Below are positions 1 through 45,159 of a DNA stretch of 45,159 nt, piece after piece; position 1 is the stretch's first letter, and each line of letters begins with the position of its first letter. Below the pieces are notes generated by a model. It was not told the origin of the DNA. It saw only the letters and a list, made by a program, of their open reading frames with translations, and searched no databases. Where the stretch lies: positions 1 through 45,159 of the forward strand of contig JAGONM010000031.1 of NCBI GenBank assembly GCA_017993055.1, read 5' to 3'. Position numbers and translations under genes: made by a program. The DNA comes from Armatimonadota bacterium (GTDB lineage Bacteria; Armatimonadota; UBA5829; DTJY01).

Positions 1-98
1 GCTCCGAGTACCGCCGCCCCGACCCGGAACCCGCTGTACGGAGCGTACGCGTTCTCCATCGCCTGCTTGCTTGCTTCGATCATTTCATTCAAAGCCAT
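1..98 (-). CDS. cdd: Cytidine deaminase, N-terminal part (runs off the left edge)
   Basis: Only the first 32 codons lie inside the window. They read from an ATG at 98 leftwards and contain AYAPYSGFRVGAAVLG, the N-terminal signature of homotetrameric cytidine deaminases, which hydrolyse cytidine or deoxycytidine to uridine in pyrimidine salvage. The zinc-binding HAE and PCxxC motifs would lie outside the window. No strong ribosome binding site precedes the ATG. A dispersed repeat (103-134) sits directly upstream, so the original leader may have been replaced. It follows the transketolase and GxxExxY genes on the same strand. Confidence 0.85.
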   Translation of the reverse strand, partial: MALNEMIEASKQAMENAYAPYSGFRVGAAVLG

Positions 99-102
99 AT
101 CA

Positions 103-134
103 ACCGCCGATGAACGCCGATGGACGCAGATGGA
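103..134 (+). repeat. Inverted repeat, left copy bordering the GxxExxY gene
   Basis: A 32-bp sequence starting ACCGCCGATGAACGCCGATG. It matches about 27 of 32 positions of the minus-strand sequence at 505-536, so the two form inverted repeats around the GxxExxY gene. A shorter third copy lies at 1592-1611. Confidence 0.7.
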
Positions 135-139
135 AAGCT

Positions 140-541
140 CTAGTATTTATTGACTACTCGCTTGACCTGCACTCTAGGCGTTCCGAAGTTAATTAGAAGA
201 CAGAGATTCAGCCCCGTTGCCTTCAGGTAGTTCAGACACTGAGCCATATGCACGTCGTCGAGCGCCTTGACTGTCTTCAGTTCAAGGATCACACAATCAT
301 TGACCAGGATGTCGGCGAGGTACTCCCCTACGACAACGCCATCATACAGCACGTTGATCGCGTGCTGTTGTCTGGCTGTCAGTCCCGACTTTCGAAGCTC
401 ATGCGCCAGCGCATTCTCGTACACCTTTTCGAGGAAACCGTGCCCGAGGTTATTCCCGACAGTGTACGCGCAGCCGATGACCGTCCTCGATATCTCATCC
501 AATCCCGATCTGCGTTCATCCGCGTCCATCGGCGGTCCCAT
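140..541 (-). CDS. GxxExxY family protein, PD-(D/E)xK nuclease-like
   Basis: A 133-residue protein with the family motif G35-F-L-E38-K-V-Y41. Further on are D77 (LAD), E87-L-K89 (ILELKT) and Q101, which together look like a PD-(D/E)xK nuclease core. Members of this family are scattered in bacterial genomes, often beside repeats, and have no firmly assigned role. The first ATG (541) and the internal ATG (529, MDADERR) both lie in a repeat (505-536), so the N-terminus is repeat-encoded and the true start is uncertain. The gene begins 2 bp after the transketolase stop and is bordered on its far side by an inverted copy of the repeat. It looks like a small inserted cassette between transketolase and cytidine deaminase. 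Confidence 0.85.
   Translation of the reverse strand: MGPPMDADERRSGLDEISRTVIGCAYTVGNNLGHGFLEKVYENALAHELRKSGLTARQQHAINVLYDGVVVGEYLADILVNDCVILELKTVKALDDVHMAQCLNYLKATGLNLCLLINFGTPRVQVKRVVNKY
505..536 (-). repeat. Inverted repeat, right copy inside the GxxExxY gene start
   Basis: On the minus strand this reads ACCGCCGATGGACGCGGATG and onward, pairing with 103-134 in inverted orientation. It encodes the MDADERR start of the GxxExxY protein. Confidence 0.7.
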
Positions 542-542
542 A

Positions 543-1373
543 TCACGCTCCGAGTTCCGCCAGCGCCTGCTCGACCTGTTCCGCGTTCGGGGCCTTGCCG
601 TGCCAGTCGCAGACGCCCTCCATGTACGAGACGCCCTTGCCCTTGACGGTGTGCGCGACGATCATCGTCGGCTTGCCCTGTACCCTCCGCTCGGGAGCGA
701 GCGCGTCGAGGATCTGCCCGAAGTCGTGCCCGTCTATCTCGATCACGTTCCACCCGAACGCGCGCCACTTGTCCGGGACCGGCATGACGGTCATGATGTC
801 GCAGAGCGGGCCGTCAATCTGAAGGCCGTTGAAGTCGGTGATCGCGGTCAGGTTGTCGAGCTCGAAGTGGGCCGCCGCCATCGCGGCCTCCCATATCTGC
901 CCCTCCTCCGACTCGCCGTCGCCGACCATGCAGAAGACGCGGTAGTCCTTCGAGTCGAGCTTGCCCGCGATCGCCATCCCGCACGCGCCGGAGAGCCCCT
1001 GCCCGAGCGAGCCGGTGGTGAACTCGACGCCGGGGAGCTTCTTCATGTCCGGGTGGCCCTGGAGCCGGCTGTCAATGCGCCGGAAGGTGGTGATCTCCTC
1101 CTTCGGGTAGTACCCGGCCTCAGCGAGGGCCGCGTAGAGGACGGGGGAGGCATGGCCCTTGCTCAGGACGAAACGGTCGCGGTCGGGCCGCTTCGGGTCC
1201 TTCGGGTCGTGCCGCATGACGTGGAAGTAGAGCGCGGCGAGGATGTCCGCCGCGGAGAGCGACCCGCCCGGGTGGCCGGAGTTCGCCGCTCCAACCATCG
1301 TGATGATGTCCTTCCTCATCTCCGCCGCCTTGCTCTTCAGGCGCTCGATCAGTTCTTCAGGGTATTCTGTCAT
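543..1373 (-). CDS. Transketolase, N-terminal (TPP-binding) subunit
   Basis: 276 residues, the usual length of the N-terminal half of split transketolases. Such proteins move two-carbon ketol units in the non-oxidative pentose phosphate pathway with thiamine diphosphate. Seen in the sequence: GHPGGSLSA (33-41), SKGHASP (71-77), TTGSLGQGLS (119-128) and the TPP motif GDG (151-153) ending at N182. The pyrimidine-binding C-terminal subunit normally lies directly downstream. Here the downstream gene is GxxExxY and then cytidine deaminase, so the partner must be elsewhere. The start ATG at 1373 has AAGGAG a few bases upstream. The gene is on the same strand as mutS2, separated from it by a 240-bp repeat-bearing gap. 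Confidence 0.93.
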   Translation of the reverse strand: MTEYPEELIERLKSKAAEMRKDIITMVGAANSGHPGGSLSAADILAALYFHVMRHDPKDPKRPDRDRFVLSKGHASPVLYAALAEAGYYPKEEITTFRRIDSRLQGHPDMKKLPGVEFTTGSLGQGLSGACGMAIAGKLDSKDYRVFCMVGDGESEEGQIWEAAMAAAHFELDNLTAITDFNGLQIDGPLCDIMTVMPVPDKWRAFGWNVIEIDGHDFGQILDALAPERRVQGKPTMIVAHTVKGKGVSYMEGVCDWHGKAPNAEQVEQALAELGA

Positions 1374-1447
1374 GTAGTTGCTCCTTGGTTACGCTTTCGT
1401 GCTGAACCCACTCTGAAGAGTCCGTATGTACAGGGACCAGCACCGCC

Positions 1448-1563
1448 AGTCCTGAGTGCGTCCTCCGGGACGTGTATCGAAGGACGGTCGGGCCTCCAAT
1501 GAGGTCCGGCAACACAAGGCCGCCCTTCGATACATGCCGTCATTCACCGGCACACTCAGGGCT
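1448..1563. repeat. Long dispersed palindromic repeat, copy 1
   Basis: Outer arms AGTCCTGAGTG and CACTCAGGGCT enclose inner arms GTATCGAAGGACGG and CCGCCCTTCGATAC. A second copy with the same arms but a different loop is at 18395-18493. It fills most of the gap between mutS2 and transketolase. Confidence 0.8.
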
Positions 1564-1591
1564 GACGGTTCCCGCTACTCCGATCCCTTTC

Positions 1592-1611
1592 TATCCGCGT
1601 TCATCGGCGGT
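1592..1611 (-). repeat. Third copy of the GxxExxY-flanking repeat, abutting the mutS2 stop
   Basis: On the minus strand, ACCGCCGATGAACGCGGAT begins at the last base of the mutS2 stop codon. It matches the first 19 or so bases of the repeats at 103-134 and 505-536. Confidence 0.6.
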
Positions 1612-3986
1612 CATGATTTCTTGAACGTGACGACGGTCGCGCCCGCGCCGCCTTCCTCGCGCTCTCCCAGGCGGAACGACTCCACCGCGTGGTGGTTCTG
1701 CAGGTAGTCCCAGACGGCCTTCCTGAGAGCGCCCGTCCCCATCCCGTGGATGATGCGCGCGGACGGCAGGCCCGCGAGGTACGCGTCGTCGAGGTACTTG
1801 TCGAGGTTCTCGACGGCCTGCTCCGCCCTCTGCGCGATGAGTTTCAGCTCCGGCGAGACCGTTCCCGCCTTCGAGGTCGAGATCACCGACGCGCCGGAGG
1901 CCTCTTCCCTCGGCTTCTCCGCCGCACGCCGCGTCGGGCGAAGCGCCGCCACCGGCACGTTCACCTTCATCGAGCCGATCAGCACGACCGCCTCGCCGCC
2001 GCCCGGGTCGGTGAGAAGCTGACCGTCGAGGCCGAACGTCGTCACCGTCACCGTGTCGCCCTTCGCGAGGACGTACGGCTCGTCCGGCTCCTCGTACTCC
2101 GGCTCGAGCGCCTCCGCGACCTCCTGCTTCAGCTCCTTGACCCGCTTCTTGAACCTCTCCCGGCCCTTCTGGACGACGCTCTCCTGACTCCTGGCTCCTG
2201 ACTCCTGATTTCCCTGCTTCAGCTCCTCGATAATCTCGTCGAGTTCGGCGACCTTCTCCTTGACGCGGCGCTCGACCTCTCCGGCGAGCTGCGCGCGCAT
2301 CTCCCGCCGAAGCTCCTCGATCTCCTCGAGGCGGTGCTCGTAGCGAGTCCGAAGTATCTCCGCGTCGCGGGACGTGCGCTCCGCCATCTGCTTCTTCTCG
2401 GCGGCCGCCTTGTGCGTCTCCTCTATCCGCCGGATGATCTCCTCGGACTTCTCCCCGCCCTGGATCATGCCCCGCGCGTCGGCCACGATCTCGTCCGGGA
2501 GCCCGAGCCTCGACGCGATCGAGAAGGCGTTGCTGCTCCCCGGCACGCCGATCATCAGCCGGTACGTCGGCGACAGGGTCTCCAGGTCGAACTCCACGCT
2601 CGCGTTCTCCACTCCCTCGCGGATGAACGCGAACTCCTTCAACTCCCCGTAGTGCGTCGTCGCGACGGTAAGCGCCCCGGCGTCCAGAAGGTGGTTCAGC
2701 ACCGACTTCGCCAGCGCCGCCCCCTCGCCCGGGTCGGTCCCCGCGCCGAGTTCGTCGAGGAGTACGAGCGATCTCCCGCCCGCCTGCGCGATTATGTTCA
2801 CGATGTTCGTCATGTGCGACGAGAACGTGCTGAGAGACTGCTGGATGCTCTGCTCGTCCCCTATGTCCGCGAAGACCTCGTCGAACACCGCCAGCCTGCT
2901 GCCCTCCCGCGCCGGGATGTGCAGGCCGGACTGAGCCATCAGGGTCAACAGCCCGACCGTCTTGAGCGTCACGGTCTTGCCGCCGGTGTTCGGGCCGGTG
3001 ATGAGCAGCGTCCTGAAGCGCCGTCCCAGCTCGATGTCAATCGGCACGACCTCGCCCGTCAGGAGCGGGTGCCGCGCCTCGATCAGCTCCACGTACCCCT
3101 CGCGGTCCAGCTCCGGCTCCACGGCGCTCATGTCGCACGAGAGCCTGCCCTTCGCCGCCGCGAAGTCGAGCCGGCCCAGGGAGTCGAGGGTCAGCCGAAG
3201 CTCCGGCGCCGCGACCGAGACCATCCCCGTCAGGCGGCGGAGTATCCGCTCCACCTCCGCCTCTTCCGCCGAGACGAGCGTGCGGATCTCGTTGCCCATC
3301 TCCACCACCGCCGCCGGCTCCACGAACACGGTGGCGCCGCTCGCGCTCGAGTCGTGGACTATGCCGGGTATCCCGTGCCGATGCTCGGACTTCACCGGCA
3401 CGCAGTACCGGTCGCCGCGCTGGGTGATCACCGGGTCCTGGATCATCGTGCGGAACTCGGCCGAGTGGATGATCGAGTTGAGCTTGTCCATCATCCGGTT
3501 GTGGATCGTCTTGAGCTTGCTTCGGATGCGCGCGAGTTCCGGGCTCGCGGTGTCTCGGATTTCGGCCTTGTCGCTGATCGCATCGCCGACCGCGCGCTCG
3601 AGCTGCGGGAGCGGCGTGATGTTCGCGGCGATCTCCATCAGCCTCGGGCTCTTTTCCTCGCGCTTGAGGATGAACGCCCGCAGCCTCTGAGCCGACGAGA
3701 GCGTTCCGGCCACGCGGAGAAGCTCCTCCGGCTGGAGAAGCGCGTCCACCGCCGCCTTTCCGACCAGCGGGCGGACGTCGTGGATGCCGCCGAGCGGGAA
3801 GCTCCCTTCCTCGCGTATGATCCGCGCGGCCTCCGAGGTCTCACGCTGGCCTTCCTCGATCCGAAGCGCGTCCGAGACGGGTTCCAGCGCGCGGGCGAAG
3901 TCCTCTCCGAGGGGGGAGGCCGTCCGCTCGACGAGCATGTCGGCGATCGCTTGGTATTCCAGAACCTGCAGGGAATGTGAGTCCAT
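1611..3986 (-). CDS. mutS2: Endonuclease MutS2 / ribosome rescue ATPase
   Basis: 791 residues, typical of MutS2, a DNA- and collided-ribosome-acting ATPase. It has a core domain (about 1-290), an ATPase with Walker A GPNTGGKT (331-338) and Walker B LVLLDELGAGTDP, a coiled coil (about 520-600), and a C-terminal SMR domain with IHGMGTGALR. Two things are odd. The SMR domain normally opens with an LDLRG-type motif, but here the aligned stretch is ELKLIAQRAEQ, so the LDxR element is missing. Around residues 594-602 (NQESGARSQES) the coding DNA is a dispersed CAGGAGTCAGGAGCC repeat read in frame, and a relative lies at 7176-7199. No ribosome binding site precedes the ATG, and a promoter places transcription start only about 3 bases before it. 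Confidence 0.95.
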   Translation of the reverse strand: MDSHSLQVLEYQAIADMLVERTASPLGEDFARALEPVSDALRIEEGQRETSEAARIIREEGSFPLGGIHDVRPLVGKAAVDALLQPEELLRVAGTLSSAQRLRAFILKREEKSPRLMEIAANITPLPQLERAVGDAISDKAEIRDTASPELARIRSKLKTIHNRMMDKLNSIIHSAEFRTMIQDPVITQRGDRYCVPVKSEHRHGIPGIVHDSSASGATVFVEPAAVVEMGNEIRTLVSAEEAEVERILRRLTGMVSVAAPELRLTLDSLGRLDFAAAKGRLSCDMSAVEPELDREGYVELIEARHPLLTGEVVPIDIELGRRFRTLLITGPNTGGKTVTLKTVGLLTLMAQSGLHIPAREGSRLAVFDEVFADIGDEQSIQQSLSTFSSHMTNIVNIIAQAGGRSLVLLDELGAGTDPGEGAALAKSVLNHLLDAGALTVATTHYGELKEFAFIREGVENASVEFDLETLSPTYRLMIGVPGSSNAFSIASRLGLPDEIVADARGMIQGGEKSEEIIRRIEETHKAAAEKKQMAERTSRDAEILRTRYEHRLEEIEELRREMRAQLAGEVERRVKEKVAELDEIIEELKQGNQESGARSQESVVQKGRERFKKRVKELKQEVAEALEPEYEEPDEPYVLAKGDTVTVTTFGLDGQLLTDPGGGEAVVLIGSMKVNVPVAALRPTRRAAEKPREEASGASVISTSKAGTVSPELKLIAQRAEQAVENLDKYLDDAYLAGLPSARIIHGMGTGALRKAVWDYLQNHHAVESFRLGEREEGGAGATVVTFKKS

Positions 3987-3995
3987 AACCGCACA

Positions 3996-4024
3996 ATCTT
4001 ACCAGAAACGGCACGCTCGAACAA
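3996..4024 (-). promoter_or_regulatory. Promoter of mutS2 (near-leaderless)
   Basis: On the minus strand TTGTTC (4024-4019), a 17-bp spacer, then TAAGAT (4001-3996). Transcription would start near 3989, about 3 bases before the mutS2 ATG, which lacks a Shine-Dalgarno sequence. Confidence 0.5.
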
Positions 4025-4050
4025 GGCTTGGGGCCCGGGGCCGGGCGCCT

Positions 4051-4145
4051 CTCGATACGGCCGCAGACGGCCTACTCGAGGAGATCGGTGGGGTTTCTCG
4101 GGAGGCAGGGCCCGACTGATGTCGAGTAGCGAAGCATATCGAGAC
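4051..4145. repeat. Inverted pair of CTCGATA...CTACTCGAG repeats
   Basis: CTCTCGATACGGCC and CTACTCGAGGAGATCGG (from 4051) are followed by an inverted version, GTCGAGTAGCGAAGCATATC (from 4123). The same family (CTCTCGATA...GGCTACTCGAG, GATCTCCTCGAG) recurs at 17956-18092. The repeats occupy the gap between the divergent mutS2 and DUF4258 genes. Confidence 0.6.
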
Positions 4146-4171
4146 ACGGCTCCACCTTAGCGCGAATATGG

Positions 4172-4177
4172 TATAAT
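4172..4177 (+). promoter_or_regulatory. Probable -10 box before the DUF4258/DUF2283 pair
   Basis: GGTATAAT, the same extended form seen before tRNA-Ala and tRNA-fMet in this window. No good -35 is visible. A GGGAGG ribosome binding site follows at 4188-4193. Confidence 0.45.
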
Positions 4178-4204
4178 GCCGGCAGTTGGGAGGTCGTGCT
4201 CGTC

Positions 4205-4459
4205 ATGAAACCGATACGACTGACCGCGCATGCCCGAGTGCAGTGCTCCGAGCGCGGCGCGTCCGAGGATGAGGTCGCCCGAGCCGTGCGGGACGGCACT
4301 CGCGAGCCCGCGAAGAAGAGCAGGCTGCAGTGCCGGTACAACTTCCCGTTCGGCGGCACATGGCAGGGCAAGCGCTACCCGGTCAAGCAGGTGGCTCCCG
4401 TGATCGTCGAGGAAGCCGATGAGATCGTGGTGATCACCGTGTACACCTACTATTTCTGA
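4205..4459 (+). CDS. DUF4258 domain protein
   Basis: 84 residues from ATG 4205, which has GGGAGG (4188-4193) about 11 bases upstream. A GTG at 4196 is in frame but too close to that site. It shows the DUF4258 pattern: LTAHARVQCSERG at the N-terminus, a basic middle with CRYNFPFGG, and a hydrophobic end EEADEIVVITVYTYYF. DUF4258 proteins are small and resemble RelE-fold toxins; they are often found beside small partner genes. The DUF2283 gene follows after 12 bp, so the two are probably co-transcribed. Toxin activity is inference from family and context only. Confidence 0.75.
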   Translation: MKPIRLTAHARVQCSERGASEDEVARAVRDGTREPAKKSRLQCRYNFPFGGTWQGKRYPVKQVAPVIVEEADEIVVITVYTYYF

Positions 4460-4471
4460 GAGAGGCCGACG

Positions 4472-4693
4472 ATGAAGATAACATACGATCCCGAAGGCGA
4501 CGCGCTGTACATCCGCCTCATCGAAGGCGATTGCGAGTGCCGTACCGTCAGGCTGAACGAGGAGATTGCCCTCAACATTGGCCCGGACGAGAAGTTGGTC
4601 GGCATAGAGATAATAGACGCCAGGGAAGTCCTCGGCAAGGGCGAGCTTCCCAACGTCGTGCTGGAGAACCTGACCCTCGCCTCCGCGGCATGA
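4472..4693 (+). CDS. DUF2283 domain protein
   Basis: 73 residues with the DUF2283 pattern YDPEGDALYIRL at the N-terminus, and LNIGPDEKLVGIEIIDAREVL, a characteristic heart of this small beta-rich family. DUF2283 genes are commonly paired with DUF4258 genes, as here with a 12-bp gap and a purine-rich AGAGAGG ribosome binding site. The pair may be a toxin-antitoxin-like module with DUF2283 as the neutralising partner, but this is not demonstrated by sequence alone. About 125 bp without an obvious gene follow before the NUDIX gene. Confidence 0.75.
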   Translation: MKITYDPEGDALYIRLIEGDCECRTVRLNEEIALNIGPDEKLVGIEIIDAREVLGKGELPNVVLENLTLASAA

Positions 4694-4817
4694 CCGCGTC
4701 CGATCTTCTACGGGGTTCATCCCACCAGGAAGGGCAGCGTTTCCGGCCGCCTCGATTTCGCGCCCCAAGGGTAGTGGCGGAAGAGGCAGGGCCACGTCGG
4801 CCTCCGGAAGCTATCAA

Positions 4818-5357
4818 ATGGAGTTAACAGAGAAAACCCTCGAATCTCAGCGGATATACGACGGCAAGATCGTCAACCTGCGGGTGGATACGGTCGAGCT
4901 GCCGAACGGGCGCGTCTCGAAGCGCGAGGTCGTGGAGCACAAGGGCGCGGTGGCGGTCGTGCCGATGCTCGACCACGAGACGCTGATCCTCGTTCGCCAG
5001 TACCGCCAGCCGGTCGGCGGGACGATATTGGAGATACCGGCGGGGACGCTCGAACGGGGAGAGGACCCATTCGACTGCGCGCGGCGGGAACTCGTCGAGG
5101 AGATCGGTTACTTCCCGGAGAAGCTGACCGAGATGTTCCACTCGTATCTCTCTCCCGGCTACTCGAACGAGCTGCTGCACACGTTCTTGGCGGAGGATTT
5201 GCGGGAGGAAGAAGTGAACAGGGATTCCGACGAGTTCCTGGAGATAGTACGGATCAGGCTGAGCGACGCGGAGGAGATGATCCGCTCGGGAGAGATCGTG
5301 GACGCGAAGAGCATCTGCGGGATCCTGCTGGCGTCGCGGCTTTTCAAGGGGTGCTAG
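4818..5357 (+). CDS. NUDIX hydrolase, ADP-ribose pyrophosphatase type
   Basis: 179 residues with a complete Nudix box: G76, E82, then REL-VE-EIGY (90-98), fitting Gx5Ex7REUxEExGU, which binds the catalytic Mg ions. The N-terminus (RIYDGKIVNLRVDTVELPNG) and RQYRQPVGG (60-68) are typical of the ADP-ribose pyrophosphatase subgroup, which cleaves ADP-ribose to AMP and ribose 5-phosphate. The stop codon abuts the MTHFR start (TAG ATG), so the two are probably translated from one transcript. Confidence 0.9.
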   Translation: MELTEKTLESQRIYDGKIVNLRVDTVELPNGRVSKREVVEHKGAVAVVPMLDHETLILVRQYRQPVGGTILEIPAGTLERGEDPFDCARRELVEEIGYFPEKLTEMFHSYLSPGYSNELLHTFLAEDLREEEVNRDSDEFLEIVRIRLSDAEEMIRSGEIVDAKSICGILLASRLFKGC

Positions 5358-6299
5358 ATGAAGTCAGGGAGTAGGCTCGAGCGGCTGCTCGAGGCGGGGA
5401 AGTTCGCGGTGTGCGGGGAGCTCGGGCCGCCCCAGAGCGCCGATCCCGAGGCCGTGACTAAGAAGTGCAAGAACTTCGCGGGATTTGTGGACGCGGTGAA
5501 CCTCACGGACAACCAGTCCGCGATAGTCCGCCTGTCGAGCGTGTGCAGCGCGGCGCTGGTGATGCGGGAGGGCCTCGAGCCGGTCATCCAGATGACGTGC
5601 CGGGACCGCAACCGGATCGCGATACAGAGCGACATCCTCGGCGCGGCGGCGATGGGCGTGAAGAACATCCTCTGCCTCTCGGGCGACCACATGACCTCGG
5701 GCAACCATCCGCAGGCGCGCGGAGTCCACGACCTCGACGCGGTCAGCCTCATCGCGATGGTCAAGAAGATGCGCGACGAGAAGGCCTTCCAGTGCGGCGA
5801 GGAGATCAAGGTCGAGCCGCGGATGTTCATCGGCGGGGCGGCGAACCCGTTCGCGGAACCGTTCGACTGGCGCGTGAGCCGGCTCGAGAAGAAGGTCAAG
5901 GCGGGCGCGGATTTCATACAAACCCAGGCGATCTTCGACGTGCCGCGATTCGAGGAGTTCATGGCGGACGTCCGGAAGCGCGGCCTCCACAAGCAGGTCT
6001 ACATCATGGGCGGGGTCCTTCCGGCCCGGTCGGCGAAGGCGCTCGGGTACATGGCGAGCGAGGTGCCCGGGATGCGCGTGCCCGAGGAGTACCTGAAGCG
6101 CATGGAAGCCGCCGAAGACCCGAAGGAAGAGGGAGTCGCCATCTGCGTGGAGATCATCGAGCGGCTGAAGGAAATCGAGGGCGTCGCCGGGGTGCACATC
6201 ATGCCGGTGATGTGGGAGTCCATCACCCCGACGATCGTCGAGCGGGCGGGACTGCTCCCGAGGCCCGAGCCGCCGGAGTACGCGGAGACCGCGGAGTGA
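5358..6299 (+). CDS. metF: Methylenetetrahydrofolate reductase
   Basis: 313 residues of the MTHFR TIM-barrel family, which reduces 5,10-methylene-THF to 5-methyl-THF. Visible features: GELGPPQSADPEAV near the N-terminus, DAVNLTDNQSA (about 50-60), HMTSGNHPQARGVHDLD (FAD site region) and GADFIQTQAIFD. It resembles the short form found in acetogens and in bacteria with a split MetV/MetF system rather than proteobacterial MetF. The start ATG directly follows the NUDIX stop. The methyl-THF:corrinoid methyltransferase gene lies 58 bp downstream, so product and substrate are linked: one makes methyl-THF and the next uses it. No metV-like gene is visible here. Confidence 0.9.
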   Translation: MKSGSRLERLLEAGKFAVCGELGPPQSADPEAVTKKCKNFAGFVDAVNLTDNQSAIVRLSSVCSAALVMREGLEPVIQMTCRDRNRIAIQSDILGAAAMGVKNILCLSGDHMTSGNHPQARGVHDLDAVSLIAMVKKMRDEKAFQCGEEIKVEPRMFIGGAANPFAEPFDWRVSRLEKKVKAGADFIQTQAIFDVPRFEEFMADVRKRGLHKQVYIMGGVLPARSAKALGYMASEVPGMRVPEEYLKRMEAAEDPKEEGVAICVEIIERLKEIEGVAGVHIMPVMWESITPTIVERAGLLPRPEPPEYAETAE

Positions 6300-6357
6300 A
6301 CACGGAATGGGACGCATGGGTCACATAGGTCCCACAGCATCATAAGGAGAACTGATT

Positions 6358-7167
6358 ATGCTCATCATCGGAGAGAGAATCAACACCAGCAGGAAGATCA
6401 AGGGAGAGCCGGTCATCGAGAACGCCGTCAGGGCGCGGGATGCCGACTACTTCGTTGACCTCGCCCGCAAGCAGTACGAGGCCGGGGCGCACTACATTGA
6501 CGTGAACGCCGGCACCCTCGTCGGCGGCGAGCCCGAGGCGCTCGAGTGGCTCGTCACGACCGTCCAGGGAGCGCTCGACGTCCCGTGCTCGCTCGACAGC
6601 CCGAACCCGGTCGCCATCGAGAGGGCGCTGAAGGTCCACAAGGGGCAGGCGTTCATCAACTCGATCACCGCCGAGAAGGACCGCTACGCGGCGATACTGC
6701 CGTTCGTCAAGGAGTACGGCACGAAGGTCGTCGCGCTCAGCATGGACGACGAGGGCATCCCGACGACGGCCGATGGGCGCATCCGAGTCGCGCGGAAGCT
6801 GGTCGCCGACCTCCTGGACGAGGGGATCAAGCCGGAGAACATCTACTCCGACCCGCTCGTCTACCCGATCGCGACCGGCGGCGACTACGGGCTGGCGGTC
6901 CTCGATACGATCCGCACCGTCAAGGCAGAGTTCCCGGACGTGCAGACGATCGGCGGCCTGAGCAACGTCTCGCACGGCATGCCGGTCAGGAAGTACCTCA
7001 ACCAGGCGTTCGCGGTGATGTGCATGACGGCGGGGATAGACGCGGCGATCATTGACCCGATGGACAAACAGCTCATGGCCCTGATCTGCGCGACCGAGGC
7101 GCTTCGGGGCCGGGACGAGTACTGCGCGGAGTACATCTCTGCCTCCCGCGAGGGGAAGTTCGAGTAG
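6358..7167 (+). CDS. Methyltetrahydrofolate:corrinoid protein methyltransferase (AcsE / MetH pterin-domain type)
   Basis: 269 residues forming a single pterin-binding TIM barrel, the length of AcsE-type enzymes. Motifs: IIGERINTSRK at the N-terminus, GAHYIDVNAGT, CSLDSPNPVAIE, FINSITAEKDR, and QTIGGLSNVSHGMPVRK. It would transfer the methyl group of 5-methyl-THF to a cob(I)alamin protein. In acetogens the acceptor is the corrinoid iron-sulfur protein; elsewhere such genes may serve methionine synthesis or demethylation systems. No corrinoid protein gene is in view, so the acceptor is unknown. AAGGAGA lies about 8 bases before the ATG. The 58-bp gap upstream holds a low-complexity GGGACGCATGGGTC / ATAGGTCCCAC sequence. 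Confidence 0.88.
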   Translation: MLIIGERINTSRKIKGEPVIENAVRARDADYFVDLARKQYEAGAHYIDVNAGTLVGGEPEALEWLVTTVQGALDVPCSLDSPNPVAIERALKVHKGQAFINSITAEKDRYAAILPFVKEYGTKVVALSMDDEGIPTTADGRIRVARKLVADLLDEGIKPENIYSDPLVYPIATGGDYGLAVLDTIRTVKAEFPDVQTIGGLSNVSHGMPVRKYLNQAFAVMCMTAGIDAAIIDPMDKQLMALICATEALRGRDEYCAEYISASREGKFE

Positions 7168-7175
7168 GAAGCATT

Positions 7176-7234
7176 CAGGAGCCAGTAGTCAGGAGGCAGA
7201 ATGGGGGCAGCCCAGTTGTGTACCTGCCCCCATT
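7176..7234. repeat. AGGAGCCAG repeat and a perfect 11-bp hairpin at the left edge of the RHS array
   Basis: TCAGGAGCCAGTAGTCAGGAGG (7176-7197) is related to the repeat inside mutS2. It is followed by AATGGGGGCAG (7200-7210), a 13-base loop and CTGCCCCCATT (7224-7234). There is no following T-run, so a terminator is less likely than an insertion-associated repeat. It sits exactly where housekeeping genes end and RHS fragments begin. Confidence 0.6.
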
Positions 7235-7255
7235 CCTTGTCCGAGGTAGTCTGCC

Positions 7256-7984
7256 ATGGCGAATGCCCCAAGTACCGGCAAATGGCGTTTCGTGCTGATC
7301 GTCCGGGTCGTCGGAACTACGCTCGATGCGACGACGACGCGCTACTATCACTTCGATGCGCTCGGCTCGACCAGGTTCCTGACGGACGGCTCGGGAACGG
7401 TGACCGATACCTACACGTATGACGCATGGGGGAAGCAGACGGCGAGCACCGGCTCGACCGCCCAGCCGTACCGCTTCGTCGGGCAACTCGGGTACTACTC
7501 CCACTACCAGGACTCGAACCTGTTCGACCAGTCCGGCTACCAGTTCCTCCAGCTTGGGGTGCGGTTCTATGACGCACTCAGCGGACGGTTCACGCAGAGG
7601 GATCCGGCTAGACACGGCATAGACTCGTATATGTACGTGGAGGGGCGTCCTACCATTGCAACTGATCCGCAAGGCTTGAAGTCATACTGGGAGTATGAGA
7701 AGGAGTTCCTGGGTTGCGTATGGGATTGCCTGGGCATTCCCAGCGTTGCCGGCGCATCCACAGCGTTAGGCTCAGCTCTTGGAAACTGCTTCAAGAACGG
7801 TAAGTGGATTGGTTTCAACTCGTGCGCAAAGTTACTTTGTGATGCGACCAAGAAGCTGGCGAAAGTGTTTAGAAGTAAACAAGGAGGAGGCGGGCTCAGA
7901 ATCGGAGCACAACGTTGCCTACTTGTGGCCGAGCTGACAGTGGTAGCGTGTGAAGGGTATTGCTACTATAAACTCTTGCGCTAG
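7256..7984 (+). CDS. RHS cassette A: truncated RHS core with a Cys-rich tip
   Basis: 242 residues. Residues 30-117 are an RHS repeat-associated core: YYHFDALGSTR, YTYDAWGKQT, PYRFVGQLGYYSHYQD, LQLGVRFYDALSGRFTQRDP. This is the C-terminal end of the shell that encloses a polymorphic toxin tip. The whole upstream part of a normal RHS protein (signal, YD repeats, over 1000 residues) is absent, so this is a displaced tip cassette. The tip (about 141-242) holds eight cysteines and hydrophobic stretches (GIPSVAGASTALGSALG; CLLVAELTVVAC). I do not recognise it. A membrane-active or disulfide-bonded toxin is possible. GAGG lies about 9 bases before the ATG, so expression cannot be excluded. The tip is visibly more AT-rich than the core. 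Confidence 0.75.
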   Translation: MANAPSTGKWRFVLIVRVVGTTLDATTTRYYHFDALGSTRFLTDGSGTVTDTYTYDAWGKQTASTGSTAQPYRFVGQLGYYSHYQDSNLFDQSGYQFLQLGVRFYDALSGRFTQRDPARHGIDSYMYVEGRPTIATDPQGLKSYWEYEKEFLGCVWDCLGIPSVAGASTALGSALGNCFKNGKWIGFNSCAKLLCDATKKLAKVFRSKQGGGGLRIGAQRCLLVAELTVVACEGYCYYKLLR

Positions 7985-8013
7985 GCAAGCGGAGGGTGGC
8001 AGAGGACGAGACT

Positions 8014-8301
8014 ATGGGGGATAGACACCTTACTTGGCAAGATGTGTGGCCTGCCCTGTTCTGGATTGTAGGGCTTAGCATATGGCTCTTGATATCTGAG
8101 TACCTTCGTGGGCTAACGTGGTGGTGGCAGAGAGGTGCGGAGGCTTTCCTGATAGTGATTTGGGTGACGGCATCCCTCTACCTGCGACAGCTGACATCCA
8201 AGCCTCGTGAGCAGAGGTTGCCCGTGTGGACGCTTCTGGTTCTGGTATCACTGGTGACCCTCTGCATCATGCTACTGGTGAACGTAAGACACTTGGTATG
8301 A
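8014..8301 (+). CDS. Small three-helix membrane protein, candidate immunity for tip A
   Basis: 95 residues from ATG 8014, with AGAGGA about 7 bases upstream. A GTG at 7996 is an alternative start. Three hydrophobic helices are visible: WPALFWIVGLSIWLLISEYL, AEAFLIVIWVTASLYL and WTLLVLVSLVTLCIMLLV. There is no recognisable domain. It follows cassette A after a short gap and precedes cassette B. This is the position of an immunity gene in polymorphic toxin loci. A membrane location would fit protection against an envelope-active tip. The function is inferred from position only. Confidence 0.55.
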   Translation: MGDRHLTWQDVWPALFWIVGLSIWLLISEYLRGLTWWWQRGAEAFLIVIWVTASLYLRQLTSKPREQRLPVWTLLVLVSLVTLCIMLLVNVRHLV

Positions 8302-8305
8302 CTCT

Positions 8306-9400
8306 ATGATCGAACGGCCTCCGGGGTTGCTGACCCGGGGGCAGTTCGACGCTCGAAGGCCCTGTGCGGTGGCAAGGCGGATGTGGATACCATCGCCCAG
8401 AGGGAATCAGCGTATGGCCGGCGAATATGGAGGCGTGCAGAACTCGCCGTCGAGCAGCATGACGTGGGATGCCGACGGCAACCGGGTGAGCTTCACCAGT
8501 TCTGAGGACAACACGACGACCGAGTTCGTGTACGACACGACGGCGGGCATCCCGGCGGTGATCGAGGAGAACGACGGTGATCCGGTCTACTACATCCGCG
8601 AGCCGGGCGGACAACTCGTCGCTCGAATCGGTGCTAACACCCACTACTATCACTTCGACGCGCTCGGCTCGACGCGCATGCTCACCGGAGCGAGCGGAAC
8701 CGTCACGGATGAGTATACCTACGACGCGTGGGGGAAGTTGCTCGATCACGACCAGGAGACCGGTTCTGTAGATCAGCCGTACCGGTTCGTGGGGCGACTC
8801 GGGTACTACTCGCACTACCAGGACACGAACCTGTTCGACCAGTCCGGCTACCAGTTCCTCCAACTTGGGGTGAGGATGTACGATGCGCTCTTGGGTAGGT
8901 TCACACAAGTTGACCGGGTCAAGGACATGACGCGCTCGACCTATCTTTACTGCAGAGCAGATCCGCTCGGCTTCATTGATCCCAGCGGTATGGCTAGCGT
9001 CGAGATGTGCTACGATCCGTATTTTCCGTTGGGTTCACATGCGTACATCTGTATCGGTGATAAGTGCTACGGGTTCTATCCCGGAGAGAGCGTTACGCAC
9101 GGGCGCGGCGAAGTTGTAGATACGGATGCCCGCAAGAAGAACTCCAAGTGCTACATCACCTGCGTGTCCGACAAGGCTCTAGCTTGTATCAAGAACCACA
9201 TCCAGCGTGACTTGCGCGAGCAGGATCATTACTACGCATTCCACGGCTTGAGTAGTTGGGGAGGAGTATACAACTGCGTGACCTGGATCGTACACGTGTT
9301 TACGGAATGTGGATTCAAGTGCCCTGCCGTCCTCGCCCCTGCCGCGATAGGCAACTATGCAACATGCATAGATCCTGACGGTAAGGAATGCTGTAAATAG
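8306..9400 (+). CDS. RHS cassette B: truncated RHS core with a permuted papain-like tip
   Basis: 364 residues. RHS homology starts near residue 50 (SSSMTWDADGNRVSF) and runs through EFVYDTTAGIPAVIEE, YYIREPGGQ and the core to DPSGM (225-229). The first 50 residues look non-RHS and no good ribosome binding site precedes the ATG, which supports a displaced fragment. The tip (230-364) contains GSHAYICIGDKCYGFYP with H245, later a FHGLSSWGG segment with H313, and YNCVTWIVHVF with C324. A histidine preceding a cysteine in this arrangement resembles circularly permuted NlpC/P60-like (LRAT/YiiX-type) papain folds, which act as peptidases, amidases or acyltransferases. That assignment is tentative. 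The tip is Cys-rich like the others. Confidence 0.72.
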   Translation: MIERPPGLLTRGQFDARRPCAVARRMWIPSPRGNQRMAGEYGGVQNSPSSSMTWDADGNRVSFTSSEDNTTTEFVYDTTAGIPAVIEENDGDPVYYIREPGGQLVARIGANTHYYHFDALGSTRMLTGASGTVTDEYTYDAWGKLLDHDQETGSVDQPYRFVGRLGYYSHYQDTNLFDQSGYQFLQLGVRMYDALLGRFTQVDRVKDMTRSTYLYCRADPLGFIDPSGMASVEMCYDPYFPLGSHAYICIGDKCYGFYPGESVTHGRGEVVDTDARKKNSKCYITCVSDKALACIKNHIQRDLREQDHYYAFHGLSSWGGVYNCVTWIVHVFTECGFKCPAVLAPAAIGNYATCIDPDGKECCK

Positions 9401-9417
9401 AGTAGTAGGAGGCAGGT

Positions 9418-10422
9418 GTGTTTTCGCCGTCGAAGACGAAGGTTACGGTCATCTCACTGCTACTTGTGGCAACAGGAGCCACTCTTCTCAGTGTGAGTTC
9501 CATACTTCGCACTGGTCGCCGCCTGGAGTGTGGTGCCAATCAGTGTACGTCCGTGATCGCATTCCTCGACCGGCAGACAGATGCAGTATGCGTCTACTCG
9601 GCAGAGCATGGGACCAGCGTAGCAGATGGGTGTGTGGATGGATGGCACGTAGTATCATTGCTCAGCGGGATGCGGCGTCCACAGGGATGGTTGTGCAAGG
9701 CCTGCAGTCCGAACTCCGAGACTGGCCAGTTTGTCATGCTGGGTGACGGCAAGATCCACCCGATACCAGTCCGAGGCGGCGGCGAAGCCGGTGTGTATGA
9801 TGGCCGCATTGGTATTGCAGATGCAGCAGATGGTAGGGCCGTCTTGACCTGCTATGACCTGAAAGGAAAGCGCTCTTCAGCGCGTATCCTGAAGGTGCCA
9901 GGGCACCACGTCACTGCCGTGCACAGCCCGGTAACGTGGAGCACTGATGGACTCGCTGCCGTTGCACTGTCAGTCGATTTGGAGCGGGAGAGCCGCGTCT
10001 ATGTGTTCTCAGAGTCAGGCACGTTGCTGGCCGATCTCGGGCCTGGCCACCTACCAGCAATCGATCACAAAGGTGGTCGTGTGGCTTACTTGCTGCCAAG
10101 TAGCTCCTCCTTCCACCAAGTACAGGTAGGGCTATATGACATCAAGGCACGGACGAGAACGCAGATAGCCGCTTGGTATCCGACACGTCCCGCAGAACTG
10201 CTTCCGTATTGTGGAGCGACCGATGTCCATGAAGTCAAGTGGTCGGATGATGGGAAGTGGCTGATATGCGCGCTAGGGGAAGCGACGCGTCCGGATAGCC
10301 TAATATGTGCGGTACAGATGGATAGCCGGCGCTGGTGCCGACTGCCGATTCGTGTATTGCATGGTAGGTGGGCTGTAGGAAATGGGGACATGAAAAAGGG
10401 GACAGAGAGAAACGGACAGTAA
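9418..10422 (+). CDS. Membrane-anchored beta-propeller-like protein, candidate immunity for tip B
   Basis: 334 residues from GTG 9418, with a strong AGGAGG (9407-9412) five bases upstream. One N-terminal hydrophobic segment (about 9-29, VTVISLLLVATGATLLSV) suggests a signal anchor with the rest outside the cytoplasm. The body has repeated WSTDGLAAVALS, HKGGRVAYLL and WSDDGKWLIC units, similar to TolB/WD40-type propeller blades. It lies 17 bp after cassette B. The last residues (MKKGTERNGQ) are coded by a GGGGACA-rich dispersed repeat, so the original C-terminus may have been lost. An immunity role is inferred from position. Confidence 0.6.
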   Translation: MFSPSKTKVTVISLLLVATGATLLSVSSILRTGRRLECGANQCTSVIAFLDRQTDAVCVYSAEHGTSVADGCVDGWHVVSLLSGMRRPQGWLCKACSPNSETGQFVMLGDGKIHPIPVRGGGEAGVYDGRIGIADAADGRAVLTCYDLKGKRSSARILKVPGHHVTAVHSPVTWSTDGLAAVALSVDLERESRVYVFSESGTLLADLGPGHLPAIDHKGGRVAYLLPSSSSFHQVQVGLYDIKARTRTQIAAWYPTRPAELLPYCGATDVHEVKWSDDGKWLICALGEATRPDSLICAVQMDSRRWCRLPIRVLHGRWAVGNGDMKKGTERNGQ

Positions 10423-10440
10423 TGGGGGACAGGGGGGCTG
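10376..10440 (+). repeat. GGGGACA-rich repeat remnant
   Basis: AATGGGGACATG, AAGGGGACAGAG and AATGGGGGACAGGGGGG occur in tandem, reminiscent of the AATGGGGGCAG arms at 7200-7234. It overlaps the end of the preceding gene. The next 100 bp up to cassette C hold no gene that I can see. Confidence 0.45.
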
Positions 10441-10537
10441 CTGAAGAAGGCATCGGTAGTTTAATCTATAAGAAGGACAATATGCGGCTCTAGAGGCTTC
10501 TATGCTAGGGCAGGATCACTCTTTCTAGGAGACGCCC

Positions 10538-12115
10538 GTGTTCCGAGACAAACGCCCAACCCAGGAGACGATCTTCGTCCCCGGAAGGCCTGCCGACTAC
10601 CTCTACTACGCGAACGGGTGGCTGAAAGAGGTGCAGGAAAACAGCGCTTCCATCGCCGAATACATCTATGACGAGGTAGGCAACCGGACGCGGGTTGAGC
10701 TCGGGAATGACGCGTATACGACGTATGACTACCATTCCACCGATCCGAGGTACTTCGTGAGCGAGATCGAGCACTTCCAGCCCGATGATCAGAGCATCGG
10801 CGCGATAACCTACTCGCAGCGGGACGACTCGGGGAACCCGACCTCCGTGACGTATCCCGGCGGGGCGGTCAGCTACACCTACGACGTGAACAACCGCCTC
10901 GTGAGTGAGAGCTCGTCGTCCTTCGGGTACGACTGGGTCGGGAACCGGCTGAACCCGCCGGCAGACCCGAGCCCGATGGTCTATGACGACACGGACAAGC
11001 TGGTGACGTGGCCCGGTGAGCATCAGTATACCTACTACCCGACGGGGAGTCTCTATCAGCAGAAGAACAGCCAGGGGAGCGTTCAGAAAACGTTCACCTA
11101 CACCGGAGCCGAGCTGCTGGAGTCGGTAACGCACGCCGGAGTGAACGATCCGAGCGAGATGGAGTGGGACGGTGATGCGAACCGGGTGAGCTTCACGAGG
11201 AGCACGACTCCCATAGGGACCTGGTACTTCGTGTACGACACGACGGCGGGCATCCCGGCGGTGATCGAGGAGAACGACGGTGATCCGGTCTACTACATCC
11301 GCGAGCCGAACGGGGCGCTGATCGCCCGGGTGGACGGCGCGACGACGAACTACTATCACTTCGACGCGCTCGGCTCGACCAGGTTACTGACGAACGGCTC
11401 GGGAACGGTGACCGACACCTACACGTATGACGCATGGGGGAAGCAGACGGCGAGCACCGGCCCGACCGCCCAGCCGTACCGGTACGTCGGGCAACTCGGA
11501 TACTACTCCCACTACCAGGACGAGAACCTCTTCGACCAGTCCGGCTACCAGTTCCTCCAACTCGGCGTCCGGTTCTATGATGCCTTGACGGGGAGGTTCA
11601 CGCAGAGAGATCCGGCTAAGGATGGGCTGAACTGCTTCGTGCATGCTTCTGACGATCCTCTAGGCCGAGTCGATCCTTCTGGGCTTGCATGCACAGCTAT
11701 CGAGAGGGCAGTTCGCGATGATGCCCTGTCTCTTGTCCCGGCTCCAACGTTGGTCAGGCATCTCCGGACTGAGCATTCGTGGAAGCAGGTGGGATACGAG
11801 CCGACCTGGGGTATTGCTTGGGGGAGCGACAACATGGTTGGCTGCAACTGCATCTGGCAGCGGAGCGAGAGGAGTGTGGACCTCTGGAAGCGTCTCGAGC
11901 CGATGAAGCAGAAGATGTCCTGCCAGACCTGGGGGCCGTGCGGATACGGCGGCAGTTGGACATACTGGCGGCACTTCGTCAGACCAGTGTTCTACGAACA
12001 CGCCGGGGATTGGCGTTTGCTCCCAAGGTTGTCACTTCAGGACACGCGGAAGACGCCCGGATTCGTTATTCTGACGAGTACCGGGGAGGATTGCTTGTGC
12101 CGTATGCCACAGTAA
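10538..12115 (+). CDS. RHS cassette C: longest truncated RHS fragment, unknown tip
   Basis: 525 residues. RHS/YD-repeat homology begins about residue 11 (LYYANGWLKEVQENSASIAEY, YIYDEVGNRT, YTYDVNNRLVSES, FGYDWVGNRL) and runs to the core (272-356) and DPSGL (379-383). TAGGAG (10526-10531) lies six bases before the GTG start, so this fragment could be translated. The tip (384-525) is Trp- and Cys-rich: HSWKQVGYEPTWGIAWGSD, CNCIWQRSE, CQTWGPCGYGGSWTYWRHF, EDCLCRMPQ. I do not recognise it. Its lower GC and the abrupt change after DPSGL are typical of exchangeable polymorphic toxin tips. Confidence 0.72.
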   Translation: MFRDKRPTQETIFVPGRPADYLYYANGWLKEVQENSASIAEYIYDEVGNRTRVELGNDAYTTYDYHSTDPRYFVSEIEHFQPDDQSIGAITYSQRDDSGNPTSVTYPGGAVSYTYDVNNRLVSESSSSFGYDWVGNRLNPPADPSPMVYDDTDKLVTWPGEHQYTYYPTGSLYQQKNSQGSVQKTFTYTGAELLESVTHAGVNDPSEMEWDGDANRVSFTRSTTPIGTWYFVYDTTAGIPAVIEENDGDPVYYIREPNGALIARVDGATTNYYHFDALGSTRLLTNGSGTVTDTYTYDAWGKQTASTGPTAQPYRYVGQLGYYSHYQDENLFDQSGYQFLQLGVRFYDALTGRFTQRDPAKDGLNCFVHASDDPLGRVDPSGLACTAIERAVRDDALSLVPAPTLVRHLRTEHSWKQVGYEPTWGIAWGSDNMVGCNCIWQRSERSVDLWKRLEPMKQKMSCQTWGPCGYGGSWTYWRHFVRPVFYEHAGDWRLLPRLSLQDTRKTPGFVILTSTGEDCLCRMPQ

Positions 12116-12160
12116 GCTGTCTGAATGACGGCGAGGATCTCGAATAGAAAGGTGGGATAG

Positions 12161-12715
12161 GTGATATCTATGTCAAACCGTTCTCAGAAGAGACTGCCCA
12201 TTGCTATCGTGGCGGTGCTGCTCCTAGCAGTGGTGGCGGTGTTCTATGCGGTGCACAACCGGTCAGGGTCGCAGCCCGCAGCCTTCGTTGTTCTGCCGAA
12301 CGCCGAGGGGCCTGAGTTCGTGACCTTCCAGGGCACTAGACAGATGCGATACGAGTTCATTGAGCCGTATCCGGGAAAGGCAGCGCTCAAGGGCATCTCA
12401 GACCGACTTGGCCGCCTTGGCTGGAAGCCGCTGCAGAACAGCTATCTGCAGCCGGACCGCCCCTCGTCCCATGTAACCGGTTGGGAGGAATTCCAGGACG
12501 GCACAAAGACGCCTTGGGTATACGTCAGACAATGGATGGGCGAGTGGACAAGCCCCAGTGGCGACGTCGTCTCGTATATCTTGCGGTATGAATGGCCGAA
12601 TGATGCATCGGCTCCAAATACCGACAGGGTGCGTTTGAACAGCATACTCATCCCCGCGAAAGTTGCGGCGTCGCGAAGAGCGGCACTACCGAAAGGCACG
12701 AACTCAGACAACTAG
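12161..12715 (+). CDS. Single-pass membrane protein, candidate immunity for tip C
   Basis: 184 residues with one N-terminal hydrophobic helix (LPIAIVAVLLLAVVAVFYAV, about 12-31) and a soluble remainder, expected outside the cytoplasm. The start may be GTG 12161, with AAAGGTGGG upstream, or ATG 12170 (MSNRSQK). I see no recognised domain; segments such as ALKGISDRLGRLGWKPL and VYVRQWMGEWTSPSGDVVSYI suggest a compact alpha/beta fold. It follows cassette C and touches cassette D. The role is inferred from the toxin-immunity alternation. Confidence 0.55.
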   Translation: MISMSNRSQKRLPIAIVAVLLLAVVAVFYAVHNRSGSQPAAFVVLPNAEGPEFVTFQGTRQMRYEFIEPYPGKAALKGISDRLGRLGWKPLQNSYLQPDRPSSHVTGWEEFQDGTKTPWVYVRQWMGEWTSPSGDVVSYILRYEWPNDASAPNTDRVRLNSILIPAKVAASRRAALPKGTNSDN

Positions 12716-13521
12716 TGCTGGGTGAGAGATGGCCGTGGACGAAAGGTCAAGTGGGCATGTCTTGCTGTGAACCCCGAGTCCTCACGGACTGGAAGGGAAC
12801 GGTCAGCTACACGTATGATGCCTGGGGGAAGCAGACCGCGAGCACCGGCTCGACCGCCCAGCCGTACCGGTACGTCGGCTGGCTCGGGTACTACTCGCAC
12901 TACCAGGACGGGAACCTCTTCGATGAGGAGGGCCCGCAGCTCCTTCAGCTTGGGGTAAGGTTCTACGATCCCCAGACCGGGAGGTTTACGCAGAGGGACC
13001 CTGTGCCTTCCGTGAAATTGTCCAACTACGCTTACGTCAGCAATGAGCCAGTGTTGGCGGTAGATCCGTCTGGGGAGATCGTAGAGCAACTCCTGTGTGC
13101 TGCAGCCAGATGGTTCATTTCCTGTCACAGTTGCAGTCGGCGTGCTGCCAACGAGGGCTGGGTAGAGGCAGAGAAGTATCTGGCAAAGAAGAACATCCAA
13201 CTTGATGACAGCGGTGGCGAGGGCAGAAACGAGAAGAACGCCGTTGGTCACTGTGTTCGAGCCTGCCAGACGATGAGGGACTGCAAGGGGGTGTTCGACT
13301 GCGTCGGGGCGACTGGTGTGCGCACCTATCTCAATACTGTTTACGAAGCTCCGCTACCCGAGTTCTTAGTGCCAGACCGGGCAGAAGAGTGCAGCATGGA
13401 TAAGCACAATAACAACATTGGCATGTCATGCGCCGCAGCCAAGAGCAAGTCGTGTATCGAGTGTTGCATGGAGCACCACAAGGAGTTAGTGATCCTAGAC
13501 CCTCCCAAGCCTAAGCGATGA
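12715..13521 (+). CDS. RHS cassette D: short core with a DUF6973-like HNN tip
   Basis: 268 residues. RHS sequence starts only at about residue 31 (YTYDAWGKQTAS) and ends at DPSG (117-120). The preceding codons look non-native and no ribosome binding site is seen. The tip (121-268) is Cys-rich and contains NAVGHCVRACQT with H179, and MDKHNNNIG with D229, H231, N232 and N233. A histidine in an NAxxH helix followed by DxHNNxxG is the pattern I associate with DUF6973, a domain seen at the ends of RHS and other secreted proteins. Metal binding by these residues is plausible. The assignment is from memory of the motif and is tentative. The following gene is an ankyrin-repeat lipoprotein. Confidence 0.7.
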   Translation: MLGERWPWTKGQVGMSCCEPRVLTDWKGTVSYTYDAWGKQTASTGSTAQPYRYVGWLGYYSHYQDGNLFDEEGPQLLQLGVRFYDPQTGRFTQRDPVPSVKLSNYAYVSNEPVLAVDPSGEIVEQLLCAAARWFISCHSCSRRAANEGWVEAEKYLAKKNIQLDDSGGEGRNEKNAVGHCVRACQTMRDCKGVFDCVGATGVRTYLNTVYEAPLPEFLVPDRAEECSMDKHNNNIGMSCAAAKSKSCIECCMEHHKELVILDPPKPKR

Positions 13522-13572
13522 GAGCACTACCCCGTGGTAGCAACGAACAGAACTGGAAGGAGTGATCAGGCC

Positions 13573-14538
13573 ATGAGGAAGCGCCAGAAGCCAGCTCTCC
13601 GTTATCTCCGAGTCCTGTGCGCTACTGTCTCAATGCTGGTCGTAGTCCCTTGTGGCTGCTCAAAAGGGGACGCTAGGCGCGACCAGTTGGTCAGGGCCAT
13701 TAGGAACAACGACTACACAAGCGCAGCTCAACTCCTGAGGCAGTCGCCCAAGCTGGCAAACGCAGAGGTTTCGACAATGAGGGCTATCCGGACTCCGCAG
13801 TCTGTATTGATCATAGCTGTGGAGAACAACCATGCGAGCATTGCGGAGCTTCTGATTCGCAAGGGAGCAGAAGTGACGTATAGGGATTACCGTCAGTGGA
13901 CGGCGCTGCATTACGCTGCCGAGCGCGGCAGTTCTCAGATCATAGAGCTGCTGCTGGCTGCAGGTGCCGATCCGGACATTTGTGACAATGACGGGCTGAC
14001 ACCCATGATGCTTGCGGTTGAAAGTGGAGAGCGTACCGCAGTTGACCTGCTTAGGAATTCGGGAGCTAAGTCTGGGTGCAGACTACATGAAGCTGCCGCG
14101 CTGGGCGACTTTGATGCGGCAATAGCCGAGGTGAAGCGTGCCCCACAGGCTATCAACTCGAGACAACACTATTGGTCACCTTTGGCTCTTGCTGCGCGAC
14201 ATGGGCACCTCGAAGTAGCTGCGTTTCTTGTGAGAAACGGTGCGTGCGTGGACGATGAGGCATTCAGAGAGGCCGCTAGGTCCGGGCATCTCAGCGTGGT
14301 GAAACTACTGCGTCCCCACATCCTCAATATCGACGATAATGGGGGAGGATCTGTCCAGTACACGGCCCTGCAGGTCGCCGCAATGGAAGGGCACACGGCG
14401 GTAGTAACCTACCTATTGCATGAAGGAGCAGACCCAGAAGTGGTGACACAGGGCTTCACAACTATCGAGCTAGCGCGAAATGCCGATCAGAATCGAATCG
14501 CGGACTTGCTAGTACGTCACATGCAATCCAAACCATGA
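13573..14538 (+). CDS. Ankyrin-repeat lipoprotein, candidate immunity for tip D
   Basis: 321 residues from ATG 13573, with AAGGAG ten bases upstream; an earlier in-frame start at 13534 is less likely. The N-terminus is basic (MRKRQK), then hydrophobic (CATVSMLVVV), then PCGC, so C29 is a probable but slightly non-canonical lipidation cysteine. From about residue 36 to the end are about seven to eight ankyrin repeats, such as WTALHYAAERGSSQIIELLLAAGADPD and TALQVAAMEGHTAVVTYLLHEGADPE. Ankyrin proteins are a known immunity type in polymorphic toxin systems. Lipidation would place it at the membrane facing the periplasm. The end overlaps the start of cassette E by four bases. Confidence 0.75.
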   Translation: MRKRQKPALRYLRVLCATVSMLVVVPCGCSKGDARRDQLVRAIRNNDYTSAAQLLRQSPKLANAEVSTMRAIRTPQSVLIIAVENNHASIAELLIRKGAEVTYRDYRQWTALHYAAERGSSQIIELLLAAGADPDICDNDGLTPMMLAVESGERTAVDLLRNSGAKSGCRLHEAAALGDFDAAIAEVKRAPQAINSRQHYWSPLALAARHGHLEVAAFLVRNGACVDDEAFREAARSGHLSVVKLLRPHILNIDDNGGGSVQYTALQVAAMEGHTAVVTYLLHEGADPEVVTQGFTTIELARNADQNRIADLLVRHMQSKP

Positions 14539-16064
14539 CTGATCGACCTACGGCTACGACGCAGGATCCCAGGTATTTCGTGGATGAAATCGGGCACTAT
14601 GACTCGTCGAACGCGTTGTTGACCAGCGGTCCGATCAGCTACAACACACGGGACGACTCCGGCAACCCGACCGAGATCCAGGACTGGGACGGCACGCGGA
14701 GTTACGGCTACGACACGAACAACCGCCTCGCGAGCGAGAGTTCGTCGTCCTTTTGGTACGACTGGGTCGGGAATCGGCTGAATCCCCCCACCGCTCCGAA
14801 CCCGATGGAGTACAACGCCGCCGATCAGCTGACCAGGTTCCCCGGTGAGCACCAGTACGACTACCTCGGGACCGGCAGCATGGAGAACCAGTACGACGAC
14901 GACTCGCCGAGAAACCTGGAGAAGACGTTCGAGTACACCCCGGCGAACCTGCTTTCGTCCGTGACCCACGTCGGGGCTAACTATCCCACTGAGATGGAGT
15001 GGGATGCTGATTCCAACCGAGTGAGCTTCACGAGCAGCGACACCGACACGACCTGGTACTTCGTCTACGACACGACGGCGGGGATACCGGCGGTAATCGA
15101 GGAGGAGACGCCGAGCGGATCGGTATACTACATCCGCGAGCCGGGCGGACAACTCATCGCCCGAATCGGTGCCAGCACCCATTACTACCACTTCGACGCG
15201 CTCGGCTCGACCAGGTTCCTGACGAACGGCTCGGGAACGGTGACCGACACCTACACGTATGACGCCTGGGGGAAGCAGACGGCGAGCACCGGCTCGACCG
15301 CCCAGCCGTACCGCTTCGTAGGGCAGCTCGGGTACTACTCCCACTACCAGGACTCAAACCTGTTCAGCCAAAGCAGCTACCAGTTCCTCCAGCTCGGCGT
15401 CCGGTTCTACGATGCGCTGACGGGGCGGTTCACTCAGAGGGATCCGATCCAGGATGGACTGAACTGGTACTCCTACGTCGGCGGCAAGCCGCTAATGTGG
15501 GCGGATCCGTTCGGCCTTATGAGCCGCTGGCGTTTCGTGGACATGTGGGACGCATACATAGGTGGCACACAGAACAGGCCTTATCATCTGCCGATAACCG
15601 AGCTGAATCTCGACGCGATAGATATCTCAAAGTGGACCACCATGTATGGGCTGATCAATGGTGGTAGACCCGGGAAGTACCAGATTGACGAGTACCGACT
15701 GGTCAGTTTCGACCCAACGAAGAGCCTTTTCGACGCCTATGCTGTCGGCACACTAGAGTTGCGAATAAAAGGCACCCTCGAGATCTGCTCCGCGAATTCC
15801 TGGACGTTTGATGGTCGGGTGGTCGGGGATCGTGACACGTTCGACTTTCAGAGAAGTACTCACCGGACGAGAATGGCTGAGTTTCTAACGACTCTGGGGC
15901 GCTCGTTTGAAGGAGTGGGCGCAAAGCCGTACCCTGTTAGCATAGACGGTTATGCCCCCGTGGCCTGGGCATCGTTCCACCGACCGCCTGGTCAATACAC
16001 AGTACCAAGACCACTTCTTGATCCGCTTAGGCTTATGCCAAATGTGCGGATGCCCTATTTCTAA
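14535..16064 (+). CDS. RHS cassette E: truncated RHS with a colicin M-like lipid II hydrolase tip
   Basis: 509 residues. RHS homology runs from about residue 10 (QDPRYFVDEIGHY, YGYDTNNRLASES, WYDWVGNRL) to the core (217-301) and DPFGL (324-328). The tip (329-509) includes GDRDTFDFQRSTHR: D434, F436, D437, H443, R444. Colicin M's catalytic residues are D226, Y228, D229, H235 and R236, and the spacing (0, +2, +3, +9, +10) is identical, with Tyr replaced by Phe. The flanks also fit: an SWTFDGRVV strand before, then MAEFLTTLGRSF and a PYPVSIDGYAPV segment after. Colicin M enzymes cleave undecaprenyl-linked peptidoglycan precursors in the periplasm. No ribosome binding site is seen, so this copy may be silent. 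A lipoprotein gene follows. Confidence 0.78.
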   Translation: MTDRPTATTQDPRYFVDEIGHYDSSNALLTSGPISYNTRDDSGNPTEIQDWDGTRSYGYDTNNRLASESSSSFWYDWVGNRLNPPTAPNPMEYNAADQLTRFPGEHQYDYLGTGSMENQYDDDSPRNLEKTFEYTPANLLSSVTHVGANYPTEMEWDADSNRVSFTSSDTDTTWYFVYDTTAGIPAVIEEETPSGSVYYIREPGGQLIARIGASTHYYHFDALGSTRFLTNGSGTVTDTYTYDAWGKQTASTGSTAQPYRFVGQLGYYSHYQDSNLFSQSSYQFLQLGVRFYDALTGRFTQRDPIQDGLNWYSYVGGKPLMWADPFGLMSRWRFVDMWDAYIGGTQNRPYHLPITELNLDAIDISKWTTMYGLINGGRPGKYQIDEYRLVSFDPTKSLFDAYAVGTLELRIKGTLEICSANSWTFDGRVVGDRDTFDFQRSTHRTRMAEFLTTLGRSFEGVGAKPYPVSIDGYAPVAWASFHRPPGQYTVPRPLLDPLRLMPNVRMPYF

Positions 16065-16106
16065 AGGTGTTTGTACATTCTCAAAGAACTCGAAGGAGTG
16101 CTCAGA

Positions 16107-16502
16107 TTGACTATACAGACGGTCGACGAAGCAGTTAGACGAATCGCATTCGGCCTTGCGGTCTTGTTGTTGGTGATGAGCGTGATCGGCTGTACACCCA
16201 GGAAGAAGGTCACGTATGCCGAGGCAGAGCAGATCGCGGATGGGTACATGGTCGAGCTCTGTGATAGATGGAAGTTGAAGACGACGGATTTCACCGGGCC
16301 CCGTTCATTCGGAGCGAAGACACTCGACGGTGTCAAGTGGTGGAGTTTCTTCTACCAGTATAAGTATGCCACCAATGCGAAGGTGCATATTGCGGTGAGC
16401 GAGTTCGGCGACTCAGATGTGGCCGCTATTGGGCCAGGGGTTCCCGATCGGAGCGCAGGAACAGATCGGAGTGACAAAGGCAGTGGCAAGACGGCACCCT
16501 AG
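16107..16502 (+). CDS. Small lipoprotein, candidate immunity for the colicin M-like tip
   Basis: 131 residues from TTG 16107, chosen because AAGGAG lies eight bases upstream; an in-frame TTG at 16071 lacks such a site. The signal sequence (IAFGLAVLLLVMSVIGC) ends in a canonical lipobox VIGC, so C29 would be lipidated and the mature protein held at a membrane facing the periplasm. The mature part (KKVTYAEAEQIADGYMVELC, VKWWSFFYQYKY, KVHIAVSEFGDSDV) is not recognised. Colicin M immunity proteins are also membrane-anchored with a periplasmic domain, which agrees with a role beside cassette E. The last codons run into the next RHS fragment, so the C-terminus may be altered. Confidence 0.65.
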   Translation: MTIQTVDEAVRRIAFGLAVLLLVMSVIGCTPRKKVTYAEAEQIADGYMVELCDRWKLKTTDFTGPRSFGAKTLDGVKWWSFFYQYKYATNAKVHIAVSEFGDSDVAAIGPGVPDRSAGTDRSDKGSGKTAP

Positions 16503-16515
16503 TGCAGCATCCAGA

Positions 16516-16695
16516 ATCCCGGCGGTGATCAAGGAACTGCACGACGGGACTCCGGTGTACTACATCCGGGAGCCGAACGGAGCGCTGATCGCCCGTATCG
16601 ACGGCGCGACGACCAACTACTATCACTTCGACGCGCTCGGCTCGACCAGGTTCCTGACGAACGGCTCGGGAACGGTGACCGACACCTACACGTAT
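16516..16695 (+). pseudogene. RHS cassette F: RHS core remnant cut at both ends
   Basis: RHS sequence begins at IPAVIKELHDGTPVYYIREP, continues through YYHFDALGSTRFL and stops dead at VTDTYTY (16695). Continuation would be DAWGKQT in every other copy. Past the break the DNA is CCCCATTCC and then unrelated sequence running into the convergent NamZ-like gene, which ends at 16730. There is no tip and no plausible start, so this is a recombination scar marking the right edge of the array. Confidence 0.8.
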
Positions 16696-16729
16696 CCCCA
16701 TTCCGACTTGCGGCTCCTGTATCCCTCAC

Positions 16730-17890
16730 CTACATGTAGAGCAGATACGGCCGCCGCTTCACCATAAACTCCTCGAGGCCGCTCCGCCACGGGAGCATGA
16801 TCTCCTCCACCGACGCGCCCGACTCGATCCCCTCGCGAACCTTGTCCGTGCCGAGCAGGAGGTCGAAGTACCGCTTGCCGGACGCTCCCGGCGCGCGGAA
16901 CTGGAAATCCTTCGGGAAGAGGTCGCGCAGCGCCTTCACGAGGTGCAGGCCGAGCGGGACGGTCTGCAGCTTGCCCCGATCGGTGACGTGCGCCTGCACG
17001 CCGAAGCACTGCGCCTCCTTGTGCTTGGAGAGGCTCGGGTAGAAACTCGTCGGCCGGAAGCGGACGCCCGGCAGTTCGAGCGAGTTCAGGCGGTCCGCGA
17101 GCTTGTAGCCGTCAATGAAGGGCGCGCCGACCATCTCGAACGGCTTGCTCGTGCCGCGCGCCTCGGAGACGTTCGTGCCCTCCATGTAGCAGAGCCCGGT
17201 GTAGAGGACCGCCGCGTCCATCGTCGGCAGGTTCGGAGAAGGCATGATCCACGGGAGGCCGGTCTCGTCGTAGTACATCGCGCGCTTCCATCCCTGGCAC
17301 GGGACGACCTCGAGGTCGGCGCCGAATCCCAGCTCTCCGTTGAAGAACTGCGCCGCCTCGCCGACGGTGAATCCGTGCCGGATCGGGATCGGGTGCAGGC
17401 CGACGAACGATGCGAACCCGGTGTCGAGGATGTTGCCCTCGACCGCCGTGCCGTTCACCGGGTTCGGGCGGTCGAGCACGACGAACTTCGTGCCGTTCTG
17501 CGCGCACGCCTGAAGGCAGTACGACATGGTGTAGAGGTATGTGTAGAACCTCGCGCCGACGTCCTGGATGTCGAATAGCATGAGGTCAATGCCCGCGAGC
17601 ATCTCGGGCGTCGGCTTCCTGGTGCGCCCGTAGAGGCTGTGGACCTGAATGCCCGTGCGGGGGTCCAGGTACGAGACGAACTCCCGGCCGTCCGCGACGT
17701 CGCCCCTGACGCCGTGCTCGGGTCCGAAGAGCGCCCTGATGTCGGCGCCCACTGCGAGCAGGGCGTCCACGACGTGCGTGAAGTCGCCCGTGACGGCGCT
17801 GTGGTTCGTCACGAGGCCGATGCGCTGCCCGCGGATGATCTCCATCTTCTGCTCGAGCATTACTTCGAGGCCGGGTTTGACTCTCGGCAT
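16730..17890 (-). CDS. DUF1343 / NamZ-like exo-beta-N-acetylmuramidase, paralogue 1
   Basis: 386 residues from ATG 17890, with AAGGAG eight bases upstream; the frame stays open to 18028 but that extension is repeat-like. Family features: GLVTNHSAVTGDFTHVVDALL, ALFGPEHGVRGD, DLMLFDIQDVGARFYTY, VLDRPNPVNGTAVEG, GLPWIMPSPNLPTMD and EGTNVSEARGT. In Bacillus subtilis the founding member NamZ removes N-acetylmuramic acid from the non-reducing end of peptidoglycan fragments. No signal peptide is visible, unlike secreted NamZ, so a cytoplasmic role on imported fragments, or non-classical export, would be needed. A paralogue lies 680 bp upstream on the same strand. Confidence 0.9.
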   Translation of the reverse strand: MPRVKPGLEVMLEQKMEIIRGQRIGLVTNHSAVTGDFTHVVDALLAVGADIRALFGPEHGVRGDVADGREFVSYLDPRTGIQVHSLYGRTRKPTPEMLAGIDLMLFDIQDVGARFYTYLYTMSYCLQACAQNGTKFVVLDRPNPVNGTAVEGNILDTGFASFVGLHPIPIRHGFTVGEAAQFFNGELGFGADLEVVPCQGWKRAMYYDETGLPWIMPSPNLPTMDAAVLYTGLCYMEGTNVSEARGTSKPFEMVGAPFIDGYKLADRLNSLELPGVRFRPTSFYPSLSKHKEAQCFGVQAHVTDRGKLQTVPLGLHLVKALRDLFPKDFQFRAPGASGKRYFDLLLGTDKVREGIESGASVEEIMLPWRSGLEEFMVKRRPYLLYM

Positions 17891-17955
17891 GTTTGATACT
17901 CCTTGTCCATCCGTTGTGTGCATTCGGGTTCGGTCGGCGGAGATGCCACCGTCTC

Positions 17956-18092
17956 TCGATATGCCCTGCGGGCTACTCGAGACTGGACGGGGTTTGGGCC
18001 TGGGCAGCCTGGCATACCATCCAACCAATCTCCTCGAGCAGCCGCGGGTTACAGGCCCGGGGCATCCTCAACCGATCTCCTCGAGCAGCCGC
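17956..18092. repeat. Dispersed repeats upstream of NamZ paralogue 1
   Basis: CTCTCGATATGCCCTGCGGG and CTACTCGAG (17956-17979) match the family at 4051-4145. An 18-bp direct repeat ATCTCCTCGAGCAGCCGC occurs at 18028-18045 and again at 18075-18092. I see no gene between 17891 and the tRNA. Confidence 0.65.
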
Positions 18093-18154
18093 TCCGGCGG
18101 CACATCGAGAGGCTTGCCCACTCTGCAGAAATGCCCCCCGCGGTCCAAAACTCG

Positions 18155-18184
18155 TTGACTTCCGCGGCGGGACTCTGGTATAAT
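18155..18184 (+). promoter_or_regulatory. Promoter of tRNA-Ala
   Basis: TTGACT (18155-18160), an 18-bp spacer and TATAAT (18179-18184). Transcription would begin about five bases before the tRNA. Confidence 0.8.
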
Positions 18185-18195
18185 GCCGTCCGAGT

Positions 18196-18271
18196 GGGGC
18201 AGTGGCTCAGTTGGGAGAGCGCATCCCTCGCACGGATGAGGTCGGGGGTTCGAATCCCCCCTGCTCCACCA
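18196..18271 (+). tRNA. tRNA-Ala (anticodon CGC)
   Basis: A 76-nt cloverleaf. The acceptor GGGGCAG pairs with CTGCTCC and includes the G3:U70 alanine identity pair. The D arm is GCTC/GAGC, the anticodon stem CATCC/GGATG with loop CTCGCAC, and the T arm GGGGG TTCGAAT CCCCC. It has an encoded CCA end and reads GCG codons. It lies between two NamZ-like genes on the opposite strand. Confidence 0.95.
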
Positions 18272-18308
18272 CTCCTCCTCTGATTTCGTTTCTCCTGTTC
18301 GCAGCCCC

Positions 18309-18364
18309 GTAGCCGCACCCTTCATGGGTGCGCTCTGGTTTCGCAGGTATAAAGCCTGCGGCTA
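18309..18364. repeat. AGCCGCACCC...GCCTGCGGCTA repeat, copy 1
   Basis: Starts GTAGCCGCACCCTTCATG and ends AAAGCCTGCGGCTA; its ends are partly complementary (TAGCCGCA/TGCGGCTA). The second copy is at 18509-18561. Confidence 0.65.
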
Positions 18365-18394
18365 GGGGCTGAACTCCCAGGCCCCGAACCCGTT

Positions 18395-18493
18395 AGTCCT
18401 GAGTGCGCGCTCCGGCGCGTGTATCGAAGGACGGCCTCATGCCGCAAGCCGCCCTTCGATACACTCTCCGCTTCGCTTCGAGCACTCAGGGCT
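18395..18493. repeat. Long dispersed palindromic repeat, copy 2
   Basis: Same outer arms (AGTCCTGAGTG / CACTCAGGGCT) and inner arms (GTATCGAAGGACGG / CCGCCCTTCGATAC) as the copy at 1448-1563. It is nested between the two AGCCGCACCC repeats. Confidence 0.8.
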
Positions 18494-18508
18494 CACGGAG
18501 CGGGAGGG

Positions 18509-18561
18509 CAGCCGCACCCTTCATGCGCGCGTGTTGCGCGCAGACACAGAGCCTGCGGCTA
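18509..18561. repeat. AGCCGCACCC...GCCTGCGGCTA repeat, copy 2
   Basis: CAGCCGCACCCTTCATG at the left, GAGCCTGCGGCTA at the right, with a different GC-rich middle from copy 1 (18309-18364). Confidence 0.65.
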
Positions 18562-18571
18562 CGGGCCGTAC

Positions 18572-19729
18572 CTAGTACAGCAGATACCTCTCTCGCTGCT
18601 TCTTGAACCAATCGAGGCCGTCCATGTACGACGCATAGATGTCATCCGCGGGGACTCCCGCCTCCAGCCCGGATTGAGTCTTGAGGCTGCCGACGACGTG
18701 CGCGAAGTGGTTGCGCCCCGACGAGTTTACCGGCAGGAACTCGAAGTCGTTCGGATGCAGGTCGCGCAGCGCCTTCACCACGTGCAGTCCCGTGCGGACG
18801 GTCTGGACCGCATTCCGGTCCATGAAGTGGATCTGCACCCCCCTGCAGGAGACGCCCTGGTGCTTCGACGTGCGGGGGATGAAGTGCGCCGGCCTGAACC
18901 GCACTCCGGGCAGCCCGACCGCGTTCAGGTGGTCCGCCAGCTTGAACGGGTCAACGAACGGCGCGCCGACGATCTCGAACGGCCGGGTGATCCCGCGCCC
19001 CTCCGAGAGGTTCGTCCCCTCGATCAGGCAGGTGATCGTGAACGCGAGCGCGCTGTCCACCGTCGGTATGTTCGGCGAGGGCACGACCCACGGCAGGCCC
19101 GTCTCCTCCCACCACATCCCGCGCGACCATCCCTTGCACTTCACGACGGTCAGGTTCGTGCCGTATCCGAGGGTGTCGTTGAACATCGCTGCCAGCTCGC
19201 CGATCGTCATGCCCGGGCGGTCGGGGATCGCGTGCAGGCCGATGAAGGAGGTGCAGTCCATCTCGAGCACCTGCCCGTCCACGGTCACCCCGTTCACCGG
19301 GTTCGGGCGGTCGAGCACGATGAACCCCTTGCCGCTCTCCGCCGCGGCCTGCATGCAGTTCGTCATCGTGGACATGAACGTGTAGTACCGCGCGCCGATG
19401 TCCTGCAGGTCGTAGATCAGGACGTCCACATCCTCCAGCATTTCGGGCGTCGGCTTCCCCGATCCGCCGTAGATGCTGTGCTCGGTGATGCCGGTGCGCG
19501 AATCCTTGCCCGAAACCACCTCGCCGCCGTCCGCGATGTCTCCCCGGATGCCGTGCTCGGGGGCGAAGAGCGCGGTGATGTTGACGCCCGCGCCGAGCAG
19601 CGCGTCGAGGATGTGCGTCGTGTCGCTCGTGACCGCGCTGTGGTTCGTGATGAGACCGACTCGCTTGCCCTCGACGAGATCCATCCGCTCGCCGATCAGC
19701 GTTTCCAGACCGGGCTTGACTTTTGCCAT
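18572..19729 (-). CDS. DUF1343 / NamZ-like exo-beta-N-acetylmuramidase, paralogue 2
   Basis: 385 residues from ATG 19729, with AAGAGGT about six bases upstream. It aligns throughout with paralogue 1: GLITNHSAVTSDTTHILDALL, ALFAPEHGIRGD, LIYDLQDIGARYYTF, VLDRPNPVNGVTVDG, GLPWVVPSPNIPTVD, EGTNLSEGRGI and a WFKKQRERYLLY end. Like its relative it starts directly with M-x-x-VKPGLE and shows no signal peptide. The likely substrate is a MurNAc-terminated peptidoglycan fragment. Two diverged copies on one strand, split by a tRNA and repeats, suggest an old duplication with possible substrate divergence. Confidence 0.9.
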   Translation of the reverse strand: MAKVKPGLETLIGERMDLVEGKRVGLITNHSAVTSDTTHILDALLGAGVNITALFAPEHGIRGDIADGGEVVSGKDSRTGITEHSIYGGSGKPTPEMLEDVDVLIYDLQDIGARYYTFMSTMTNCMQAAAESGKGFIVLDRPNPVNGVTVDGQVLEMDCTSFIGLHAIPDRPGMTIGELAAMFNDTLGYGTNLTVVKCKGWSRGMWWEETGLPWVVPSPNIPTVDSALAFTITCLIEGTNLSEGRGITRPFEIVGAPFVDPFKLADHLNAVGLPGVRFRPAHFIPRTSKHQGVSCRGVQIHFMDRNAVQTVRTGLHVVKALRDLHPNDFEFLPVNSSGRNHFAHVVGSLKTQSGLEAGVPADDIYASYMDGLDWFKKQRERYLLY

Positions 19730-19773
19730 GGTTACCTCTTGCGAAAAGATTGATCATGAGACCATAGTACTGT

Positions 19774-20733
19774 TCACTGTGCGCCGCTCGGTGACCTCCG
19801 AATGCTCAGCACGACAATCTCCGGGGGGCACAGGAAACGGACCTGCGGGGCAGGGCGCGGTTCGAGGCCGATCCCTCTAGTGACGAACGCCTGCATCTGT
19901 CCAACGCGATAGAGTCCGTACTCATAGCGCTTGCCGGTGTGCGACGCCGTGATGATCGCGCCCCAGAACGGCAGTCGAACCTGGCCGCCGTGAGTGTGTC
20001 CGCAGAAGAACCAGTCGGGCTTCAACCCAGCGGCGTAAGGGATATTGTCCGGCGTATGGTCGAGCACGACGTACAGAGCGCCATCGGTCTTCGGGCGCTG
20101 CTCAGGATGAATGCGGTCTGACGGCCCGAAGCCCTGGATGACGATCTTCGTCCCGCGAACCTCAGTCGGCATGTGTTCCGACGCGAGCAGCACGCCGTCG
20201 CTGATCGGGCTTCCGGCGATCACGGCCTCGTCCTCGTAGTAGCCCGGGACGGCGTACACAGGGGCGATCTCGCGAAGTCGCCTCAGCCATTCGTGCAACT
20301 GATCTCGGTCAAACGGCCCGAGTTGCGGGATGTCGCCGGTCAGCAGGATGATGTCCGGCTTCTCCCTGGCGATTGTCCGGAGCGCCCTGTCGGTCGAATG
20401 CGAATTCCTCTCGAAGTGGATATCGGAGACATGCGCGATTCTGAGTTCACCGGTGCCGGACGCAACCTTCGGGGAGGTGTCGCTGATTCGCGTGACGGTG
20501 AGCCTGTGCGGCTCGATGAGCCACCCATCTGCCAGACAGAGCAGCAGCAGCGCGTCGGCGGCCAGCGCCAGCCTCGGAAGCCATCTTCGCCTGCGAGCGC
20601 CGGTCAACCGCGACTTGAGCCAGTCCATGAACGCGAGGAGCGTGAGCAATGGCGGCGCGAGCGCGAGGGCCACCAGCATCGCCAGACCATTCAACTCGTA
20701 ACGTTCAGCCATCATCGGGATCACTCGTCGCAT
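19774..20733 (-). CDS. Membrane-anchored metallophosphoesterase with an altered GNHE motif
   Basis: 319 residues of the YkuE-like calcineurin phosphoesterase group. Two N-terminal hydrophobic segments (AMLVALALAPPLLTLLAFM and ALAADALLLLCLADGW) are followed by the enzyme domain: HVSDIHFERN (D-x-H), LLTGDIPQ (GD), VVLDHTPDN (H) and CGHTHGGQVRLPF. The third motif, normally GNH(E/D), reads VPGYYEDE here, so the conserved Asn and His are absent. The second family member in this window (33777-34673) keeps GNAEHD. Altered activity or a different metal arrangement is possible. An AGGAG directly before ATG 20733 is better spaced for an in-frame GTG at 20724, so the start is uncertain. Confidence 0.85.
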   Translation of the reverse strand: MRRVIPMMAERYELNGLAMLVALALAPPLLTLLAFMDWLKSRLTGARRRRWLPRLALAADALLLLCLADGWLIEPHRLTVTRISDTSPKVASGTGELRIAHVSDIHFERNSHSTDRALRTIAREKPDIILLTGDIPQLGPFDRDQLHEWLRRLREIAPVYAVPGYYEDEAVIAGSPISDGVLLASEHMPTEVRGTKIVIQGFGPSDRIHPEQRPKTDGALYVVLDHTPDNIPYAAGLKPDWFFCGHTHGGQVRLPFWGAIITASHTGKRYEYGLYRVGQMQAFVTRGIGLEPRPAPQVRFLCPPEIVVLSIRRSPSGAQ

Positions 20734-20810
20734 CTCCTGTCCGGATTATCTACCGCCTATTCGACTGTTCTGCTTCGTAGAGGGTTCCCCTCCAGGCGCT
20801 CGGGAAATGC

Positions 20811-20839
20811 TTGTCGGGGGGCTCTTTTTGTGCTATAAG
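20811..20839 (+). promoter_or_regulatory. Promoter of the xylulokinase operon
   Basis: TTGTCG (20811-20816), 17-bp spacer, TATAAG (20834-20839). The leader would be about 45 bases long. Confidence 0.55.
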
Positions 20840-20889
20840 AAGTGTGCAACTCTCAGGGCATCGGGCGTTCCCGGGAAAGAGGCATCCAC

Positions 20890-22422
20890 ATGGCGTATCT
20901 GCTCGGCATAGACATCGGCACCAGCGGCACGAAGACCCTCCTCATCGAGGAATCCGGCAAGGCGGTCGCCTCCGCGACTGACACATATCCCCTGAGCACG
21001 CCGAAGCCGCTCTGGGCGGAGCAGGAGCCGGAGTACTGGTGGCAGGCGACGGTGTCCACGGTCCGAACCGTCCTGCGCGAGTCCGGCGTCTCACCTGCTG
21101 AGATCAAGGGCATCGGCCTCTCGGGTCAGATGCACGGGGCGGTCTTCCTCGACGAGCGGCGCCAGGTCATCCGTCCGAGCATCCTCTGGTGCGACCAGCG
21201 GACCGGCGCTGAGTGCGACTGGATCACACAGACCATCGGGAAGGACAAGGTCGTCGAACTGACGAGCAATCCCGTCCTGACCGGCTTCACCGCGCCGAAG
21301 ATCGTCTGGCTGAGGAACAACGAGCCGGAAGCCTATTCCAGGGTGCGCAGAGTGCTCCTGCCGAAGGACTACATCCGCTTCCGGCTGACCGGCGAGTTCG
21401 CCACCGAGGTGTCGGACGCTTCCGGGACATCGCTTTTCAACGTCACGAACCGCCGGTGGGCGGATGAGATGCTCGACGGCGCGGGGATACCTCGCGACTG
21501 GATGCCGACGGCGTATGAGTCGCCGGAGATCAGCGGCCGGATCACCGAGGAGACCGCGTCGCTCACCGGCTTGAAGGCCGGTACTCCGGTTGTAGGCGGC
21601 GGAGGGGATCAGGCCTCAGGCGCGGTCGGGAACGGCATCGTCGAGAACGGCATCGTCTCCTCGACGGTCGGCACGTCCGGGGTGGTGTTCGCGTTCGCCG
21701 ACAAGCCCGTCGTGGACCCGGGCCTGAGGGTGCACACGTTCTGCCACGCGGTCCCCGGCAAGTGGCACGTCATGGGAGTGATGCTCTCCGCCGGCGGGTC
21801 GCTCAGGTGGTACCGCGACACGTTCGCTCAGGCCGAGATCGAGCAGGCGCGCGCCGCCGGGTCGGAGGTCTACGACATCCTCTCCGCGCAGGCCGCCGAG
21901 ATCGAGCCGGGATGCGAGGGGCTTGTCTTCCTCCCGTATCTGACGGGCGAGCGGACTCCTTACCCCGATCCGAACGCGCGGGGGACGTTCTTCGGGATCA
22001 CGCTCAGGCACGACAAACGGCACTTCGTCCGCGCGGTGTACGAGGGCGTGGCATACGGCCTGCGCGACTCGTTCGAGATATTCAAGGAGATGGGCGTGCC
22101 GATCTCGCAGGTCCGCGCGTCCGGCGGGGGCGCTCGAAGCGCGGTCTGGAGGCAGATACAGGCTGACGTCACGGGCAACGAGCACGTGCTGATCAATGTG
22201 GACGAGGGCCCGGCGTTCGGTGTGGCGCTCCTCGCGGGAGTCGGCACCGGGGTCTACCCGAGCGTGGAGGCGGCCTGCCGGAACACGATCGAGGTCTCGT
22301 CGTCCACGAAGCCCGATGCGTCGGTCGGGGCGGTCTACGATCGGTACTACTCGGTCTACCGCAGGCTCTACCCGGCGCTGAAGGACCAGTTCAATGCGGT
22401 CTCGGAGATAGTGGCCCTGTAG
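20890..22422 (+). CDS. xylB: Xylulokinase (FGGY family)
   Basis: 510 residues from ATG 20890, with AAAGAGG upstream; an open frame back to 20842 is not needed. FGGY carbohydrate kinase with two actin-like domains: LLGIDIGTSGTKTLLI phosphate loop (4-19), GLSGQMHGAVFLD, ILWCDQRTGAE, GGGGDQASGAVGNG with the catalytic Asp at 240, STVGTSGVVF, and RASGGGARSAVWRQIQADV. The SGQMHG and WCDQR signatures are those of xylulokinase, which makes D-xylulose 5-phosphate for the pentose phosphate pathway. That product feeds transketolase, whose N-subunit is also in this window. It heads a likely operon with the ROK kinase and alanine dehydrogenase. Confidence 0.92.
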   Translation: MAYLLGIDIGTSGTKTLLIEESGKAVASATDTYPLSTPKPLWAEQEPEYWWQATVSTVRTVLRESGVSPAEIKGIGLSGQMHGAVFLDERRQVIRPSILWCDQRTGAECDWITQTIGKDKVVELTSNPVLTGFTAPKIVWLRNNEPEAYSRVRRVLLPKDYIRFRLTGEFATEVSDASGTSLFNVTNRRWADEMLDGAGIPRDWMPTAYESPEISGRITEETASLTGLKAGTPVVGGGGDQASGAVGNGIVENGIVSSTVGTSGVVFAFADKPVVDPGLRVHTFCHAVPGKWHVMGVMLSAGGSLRWYRDTFAQAEIEQARAAGSEVYDILSAQAAEIEPGCEGLVFLPYLTGERTPYPDPNARGTFFGITLRHDKRHFVRAVYEGVAYGLRDSFEIFKEMGVPISQVRASGGGARSAVWRQIQADVTGNEHVLINVDEGPAFGVALLAGVGTGVYPSVEAACRNTIEVSSSTKPDASVGAVYDRYYSVYRRLYPALKDQFNAVSEIVAL

Positions 22423-22488
22423 GGGAGAAGCATCGGCCCGTCGAATCACTCCGCGGTGGCGGGTCTGATGCCGATGCTTCGCCCTGAT

Positions 22489-22536
22489 CGAGTACGAGTA
22501 CGAGTAGGAGTACGAGTACGATTGGGAGTGGGAGTG
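22489..22536 (+). repeat. Hexanucleotide tandem repeat before the ROK gene
   Basis: Eight 6-bp units: CGAGTA three times, GGAGTA, CGAGTA, CGATTG, GGAGTG twice. The last units form the purine-rich sequence in front of ATG 22540, so unit number could change the spacing or strength of the ribosome binding region. Confidence 0.7.
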
Positions 22537-22539
22537 GGG

Positions 22540-23502
22540 ATGGCGGTTCTCGGGATAGATATCGGCGGGACCAAGACCATCGCCGCGCTTGCGGATGACG
22601 CCGCGCGCATCCTCGCCCGGCGGAGGATCGCGACTCATCGGGAGGACGGCCCGCGCGCCGTCCTGTCCTCCATCGAATCCGCCCTCCGCGACCTGATGCG
22701 CGAGACCGGGACGCCGTCCGTGAGCGCGATCGGCGTCGGGTGCGGGGGGCCGCTCGACCGGAAGCGGGGCGTCATCCTGACGGCCCCGAACCTGCCGGGC
22801 TGGGACGACTTCCCGCTAGGCGGGTACTTCGAGGACGCTTTTCAGGCGCCGGTCATGCTGGACAACGACGTCACGCTGGCGGCGCTGGGTGAGGCTCGCG
22901 AAGGGGCAGGGGTCGGGGTGGACCATTTCGCCTATTTCAACGTGGGGACGGGCATCGGCGGCGGGATCGTCATCGAGGGCGAGGTCTACCGAGGCTGCGG
23001 GAACGCCGGCGAGTTCGGCCACCAGGTCATACTCCCGGACGGCCCCTCGTGTCTCTGCGGGAGGCGCGGGTGCCTCGAGTCGCTCGCGTCGGGCACGTCC
23101 ATCGCCCGCCGGGCGCGCGAGCGCCTCGAAGGAGGGGTCCGGAGCTTGATCGCGGACCTCGCCGGGAGCGTCGGAGCGGTCACCGCCGAGCACGTGTGGC
23201 AGGCGGCGCGTGAGGGGGACTCGCTTGCCCTGAAGATATTGGCCGAGACCGGCGAGTACCTCGGCCTGGGCGCGGCGAACGTGGTGAACATACTCAACCC
23301 GCGCAGGATCATCCTCGGCGGGGGAGTCGTCACCGGGTCGGGCGATCTCCTGCTCGACCAGGTCAGGAAGACGGTGCGCGAACGGGCGATGAGTCAACTC
23401 GCGGACGATGTGGAGGTCGTCCCGGCCGCGCTGGGGGATCAGGCCGGGGTGACGGGGGCCGTCCGTCTTGCGGCAGAAGGTTCAGAGAGGTTCTCACGAT
23501 GA
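22540..23502 (+). CDS. ROK family sugar kinase
   Basis: 320 residues from ATG 22540; the frame is open to 22456 but that part is coded by tandem repeats. N-terminal GIDIGGTKT phosphate loop (5-13), LDND with likely catalytic D110, NVGTGIGGGIV (134-144), and a complete ROK zinc signature: GH (160-161), then G168, C171-L-C173-G and GC178-L-E180. ROK kinases phosphorylate glucose, N-acetylglucosamine, N-acetylmannosamine or fructose; the substrate cannot be read from the sequence. With the nearby NamZ-like genes an amino sugar is attractive. The end overlaps alanine dehydrogenase by four bases (ATGA), indicating translational coupling. Confidence 0.88.
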   Translation: MAVLGIDIGGTKTIAALADDAARILARRRIATHREDGPRAVLSSIESALRDLMRETGTPSVSAIGVGCGGPLDRKRGVILTAPNLPGWDDFPLGGYFEDAFQAPVMLDNDVTLAALGEAREGAGVGVDHFAYFNVGTGIGGGIVIEGEVYRGCGNAGEFGHQVILPDGPSCLCGRRGCLESLASGTSIARRARERLEGGVRSLIADLAGSVGAVTAEHVWQAAREGDSLALKILAETGEYLGLGAANVVNILNPRRIILGGGVVTGSGDLLLDQVRKTVRERAMSQLADDVEVVPAALGDQAGVTGAVRLAAEGSERFSR

Positions 23503-24614
23503 TAGTCGGGACGCCGAGAGAGATAAAGGACAACGAGTACCGGGTAGGGCTGGTCCCGGCGGGAGTCGAACTGCTCGCGAAGGCGGGGCACACCGTTCTG
23601 ATCGAGAGGTCGGCGGGAGTCGGCACGGGAATCTCCGACGAGGAATACCGACACGCCGGCGCGGAGATCGTCGGGGGCGCGGAAGAGGTCTACTCGCGCT
23701 CAGATATGATCGTCAAGGTGAAGGAGCCGCTTCCCCCGGAGTACCCGCTCATCAGGCGCGGGCAGATGGTGTTCACCTTCTTCCACTTCGCCGCGAGCGA
23801 GCAACTGACCCGAGCGATGATCGAGGCCGGGGGCATCTGCGTCGCCTACGAGACGATCCAACTGGCCGACGGGTCTCTGCCGCTTCTGACCCCGATGAGC
23901 GAGGTCGCGGGGCGGATGGCCGTTCAGGAGGGCGCGGAGTACCTGGAGCGGCCGATGCGGGGCAGGGGAATCCTGCTGGCGGGAGTCCCGGGCGTTTCCC
24001 CGGCGAACGTGCTGATACTCGGAGGGGGAGTCGTCGGGGCGAACGCCGCCAAGATCGCCGCCGGGATGGGCGCGAACGTCACCATCATGGACGTGAACCT
24101 GGAACGCCTGCGGTATCTGGACGACGTGATGCCGAAGAACGTGACGACGCTGTTCTCCGACAGCTACTCGATCTGCGACAGGATCCGTGAGGCCGACCTG
24201 CTGATCGGGGCCGTCCTTCTGAAAGGCGCTCGCGCGCCCGTGCTGGTTACCCAGGAGATGCTGAAGCTGATGAAGCCGGGCGCGGTCATCGTTGACGTTG
24301 CGGTGGATCAGGGCGGCTGCATCGAGACGATCCGCCCGACGACTCACAGCGAGCCGACGTACATCGTGGAGGGCGTGGTGCACTACGCGGTTGCGAACAT
24401 GCCGGGGGCGGTGCCGGTGACCTCCACCTACGCGCTGACGAACGAGACCCTGCCGTACGTCCTCCGGCTGGCGAACGAAGGCTTCCCGGGGGCTTTCAGA
24501 GCCGATCCCGCCCTTCGGGAAGGCCTGAATGTGGTCGGCGGCAAGGTCATCCTCAGGGAGCTAACGGACCAGTTCGGGCTTCCGGCGACCTGCGCGGAGG
24601 AGGTCCTGGCGTAA
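23499..24614 (+). CDS. ald: Alanine dehydrogenase
   Basis: 371 residues, the normal length. It catalyses NAD-dependent oxidative deamination of L-alanine to pyruvate and ammonia. Substrate and catalytic residues known from the Mycobacterium enzyme are in place at the same positions: R15 (EYRVG), K75 (KVKEPL), H96 (FFHFA) and D270 (VAVDQGG). The NAD-binding loop LGGGVVG is at 174-180. The gene starts within the ROK stop codon. A position after a sugar kinase and near NamZ-like enzymes is consistent with using alanine from peptidoglycan stems, but this is inference. It converges with the nuclease gene, leaving four bases between. Confidence 0.95.
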   Translation: MIVGTPREIKDNEYRVGLVPAGVELLAKAGHTVLIERSAGVGTGISDEEYRHAGAEIVGGAEEVYSRSDMIVKVKEPLPPEYPLIRRGQMVFTFFHFAASEQLTRAMIEAGGICVAYETIQLADGSLPLLTPMSEVAGRMAVQEGAEYLERPMRGRGILLAGVPGVSPANVLILGGGVVGANAAKIAAGMGANVTIMDVNLERLRYLDDVMPKNVTTLFSDSYSICDRIREADLLIGAVLLKGARAPVLVTQEMLKLMKPGAVIVDVAVDQGGCIETIRPTTHSEPTYIVEGVVHYAVANMPGAVPVTSTYALTNETLPYVLRLANEGFPGAFRADPALREGLNVVGGKVILRELTDQFGLPATCAEEVLA

Positions 24615-24618
24615 GGGC

Positions 24619-25590
24619 CTACAGCTCCCAGTCGTCCGGGATCGGGACGTCTTCGTCGTCGAGCCGGCCCTCGGCGATTTTCGACTGCGGGCAGATCCCC
24701 TTGAAGTTGCACCTCGGGCAGCGCGCGAGGTTGCCGGTCATCGGGAAGTCGTCCATCGCGGCGATGTCGCGCGAGGGGTTGCGGAGATGGCTCACCATGC
24801 CCTTGAAGCTCTGCTTGAGGTGCTCGCGCACCTCGTCCATCTCCGGGACGCCGATCAGATGCTCCCGGGGGTCCAGTTCCGGATGAAGATGCACCGCGCA
24901 GACCTTCGTGTTCTCGATCGGCACGCCCCACTTGTCGGAAGCATACATCGCGTAGACGGTCAGCTGGAGGAGTTCCTGGGCCGTCGGCTTGCCGGTCTTC
25001 CAGTCGTAGACGGTAAGCTGAGCCCCGTCGCGGAGCGCGAAATCGAACTTCACGTAGACGAGCAGGCCGTCCATCCGGAACGAGGCGTACTTCTCGATGG
25101 GAAGCCAACGGTCGGCCGGGGCGCCGGCGATCTCGCGCAGGATGTCCGACTCCATGAAGCTGCGGACGCTGACGTAAGTCTTGTCCTTCACCCGCTCGAC
25201 GGCCTTGTCACCGACGGCCATGCCGTAGTAGTGCTCGAAGAGGTTGGCGTGGCCGCCTTTCGGCTCGGTCTTCCAGAGCTTGCCGGCCGAACCGCGCCAG
25301 CCTCTGCTCAGCCTCCGTTTCGCTTCGGCGCGGGCTTCCTCGGCGGAGGGCGTCCCTCCGCCCCTGATCGCCTCGAGAGTCCACTGAATGGTCGAGTGGA
25401 CCACTTCGCCGGCCCACATGTCGAGCGACTGGATGCCCTTCATTTCCAATGCGAGTCGGGCCTCATCGGGCGCATCGAATACGTTGCCCGCGCGAGAGAG
25501 GTAGTAGTGGTAGTAGTAGCGCCGGGGACACTCCTCGAACGTCCGCGCCTTCGTGAGCGACCAACTCAGTTCTTTGTTGCCGGCTGTCAT
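24619..25590 (-). CDS. RecB/Cas4-type PD-(D/E)xK nuclease with an Fe-S-like cysteine set
   Basis: 323 residues. The N-terminal SWSLTKARTFEECPRRYYYHY is the opening of RecB/AddB-type nuclease domains. Active-site elements follow in order: G61-xxx-H65, D183 (VKFDF), D196-W-K198 (YDWKTGKP) and the QLTVYAMY helix. Cysteines C21, C291, C294 and C300 (CPRCNFKGIC) are spaced as in AddB and Cas4 iron-sulfur clusters. It would cut DNA, probably as an exonuclease, and stands alone without a helicase or cas genes nearby. The annotated start is the ATG at 25590. Confidence 0.88.
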   Translation of the reverse strand: MTAGNKELSWSLTKARTFEECPRRYYYHYYLSRAGNVFDAPDEARLALEMKGIQSLDMWAGEVVHSTIQWTLEAIRGGGTPSAEEARAEAKRRLSRGWRGSAGKLWKTEPKGGHANLFEHYYGMAVGDKAVERVKDKTYVSVRSFMESDILREIAGAPADRWLPIEKYASFRMDGLLVYVKFDFALRDGAQLTVYDWKTGKPTAQELLQLTVYAMYASDKWGVPIENTKVCAVHLHPELDPREHLIGVPEMDEVREHLKQSFKGMVSHLRNPSRDIAAMDDFPMTGNLARCPRCNFKGICPQSKIAEGRLDDEDVPIPDDWEL

Positions 25591-25743
25591 GGGCGGGGCC
25601 TCCCCGTTCAGTTCCCGTCAGCGGGCGCGATGTCCTGCCTGACGCTCGGAAGGTGGAACCGGGGCCGGCGGGGAATAGTCATAAGAACTGAGAGCGGCTG
25701 CTCGGCGGGGTGACGGCGGAAGCCGCCTCCGCCGATTTTCGGG

Positions 25744-25749
25744 TATAAT
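25744..25749 (+). promoter_or_regulatory. -10 box of the moxR operon (near-leaderless)
   Basis: GGGTATAATG, with no clear -35. Transcription would start around 25756, a few bases before the chosen ATG at 25760. Confidence 0.5.
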
Positions 25750-25759
25750 GGTGCAGGCT

Positions 25760-26713
25760 ATGACAAGTGTTCTCAACAAGGAAATCGAACAGAAGGCGAA
25801 TCTGGTCCTGGACGAGATCGAGAATGTCATCATCGGCAAGCGCGACATGGTGCGGCTGGTGCTGGCGAGTGTCCTCTGCAACGGGCACATACTGATCGAG
25901 GACGTTCCGGGCGTCGGGAAGACCACCCTCGCCAAGGCGCTGGCGCGGGCGCTGGGATGCTCGTTCAAGCGCATCCAGTTCACCCCGGACCTACTTCCGG
26001 CGGACATCACCGGCACGTCCATCTTCAACCAGAAGACCTCCGAGTTCGAGTTCCGCCCGGGGCCGGTCTTCGCGCAGTTCGTCCTAGCGGATGAGATCAA
26101 CCGCGCGACCCCCAAGACGCAGTCGAGCCTGCTCGAGTGCATGGAGGAGAGGCAGGTCACGGTGGACGGGACGACGCACCCGCTCCCGTCGCCTTTCTTC
26201 GTCATCGCCACCGAGAACAACATCGAGTACCAGGGCACGTATCCGCTCCCGGAAGGACAACTCGACCGGTTCATGGTCCGGCTCTCCGTCGGCTACCCGG
26301 ACACGGCCCAGGAGTCGCTCATCCTCGACAAGCACGTGCCGGGGCAGCCCCTCTCGAACATGCGCCAAGTCCTGTCCGCGGAAGAGGTGCTGACACTGCA
26401 GAGCGCCGTCAAAGACGTCTTCCTGGAGACCTCCCTGCGCGACTACATCGTGGCGGTGGTCGCGGCCACGCGCAATCATCCCAGCATCGCCCTCGGAGCC
26501 AGCCCGAGAGGCTCGATCAATCTTTCTCAGTTGTCGCGCTCGCTGGCCTTGATATCCGGCCGGGAATACGTCCTGCCGGACGATGTGAAGACGCTCTCCG
26601 GCCCCGTGCTCGCGCACCGCATCATCCTGAAGCCCGAGGCCAGAATGCGCAAGATCGTCCCGGAAGACGTGGTGGCGGAGATTCTCTCGACGGTGCCCGT
26701 CCCCGTCGCGTAG
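25760..26713 (+). CDS. MoxR family AAA+ ATPase
   Basis: 317 residues from ATG 25760. The earlier ATG at 25748 overlaps the -10 box and is unlikely. Walker A is VPGVGKTT (49-56), Walker B is FVLADEINRA (D111, E112), then ATENNIEYQGTYPLPEGQLDRF. MoxR proteins act as chaperone-like ATPases for maturation of partner complexes, and are classically found with DUF58 and transglutaminase genes exactly as here. No Shine-Dalgarno sequence is visible, in keeping with a nearly leaderless transcript. Confidence 0.93.
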   Translation: MTSVLNKEIEQKANLVLDEIENVIIGKRDMVRLVLASVLCNGHILIEDVPGVGKTTLAKALARALGCSFKRIQFTPDLLPADITGTSIFNQKTSEFEFRPGPVFAQFVLADEINRATPKTQSSLLECMEERQVTVDGTTHPLPSPFFVIATENNIEYQGTYPLPEGQLDRFMVRLSVGYPDTAQESLILDKHVPGQPLSNMRQVLSAEEVLTLQSAVKDVFLETSLRDYIVAVVAATRNHPSIALGASPRGSINLSQLSRSLALISGREYVLPDDVKTLSGPVLAHRIILKPEARMRKIVPEDVVAEILSTVPVPVA

Positions 26714-26767
26714 CGCCGCCGGGGCGGTGACTGCCGTCCGCCGCCGATGCCCGGCGTTCGACCTGCC

Positions 26768-28021
26768 ATGACGCACACGAAGCTGCTCACAATCCTGATG
26801 GCGTCGCTGTTCCTGCTGGCGGTGTCCCTCGCGCTGAGGATGCGCCAGTTGTACGTGATGTCGGCCGCGCTCGCCGCGATCCCGTTCATCTCCTATCTGC
26901 TCGGGCGGTACGCGCTCCGAAGCCTGAGCTGTTCTAGACAGGCGCCGGAATATGCGTCCGAGGGCGAACTGCTGCGCCTGTCGCTCCGAATCCGCGGGCA
27001 TTCGCGGCTGCTGGGCCCGATACGCGTCGAGGACACCCTCTCGGAGTGGCTGGCTCCCGCCGAGGGCGGCGCGCCCGGCTCTTCGGGTGACACGCTCGAA
27101 GTAGGAGTCGTCGGAGCGGCGGCGGCCGTCCGGGCGAGCGCCGACGGCGTCGCGTTCTCGTACGGCGTCGTGCCGACCAAACGCGGAGAGCACCTGATAG
27201 GCCCTGTTCGGGTGCGGGCCACTGACCCGCTCGGCCTTTTCGACTTCGGCGCCGGGTACCCGCTCCAGTCGCGGATCCTGGCGTTCCCGACTCCGGTGCG
27301 CCTCGACGAGATTCGGTCCGCGGCCGGCGGGGAGTACGGCGACTACCAGTTCGAAGGCTCAGGGGCGAGCGGCAGCGGCATTGACTTCCACGGAGTGCGG
27401 GAGTACCAGCCGGGTGATGAACTCCGGCGGGTCTACTGGAAGTCCACCGCCAGGCACGGTCGGCTGAACGTGATCGAGTTCGAGCACAGCCTCGCGCAGG
27501 ATACGGTGATCGCCGTCGAGCTGAAGAAGGGCACAGAGCTGGGGCGCGGGCGGTATTCCTCCCTGGAGCACGGGGTCCGGCTGGCGGCCGGCATCGCCCA
27601 GGACGCCGTGACAGGCGGAAGCGCCGTCCGGCTGATCGGCGCGGGCATCGAAGGCCCCGCCGCCGCGGCCGGGAAGGGCCAGGACCAGTACTACGCCGTA
27701 CTGCAGGCGCTCGCGCTGGTCGAGGCAGACCGGGAAGAGGCCCTCTCGGACGTTCTCATGCGGCACGCGGACGTCATATCGCAGAACTCGGTGATTCTGT
27801 GCGTCACTCCGGAGATAGACGACCGCCTTGCGGAGTGCGCCGGCGGCTTCAGGGCGCGGCACGTGCGAATGACGGTGTTGTTGGTCTACATGATGCCGGA
27901 CCGGCCGCGCGGACTGGACGGCCGGGTGGCGGAGCTGGCCGCGGCGGGGGCATCGGTGATTGTGGTGGCCTGTTCGCCGGAGAGTCCCGACGCGAAGGTA
28001 ACTTACAGATATGCAGCATAG
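26768..28021 (+). CDS. DUF58 domain membrane protein
   Basis: About 417 residues from ATG 26768; ATG 26747 is an in-frame alternative and neither has a clear ribosome binding site. Two N-terminal transmembrane helices (KLLTILMASLFLLAVSLAL and YVMSAALAAIPFISYLL) are followed by a beta-rich part. The DUF58 signature is SGIDFHGVREYQPGDELRR and VYWKSTARHGRLNVIEFEH, and the C-terminal half has a von Willebrand A-like fold. It is the usual partner of MoxR. The end overlaps the transglutaminase gene by 11 bases. Confidence 0.88.
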   Translation: MTHTKLLTILMASLFLLAVSLALRMRQLYVMSAALAAIPFISYLLGRYALRSLSCSRQAPEYASEGELLRLSLRIRGHSRLLGPIRVEDTLSEWLAPAEGGAPGSSGDTLEVGVVGAAAAVRASADGVAFSYGVVPTKRGEHLIGPVRVRATDPLGLFDFGAGYPLQSRILAFPTPVRLDEIRSAAGGEYGDYQFEGSGASGSGIDFHGVREYQPGDELRRVYWKSTARHGRLNVIEFEHSLAQDTVIAVELKKGTELGRGRYSSLEHGVRLAAGIAQDAVTGGSAVRLIGAGIEGPAAAAGKGQDQYYAVLQALALVEADREEALSDVLMRHADVISQNSVILCVTPEIDDRLAECAGGFRARHVRMTVLLVYMMPDRPRGLDGRVAELAAAGASVIVVACSPESPDAKVTYRYAA

Positions 28022-30125
28022 CGAACTGCCGGAATCCACAACATACGCGAGGGTCTCGCTCTATGCGGCCGGCCTGGGCGCGGCATCCACGGGGGTGCTG
28101 GTCATGGGGCGCGCGGTCGGCGACGCGGCGTTCACTCTTCTCGCGATGGTCAGCCTTCTATTGGGCTTTGCGGCAAGCCTTGCGGTTCGGCTCGGCAGGC
28201 TGCGCCGCGCGTTCGCCGAGGCCGCTCTTCTCCTGCTGCTGACGGCCGGCACGGTTCTCATCTTCGCCGACCCCTCATTCAGGTACATCGTCCTGCCGAT
28301 CCAGACCCTCACGTCGCCGGACCTCGTGCTCGCGGCGATGCTGGTATGGCTGATGATCGTGTACAGCTTCAACCTGCGGTCCGACAGGGCGGTGCTGTTC
28401 ATATGCGTTCCGCCTCTCAGCCTGATCGGCCTGATGTCCACGTTCGATCCGAGCGGCCAGCCGCTCGTGTACTTCATCATGTACCTGTGTTTCGGGTGCT
28501 TCATTCTCGTCCAGCAGAACGCCCTGAGCCACGCCGCCCCGGACGAACAGCGGCGCGTGAAGGGCAACCTGAAACTGGCGGTCGGCATCACCGTACAGGC
28601 GCTGATCGTCGGCGCGGTGCTGGGATGGGCGCTTCAGACGACGCTGGAGCGGGCCGCCGGCCCGTCGCTCATCGCCCGGAACGCGCGCACCACCCAGGAG
28701 CCCTTCGCGGACAGCGATTTCATGGAGGTGGCGACCGGCCCCTCGGTCCTGGGCGAGCGAGAGGTCATGATGGTGATGTGCAGGGAGGGCCTGCTTTGGC
28801 GGTCGCAGGTCTACGACCGGTACACCGGCCGCGGATGGATGAGCACTCTCCGGCCCGGCGACCAGCCCGAGCTGTCCTACTCGCCCGGAGGCGGGCGCAC
28901 CGGGACGGGGTCGCCTCGCTTCCCGTCTTACCCTTCGTCCTTCACAGTGCCGTTGGACCCGGAATCGCGGGCGCGGGCGAAGGTTCGGCGCGTCGATCAG
29001 ATGTTCCGCATAACCGGCGGCCGGATCTCCAGCGTCTACGCGGCGGCGGAGCCGGAAGTGGTGGCGTTTCGCGGGCCGCAGATGCTCCTGAGTTCGAACG
29101 GGCGGGTGAGCCTTCGACTCCCGTACGGCGTGGGGGGCGTCTACGCCGTAAGCTCGCTGGTGAGTTCCGCGACTCCACGCGACCTGAGGCAGGCCTCGAC
29201 GCTCTACCCCGCGGATATCGAGGAGATGTACCTGCAGGTCCCCGACTCCTGCATGCAGCTGCAGGCCGCCGTGGACGAGTTGGTCAAGGCGCTTCCGACG
29301 TCCTATGACAAGGTCATGGCGGTGCAGAACTACCTGGAGTCGAACTACACGTATGACCTCACCGCGCCGGCCGCGCCGTTCGACGAGGACGCCGTCGTGC
29401 ACTTCCTGCTCAAGTCGCGCCGGGGCTACTGCGACATCTTCGCAAGTTCGATGGCGGTGATGTGCCGCATGGCCGGGGTGCCCTGCCGTGTCGCCGTAGG
29501 ATATGCGCAGGGCAAGAGGGAAGACGACAGGCCCATCTACCACGTACTGCAGAAGGACAAGCACGCCTGGGTGGAGGCATTCTTCCCCGGCCACGGGTGG
29601 GTCTCGTTCGACCCCGCGCCGCAGGAGCGCGGCCTGAGCATCGCCGACCGCGTGAGAGGCGCGTGGAAGCAGATCGTCGCCGGAATCGGGTCCAGGGGCA
29701 ACTCTTTCTGGTTGTTTGCAGCGCTGTTTGCCCTGGTCGGATACCTCATGAAAGTCGAGCTGCTAGACAGGCTTCTGCGCCGGAGAGGCGCGAGGGCATC
29801 GGCGTCAGCCGTCGGCCGCGCCGGGGAGAACTTCCGGCGAATGTGCGACGCGTTCGCGCGGCTCGGGCATCCCAGGCACCCTTCGACGACTCCGATCGAG
29901 TACCTGCGCGGAATCGAGGCGGTCCTGCGGCCGAACTGCTCCGATCTCCTTCCCGCGGCGGAGGCGGTCACGTCTGATTTCGTCGAGGCCCGGTACGCCG
30001 GCCGGACTCTGACCCGGCAGCGGGTAGCCGACACCTCCGCGCTGCTCCGCGACCTGCTTCGCGGCGCTCGCCAGGCTTCCAGGCGCAAGATGCTCAACGA
30101 TCGAGGAGAGACGATTGCCTGCTAA
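28011..30125 (+). CDS. TgpA-like membrane transglutaminase
   Basis: 704 residues. About six hydrophobic helices occupy the first 210 residues, then an extracytoplasmic transglutaminase-like domain, one more helix near 565-582 (WLFAALFALVGYLM) and a cytoplasmic C-terminal domain. The catalytic triad is visible: C474 (RRGYCDIF), H518 (DKHAWVEAF) and D534 (VSFDPAP). This is the DUF3488/TgpA architecture. Such proteins sit with MoxR and DUF58, and the Pseudomonas homologue is essential. The actual substrate is unknown. Its stop overlaps the holA start by 11 bases, so the operon continues into replication functions. Confidence 0.9.
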   Translation: MQHSELPESTTYARVSLYAAGLGAASTGVLVMGRAVGDAAFTLLAMVSLLLGFAASLAVRLGRLRRAFAEAALLLLLTAGTVLIFADPSFRYIVLPIQTLTSPDLVLAAMLVWLMIVYSFNLRSDRAVLFICVPPLSLIGLMSTFDPSGQPLVYFIMYLCFGCFILVQQNALSHAAPDEQRRVKGNLKLAVGITVQALIVGAVLGWALQTTLERAAGPSLIARNARTTQEPFADSDFMEVATGPSVLGEREVMMVMCREGLLWRSQVYDRYTGRGWMSTLRPGDQPELSYSPGGGRTGTGSPRFPSYPSSFTVPLDPESRARAKVRRVDQMFRITGGRISSVYAAAEPEVVAFRGPQMLLSSNGRVSLRLPYGVGGVYAVSSLVSSATPRDLRQASTLYPADIEEMYLQVPDSCMQLQAAVDELVKALPTSYDKVMAVQNYLESNYTYDLTAPAAPFDEDAVVHFLLKSRRGYCDIFASSMAVMCRMAGVPCRVAVGYAQGKREDDRPIYHVLQKDKHAWVEAFFPGHGWVSFDPAPQERGLSIADRVRGAWKQIVAGIGSRGNSFWLFAALFALVGYLMKVELLDRLLRRRGARASASAVGRAGENFRRMCDAFARLGHPRHPSTTPIEYLRGIEAVLRPNCSDLLPAAEAVTSDFVEARYAGRTLTRQRVADTSALLRDLLRGARQASRRKMLNDRGETIAC

Positions 30126-31248
30126 GAAAGACGCCCGCCCCGACGCGGCTTCGATATCGAGAGTCTACCTCTTCACCGGCGAGTCGGACGTTCGCCGGCG
30201 CAGCGCCGTCGCCGATCTGACAGGCACGTTGGTCGCACCGGCATCCGAAGGGTTCGACCTCGAGACCGTAGACGGTGACTCTTCGTCCGCCGAGGCCGTC
30301 CTGTCCGCAGTCTCCACCGCGCCGTTCATGTCCGAGCGCAAGGTTGTGGTCGTGGAGCGGGTGGAGCGCCTGCCGCAGGACGATCAGGAGGCGATCGCGG
30401 CCTTCATCCCGAAGCTGCCGGCGCTCAGCTGCCTGATCCTCCTGGCCGGCGAGAACGCGGCCTCCGCCTCGAAACAGTCCAACTCGAAGCCCTCCGAGGA
30501 GGACGACGAGGATGAGCAGAAGGGCAGACGCGAGAAGAAGGGTCTGAGCACCGCGCTGCAGAAGGCGGTCAAGGCTCACGGGACCCTGGTGAGCTTCGCC
30601 AAGCTCAGGTCCAACGAGATGCAGTCCGTCGCGACAGCCACCGCGAGGAAGCTGGGCAAGACGCTGAATCCCGGGGCGGCGGCGGCGATATCTCGCGCCG
30701 TGGAGGGCAGTGCGGCGCTCTTGGAGCGGGAGATCGAGAAGCTTGCGGCATACGTCGGCGATCGGGAAGAGATCACGATGGCGGACGTCCAGTCGGTCGC
30801 CACCCTGTCGCCCGAGGACAGGGTCTTCGCGCTGATCGACGCCATCGGCGGCAAACAGGCCGGGGAGGCGATGCGGCTGCTCGACGAGACGCTGGCCGCC
30901 AGCCCGAAGCCCGAAGGTGAGGTTCTGCGCATCCTCGCACTGCTGGCCAGGAACTTCCGCCTGCTCTACCAGATGCGGTTTATGAAGGAGGCCGGCGTCC
31001 GCTCACATGAATCCGCCCCGGAGGAGATCCGCGACCTGCTGCCTAAGGATCAGAGTGTGCTGTCGCTCTCGGAGTGGCAGTTGCGCAAGCTCGCCCCGCA
31101 GACAGGCTGTTTCACTTCCGCGCAACTGGTGCAGTCTCTCAGGGCGGTGCTCGACTGCGAGCTTGCGATCAAGGGCCTGGGCGCGGAGGCCGCATCGAAC
31201 CGCCTGAGCCTCGAGATGTTGTTGGTGAAACTCTGCGGGCTGAAGTAA
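30115..31248 (+). CDS. holA: DNA polymerase III subunit delta
   Basis: 377 residues from a TTG start at 30115, with GAGGAG about eight bases upstream. The delta subunit opens the sliding clamp within the clamp loader. Visible are VYLFTGESDVRRR (N-terminal AAA+ fold), FMSERKVVVVERVERLP, the central SRAVEGSAALLEREIEKLAAYVG helix pair, and the C-terminal ARNFRLLYQMRF and LSLEMLLVKLC. An unusual acidic and lysine-rich insert (SKPSEEDDEDEQKGRREKKG, about 122-141) lies between strands in the N-terminal domain, probably a flexible loop. It overlaps the transglutaminase gene. Confidence 0.9.
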   Translation: MPAKKDARPDAASISRVYLFTGESDVRRRSAVADLTGTLVAPASEGFDLETVDGDSSSAEAVLSAVSTAPFMSERKVVVVERVERLPQDDQEAIAAFIPKLPALSCLILLAGENAASASKQSNSKPSEEDDEDEQKGRREKKGLSTALQKAVKAHGTLVSFAKLRSNEMQSVATATARKLGKTLNPGAAAAISRAVEGSAALLEREIEKLAAYVGDREEITMADVQSVATLSPEDRVFALIDAIGGKQAGEAMRLLDETLAASPKPEGEVLRILALLARNFRLLYQMRFMKEAGVRSHESAPEEIRDLLPKDQSVLSLSEWQLRKLAPQTGCFTSAQLVQSLRAVLDCELAIKGLGAEAASNRLSLEMLLVKLCGLK

Positions 31249-31281
31249 CAGAACGCCCGATCTGAACCGAGGAGGAACGTC

Positions 31282-32784
31282 TTGGAGATACTCGTAGCGC
31301 ATGGTGAGATCACGAACGTGCCGGGCGATGTGCTCATCGTCAATCTGTTCGAGGGCGTCTCGACGCCGGGCGGGGCCACCGGCGCGGTGGACTCCGCGCT
31401 CGGGGGGCTCATCTCCCAACTCATCGCGAGCGGGGAGATCAAGGGCAAGCTCAATGAGACGACGCTGATCCACACGCACGGCAAGATCGCGCCGAAGCGG
31501 GTGCTCGTGGTCGGCCTGGGGAAGAGCGGGGACTTCGATCTCCTCGCCGTTCGACAGGCCGCGGGCAGTGCGGTGAGGTTCCTTCGCAAGAAGTCGTTCA
31601 GACAGGTCACCACCATCGTGCACGGCGCGGGGATAGGCGGGCTTCCTCCCCGGGAAGCGGCGCAGGCCGTCGCGGAGGCGAGCATCATCGCCGACTACGA
31701 CCCGGATCTCTACAAGGCGGAGAAGGACTCGGCCCCGCTGGAGACGCTGACCATCGTGGAGCGCGAGGCGGACAGGGTCACGCTCTTCGAGTCGGGCGTC
31801 CGCACCGGCGTCATCCTCGGCCGCGCGACGAACGACGCCCGCACTCTCGGCAACGAGCCGTCGTGCGTGATGAATCCCGAGACGCTGTCGGATCGGGCGA
31901 GGGAGACGGCGGAGCGTTTCGGCCTCGAGTTCGGGTCATATGACGGGGATTGGATGAAGGCGCAGGGCATGGGGGCGCTCCTGGCGGTGGCGTCCGGAAG
32001 CGTTCAGGCCCCGCGGATCATGGTGATGAGATACCGGTCGGAAGGCGCCTCGAAGACCCTGGGATTGATCGGCAAGGGACTCACCTTCGACAGCGGCGGC
32101 ATTTCGATCAAGCCGAGCGACGGGATGCCCGACATGAAGTTCGACATGAGCGGCGGCGCGGCGGTCATCCAGGCGATGCGCGCCATCGCGGAACTGAAAC
32201 CGGCGATCAACGTGATCGGCATCGTGCCGGCCGCCGAGAACATGCCGAGCGGATCCGCGTACAGGCCGGGCGACATCATTCGCACGAAGGCAGGCAAGAC
32301 CGTAGAGATCATTACGACGGACGCCGAGGGGCGCATGATACTCTCCGACGCGATGGCGTACGCGAAGGACCTCGGGGTGGACTTCATGGTGGACGTCGCG
32401 ACCCTGACCGGGGCGTGCGTGGTGGCTCTCGGCCACGACTACACGGGGATCATGGGCAGCGATCCCGTGCTCGTCAGCTCGGTTGAACGGGCCGCCGCCG
32501 CGGCCGGGGAGAGAGTGTGGGAACTCCCGCTGCCGCCCGACTACATGGAGCAGCTCAAGAGCGAGTACGCCGACCTGAAGAACTGCGGAGAGCGGTGGGG
32601 CGGGGCGATCACCGGCGGCCTCTTCCTGAAGGAGTTCGCAGGCGACACGCCGTGGGTCCACATGGATATCGCCGGTCCGGCGGACTCTCCCAAGGCGACG
32701 TCGTACCGCTCGGCGGGGGCGACCGGCGTGGGCGTCCGGACGCTGGCGATGCTGGCGGTGGGACTCGCCGAGGAGCCGGTCTGA
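31282..32784 (+). CDS. pepA: Leucyl aminopeptidase (M17, cytosol aminopeptidase)
   Basis: 500 residues from TTG 31282, preceded by GAGGAGGAAC. M17 peptidases are hexameric two-metal enzymes that remove N-terminal residues. Metal and catalytic residues are present: KGLTFDSGGISIKPSD with K277, MKFDMSGGAAV, and DAEGRM with D347, E349 and R351. The family signature NTDAEGRL is slightly changed, to TTDAEGRM. The N-terminal non-catalytic domain is also present (EILVAHGEI through GIGGLPPREAA). It follows holA by 33 bp. The gene converges with the outer-membrane protein gene, with 12 bases between stops. Confidence 0.95.
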   Translation: MEILVAHGEITNVPGDVLIVNLFEGVSTPGGATGAVDSALGGLISQLIASGEIKGKLNETTLIHTHGKIAPKRVLVVGLGKSGDFDLLAVRQAAGSAVRFLRKKSFRQVTTIVHGAGIGGLPPREAAQAVAEASIIADYDPDLYKAEKDSAPLETLTIVEREADRVTLFESGVRTGVILGRATNDARTLGNEPSCVMNPETLSDRARETAERFGLEFGSYDGDWMKAQGMGALLAVASGSVQAPRIMVMRYRSEGASKTLGLIGKGLTFDSGGISIKPSDGMPDMKFDMSGGAAVIQAMRAIAELKPAINVIGIVPAAENMPSGSAYRPGDIIRTKAGKTVEIITTDAEGRMILSDAMAYAKDLGVDFMVDVATLTGACVVALGHDYTGIMGSDPVLVSSVERAAAAAGERVWELPLPPDYMEQLKSEYADLKNCGERWGGAITGGLFLKEFAGDTPWVHMDIAGPADSPKATSYRSAGATGVGVRTLAMLAVGLAEEPV

Positions 32785-32796
32785 CGGGGCGGCGCG

Positions 32797-33360
32797 CTAG
32801 AACTGAAGGCGTACGCCCGCGCTCAGTCCTATCCCGCTGAAGTCAACGCCGTTGTCAAGCTCGCCTGAATAGTAGTATCGCAGCTCACCGTAGAACGAGT
32901 CCTTGAACTGATAGCCGGCCGCCACGGTGATCCCGGGGTTCGAGCCTTTTCTGGAAACCCAGGGCTCCCATATGAAATCCCTCGCCTTCGAGCTGAGGAA
33001 GTTGTAGCCCAACCCCGCGGCCACGTAGGGAGACGAGACGTTTTCCTGGTTGCCGTACCACCGCTTCTCGTACTGCACGCCGACCATGCTCGCCCGAACC
33101 AGGTCGTTGTCGCCGTTGGTCAAAAACGCGCCGACGGAGGTGGTCGGCCGATCGAGTTCATCGAGATCGAGCGCGTATTCGAGGCCCAGGGAGCGCCAGT
33201 AGTCCTCCAGCTTCCCGCCGAAGTCCGCTCCCGAAGGTGTGTAGAGCCCCACCTTGAATGACAACTTGGCGGGGGCCTCGTCGCCGTACTGAGCTTGTGC
33301 GCGAGGCATGGGAGCCAGCAGAATCCCGGCGGCAAGTGCGGCAAGCAGAAATCTCTTCAC
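32797..33360 (-). CDS. Outer-membrane beta-barrel protein
   Basis: 187 residues from GTG 33360, with GGAGG seven bases upstream; a longer frame to 33456 has no such site and would cross the promoter. A signal peptide (VKRFLLAALAAGILL, ending AQAQ) is followed by alternating amphipathic strands: KLSFKVGLYTPS, SMVGVQYEKRWYG, YVAAGLGYNFL, ITVAAGYQFKD, FYGELRYYYSG, and a terminal GIGLSAGVRLQF. The last residue is Phe, as in barrels recognised by the BAM machinery. It resembles small OmpW/OmpA-type eight-strand barrels. It supports a diderm envelope. The substrate, if any, is unknown. Confidence 0.85.
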   Translation of the reverse strand: MKRFLLAALAAGILLAPMPRAQAQYGDEAPAKLSFKVGLYTPSGADFGGKLEDYWRSLGLEYALDLDELDRPTTSVGAFLTNGDNDLVRASMVGVQYEKRWYGNQENVSSPYVAAGLGYNFLSSKARDFIWEPWVSRKGSNPGITVAAGYQFKDSFYGELRYYYSGELDNGVDFSGIGLSAGVRLQF

Positions 33361-33427
33361 AGTCCGACCTCCGTTTTCGTATTCCGTCCCGGCGGGTGAG
33401 GCGGCCGAGACGACCCTACTCTGTGGG

Positions 33428-33456
33428 ATTATACGAAGGGCGGCGGGGTTTGTCAA
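33428..33456 (-). promoter_or_regulatory. Consensus promoter of the outer-membrane protein gene
   Basis: On the minus strand TTGACA (33456-33451), 17-bp spacer, TATAAT (33433-33428): a perfect sigma-A/sigma-70 match, giving a leader of about 60 bases. Confidence 0.85.
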
Positions 33457-33482
33457 ACATGAGAGGGTCGGGTAGAAACAGA

Positions 33483-33510
33483 ACGAGCCGGCCTGCGCTG
33501 GCCGGCTCGT
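33483..33510 (-). terminator. Intrinsic terminator
   Basis: Perfect 11-bp stem ACGAGCCGGCC / GGCCGGCTCGT with a six-base loop. On the minus strand it is followed by TTCTGTTTCT. It lies 17 bases past the small gene at 33527 and just before the next promoter. Confidence 0.75.
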
Positions 33511-33526
33511 CCGGAGGAGGCAACAG

Positions 33527-33718
33527 TCACACCGGAAGTCTGTGCATGAAGCGCAGGTGCTCCATGTACGTTCTCAGAGCGCTCTTGCCAAGTAAGGATA
33601 ATAGAGTTTGATAATTGCGGTTTGATACGGTCTCGAGGTGCGAATCGGGTACATAGATATGCAGCACCTGCCCGCTCCGCGGGAACACCAGGTCCACTCG
33701 CACACAGTCCTGCAACAT
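33527..33718 (-). CDS. Small hypothetical protein
   Basis: 63 residues from ATG 33718, which has AAAGGTGG a few bases upstream; an in-frame ATG at 33757 gives 76 residues. The sequence (DCVRVDLVFPRSGQVLHIYV, NYQTLLSLLGKSALRTYMEH) suggests two strands followed by helices, with no recognised domain. It ends shortly before a strong terminator and begins just after the metallophosphoesterase, so it is probably the last gene of that transcript. Confidence 0.5.
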   Translation of the reverse strand: MLQDCVRVDLVFPRSGQVLHIYVPDSHLETVSNRNYQTLLSLLGKSALRTYMEHLRFMHRLPV

Positions 33719-33776
33719 CGTCACCACCTTTCCATCCGGGTTATTGTCGGTAAGCATCCCTCCCTGAATCGCTCAC

Positions 33777-34673
33777 TTACTTTGACGCAGTTGCACCGCC
33801 GGAAGTTGCATTGTTTCGCAAAGTTATCACGGTGACCTCGGGCCGGCACATGAATCGCGCGCGAATCCCGCTTCCGCCGAGTCCCCGCGACACGTACATG
33901 CGCAGGTCGCCCAGGTCGCGCCCGGCGACAGCGGAGAGCGTGTCAGGCCCGTACAGGCCGTCTGAGATCGCCAGCCCGGAATGCCTGCTGTGGAGCCAGA
34001 GCGCCCCGGTGAAGGGCAGGCGGATCTGCCCGCCGTGCGTGTGCCCGCAGAGTATCAGGTCCGGCACTTCCGCGCCGAGGTCCTTCGCGATGTCCGGCGA
34101 GTGGGCGAGGAGCACGCGCAGGCCGGCGGAGGCGGTGCCGGCAAGCGCCTTCTCGGGGTCGTCGAGGCCGAGGTAAGGGTCGTCAACGCCTGCGATCGCG
34201 ATCTCGACGCCCCTGACGGTTATCGTCTCCGCTCGATTGACGAGCGCGCGGATGCCCCGCTCTTCCAGGCGCTCGGCCACCGGAAGCCCTGCCGCCCAGG
34301 GGTCGTGCTCGGCGTTTCCCGGCACCGCGTAGATGCCGTGCCGCGTCACGAGGCCCGACAGGGTTCTTGCGAGCGGATCGAACCCCGAGGCGTTGTGCAG
34401 AAGGTCGCCGCTGATAAGGCAGAGGTCAACCTCGAGTCCGCAGAGCTTGCGGTAGAGCGCCTTCTCCAGGCGTCGGAACGCGCCGACGTGCAGGTCCGAG
34501 AGGTGGCAGATGGTCAGACCGTCGAGAGGCTCGGGAAGGTCGGGTATCTCGACGGTGGGTCTCACGACCTGGATGCGGTACGGCTCGATTCCCCAGGCGT
34601 AGGTGATGACCCCGAGCGCGACGAGCCCCGCCGCGCGAAAGCCGTCTGAAGATGTTATGGCGTGTGCGTCCAT
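33777..34673 (-). CDS. Metallophosphoesterase, YkuE-like
   Basis: 298 residues with one N-terminal hydrophobic segment (GFRAAGLVALGVITYAWG) and a full calcineurin-like motif set: HLSDLHVG, ISGDLLHN, VPGNAEHDP, LLAHSPDI and CGHTHGGQIRLPF. The bound dimetal centre would hydrolyse a phosphoester or pyrophosphate at the membrane; relatives include YkuE and LpxG-like enzymes. Here motif III is GN-A-EHD, unlike the degenerate GYYE of the paralogue at 19774-20733. Its start is ATG 34673. A small gene and terminator follow. Confidence 0.9.
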   Translation of the reverse strand: MDAHAITSSDGFRAAGLVALGVITYAWGIEPYRIQVVRPTVEIPDLPEPLDGLTICHLSDLHVGAFRRLEKALYRKLCGLEVDLCLISGDLLHNASGFDPLARTLSGLVTRHGIYAVPGNAEHDPWAAGLPVAERLEERGIRALVNRAETITVRGVEIAIAGVDDPYLGLDDPEKALAGTASAGLRVLLAHSPDIAKDLGAEVPDLILCGHTHGGQIRLPFTGALWLHSRHSGLAISDGLYGPDTLSAVAGRDLGDLRMYVSRGLGGSGIRARFMCRPEVTVITLRNNATSGGATASK

Positions 34674-34722
34674 TGTGAGCGACGAGGGCCGAACGCCGGT
34701 TCCGCGCGGCGGCCTCGAATCC

Positions 34723-35445
34723 CTATTCCCGAATCCCCACTCCGACCACGGAGAGGCCGAAGGGGAGGTTCATGTGCTTCAGGAGGCCCGCCTCCGCCCT
34801 CATCAGCGCCGTCAGCGCGCGGTTGAGCGGTCCGGGCACCTCGAACATGTCGCTCCCCGATCCTCCGCCGAGTAGCCTCCGGACCAGTCGGAACACGACC
34901 GCAGCCGGAAGCGGGGCCGCGACGGCGTATGTGATCCGCGTCGGACGAAAATCGGCATCGCGCATCAGTCGCCGGAGCCGGGGCGCGCCGTAGCGCCGAT
35001 AGTGCCCGAGGGCGTCGTCGTGAGGGCTGCGCAGCCATTCGTAGGCGGGAACGGTGACGACCAGCCTGCCGCCGGGCTTCGTGATGCGGTGGAACTCCCG
35101 CATCGCGCCCTCGTCGTCCTCGATGTGCTCGATGATGTCGAGCGCGACCACCAGGTCGAAGGTTTCGCCGCGGAAGGGCGAGGGGTTGACCGACGCGAGG
35201 CAGAGCTGCTCGGCGGATTCGCACGACCGTCCCGCGACCGCCTCGGCGGCGATGTCGAGACCGATCACCGTGCCCATCGGCGAAAGCACCTCCTCCGCGA
35301 GGCCGGTTCCGCATCCCGCGTCGAGTATCAGGGCGTCCGGCTCGATCCGGCGGCCGAGCAGGACGCGGAGGAGGTGCTTCCGTCCCGCGAACCACCAGTG
35401 CGTGCCGACCAGCGACCGCATCTTGTCGAACTCACTCTTCTGCAT
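34723..35445 (-). CDS. Class I SAM-dependent methyltransferase
   Basis: 240 residues. The SAM-binding motif I is ILDAGCGTGLAEEV (40-53), followed by VIGLDIAAEAV, FDLVVALDIIEHIEDDEG (motif IV region) and GGRLVVTVPAY. The N-terminus HWWFAGRKHLL is often seen in methyltransferases next to polyprenyl-linked glycosyltransferases. A hydrophobic C-terminal patch (AAPLPAAVVFRLV) may touch the membrane. The start overlaps the glycosyltransferase gene by 14 bases, so the two are translationally coupled. The acceptor is probably a lipid or glycan intermediate, by context only. Confidence 0.88.
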   Translation of the reverse strand: MQKSEFDKMRSLVGTHWWFAGRKHLLRVLLGRRIEPDALILDAGCGTGLAEEVLSPMGTVIGLDIAAEAVAGRSCESAEQLCLASVNPSPFRGETFDLVVALDIIEHIEDDEGAMREFHRITKPGGRLVVTVPAYEWLRSPHDDALGHYRRYGAPRLRRLMRDADFRPTRITYAVAAPLPAAVVFRLVRRLLGGGSGSDMFEVPGPLNRALTALMRAEAGLLKHMNLPFGLSVVGVGIRE

Positions 35446-36199
35446 TGCGAACCGTTTTCTCGACCCGGGCGTGCATCAGGCGTATCCGCACGAGGCCCGC
35501 CAGCATCCGGAGGCCGTCGCGCAGCATGCTCACCTTCGAGCCTTCGCGGTGATACCAGCGCACGGGCACTTCGGCGATCCGGTATCCGAGCCGTCGCGCA
35601 AGGTAGAGAATCTCGATGTCGAAATCGAAGCCGTCGCGCCTGCTCAGCCCGAAAAGACGCCGCGCCGCCTCGCCCCTGAAGAGCTTGAAGCCGCACTGCG
35701 TGTCATGAATGCCCGGGACGGCGGCAACCCGCACGGCGAGATTGAAGAGCCGGCCCGCTACTTCACGATAGATCGGCTGGCGGCGCACCAGGTGCGATTC
35801 CCTGAGCGGCCTCGAGGCGATCGCTATGTCCGCCCCGCTCTCGAGGTGCTTCCAAAAGCCGTCCAGTTCCTCGATTGGGGTCGCGAGGTCCGCGTCGCAC
35901 ATGAGGACGTAGTCGCCCGAGGAGTCCAGCACGCCGAGTCTCACGGCAGAGCCCTTCCCGAGGTTGTCGGGGTTGTGAAGCGGTCTCAGCCACGGGTGGC
36001 GCCCGGCAAAGTCCTCCGCGATTGCGAGAGTCGCGTCGGTGCTGCCGTCGTCGGATAAGATCGCCTCGCAGGTATAATCCCGCCCGGCGACGTACTCGGC
36101 GATCCGATCCAGCGAATCCGAGAGCCGCGCCTCCTCGTTGTATGCGGGGATCACGATGGAGAGACGCGGGCGAAAAGGCTCGTTCCGGCTGCTGCTCAA
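35432..36199 (-). CDS. Dolichyl-phosphate beta-glucosyltransferase-like GT2 glycosyltransferase
   Basis: 255 residues from TTG 36199, chosen because GGAGCG lies just upstream and the family domain starts 13 codons later; the frame is open to 36337 but that region carries the promoter. GT2 features are LSIVIPAYNEEARL, SDDGSTDATL (49-58), GKGSAVRLGV and the metal-binding D102-A-D104 (MCDADLATP), then GIHDTQCGFKLFRGEAA, which is typical of ALG5/DPM-like enzymes that load a sugar onto a polyprenyl phosphate. No C-terminal membrane helix is present. It pairs with the downstream methyltransferase. Confidence 0.9.
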   Translation of the reverse strand: MSSSRNEPFRPRLSIVIPAYNEEARLSDSLDRIAEYVAGRDYTCEAILSDDGSTDATLAIAEDFAGRHPWLRPLHNPDNLGKGSAVRLGVLDSSGDYVLMCDADLATPIEELDGFWKHLESGADIAIASRPLRESHLVRRQPIYREVAGRLFNLAVRVAAVPGIHDTQCGFKLFRGEAARRLFGLSRRDGFDFDIEILYLARRLGYRIAEVPVRWYHREGSKVSMLRDGLRMLAGLVRIRLMHARVEKTVRNAEE

Positions 36200-36250
36200 A
36201 GGATTCGCTCCGAAATGCCCAAATACAGGCGGGACTGAACGGACGGACTG

Positions 36251-36280
36251 ATTATACTTTTGCGCGGAGACCGGAGTCAA
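36251..36280 (-). promoter_or_regulatory. Promoter of the glycosyltransferase/methyltransferase operon
   Basis: Minus strand: TTGACT (36280-36275), 18-bp spacer, TATAAT (36256-36251). The leader is about 45 bases. Confidence 0.8.
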
Positions 36281-36331
36281 ACAGAAGGGGCGATACCCTC
36301 CGGCATGGAGCGCCCGGCTGCTTGTGACAGC

Positions 36332-36360
36332 TTGCAAATATGGGGATTTTCAGGTACAAT
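36332..36360 (+). promoter_or_regulatory. Promoter of the ECF sigma operon
   Basis: TTGCAA (36332-36337), 17-bp spacer, TACAAT (36355-36360): a housekeeping-type promoter. It does not look like an ECF autoregulatory site (no AAC / CGT pair). It is divergent from the promoter at 36251-36280. Confidence 0.6.
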
Positions 36361-36437
36361 TACCAGTATCAGAAATCCCTTCCGACCGGAACTTTGCGGG
36401 GCCGAGGCCCGTATATATGAAACGGCGAGGAAAGAGC

Positions 36438-37007
36438 ATGGAACTGAGCGATTCGGCGGTTGCGGCCGCTCAGAACGAAGACAGAAAGGTGTTTGACGAG
36501 CTCGTGCAGAGATACCACAAGCACGCGTACAACGTCGCATACCGGATGACCGGCAACAGCGCCGACGCCGACGACCTGACGCAGGACACGTTTCTGAAGG
36601 CGTACAGGTTCTTCGGCAACTACAACCGCTCGATGCCCTTCGAGAACTGGCTGTACCGGATCATGTCGAACATCTTCGTTGACTGGCTGCGGCGGAGACC
36701 GAAGGCTTACATCCGGTCGCTCGACGAGCCGATCCGACAGGACGAGGGTGAAGTCACCCTCGAGGTGCCGGACCGCGCCGAAGGGCCCGAAGCGATAGCT
36801 CTTTCCGGCGAACTCGATGCCAAGATGCAGGCCGCGCTGAGCACGATACCGGAGGATTTCAGGCTTGCCGTCATCCTCTGCGATATCGAAGGCCTCTCTT
36901 ACGAGGAGATCAGCGAGATAATGGGCTGCTCGATCGGCACGGTTCGTTCCAGGCTGCATCGCGGCAGGAAGCTGCTCAGAGAAAAGCTGAAGCCGTATTT
37001 CGAGTAG
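36438..37007 (+). CDS. RNA polymerase ECF sigma factor (RpoE/SigW-like)
   Basis: 189 residues from ATG 36438, with AGGAAAGAG upstream; ATG 36417 is an alternative. Region sigma-2 (about 20-88) shows YNVAYRMTGNSADADDLTQDTFLKAYRFF and WLYRIMSNIFVDWLRRR. Region sigma-4 (about 130-180) shows LSTIPEDFRLAVILCDIEGLSYEEISEIMGCSIGTVRSRLHRGR with a helix-turn-helix. There is no sigma-1 or sigma-3, which marks the ECF group. It is followed by an anti-sigma factor and an HtrA protease, the standard layout of an envelope-stress response. Confidence 0.95.
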   Translation: MELSDSAVAAAQNEDRKVFDELVQRYHKHAYNVAYRMTGNSADADDLTQDTFLKAYRFFGNYNRSMPFENWLYRIMSNIFVDWLRRRPKAYIRSLDEPIRQDEGEVTLEVPDRAEGPEAIALSGELDAKMQAALSTIPEDFRLAVILCDIEGLSYEEISEIMGCSIGTVRSRLHRGRKLLREKLKPYFE

Positions 37008-37083
37008 GATCATGTCGCTTGCCCGCCCAGTCGAAGCTGCGCGGCGCGACAAGGATCCGGGTCTCGGTCAGGGGGATGCGAAA

Positions 37084-37656
37084 ATGAACTGCCAGAAGGT
37101 ACAGAGTCTGATTTCCGCTTATGTTGACGGGGAAATCGCCGGCCATGAGATGCTGGCGATCCGGCATCATCTCGCGGGTTGCCCGGAATGCGCCGCCGAG
37201 CACGAAGCGCTGCTCTCGATGAAGAGGGCGTTCGGGAAGCTGTGTCCTCCGCGCCCCGCGGAAGACCTGGCGGCCAGGATCTGCGGCAGGCTGGTCGAGG
37301 TGCATGTCCCGTTCTACGTGCGGATGACGGCCGCAGTCAGGGATTACTTCCACGCGTTCCCGGCCGGCGTGCGCTTCAGCATGGCGGCTGTGGCCGTTAT
37401 CGCCGGCCTGCTCATGATCCGGGGGGGCGACGCGGGCGAGGTCCCGGGTTTCGGCGGAGTACCGATATCTTCGGCTACCTTCCAGACATTTGCTGAGGAG
37501 CGGCCCTTCTTCGTCGGGACCGCGACCCCCGCTGCGGCGGTCACACCGGCGGCGGTATATCAAGAGAGCTCGGACAGATGGAATCCCGCGCGGGACACGA
37601 GATACACCTACGGGTCTCGCGTCGGCGGGCTGGTCCTGTCCGGATACACGCCTTAG
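37084..37656 (+). CDS. Membrane anti-sigma factor with a zinc-finger domain
   Basis: 190 residues from ATG 37084, with AGGGGG about eight bases before it; an earlier open frame from 37012 is less likely. The N-terminal ZAS/zf-HC2 domain has C3, H29, C33 and C36 (H-x3-C-x2-C) and would hold the ECF sigma factor. One transmembrane helix (about 97-112, RFSMAAVAVIAGLLMI) and a periplasmic C-terminal tail follow. The tail ends in aromatic and Gly-rich sequence (YTYGSRVGGLVLSGYTP). Release presumably depends on proteolysis; the downstream HtrA is a candidate participant. Confidence 0.85.
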   Translation: MNCQKVQSLISAYVDGEIAGHEMLAIRHHLAGCPECAAEHEALLSMKRAFGKLCPPRPAEDLAARICGRLVEVHVPFYVRMTAAVRDYFHAFPAGVRFSMAAVAVIAGLLMIRGGDAGEVPGFGGVPISSATFQTFAEERPFFVGTATPAAAVTPAAVYQESSDRWNPARDTRYTYGSRVGGLVLSGYTP

Positions 37657-37710
37657 GCGGCGCAAGCCGTTAGCTGAACACCCAATTCCAACTCATCATG
37701 GAGGTTGACG

Positions 37711-39189
37711 TTGAACATTCGACAACTGATCGGATCGCGAAGACCGGGAACGCTGATCATAGTCGCGCTGTGCGCCGTGCTCGCAGTCTCCCTGTCGGCG
37801 AACATTATGAGCAGGCGCGCCTACGCGGCTGATGCATCCCCGGCCGGATCGCAGAGAGCGGTCCTCCACGGCCTGGAGGATGCGTTCAGTTCGATCGCAG
37901 ATGAGGTGCTTCCTTCCGTCGTCAGCATCACCAGCGAGCGAACCGTGACCGGTTCGACCAACTCGCCCTTCTTCGACGAGGACTTCTTCAAGAACTTTCC
38001 GTTCAACATCCCGGCGCCCGAGAATGCTCCCGAGAGCCGGAGCGTGCCGAGTTTCGGTTCGGGCGTGATCGTGCGGGCCGACGGATATATCCTCACGAAC
38101 GATCACGTAGTCGGCGGTGCGGACACTGTGACCGTGACGCTGAAGGACGGCCGGGAGTTCAAGGGCACCGTCTCGAGGGATCCCCGGGGCGACCTGGCGA
38201 TCATCAAGATCGACGCGAGCGGTCTGCCCGCGGCGAAACTCGGCGATTCGGACGGCGTGAAAGTCGGGTCGTGGGCGATCGCGATGGGCAGCCCGTTCGG
38301 ATACGACCAGACCGTCACGGTCGGCGTCGTCAGCGCGAAGGGCCGTCACGCCGCCGTGTCCGACGGCACGGAAGGCCGCTACTACCCGAACCTCATCCAG
38401 ACCGACGCGTCTATCAACCCGGGCAACAGCGGGGGGCCGCTCATCAATATCGAGGGTGAGGTCATCGGCATAAACACACTGATCCGCTCATCGGCGGGCG
38501 GCAACATCGGCATCGGGTTCGCCATACCGGTGAACACCGCCAAGTTCGTCATGGACCGGCTCATCGAGCACGGCAAGGTCAGCCGGGGGTTCCTTGGGGT
38601 CGCTCCGACGGACCTCACTCCGAAGAGCGCCGAGCGCTACGGGGTAAAGAAGGGAGTGCTGGTGCTCACGGTGGACGTGGACACGGCCGCCGACAAGGCC
38701 GGGATGCAGGTCGAGGACGTGATCGTTGAGTTCGACGGCAAGGCCGTGGAGAATGAGATCCAGTTCCGCGACCTGGTGGCGACGAGCGTGCCGGGCAAGA
38801 CCGTGGACATCGTGGTCGTGCGCGACAAGAAGCGCGTGACGTTGAAGGCGACGCTTGCCGAGGCGCCGGGTCTGGTGTCCGAGAAGCCGGCGGAGGAGGT
38901 CACCGGCAAACTCGGCTTCAGCGTGGAGCAGTTGACGCCTGATCTGGCGGGCAAACACGGCCTCGACTCGACTGTGACCGGCGTCGTTATCACGAAGGTC
39001 AACCCGACAAGCCGGGTGGCGCGCGCGGGCCTGCAGGCCGGATCGGTTATTCGAGCGGTCAACAGCAGGCCAATAGAAACCGTCGCCGATTTCAACGCGG
39101 CCGTGAAGGATGTGAAATCGGGCGACACTCTCTATCTCAGGCTCGAGACCAAGCAGCGCACGATGCTCATCGAGGTGCCCGTCGAGTAG
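37711..39189 (+). CDS. HtrA/DegP-like periplasmic serine protease
   Basis: 492 residues from TTG 37711, which has GGAGG (37700-37704) six bases upstream; an in-frame TTG at 37705 is too close. An N-terminal signal anchor (GTLIIVALCAVLAVSLSA) precedes a trypsin-like domain with catalytic triad H132 (TNDHVVGG), D161 (GDLAIIKI) and S240 (INPGNSGGPL). Two PDZ domains follow (about 293-380 and 395-490). Members degrade or refold damaged periplasmic proteins. The place after ECF sigma and anti-sigma genes indicates an envelope-stress regulon. Confidence 0.95.
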   Translation: MNIRQLIGSRRPGTLIIVALCAVLAVSLSANIMSRRAYAADASPAGSQRAVLHGLEDAFSSIADEVLPSVVSITSERTVTGSTNSPFFDEDFFKNFPFNIPAPENAPESRSVPSFGSGVIVRADGYILTNDHVVGGADTVTVTLKDGREFKGTVSRDPRGDLAIIKIDASGLPAAKLGDSDGVKVGSWAIAMGSPFGYDQTVTVGVVSAKGRHAAVSDGTEGRYYPNLIQTDASINPGNSGGPLINIEGEVIGINTLIRSSAGGNIGIGFAIPVNTAKFVMDRLIEHGKVSRGFLGVAPTDLTPKSAERYGVKKGVLVLTVDVDTAADKAGMQVEDVIVEFDGKAVENEIQFRDLVATSVPGKTVDIVVVRDKKRVTLKATLAEAPGLVSEKPAEEVTGKLGFSVEQLTPDLAGKHGLDSTVTGVVITKVNPTSRVARAGLQAGSVIRAVNSRPIETVADFNAAVKDVKSGDTLYLRLETKQRTMLIEVPVE

Positions 39190-39239
39190 ATCGGCCGGGC
39201 CGTGTCGGCAGGCACGAGCAAATATGTTGCGCGCGGGCC

Positions 39240-39268
39240 TTTACAGCGGCGGTATCGCGTGGTATAAT
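39240..39268 (+). promoter_or_regulatory. Promoter of initiator tRNA
   Basis: TTTACA (39240-39245), 17-bp spacer, TATAAT (39263-39268). The tRNA starts 11 bases after the -10 box. Confidence 0.8.
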
Positions 39269-39278
39269 ACCTCCGATA

Positions 39279-39334
<56 letters not shown>

Positions 39335-39356
<22 letters not shown>

Positions 39357-41011
39357 CTACATTCACCAATGGCTTCGGGTATCTTGTAGTTGATTTCGAC
39401 TTCCAAGGTATCCGGAGCCAGCTTTATCTGGTCTACGCACGACCTCACCAACTGCTTCTTGTCCGTCAAAGTCCCAGTTTCCATTATCTTGTCCGCCTTT
39501 GATCGATAGGCCAGCGCAGTCCTCGCGTCGATCTGGGGCGCTTCCGCAATCGTCCTGACTTGGCTCGACAGAGACTCCCGTTCCGCTATCAGTTCTTCCA
39601 TTCTCGAAAACGCCCACTGAGCGTCCGGCATACCGGTCTCGACAGCCTTCCTGATGTTCGCGATCTTAGCGTCAATCTCGCCAAGCCTGTGTGGGATCGT
39701 CGGATCATGGCCCTCTTCGGTCTCCCACATCCGCCGAAGCTCTGCATTGACCTCTCGCGCGAAACCTTTCACATCGCTGCACACATCGAGCAGTTCAGCC
39801 ATCCCGGCAAGAACTTCCGATTCGACCTCACACTGCGGGACGTACACAGCCGTTCCGCAGCCCAGACCCTTGCGATGCGGCTGGCTTCCACAGATGTAGT
39901 AGCTTGCGCTAGCCGTCTTGCGCATTCCTAGGAGGTTGCTTCCACATCTGCCACACGTGAACAACCCGCCGCTCAAGAGGTAAGGCGAGTCCTTGCTTCT
40001 CCCGTAGCCTGAGTCGAAGCACCTCCGCTTGCTGCCGCTCCGGGCTTCAACGATCATCTTGGCCTCGTCTTCACTGATGAGCGCCTGGTGAGCATTCGGA
40101 ACTACCACCCATTCTGATGCGGGGTTGTACCGCTGATTCTTGCCGCGAACGTTCCAAACGCCGTATCCCGCGTACTGAAGCAGGCAGTGGGGGTGAAGCA
40201 GGCTGTTCCACGTCGTATGTCCCCAATACTGTTGTCTCGGGGCTGAAATGCCACGCCCGTTGCAGAAATCCCTGAGTTCGTCCAAGGAAGCGCCTTTGCC
40301 GGCCAATTCCACAAGACAGTATCTCGCCCATTCCGACACGGGCTTGCCCGAAACGATGCGGTCGTCAGGAACCCAGATGCTCTTGACGAGCGGTCTTCCT
40401 TTCTTGACCTCTCCCCGGATCAATCTCTCGGCTCGATATCCCCAAATCGGTTGTCCGCCATTCTTGTAGCACCAGCCTGTCTCCGGGTCGCGTGTCTGAA
40501 CGTTGGATCGGCATCCCTTCTTCGTATGGAACGCGATCTCCCGACTGTACGCCTCGTTCTTCGCCAGTAGGATGTGCTTCATGTAGGTTCCTGCCACAGA
40601 TTCGGGGTCTATGTCCGGGTCGGTGACCGATATCACCTTGATACCGGCACGTGTCAGGTCCTGAAGGAGTATCTGCGCCTCAAGGCTGTCGCGGGAGAAC
40701 CTGGAGAGATCGTGCACGAGAATCGCCGATATCTCTGGATTGCCGCGAGCCGATTCCAGCATGCGCTCGAATTCCACACGCTTGGACTTCTTCTGAAAGG
40801 CACTGGCTGCCTCCGAGAACGTCTGCACGATCTCGATCCCGTTCGTCCCAGCGTATGCTTCGATCTCCCGCAACTGCTCCGGGAGAGACAATCCCTTCTC
40901 CTCCTGCATGTCCGTTGACACGCGTGCCCACGCGTATGCCTTGATCTGCTTGTCCGATGCCGATCCGGCCAACTCAGGCTGTGTGATTACGAGGTCGAGT
41001 AGGGCGCTCAT
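39335..41011 (-). CDS. Large serine recombinase (element integrase)
   Basis: 558 residues. The resolvase catalytic domain starts at about 23 (IKAYAWARVSTDMQEEKG) with nucleophile S32, supported by R104 and R107 in HDLSRFSRDS. The recombinase domain follows (GGQPIWGYRAER, WNSLLHPHCLLQYAGYGVWN), then a zinc ribbon (FTCGRCGSNL ... YYICGSQPHRKGLGC) and a coiled-coil region (about 440-500). This is the architecture of integrases that insert phages and integrative elements. The final CSGSGGWI and stop are coded by the antisense of the tRNA-fMet 3' end. The ATG overlaps the stop of the small RHH gene (ATGA). Codon and base use are less GC-rich than the chromosomal side. Confidence 0.93.
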
Positions 41012-41160
41012 TTCTCTTTCTCCTCCGGTACTTGCACATCGGCAAGAGCCTGATCAAGTATCTCTAGGAGTACCACCTGCTGGCTTCTCCGCTCCCGGAA
41101 GCACTTCCAGCGCAGTTTCTCATGCAATTCGTCAGGCAACCTGATCGTCAGTCTGACCAT
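41008..41160 (-). CDS. Ribbon-helix-helix DNA-binding protein, probable element regulator
   Basis: 50 residues from ATG 41160, with AAGGAGG nine bases upstream. The sequence begins VRLTIRLPDELHEKLRWKC, the beta-strand and first helix of Arc/MetJ-type proteins, followed by RRSQQVVLLEILDQALADV as the second helix and an acidic tail. Such proteins bind DNA as dimers through paired strands. The stop overlaps the recombinase start by four bases, so the two are translationally coupled. The promoter upstream has a palindromic spacer that could be its own operator. It probably controls integrase expression or assists excision. Confidence 0.8.
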   Translation of the reverse strand: MVRLTIRLPDELHEKLRWKCFRERRSQQVVLLEILDQALADVQVPEEKEK

Positions 41161-41180
41161 GATGATCCACCTCCTTCCCG

Positions 41181-41209
41181 ATTATACCAGCATACTGCTA
41201 TGCTGTCAA
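41181..41209 (-). promoter_or_regulatory. Consensus promoter with a palindromic spacer before the RHH/recombinase genes
   Basis: Minus strand: TTGACA (41209-41204), 17-bp spacer, TATAAT (41186-41181), a perfect consensus. The spacer contains GCATA-GCAG-TATGC, an inverted repeat suited to a repressor dimer. A strong promoter of this kind usually needs tight repression. The next 150 bp to the primase stop hold no gene that I can see. Confidence 0.8.
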
Positions 41210-41366
41210 TAGCTCATTCAGAATGTCTCCGACATCACGCCTGGCAGCAGCCACACCGGTTGATGGTTGACGGTTTGGAGGGATAGTGACGCCCGGTCCG
41301 CGGTACAGGATATTGTCTCTTCGGCTTAGAAGACATATCTGTCTCGGTTTCCGCGCTTAGGGTACA

Positions 41367-44093
41367 TTACCGTCCACAACCCTCCACATCTGCGCTATCA
41401 GAGTCTGGATCCTGTGGTCGGAGGTGCCGTGAGTTGGTGCTAGTCCCGCCGCAATGATCATCTACTGCTACCAGCCATGTATTGCCATTCCTCCTCTGCG
41501 GGCCCTTTTCCAGTCTGAGCCCTCGTGGGCCGTATCGTCGTCCCAGCCGAGCCTTGAACTGATATCCGATTCTGCTCCACCGGTCGCCTTTGCCGTGCAC
41601 GGCATCGGCAATCGAGACCGGAACCGATTCTGCAACAGGACGCTCAGCTTCGATATCGCTCACTAGCTCCTTGGGCGTAATCGGCTGTGACCCGTAAACG
41701 TCCAACCAGTTGGCGAGGAATGCTTCCCACTCGGTTGACTCCGTATCCGACTGCTCCCAGAGCTGGTCTCTATTCTGCAGAAAGCCTTTGATGCCTGCGT
41801 GGGCCAATACGCCACCAACGGTTCGGGTCCATTCCCCAAAGGATCCGAAAGCGCGAGTCGGATACTCCGGACGACCTGCCGCATACCAGGACCGGCACAA
41901 CGTCAGCAGCGCGCTGAGCAGTCGCCCCCTGTTCTCCGTCACCCACTGCTCGAGGCATGGGTGCAGGAAACTGTCTCGCTCGTGTGGCTTGGCTACCCCG
42001 GCGTCTATCCGGATCCATACGCACCTTCGCGGGATATCGCCGCCGAGTTGAATGTTGTTTCCCGTAGCGATCCATGTTGCACGGTTGGGCAGCACGACGG
42101 TTTCAGTGTTCTTTCCGAAGATACGCTCCTTCCAGGTCCTTGAGGTCAGTAGCCTTGCGAGGTCGCCGCTCTTCAAAGTGCACTTCACGTTGTCGATGAC
42201 GACGAGCGATGGCCCGGCTGACAGAATCGCGGTGATCTTCTTTGGCCACTCGTCCTCCTTCGTTGGTGCCCCGGTGAAATCAGGTATCGCTCCGCTGCTG
42301 ATGATGCCGGCTACTAGTGCAAGCAGGCTCTTGCCAGTTCCGGCGGCCGGAGCATCGATCAGGGCAAGCGGTATAAGATCTGCAATTGCAGGTTGCAGTA
42401 TCGGGGAGAGCAGCAGCGCTATCGCATTGGCCTTGCTGGCCTGACAATCGAACGGAAAGTCGTGCAGCAGTTCGTCTATTAATGCTATCGCGGAGCTGCG
42501 TTCCGCCGGGGTTGGGTTCTCGGCAACGTTGGGAACAACTGATCCGGATGCCTGTTGATAGAACAGCTTAGTGACGGGGTCATAACCGGGTAGCTGTGCT
42601 ATGCTGCCGTCAGGTCTCACTGTAGGCGAACGAGTTATGGCTTCAAGCGCGGGAAACGGCCAGTTGGCCTCGGACAGGATGTAGGATGCCAGGCTTTTGT
42701 GTGGCAGGGCGTTTCTCCGACCTGCTTCGGCCTCAACCACGATATCACAAACCTTCGCCAAGCGTGCGAGGATGATATCTTCCGTCACCAGGCCGATGGC
42801 TGGTCGCCCCTGCTCATCCTCTACCATCCGACACAGCAGGCCTGATCGGACAAACAGTACTGGCGGCACGTTCGACGCTTCCAGCAGTCTGATCGCCTCA
42901 TCTCCCATTTCCCTAAGCTGACGATTACCCACGAATAGCTCGGGCAAACCAGAGGTTGCACCTGGGCGCTGCGATCTGCGCGCCTTGGTCACGGCCCCCT
43001 TCAGTTCCCGCATATCGAGTTGCGGGATGGCTTCCTTTAGTTGCCTGACCGTGTCTGCGTACTCGCCAATGTCCAGCAACGCGAGACTGTCCACAACTGC
43101 AAACACTGCCGCTGCGGTTCCTACCGTCTTGGCCTGCGCTATCCGGTCACGCGCGCCCTCCTGTTCGTTCTTCTTCGGCATACGTCTCGCCATCCTTTCC
43201 GATGAGCCGTGGTAGGCCTCTGACGTTTCCCTAATCGCCGCTTCCACTGTCATCTCTCCGTAGGTCTTGTCGCCGTGCTTCTCATCCCACTTATCACGCA
43301 TGAGTCCCGATTGCCGAAAAACCTTATCAATCCTAACACCGCTATGCCCCGTCCAGAAGGACAGCATGCAGCACAAGGCCATATCGGCTACGCTGTGATC
43401 CCCGCCGTAGTCGCTGGTATCTCCATTCCAGAGCCGTCCAAACTTGTCACCGTTCGATGATGACATGGCCTTCTGGATCAGTTCGCAATCAGACAAGTCG
43501 GCAGCGCGCCGAGCCCCCGCGAGTTGATCTGAAGGCTGGGCGGGCAGATCATGTCCGAAGACTTGCCAGTAGATCTCATTCACCACTGACTGGGCTTCTT
43601 TGATCTCTTGGGAGGATCCTGGGCAGAGCTTGCCTGTGAAGACGACCAGACGCGCATTCTCATAGATTTCGAACTTCGGGAACTCGTGTGTCCGGCATCT
43701 CCCTCCTGGCTTTCTGGCCCGCACCATGATGTGGATGCCACTACCTGACCGGCTGAACTCGCTGTAGGAGTCGGCTTTCGCGATAAGCTTCTCCCCCCAG
43801 TCTTCGATCACACCATCACTCACCACGTGGTCGAGGTCGATGAAGACGTAAGGATCGGCCTCTGAGAGCATGAAGCCAACGCCGTCGAATCTATTGCCAC
43901 GCTTGCCCGCCGCTTCGACCACATCCGGAAATGAGTGCCACGTGGATGGATCGTTGCTCTTTGCGCGCCTCCGCCCTGCTTGGTACGGTACCTTCGTCGG
44001 CTTCCCGTTACGCTGCTCGATTCGGTAGCAGACCCACTGGGGCCGTGCCTTGAGTTCTTCGGGTATGCTCGCGTACTCATGCTCACTTGACAT
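41367..44093 (-). CDS. Primase-polymerase / AAA-like ATPase replication protein
   Basis: 908 residues from ATG 44093, chosen because GGAGACG lies about nine bases upstream; ATG 44108 is in frame. The N-terminal part (10-125) matches phage and plasmid primase-polymerases of the NrS-1-like type: PQWVCYRIEQRNGKPTKVPY, then the metal-binding D86-L-D88 (VFIDLDH) and SGSGIHIMVRA with H121. A helical middle follows (AMSSSNGDKFGRLWNGD). The C-terminal part is an ATPase with Walker A AAGTGKS (583-589) and Walker B SLVVIDNV, then a probable sensor segment with arginines (LGGDIPRRCVWIRID). It would prime and unwind element DNA. The last 30 residues are low-complexity. It overlaps the upstream gene. Confidence 0.82.
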   Translation of the reverse strand: MSSEHEYASIPEELKARPQWVCYRIEQRNGKPTKVPYQAGRRRAKSNDPSTWHSFPDVVEAAGKRGNRFDGVGFMLSEADPYVFIDLDHVVSDGVIEDWGEKLIAKADSYSEFSRSGSGIHIMVRARKPGGRCRTHEFPKFEIYENARLVVFTGKLCPGSSQEIKEAQSVVNEIYWQVFGHDLPAQPSDQLAGARRAADLSDCELIQKAMSSSNGDKFGRLWNGDTSDYGGDHSVADMALCCMLSFWTGHSGVRIDKVFRQSGLMRDKWDEKHGDKTYGEMTVEAAIRETSEAYHGSSERMARRMPKKNEQEGARDRIAQAKTVGTAAAVFAVVDSLALLDIGEYADTVRQLKEAIPQLDMRELKGAVTKARRSQRPGATSGLPELFVGNRQLREMGDEAIRLLEASNVPPVLFVRSGLLCRMVEDEQGRPAIGLVTEDIILARLAKVCDIVVEAEAGRRNALPHKSLASYILSEANWPFPALEAITRSPTVRPDGSIAQLPGYDPVTKLFYQQASGSVVPNVAENPTPAERSSAIALIDELLHDFPFDCQASKANAIALLLSPILQPAIADLIPLALIDAPAAGTGKSLLALVAGIISSGAIPDFTGAPTKEDEWPKKITAILSAGPSLVVIDNVKCTLKSGDLARLLTSRTWKERIFGKNTETVVLPNRATWIATGNNIQLGGDIPRRCVWIRIDAGVAKPHERDSFLHPCLEQWVTENRGRLLSALLTLCRSWYAAGRPEYPTRAFGSFGEWTRTVGGVLAHAGIKGFLQNRDQLWEQSDTESTEWEAFLANWLDVYGSQPITPKELVSDIEAERPVAESVPVSIADAVHGKGDRWSRIGYQFKARLGRRYGPRGLRLEKGPQRRNGNTWLVAVDDHCGGTSTNSRHLRPQDPDSDSADVEGCGR

Positions 44094-44358
44094 CCGCTTC
44101 GTCTCCATTCATGCGTGCCATGTGAGGGAACAACTCCGGGTGATCGGCGGCGAAGGCGCGAGCGACAACCCGCGCGAGAATCGCCTCCATCTTTCGGACG
44201 TCACACGCCGACATCGGCACTTCCGATGTCTTGCTGACGATCTTGAGCTTCTTGTGCTGCCCGTCACCCACTCCGAAATCCCCCGCCTTGTTCACGCCAA
44301 GATAGGGAAGCCCCGAGATTGGCCCGTAGCACCCTACCGCCGGGTCGCTGGCTTCCAT
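44083..44358 (-). CDS. Hypothetical small protein of the element
   Basis: 91 residues, start at ATG 44358. I recognise no domain. The C-terminal half (SACDVRKMEAILARVVARAFAADHPELFPHM) is helical. The stop lies 11 bases inside the primase start, so expression is probably coupled. A supporting role in element replication is a guess from position. Confidence 0.5.
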   Translation of the reverse strand: MEASDPAVGCYGPISGLPYLGVNKAGDFGVGDGQHKKLKIVSKTSEVPMSACDVRKMEAILARVVARAFAADHPELFPHMARMNGDEADVK

Positions 44359-44428
44359 AATCTAGGTGTGAGAATGGGCGTCACACTGTGAAGAACGGCT
44401 TCACAGACGGCAGTGCGGAAACTTTTCC

Positions 44429-45159
44429 TCAGAATTCCCAGTGAATGGGAGTGGTAGGACGGTAGGAGATTTGCTTCCCGGAGGTAATTGAGGCGCGGAA
44501 GTGGCCATAGCAGGCCGGATCTGATCTCCGCAGTTTCTTCAGCACGCGGTTGATGGCATGAGATACGCTACTGCGCGCATTCTCTACGTCGTCTTCATGC
44601 AAACCGATGGAGTCCAGACCCTCGCTTTCAAGTTCCTCTCTGCTCATCGACGAGTATTGGGGGTCAGGCTCGGGAATGTTGCCATTGACATACATTACCA
44701 GCTGCAATGCGAGATACGCTCGTTTGGGGTTCTGCAGCAGAAAAGCCAGGTACTGTAACCCTTTGCAGTCATTCAGATGTGTCTCCTTGCCTTCGTATAC
44801 GATTGTCCAGTAGTCCCCTGCCTTCTTGAATATGTACGTGGGGGCTTGGGCCCGAGCATCAACTGCATCTTTGGATGCTACTCCATCTGCGCGAGGAAAC
44901 GCATTACCGGTTTTCAGTAGGTCAACTATCGGCTCGAGCATTGGTACGACGTCGGCGTCTACCGACACCGGTATCTTGGGTACAGCAGAGCCTTCCCCGT
45001 TCAGCCGCCGCAAGTCCTCTGGACTCAGCCAGTGCGGAGGGAAGAACATATAAGTGAACCTGCCTGGCTTCGGCTCCTTGGGCTTCATCAGCCCGGTTAC
45101 CAAGCTGTCCTGGGTGTGGCGCCAGAGCAGAATCAACTTGTCAACAGTAGTGAGAGGGT
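44429..45159 (-). CDS. Unknown protein of the element, 5' end beyond the window
   Basis: The reading frame is open to the right edge (PLTTVDKLILLWRHTQDS before the first usable starts, TTG 45136 and ATG 45088), so the start is not fixed. At least 235 residues. A stretch DYWTIVYEGKETHLNDCKGLQYLAFLL is similar to a region seen at the C-terminus of various bacterial regulatory ATPases, and VSHAINRVLKKLRRSDP resembles a DNA-binding type helix followed by TSGKQISYRPTTPIHWEF. I cannot name the family with confidence. It is transcribed towards the primase gene, with a 70-bp gap. Confidence 0.55.
   Translation of the reverse strand, partial: PLTTVDKLILLWRHTQDSLVTGLMKPKEPKPGRFTYMFFPPHWLSPEDLRRLNGEGSAVPKIPVSVDADVVPMLEPIVDLLKTGNAFPRADGVASKDAVDARAQAPTYIFKKAGDYWTIVYEGKETHLNDCKGLQYLAFLLQNPKRAYLALQLVMYVNGNIPEPDPQYSSMSREELESEGLDSIGLHEDDVENARSSVSHAINRVLKKLRRSDPACYGHFRASITSGKQISYRPTTPIHWEF

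Follow-up and report, generated by a model that had tools for sequence, protein, structure and literature searches.

The window analysed here (the whole stretch of DNA, 45,159 nucleotides from an Armatimonadota bacterium) encodes a complete colicin M (ColM) catalytic domain, a true relative of colicin M, as the variable tip of a truncated RHS protein. This protein, cassette E (509 aa, 14535-16064, + strand), closes a series of five RHS cassettes and is followed on the same strand by a gene for a small lipoprotein. Cassette E is, we think, likely to be an orphan module of an RHS toxin and its immunity protein, in which the tip hydrolyses lipid II and the lipoprotein protects against it. In the literature, ColM enzymes, which act by destruction of lipid II (a leading antibacterial target), appear chiefly as bacteriocins of proteobacteria; relatives occur in type VI secretion system (T6SS) effectors and in some other polymorphic toxins.

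A ColM catalytic domain at the tip of cassette E

The tip comprises 181 aa (15519-16061, +; residues 329-509 of the ORF). A profile search of these residues against the colicin M family had been set beforehand as a check, and Pfam Colicin_M (PF14859) matched at 41.5 bits against a curated cut-off of 27, the E value being 7.4e-10 when the whole ORF was searched and 1.1e-10 when the tip was taken alone. The match spans profile positions 168-275 of 281, which are the catalytic part. When the tip was compared with the sequences of solved structures by phmmer, all eleven matches were ColM bacteriocins (E 6.5e-11 to 1.2e-5), among them PaeM (6.5e-11), colicin M (7e-9), pectocins M1 and M2 and syringacin M.

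The fold was modelled with AlphaFold2 (mean pLDDT 72.5). A Foldseek search with this model returned 14 matches at E ≤ 0.001, every one a ColM protein. The comparison by superposition that the initial annotation had proposed (with colicin M or pyocin M) showed agreement over the whole domain with pectocin M, colicin M, syringacin M and PaeM: re-alignment to the solved ColM bacteriocins yielded Z scores of 8.8-14.3 over about 145 residues (pectocin M2, Z 14.3, rmsd 2.4, 146 residues; colicin M, Z 9.7), and only ColM structures scored above 4.5. The match covers tip residues 1-155 against the last ~149 residues of colicin M. As ColM relatives were part of the alignment behind the model, which therefore depends on the sequence evidence, and as the loop bearing the motif His and Arg (tip residues 112-116) has a pLDDT below 50, what the model backs is the fold, rather than the precise geometry of the active site; the five motif residues are close together in sequence.

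The RHS array and the lipoprotein gene

Directly upstream of the tip and in frame with it, the cassette E ORF matches TIGR03696 (50.6 bits, cut-off 32.5). This RHS/YD-repeat core (14559-15518, +) is 70% identical to that of cassette C and ends at 15518 in ADPFGL, the DPFGL being the boundary of DPxGL type that precedes the variable tip of RHS-associated cores. It is truncated, starting at about 14559, and has no N-terminal delivery region. The ATG of the cassette overlaps the preceding stop (ATGA).

Five cassettes, all on the + strand, lie head to tail at 7256-16064; their tips all differ, and a same-strand gene stands behind each one. In cassette A (7256-7984) an RHS core fragment is joined to a tip unlike the others, and the next gene encodes a small membrane protein (7996-8301). 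Cassette B (8306-9400), again a core fragment with a different tip, precedes a gene for 334 aa with one N-terminal hydrophobic segment (9418-10422). Cassette C (10538-12115) has the longest core fragment (384 aa) and another different tip, and the gene behind it encodes 184 aa, likewise with one N-terminal hydrophobic segment (12161-12715). Cassette D (12715-13521) joins a core fragment to a DUF6973-like tip (E 0.00038, below cut-off) and is followed by a gene whose product has ankyrin repeats and a hydrophobic segment at its N-terminus (13534-14538). A sixth core fragment (16510-16710, +), plainly a broken remnant, closes the array. The cores share up to about 91-94% DNA identity over short stretches, and the ten array genes (7256-16502) are packed like an operon, with gaps of -4 to about 115 bases, although translation signals are frequently missing from RHS orphans. 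The products of the genes behind all five cassettes have hydrophobic segments (membrane, anchored or lipoprotein), which suggests that the array as a whole is directed at the cell envelope and that all five tips may act there. The cassette B tip contains HAYICIG and YNCVTWIVHVF, which we take to recall NlpC/P60- or LRAT-like cysteine enzymes; it has no Pfam match.

Two neighbouring NamZ exo-muramidase genes adjoin the array, at 16730-18028 and 18572-19729 (-). At 39280-45136, a serine recombinase gene overlaps the end of a tRNA gene beside an NrS-1 polymerase-like protein, and this region is a probable integrated element.

A full-length RHS gene was not found in the assembly (99.6% complete, 82 contigs) with the core profile, the YD-repeat profile or the core protein; all the RHS cores and YD repeats found lie at 7.3-16.7 kb and are the six fragments of the array. 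The earlier description of a ColM domain as an RHS tip stands, with the refinement that its carrier is a fragment devoid of a delivery region, in an assembly with no full-length gene, and for this reason is assigned only as an orphan RHS cassette. In a related genome assembled in about 30 contigs (G224), an RHS fragment bears another tip and precedes a gene for a hydrophobic protein; a second relative (G225) is alike, and a third genome, of the same class (G229), contains an RHS frame exceeding 2000 aa. The class therefore includes full-length carriers, and in the family fragments turn up repeatedly. The long frame of G229 (L081, contig C212) is full-length and has, by impression, a PKD-like N-terminal region and a nuclease-like tip. 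In Salmonella, orphan tips come to be expressed and delivered once they have recombined with the main rhs gene (PMC3967940). Delivery of the cassette E tip would need either recombination of its RHS fragment onto a full-length RHS gene, a parent that this assembly does not show, or export of the short RHS protein by some other route.

The gene behind cassette E (16107-16502, +; alternative start TTG at 16071) encodes a 131-aa lipoprotein with the lipobox VIGC, Cys at residue 29, and one N-terminal hydrophobic segment. A Shine-Dalgarno-like AAGGAG (16093-16098, +) lies 8 bases before the TTG at 16107. A Pfam search with its product gave no credible match. The model of the mature protein (pLDDT 81.9, from a shallow alignment of four) has one helix and four strands, and its fold matches, with a best Z of 6.8, were to cystatin-like and other folds; as scores of 6.8 and below are in the range of common arrangements, no kinship is claimed. 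Two known types of ColM immunity protein were considered and rejected. Cmi (YebF) was absent from the fold matches, and the lipoprotein has no PF13995 match and only one Cys besides that of the lipobox. The PmiA/BmiA type would be expected to have several transmembrane helices, whereas the lipoprotein has its N-terminal hydrophobic segment only.

The same gene order was found at four loci. In the window, in two Nitrospira genomes and in one Myxococcales genome, the next same-strand gene after the ColM tip encodes a small lipoprotein (lipoboxes LLAGC and WAGC among the Nitrospira and Myxococcales proteins), and the four proteins align with a common pattern: the Cys, next a helix carrying A-x-A-x3-A, and after it V-x2-W, V-x-I and G. 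With a profile of the three Nitrospira and Myxococcales lipoproteins, the window gene ranked sixth of 4207 ORFs (E 0.09), below the three profile founders and two sequences (L053 and L055) that had both been fetched with a profile including those founders. The reciprocal profile (window gene plus L053) placed the two Nitrospira genes next after its founders, with E values of 0.05 and 0.13 that are weak alone. Weak profile likeness combined with identical position at four loci makes common descent likely, so the four lipoproteins likely, although not certainly, form one weakly conserved family. The L053 sequence, a clear homologue with 38% identity from another genome of the same class, occurs there without a ColM gene. 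Orphan immunity genes do occur without their toxin gene.

ColM immunity proteins are diverse and associated with the cytoplasmic membrane (PMC5821083), and a further immunity family is in keeping with this diversity. ColM is toxic from the periplasm only, and Cmi acts in the periplasm (PMC8469651), which fits an exported immunity protein. The lipoprotein is the best immunity candidate against the tip and fits a periplasmic target. Most likely it would reside on a membrane in the periplasm, bind the tip and so protect the producer.

Catalytic residues and predicted activity

Codons 15834-15866 (+) encode the motif DTFDFQRSTHR, residues 434-444 of the ORF. The initial annotation had placed five catalytic residues of the colicin M type here, and the codons confirm each of them exactly: D434 (15834-15836), F436 (15840-15842, TTC), D437 (15843-15845), H443 (15861-15863) and R444 (15864-15866), all on the + strand. 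Their spacing is that of colicin M, D226-K-Y228-D229-x5-H235-R236, and the phmmer alignments to colicin M and PaeM are in register. D434, D437, H443 and R444 are the equivalents of Asp226, Asp229, His235 and Arg236. The Tyr of the strict signature DxYDx5HR is missing and, as first read, Phe436 occupies the Tyr228 site.

Alanine substitution of any of these five residues of colicin M reduces activity to below 2%, and the activity of Y228A is undetectable (PMC8469651). Phe retains the ring of Tyr, in contrast to the Ala of Y228A. A characterised ColM bacteriocin, burkhocin M1, has Phe at this site in its motif DXFKX5R (PMC5821083), and a literature search found no test of Y228F in colicin M. Phe436 is the main doubt over the predicted hydrolysis of lipid II. 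As a natural Tyr-to-Phe variant, the tip is also a probe of the ColM catalytic mechanism.

We aligned 26 ColM domains taken from public contigs. The window tip retains all eight positions that are invariant in this set (G77, G85, D106, D109, R116, E121, T124 and G144, in tip numbering), and it keeps the motif His, H115, which is lost at four other loci. Phe at the Tyr228 site (tip position 108) is found in 3/26 domains, those of the window, L029 and L033, and the latter two lack the motif His, unlike the window tip. Both are ColM bacteriocins (L029 5926-6399 and L033 5773-6246) with the motif DVFDFNLGNFR, in which Phe replaces both Tyr228 and His235.

We favour the reading in which the tip is a lipid II hydrolase acting in the periplasm and kept as an orphan RHS cassette, an activity predicted from homology, with Phe436 standing in for Tyr228. 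The chief rival, which we regard as unlikely, holds that the domain is a decaying relic, once active, left unexpressed after loss of its RHS parent and deprived of catalysis by Phe436 and other departures. In addition to the Phe at an essential Tyr site, the tip differs from several highly conserved positions of the 26-domain alignment, and in the ColM tree it sits on a very long branch (about 5 changes per column), features that together could mean relaxed constraint. Long branches also make the tree unreliable for the window, and a common clade of the four RHS-linked tips was neither shown nor rejected (p-AU 0.229). The restriction of RHS sequences in the assembly to fragments, the sixth of them plainly broken, likewise agrees with decay. 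However, the frame of cassette E is intact, as are all five tips and the genes that follow them; the tip retains the motif His as well as every one of the eight positions invariant in ColM domains, and the gene behind the tip has kept its start site and lipobox.

It is highly improbable that the tip has the ColM fold yet kills by sequestration of lipid II, or of a different polyprenyl pyrophosphate lipid, which it would bind without cutting. In favour of this reading, a pectocin M1 variant that lacks lipid II hydrolysis can still lyse cells from the periplasm, and the ColM domain of PmnH has an altered motif (PMC5821083, PMC8469651). However, the window tip has four of the five catalytic residues at the exact spacing, and the published domains presumed inactive (HXYDX5FK and IXYNX5LK) lack the first Asp and the Arg (PMC5821083). 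The chance that an unrelated RHS tip has merely acquired DxFDx5HR spacing is negligible: nothing was found to favour it beyond an overall identity to any ColM domain of merely 17-38%, and it is ruled out by the profile match (E 1e-10), the eleven phmmer matches and the whole-domain fold match.

Distribution and comparison with known systems

Among 291 genomes of its phylum, a ColM match was found in the genome of the window only, where the tip is the sole ColM domain, and a PF14859 search of 14 control genomes gave 0/14. In the phyla of L014 and L019, sampled with just under 400 genomes each, the only loci above cut-off were two from Nitrospira and one from Myxococcales, and these three are also RHS-linked. 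The expectation that ColM can be an RHS tip outside ordinary bacteriocins is confirmed in the window and extends to Nitrospira and Myxococcota. PF14859 matches in two further genomes (G327 and G690) were below cut-off, covered only the N-terminal part of the profile and were disregarded.

An alignment query retrieved 11 relatives from a collection of genome contigs, three of them outside the Proteobacteria and RHS-linked or among RHS repeats, the other 8 being bacteriocin-like genes of Proteobacteria; a single-sequence scan of this collection with the tip detected no relative. In a plasmid collection 458 records had a match, and the 15 listed are enterobacterial and Pseudomonas bacteriocins. 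Scanning viral sequences with the RHS-type tips brought nothing further. In Nitrospira RBC085 (L018 5529-6237) the ColM tip is interrupted, apparently by a PIN-type toxin-antitoxin insertion, and the lipoprotein gene is intact.

The ColM domain, orphan RHS cassettes and ColM-like toxins other than bacteriocins are each already known, and domain databases may already list ColM-RHS fusions. What cassette E adds is a new carrier for a known toxin family, and not a new kind of system. In the literature searched, which covered few subscription journals, the combination of a plain ColM domain, RHS and this lipoprotein was undescribed, and nothing beyond a general review joined the ColM domain with Rhs. 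With a ColM tip in RHS settings of three phyla and a similar lipoprotein behind each, the range of carriers is widened, and the lipoprotein family is an added candidate immunity family for ColM. A far-reaching view would take RHS-ColM and its own cystatin-like lipoprotein immunity as a distinct mobile pair targeting lipid II in at least three phyla, and the array as an expressed set of five envelope-directed toxins on short RHS proteins that reach the periplasm without the usual long RHS gene; we think it quite unlikely that all of this holds.

The tip shares with colicin M, PaeM, syringacin M and pectocin M the whole catalytic domain, the fold and the spacing of the signature D, D, H and R, and with ColM domains of this type also E121, T124, G77, G85 and G144, invariant in the set. 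Unlike these bacteriocins, the window domain is carried on an RHS fragment without a receptor-binding or translocation part, has Phe for Tyr228, is accompanied by another candidate immunity family and comes from a phylum with no further ColM match in the 291 genomes.

The orphan rhs-CT/rhsI modules of Salmonella LT2 and other Enterobacteria (PMC3967940, PMC3150448) resemble the window array in their displaced core fragment, DPxGL boundary and variable tip, in the position of the immunity gene behind the tip, and in the repeats of the locus with similar core DNA. By contrast, the window assembly shows no main full-length rhs gene, and all five following genes of its array encode hydrophobic, exported or membrane segments.

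A ColM-like fold serving as a cell-wall toxin that is not a bacteriocin is also found in the DUF3289/DUF943 effector-immunity pairs of T6SS (PMC11148199). DUF3289 was recognised by structure and lies on T6SS effectors, whereas the PF14859 domain of the window is recognised by sequence and lies on RHS. The ColM-like toxin domain of the Lipocone paper (PMC12419801) is similar in having the ColM fold in polymorphic toxins and a membrane-anchored periplasmic immunity protein. That system has its own novel ColM-like domain, an N-terminal cystatin-like domain, BamE-like immunity and other carriers. Its BamE-like immunity protein is a two-helix hairpin with three strands, whereas the window lipoprotein is modelled, from its shallow alignment of four, with one helix and four strands. 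The loci of Nitrospira sp. CR1.2 (L014) and Myxococcales fen_1103 (L019, an orphan ColM tip) share with cassette E both the RHS setting and a same-strand lipoprotein gene directly downstream, and differ from it in the Tyr of their motif and in a tip identity of 28-33%.
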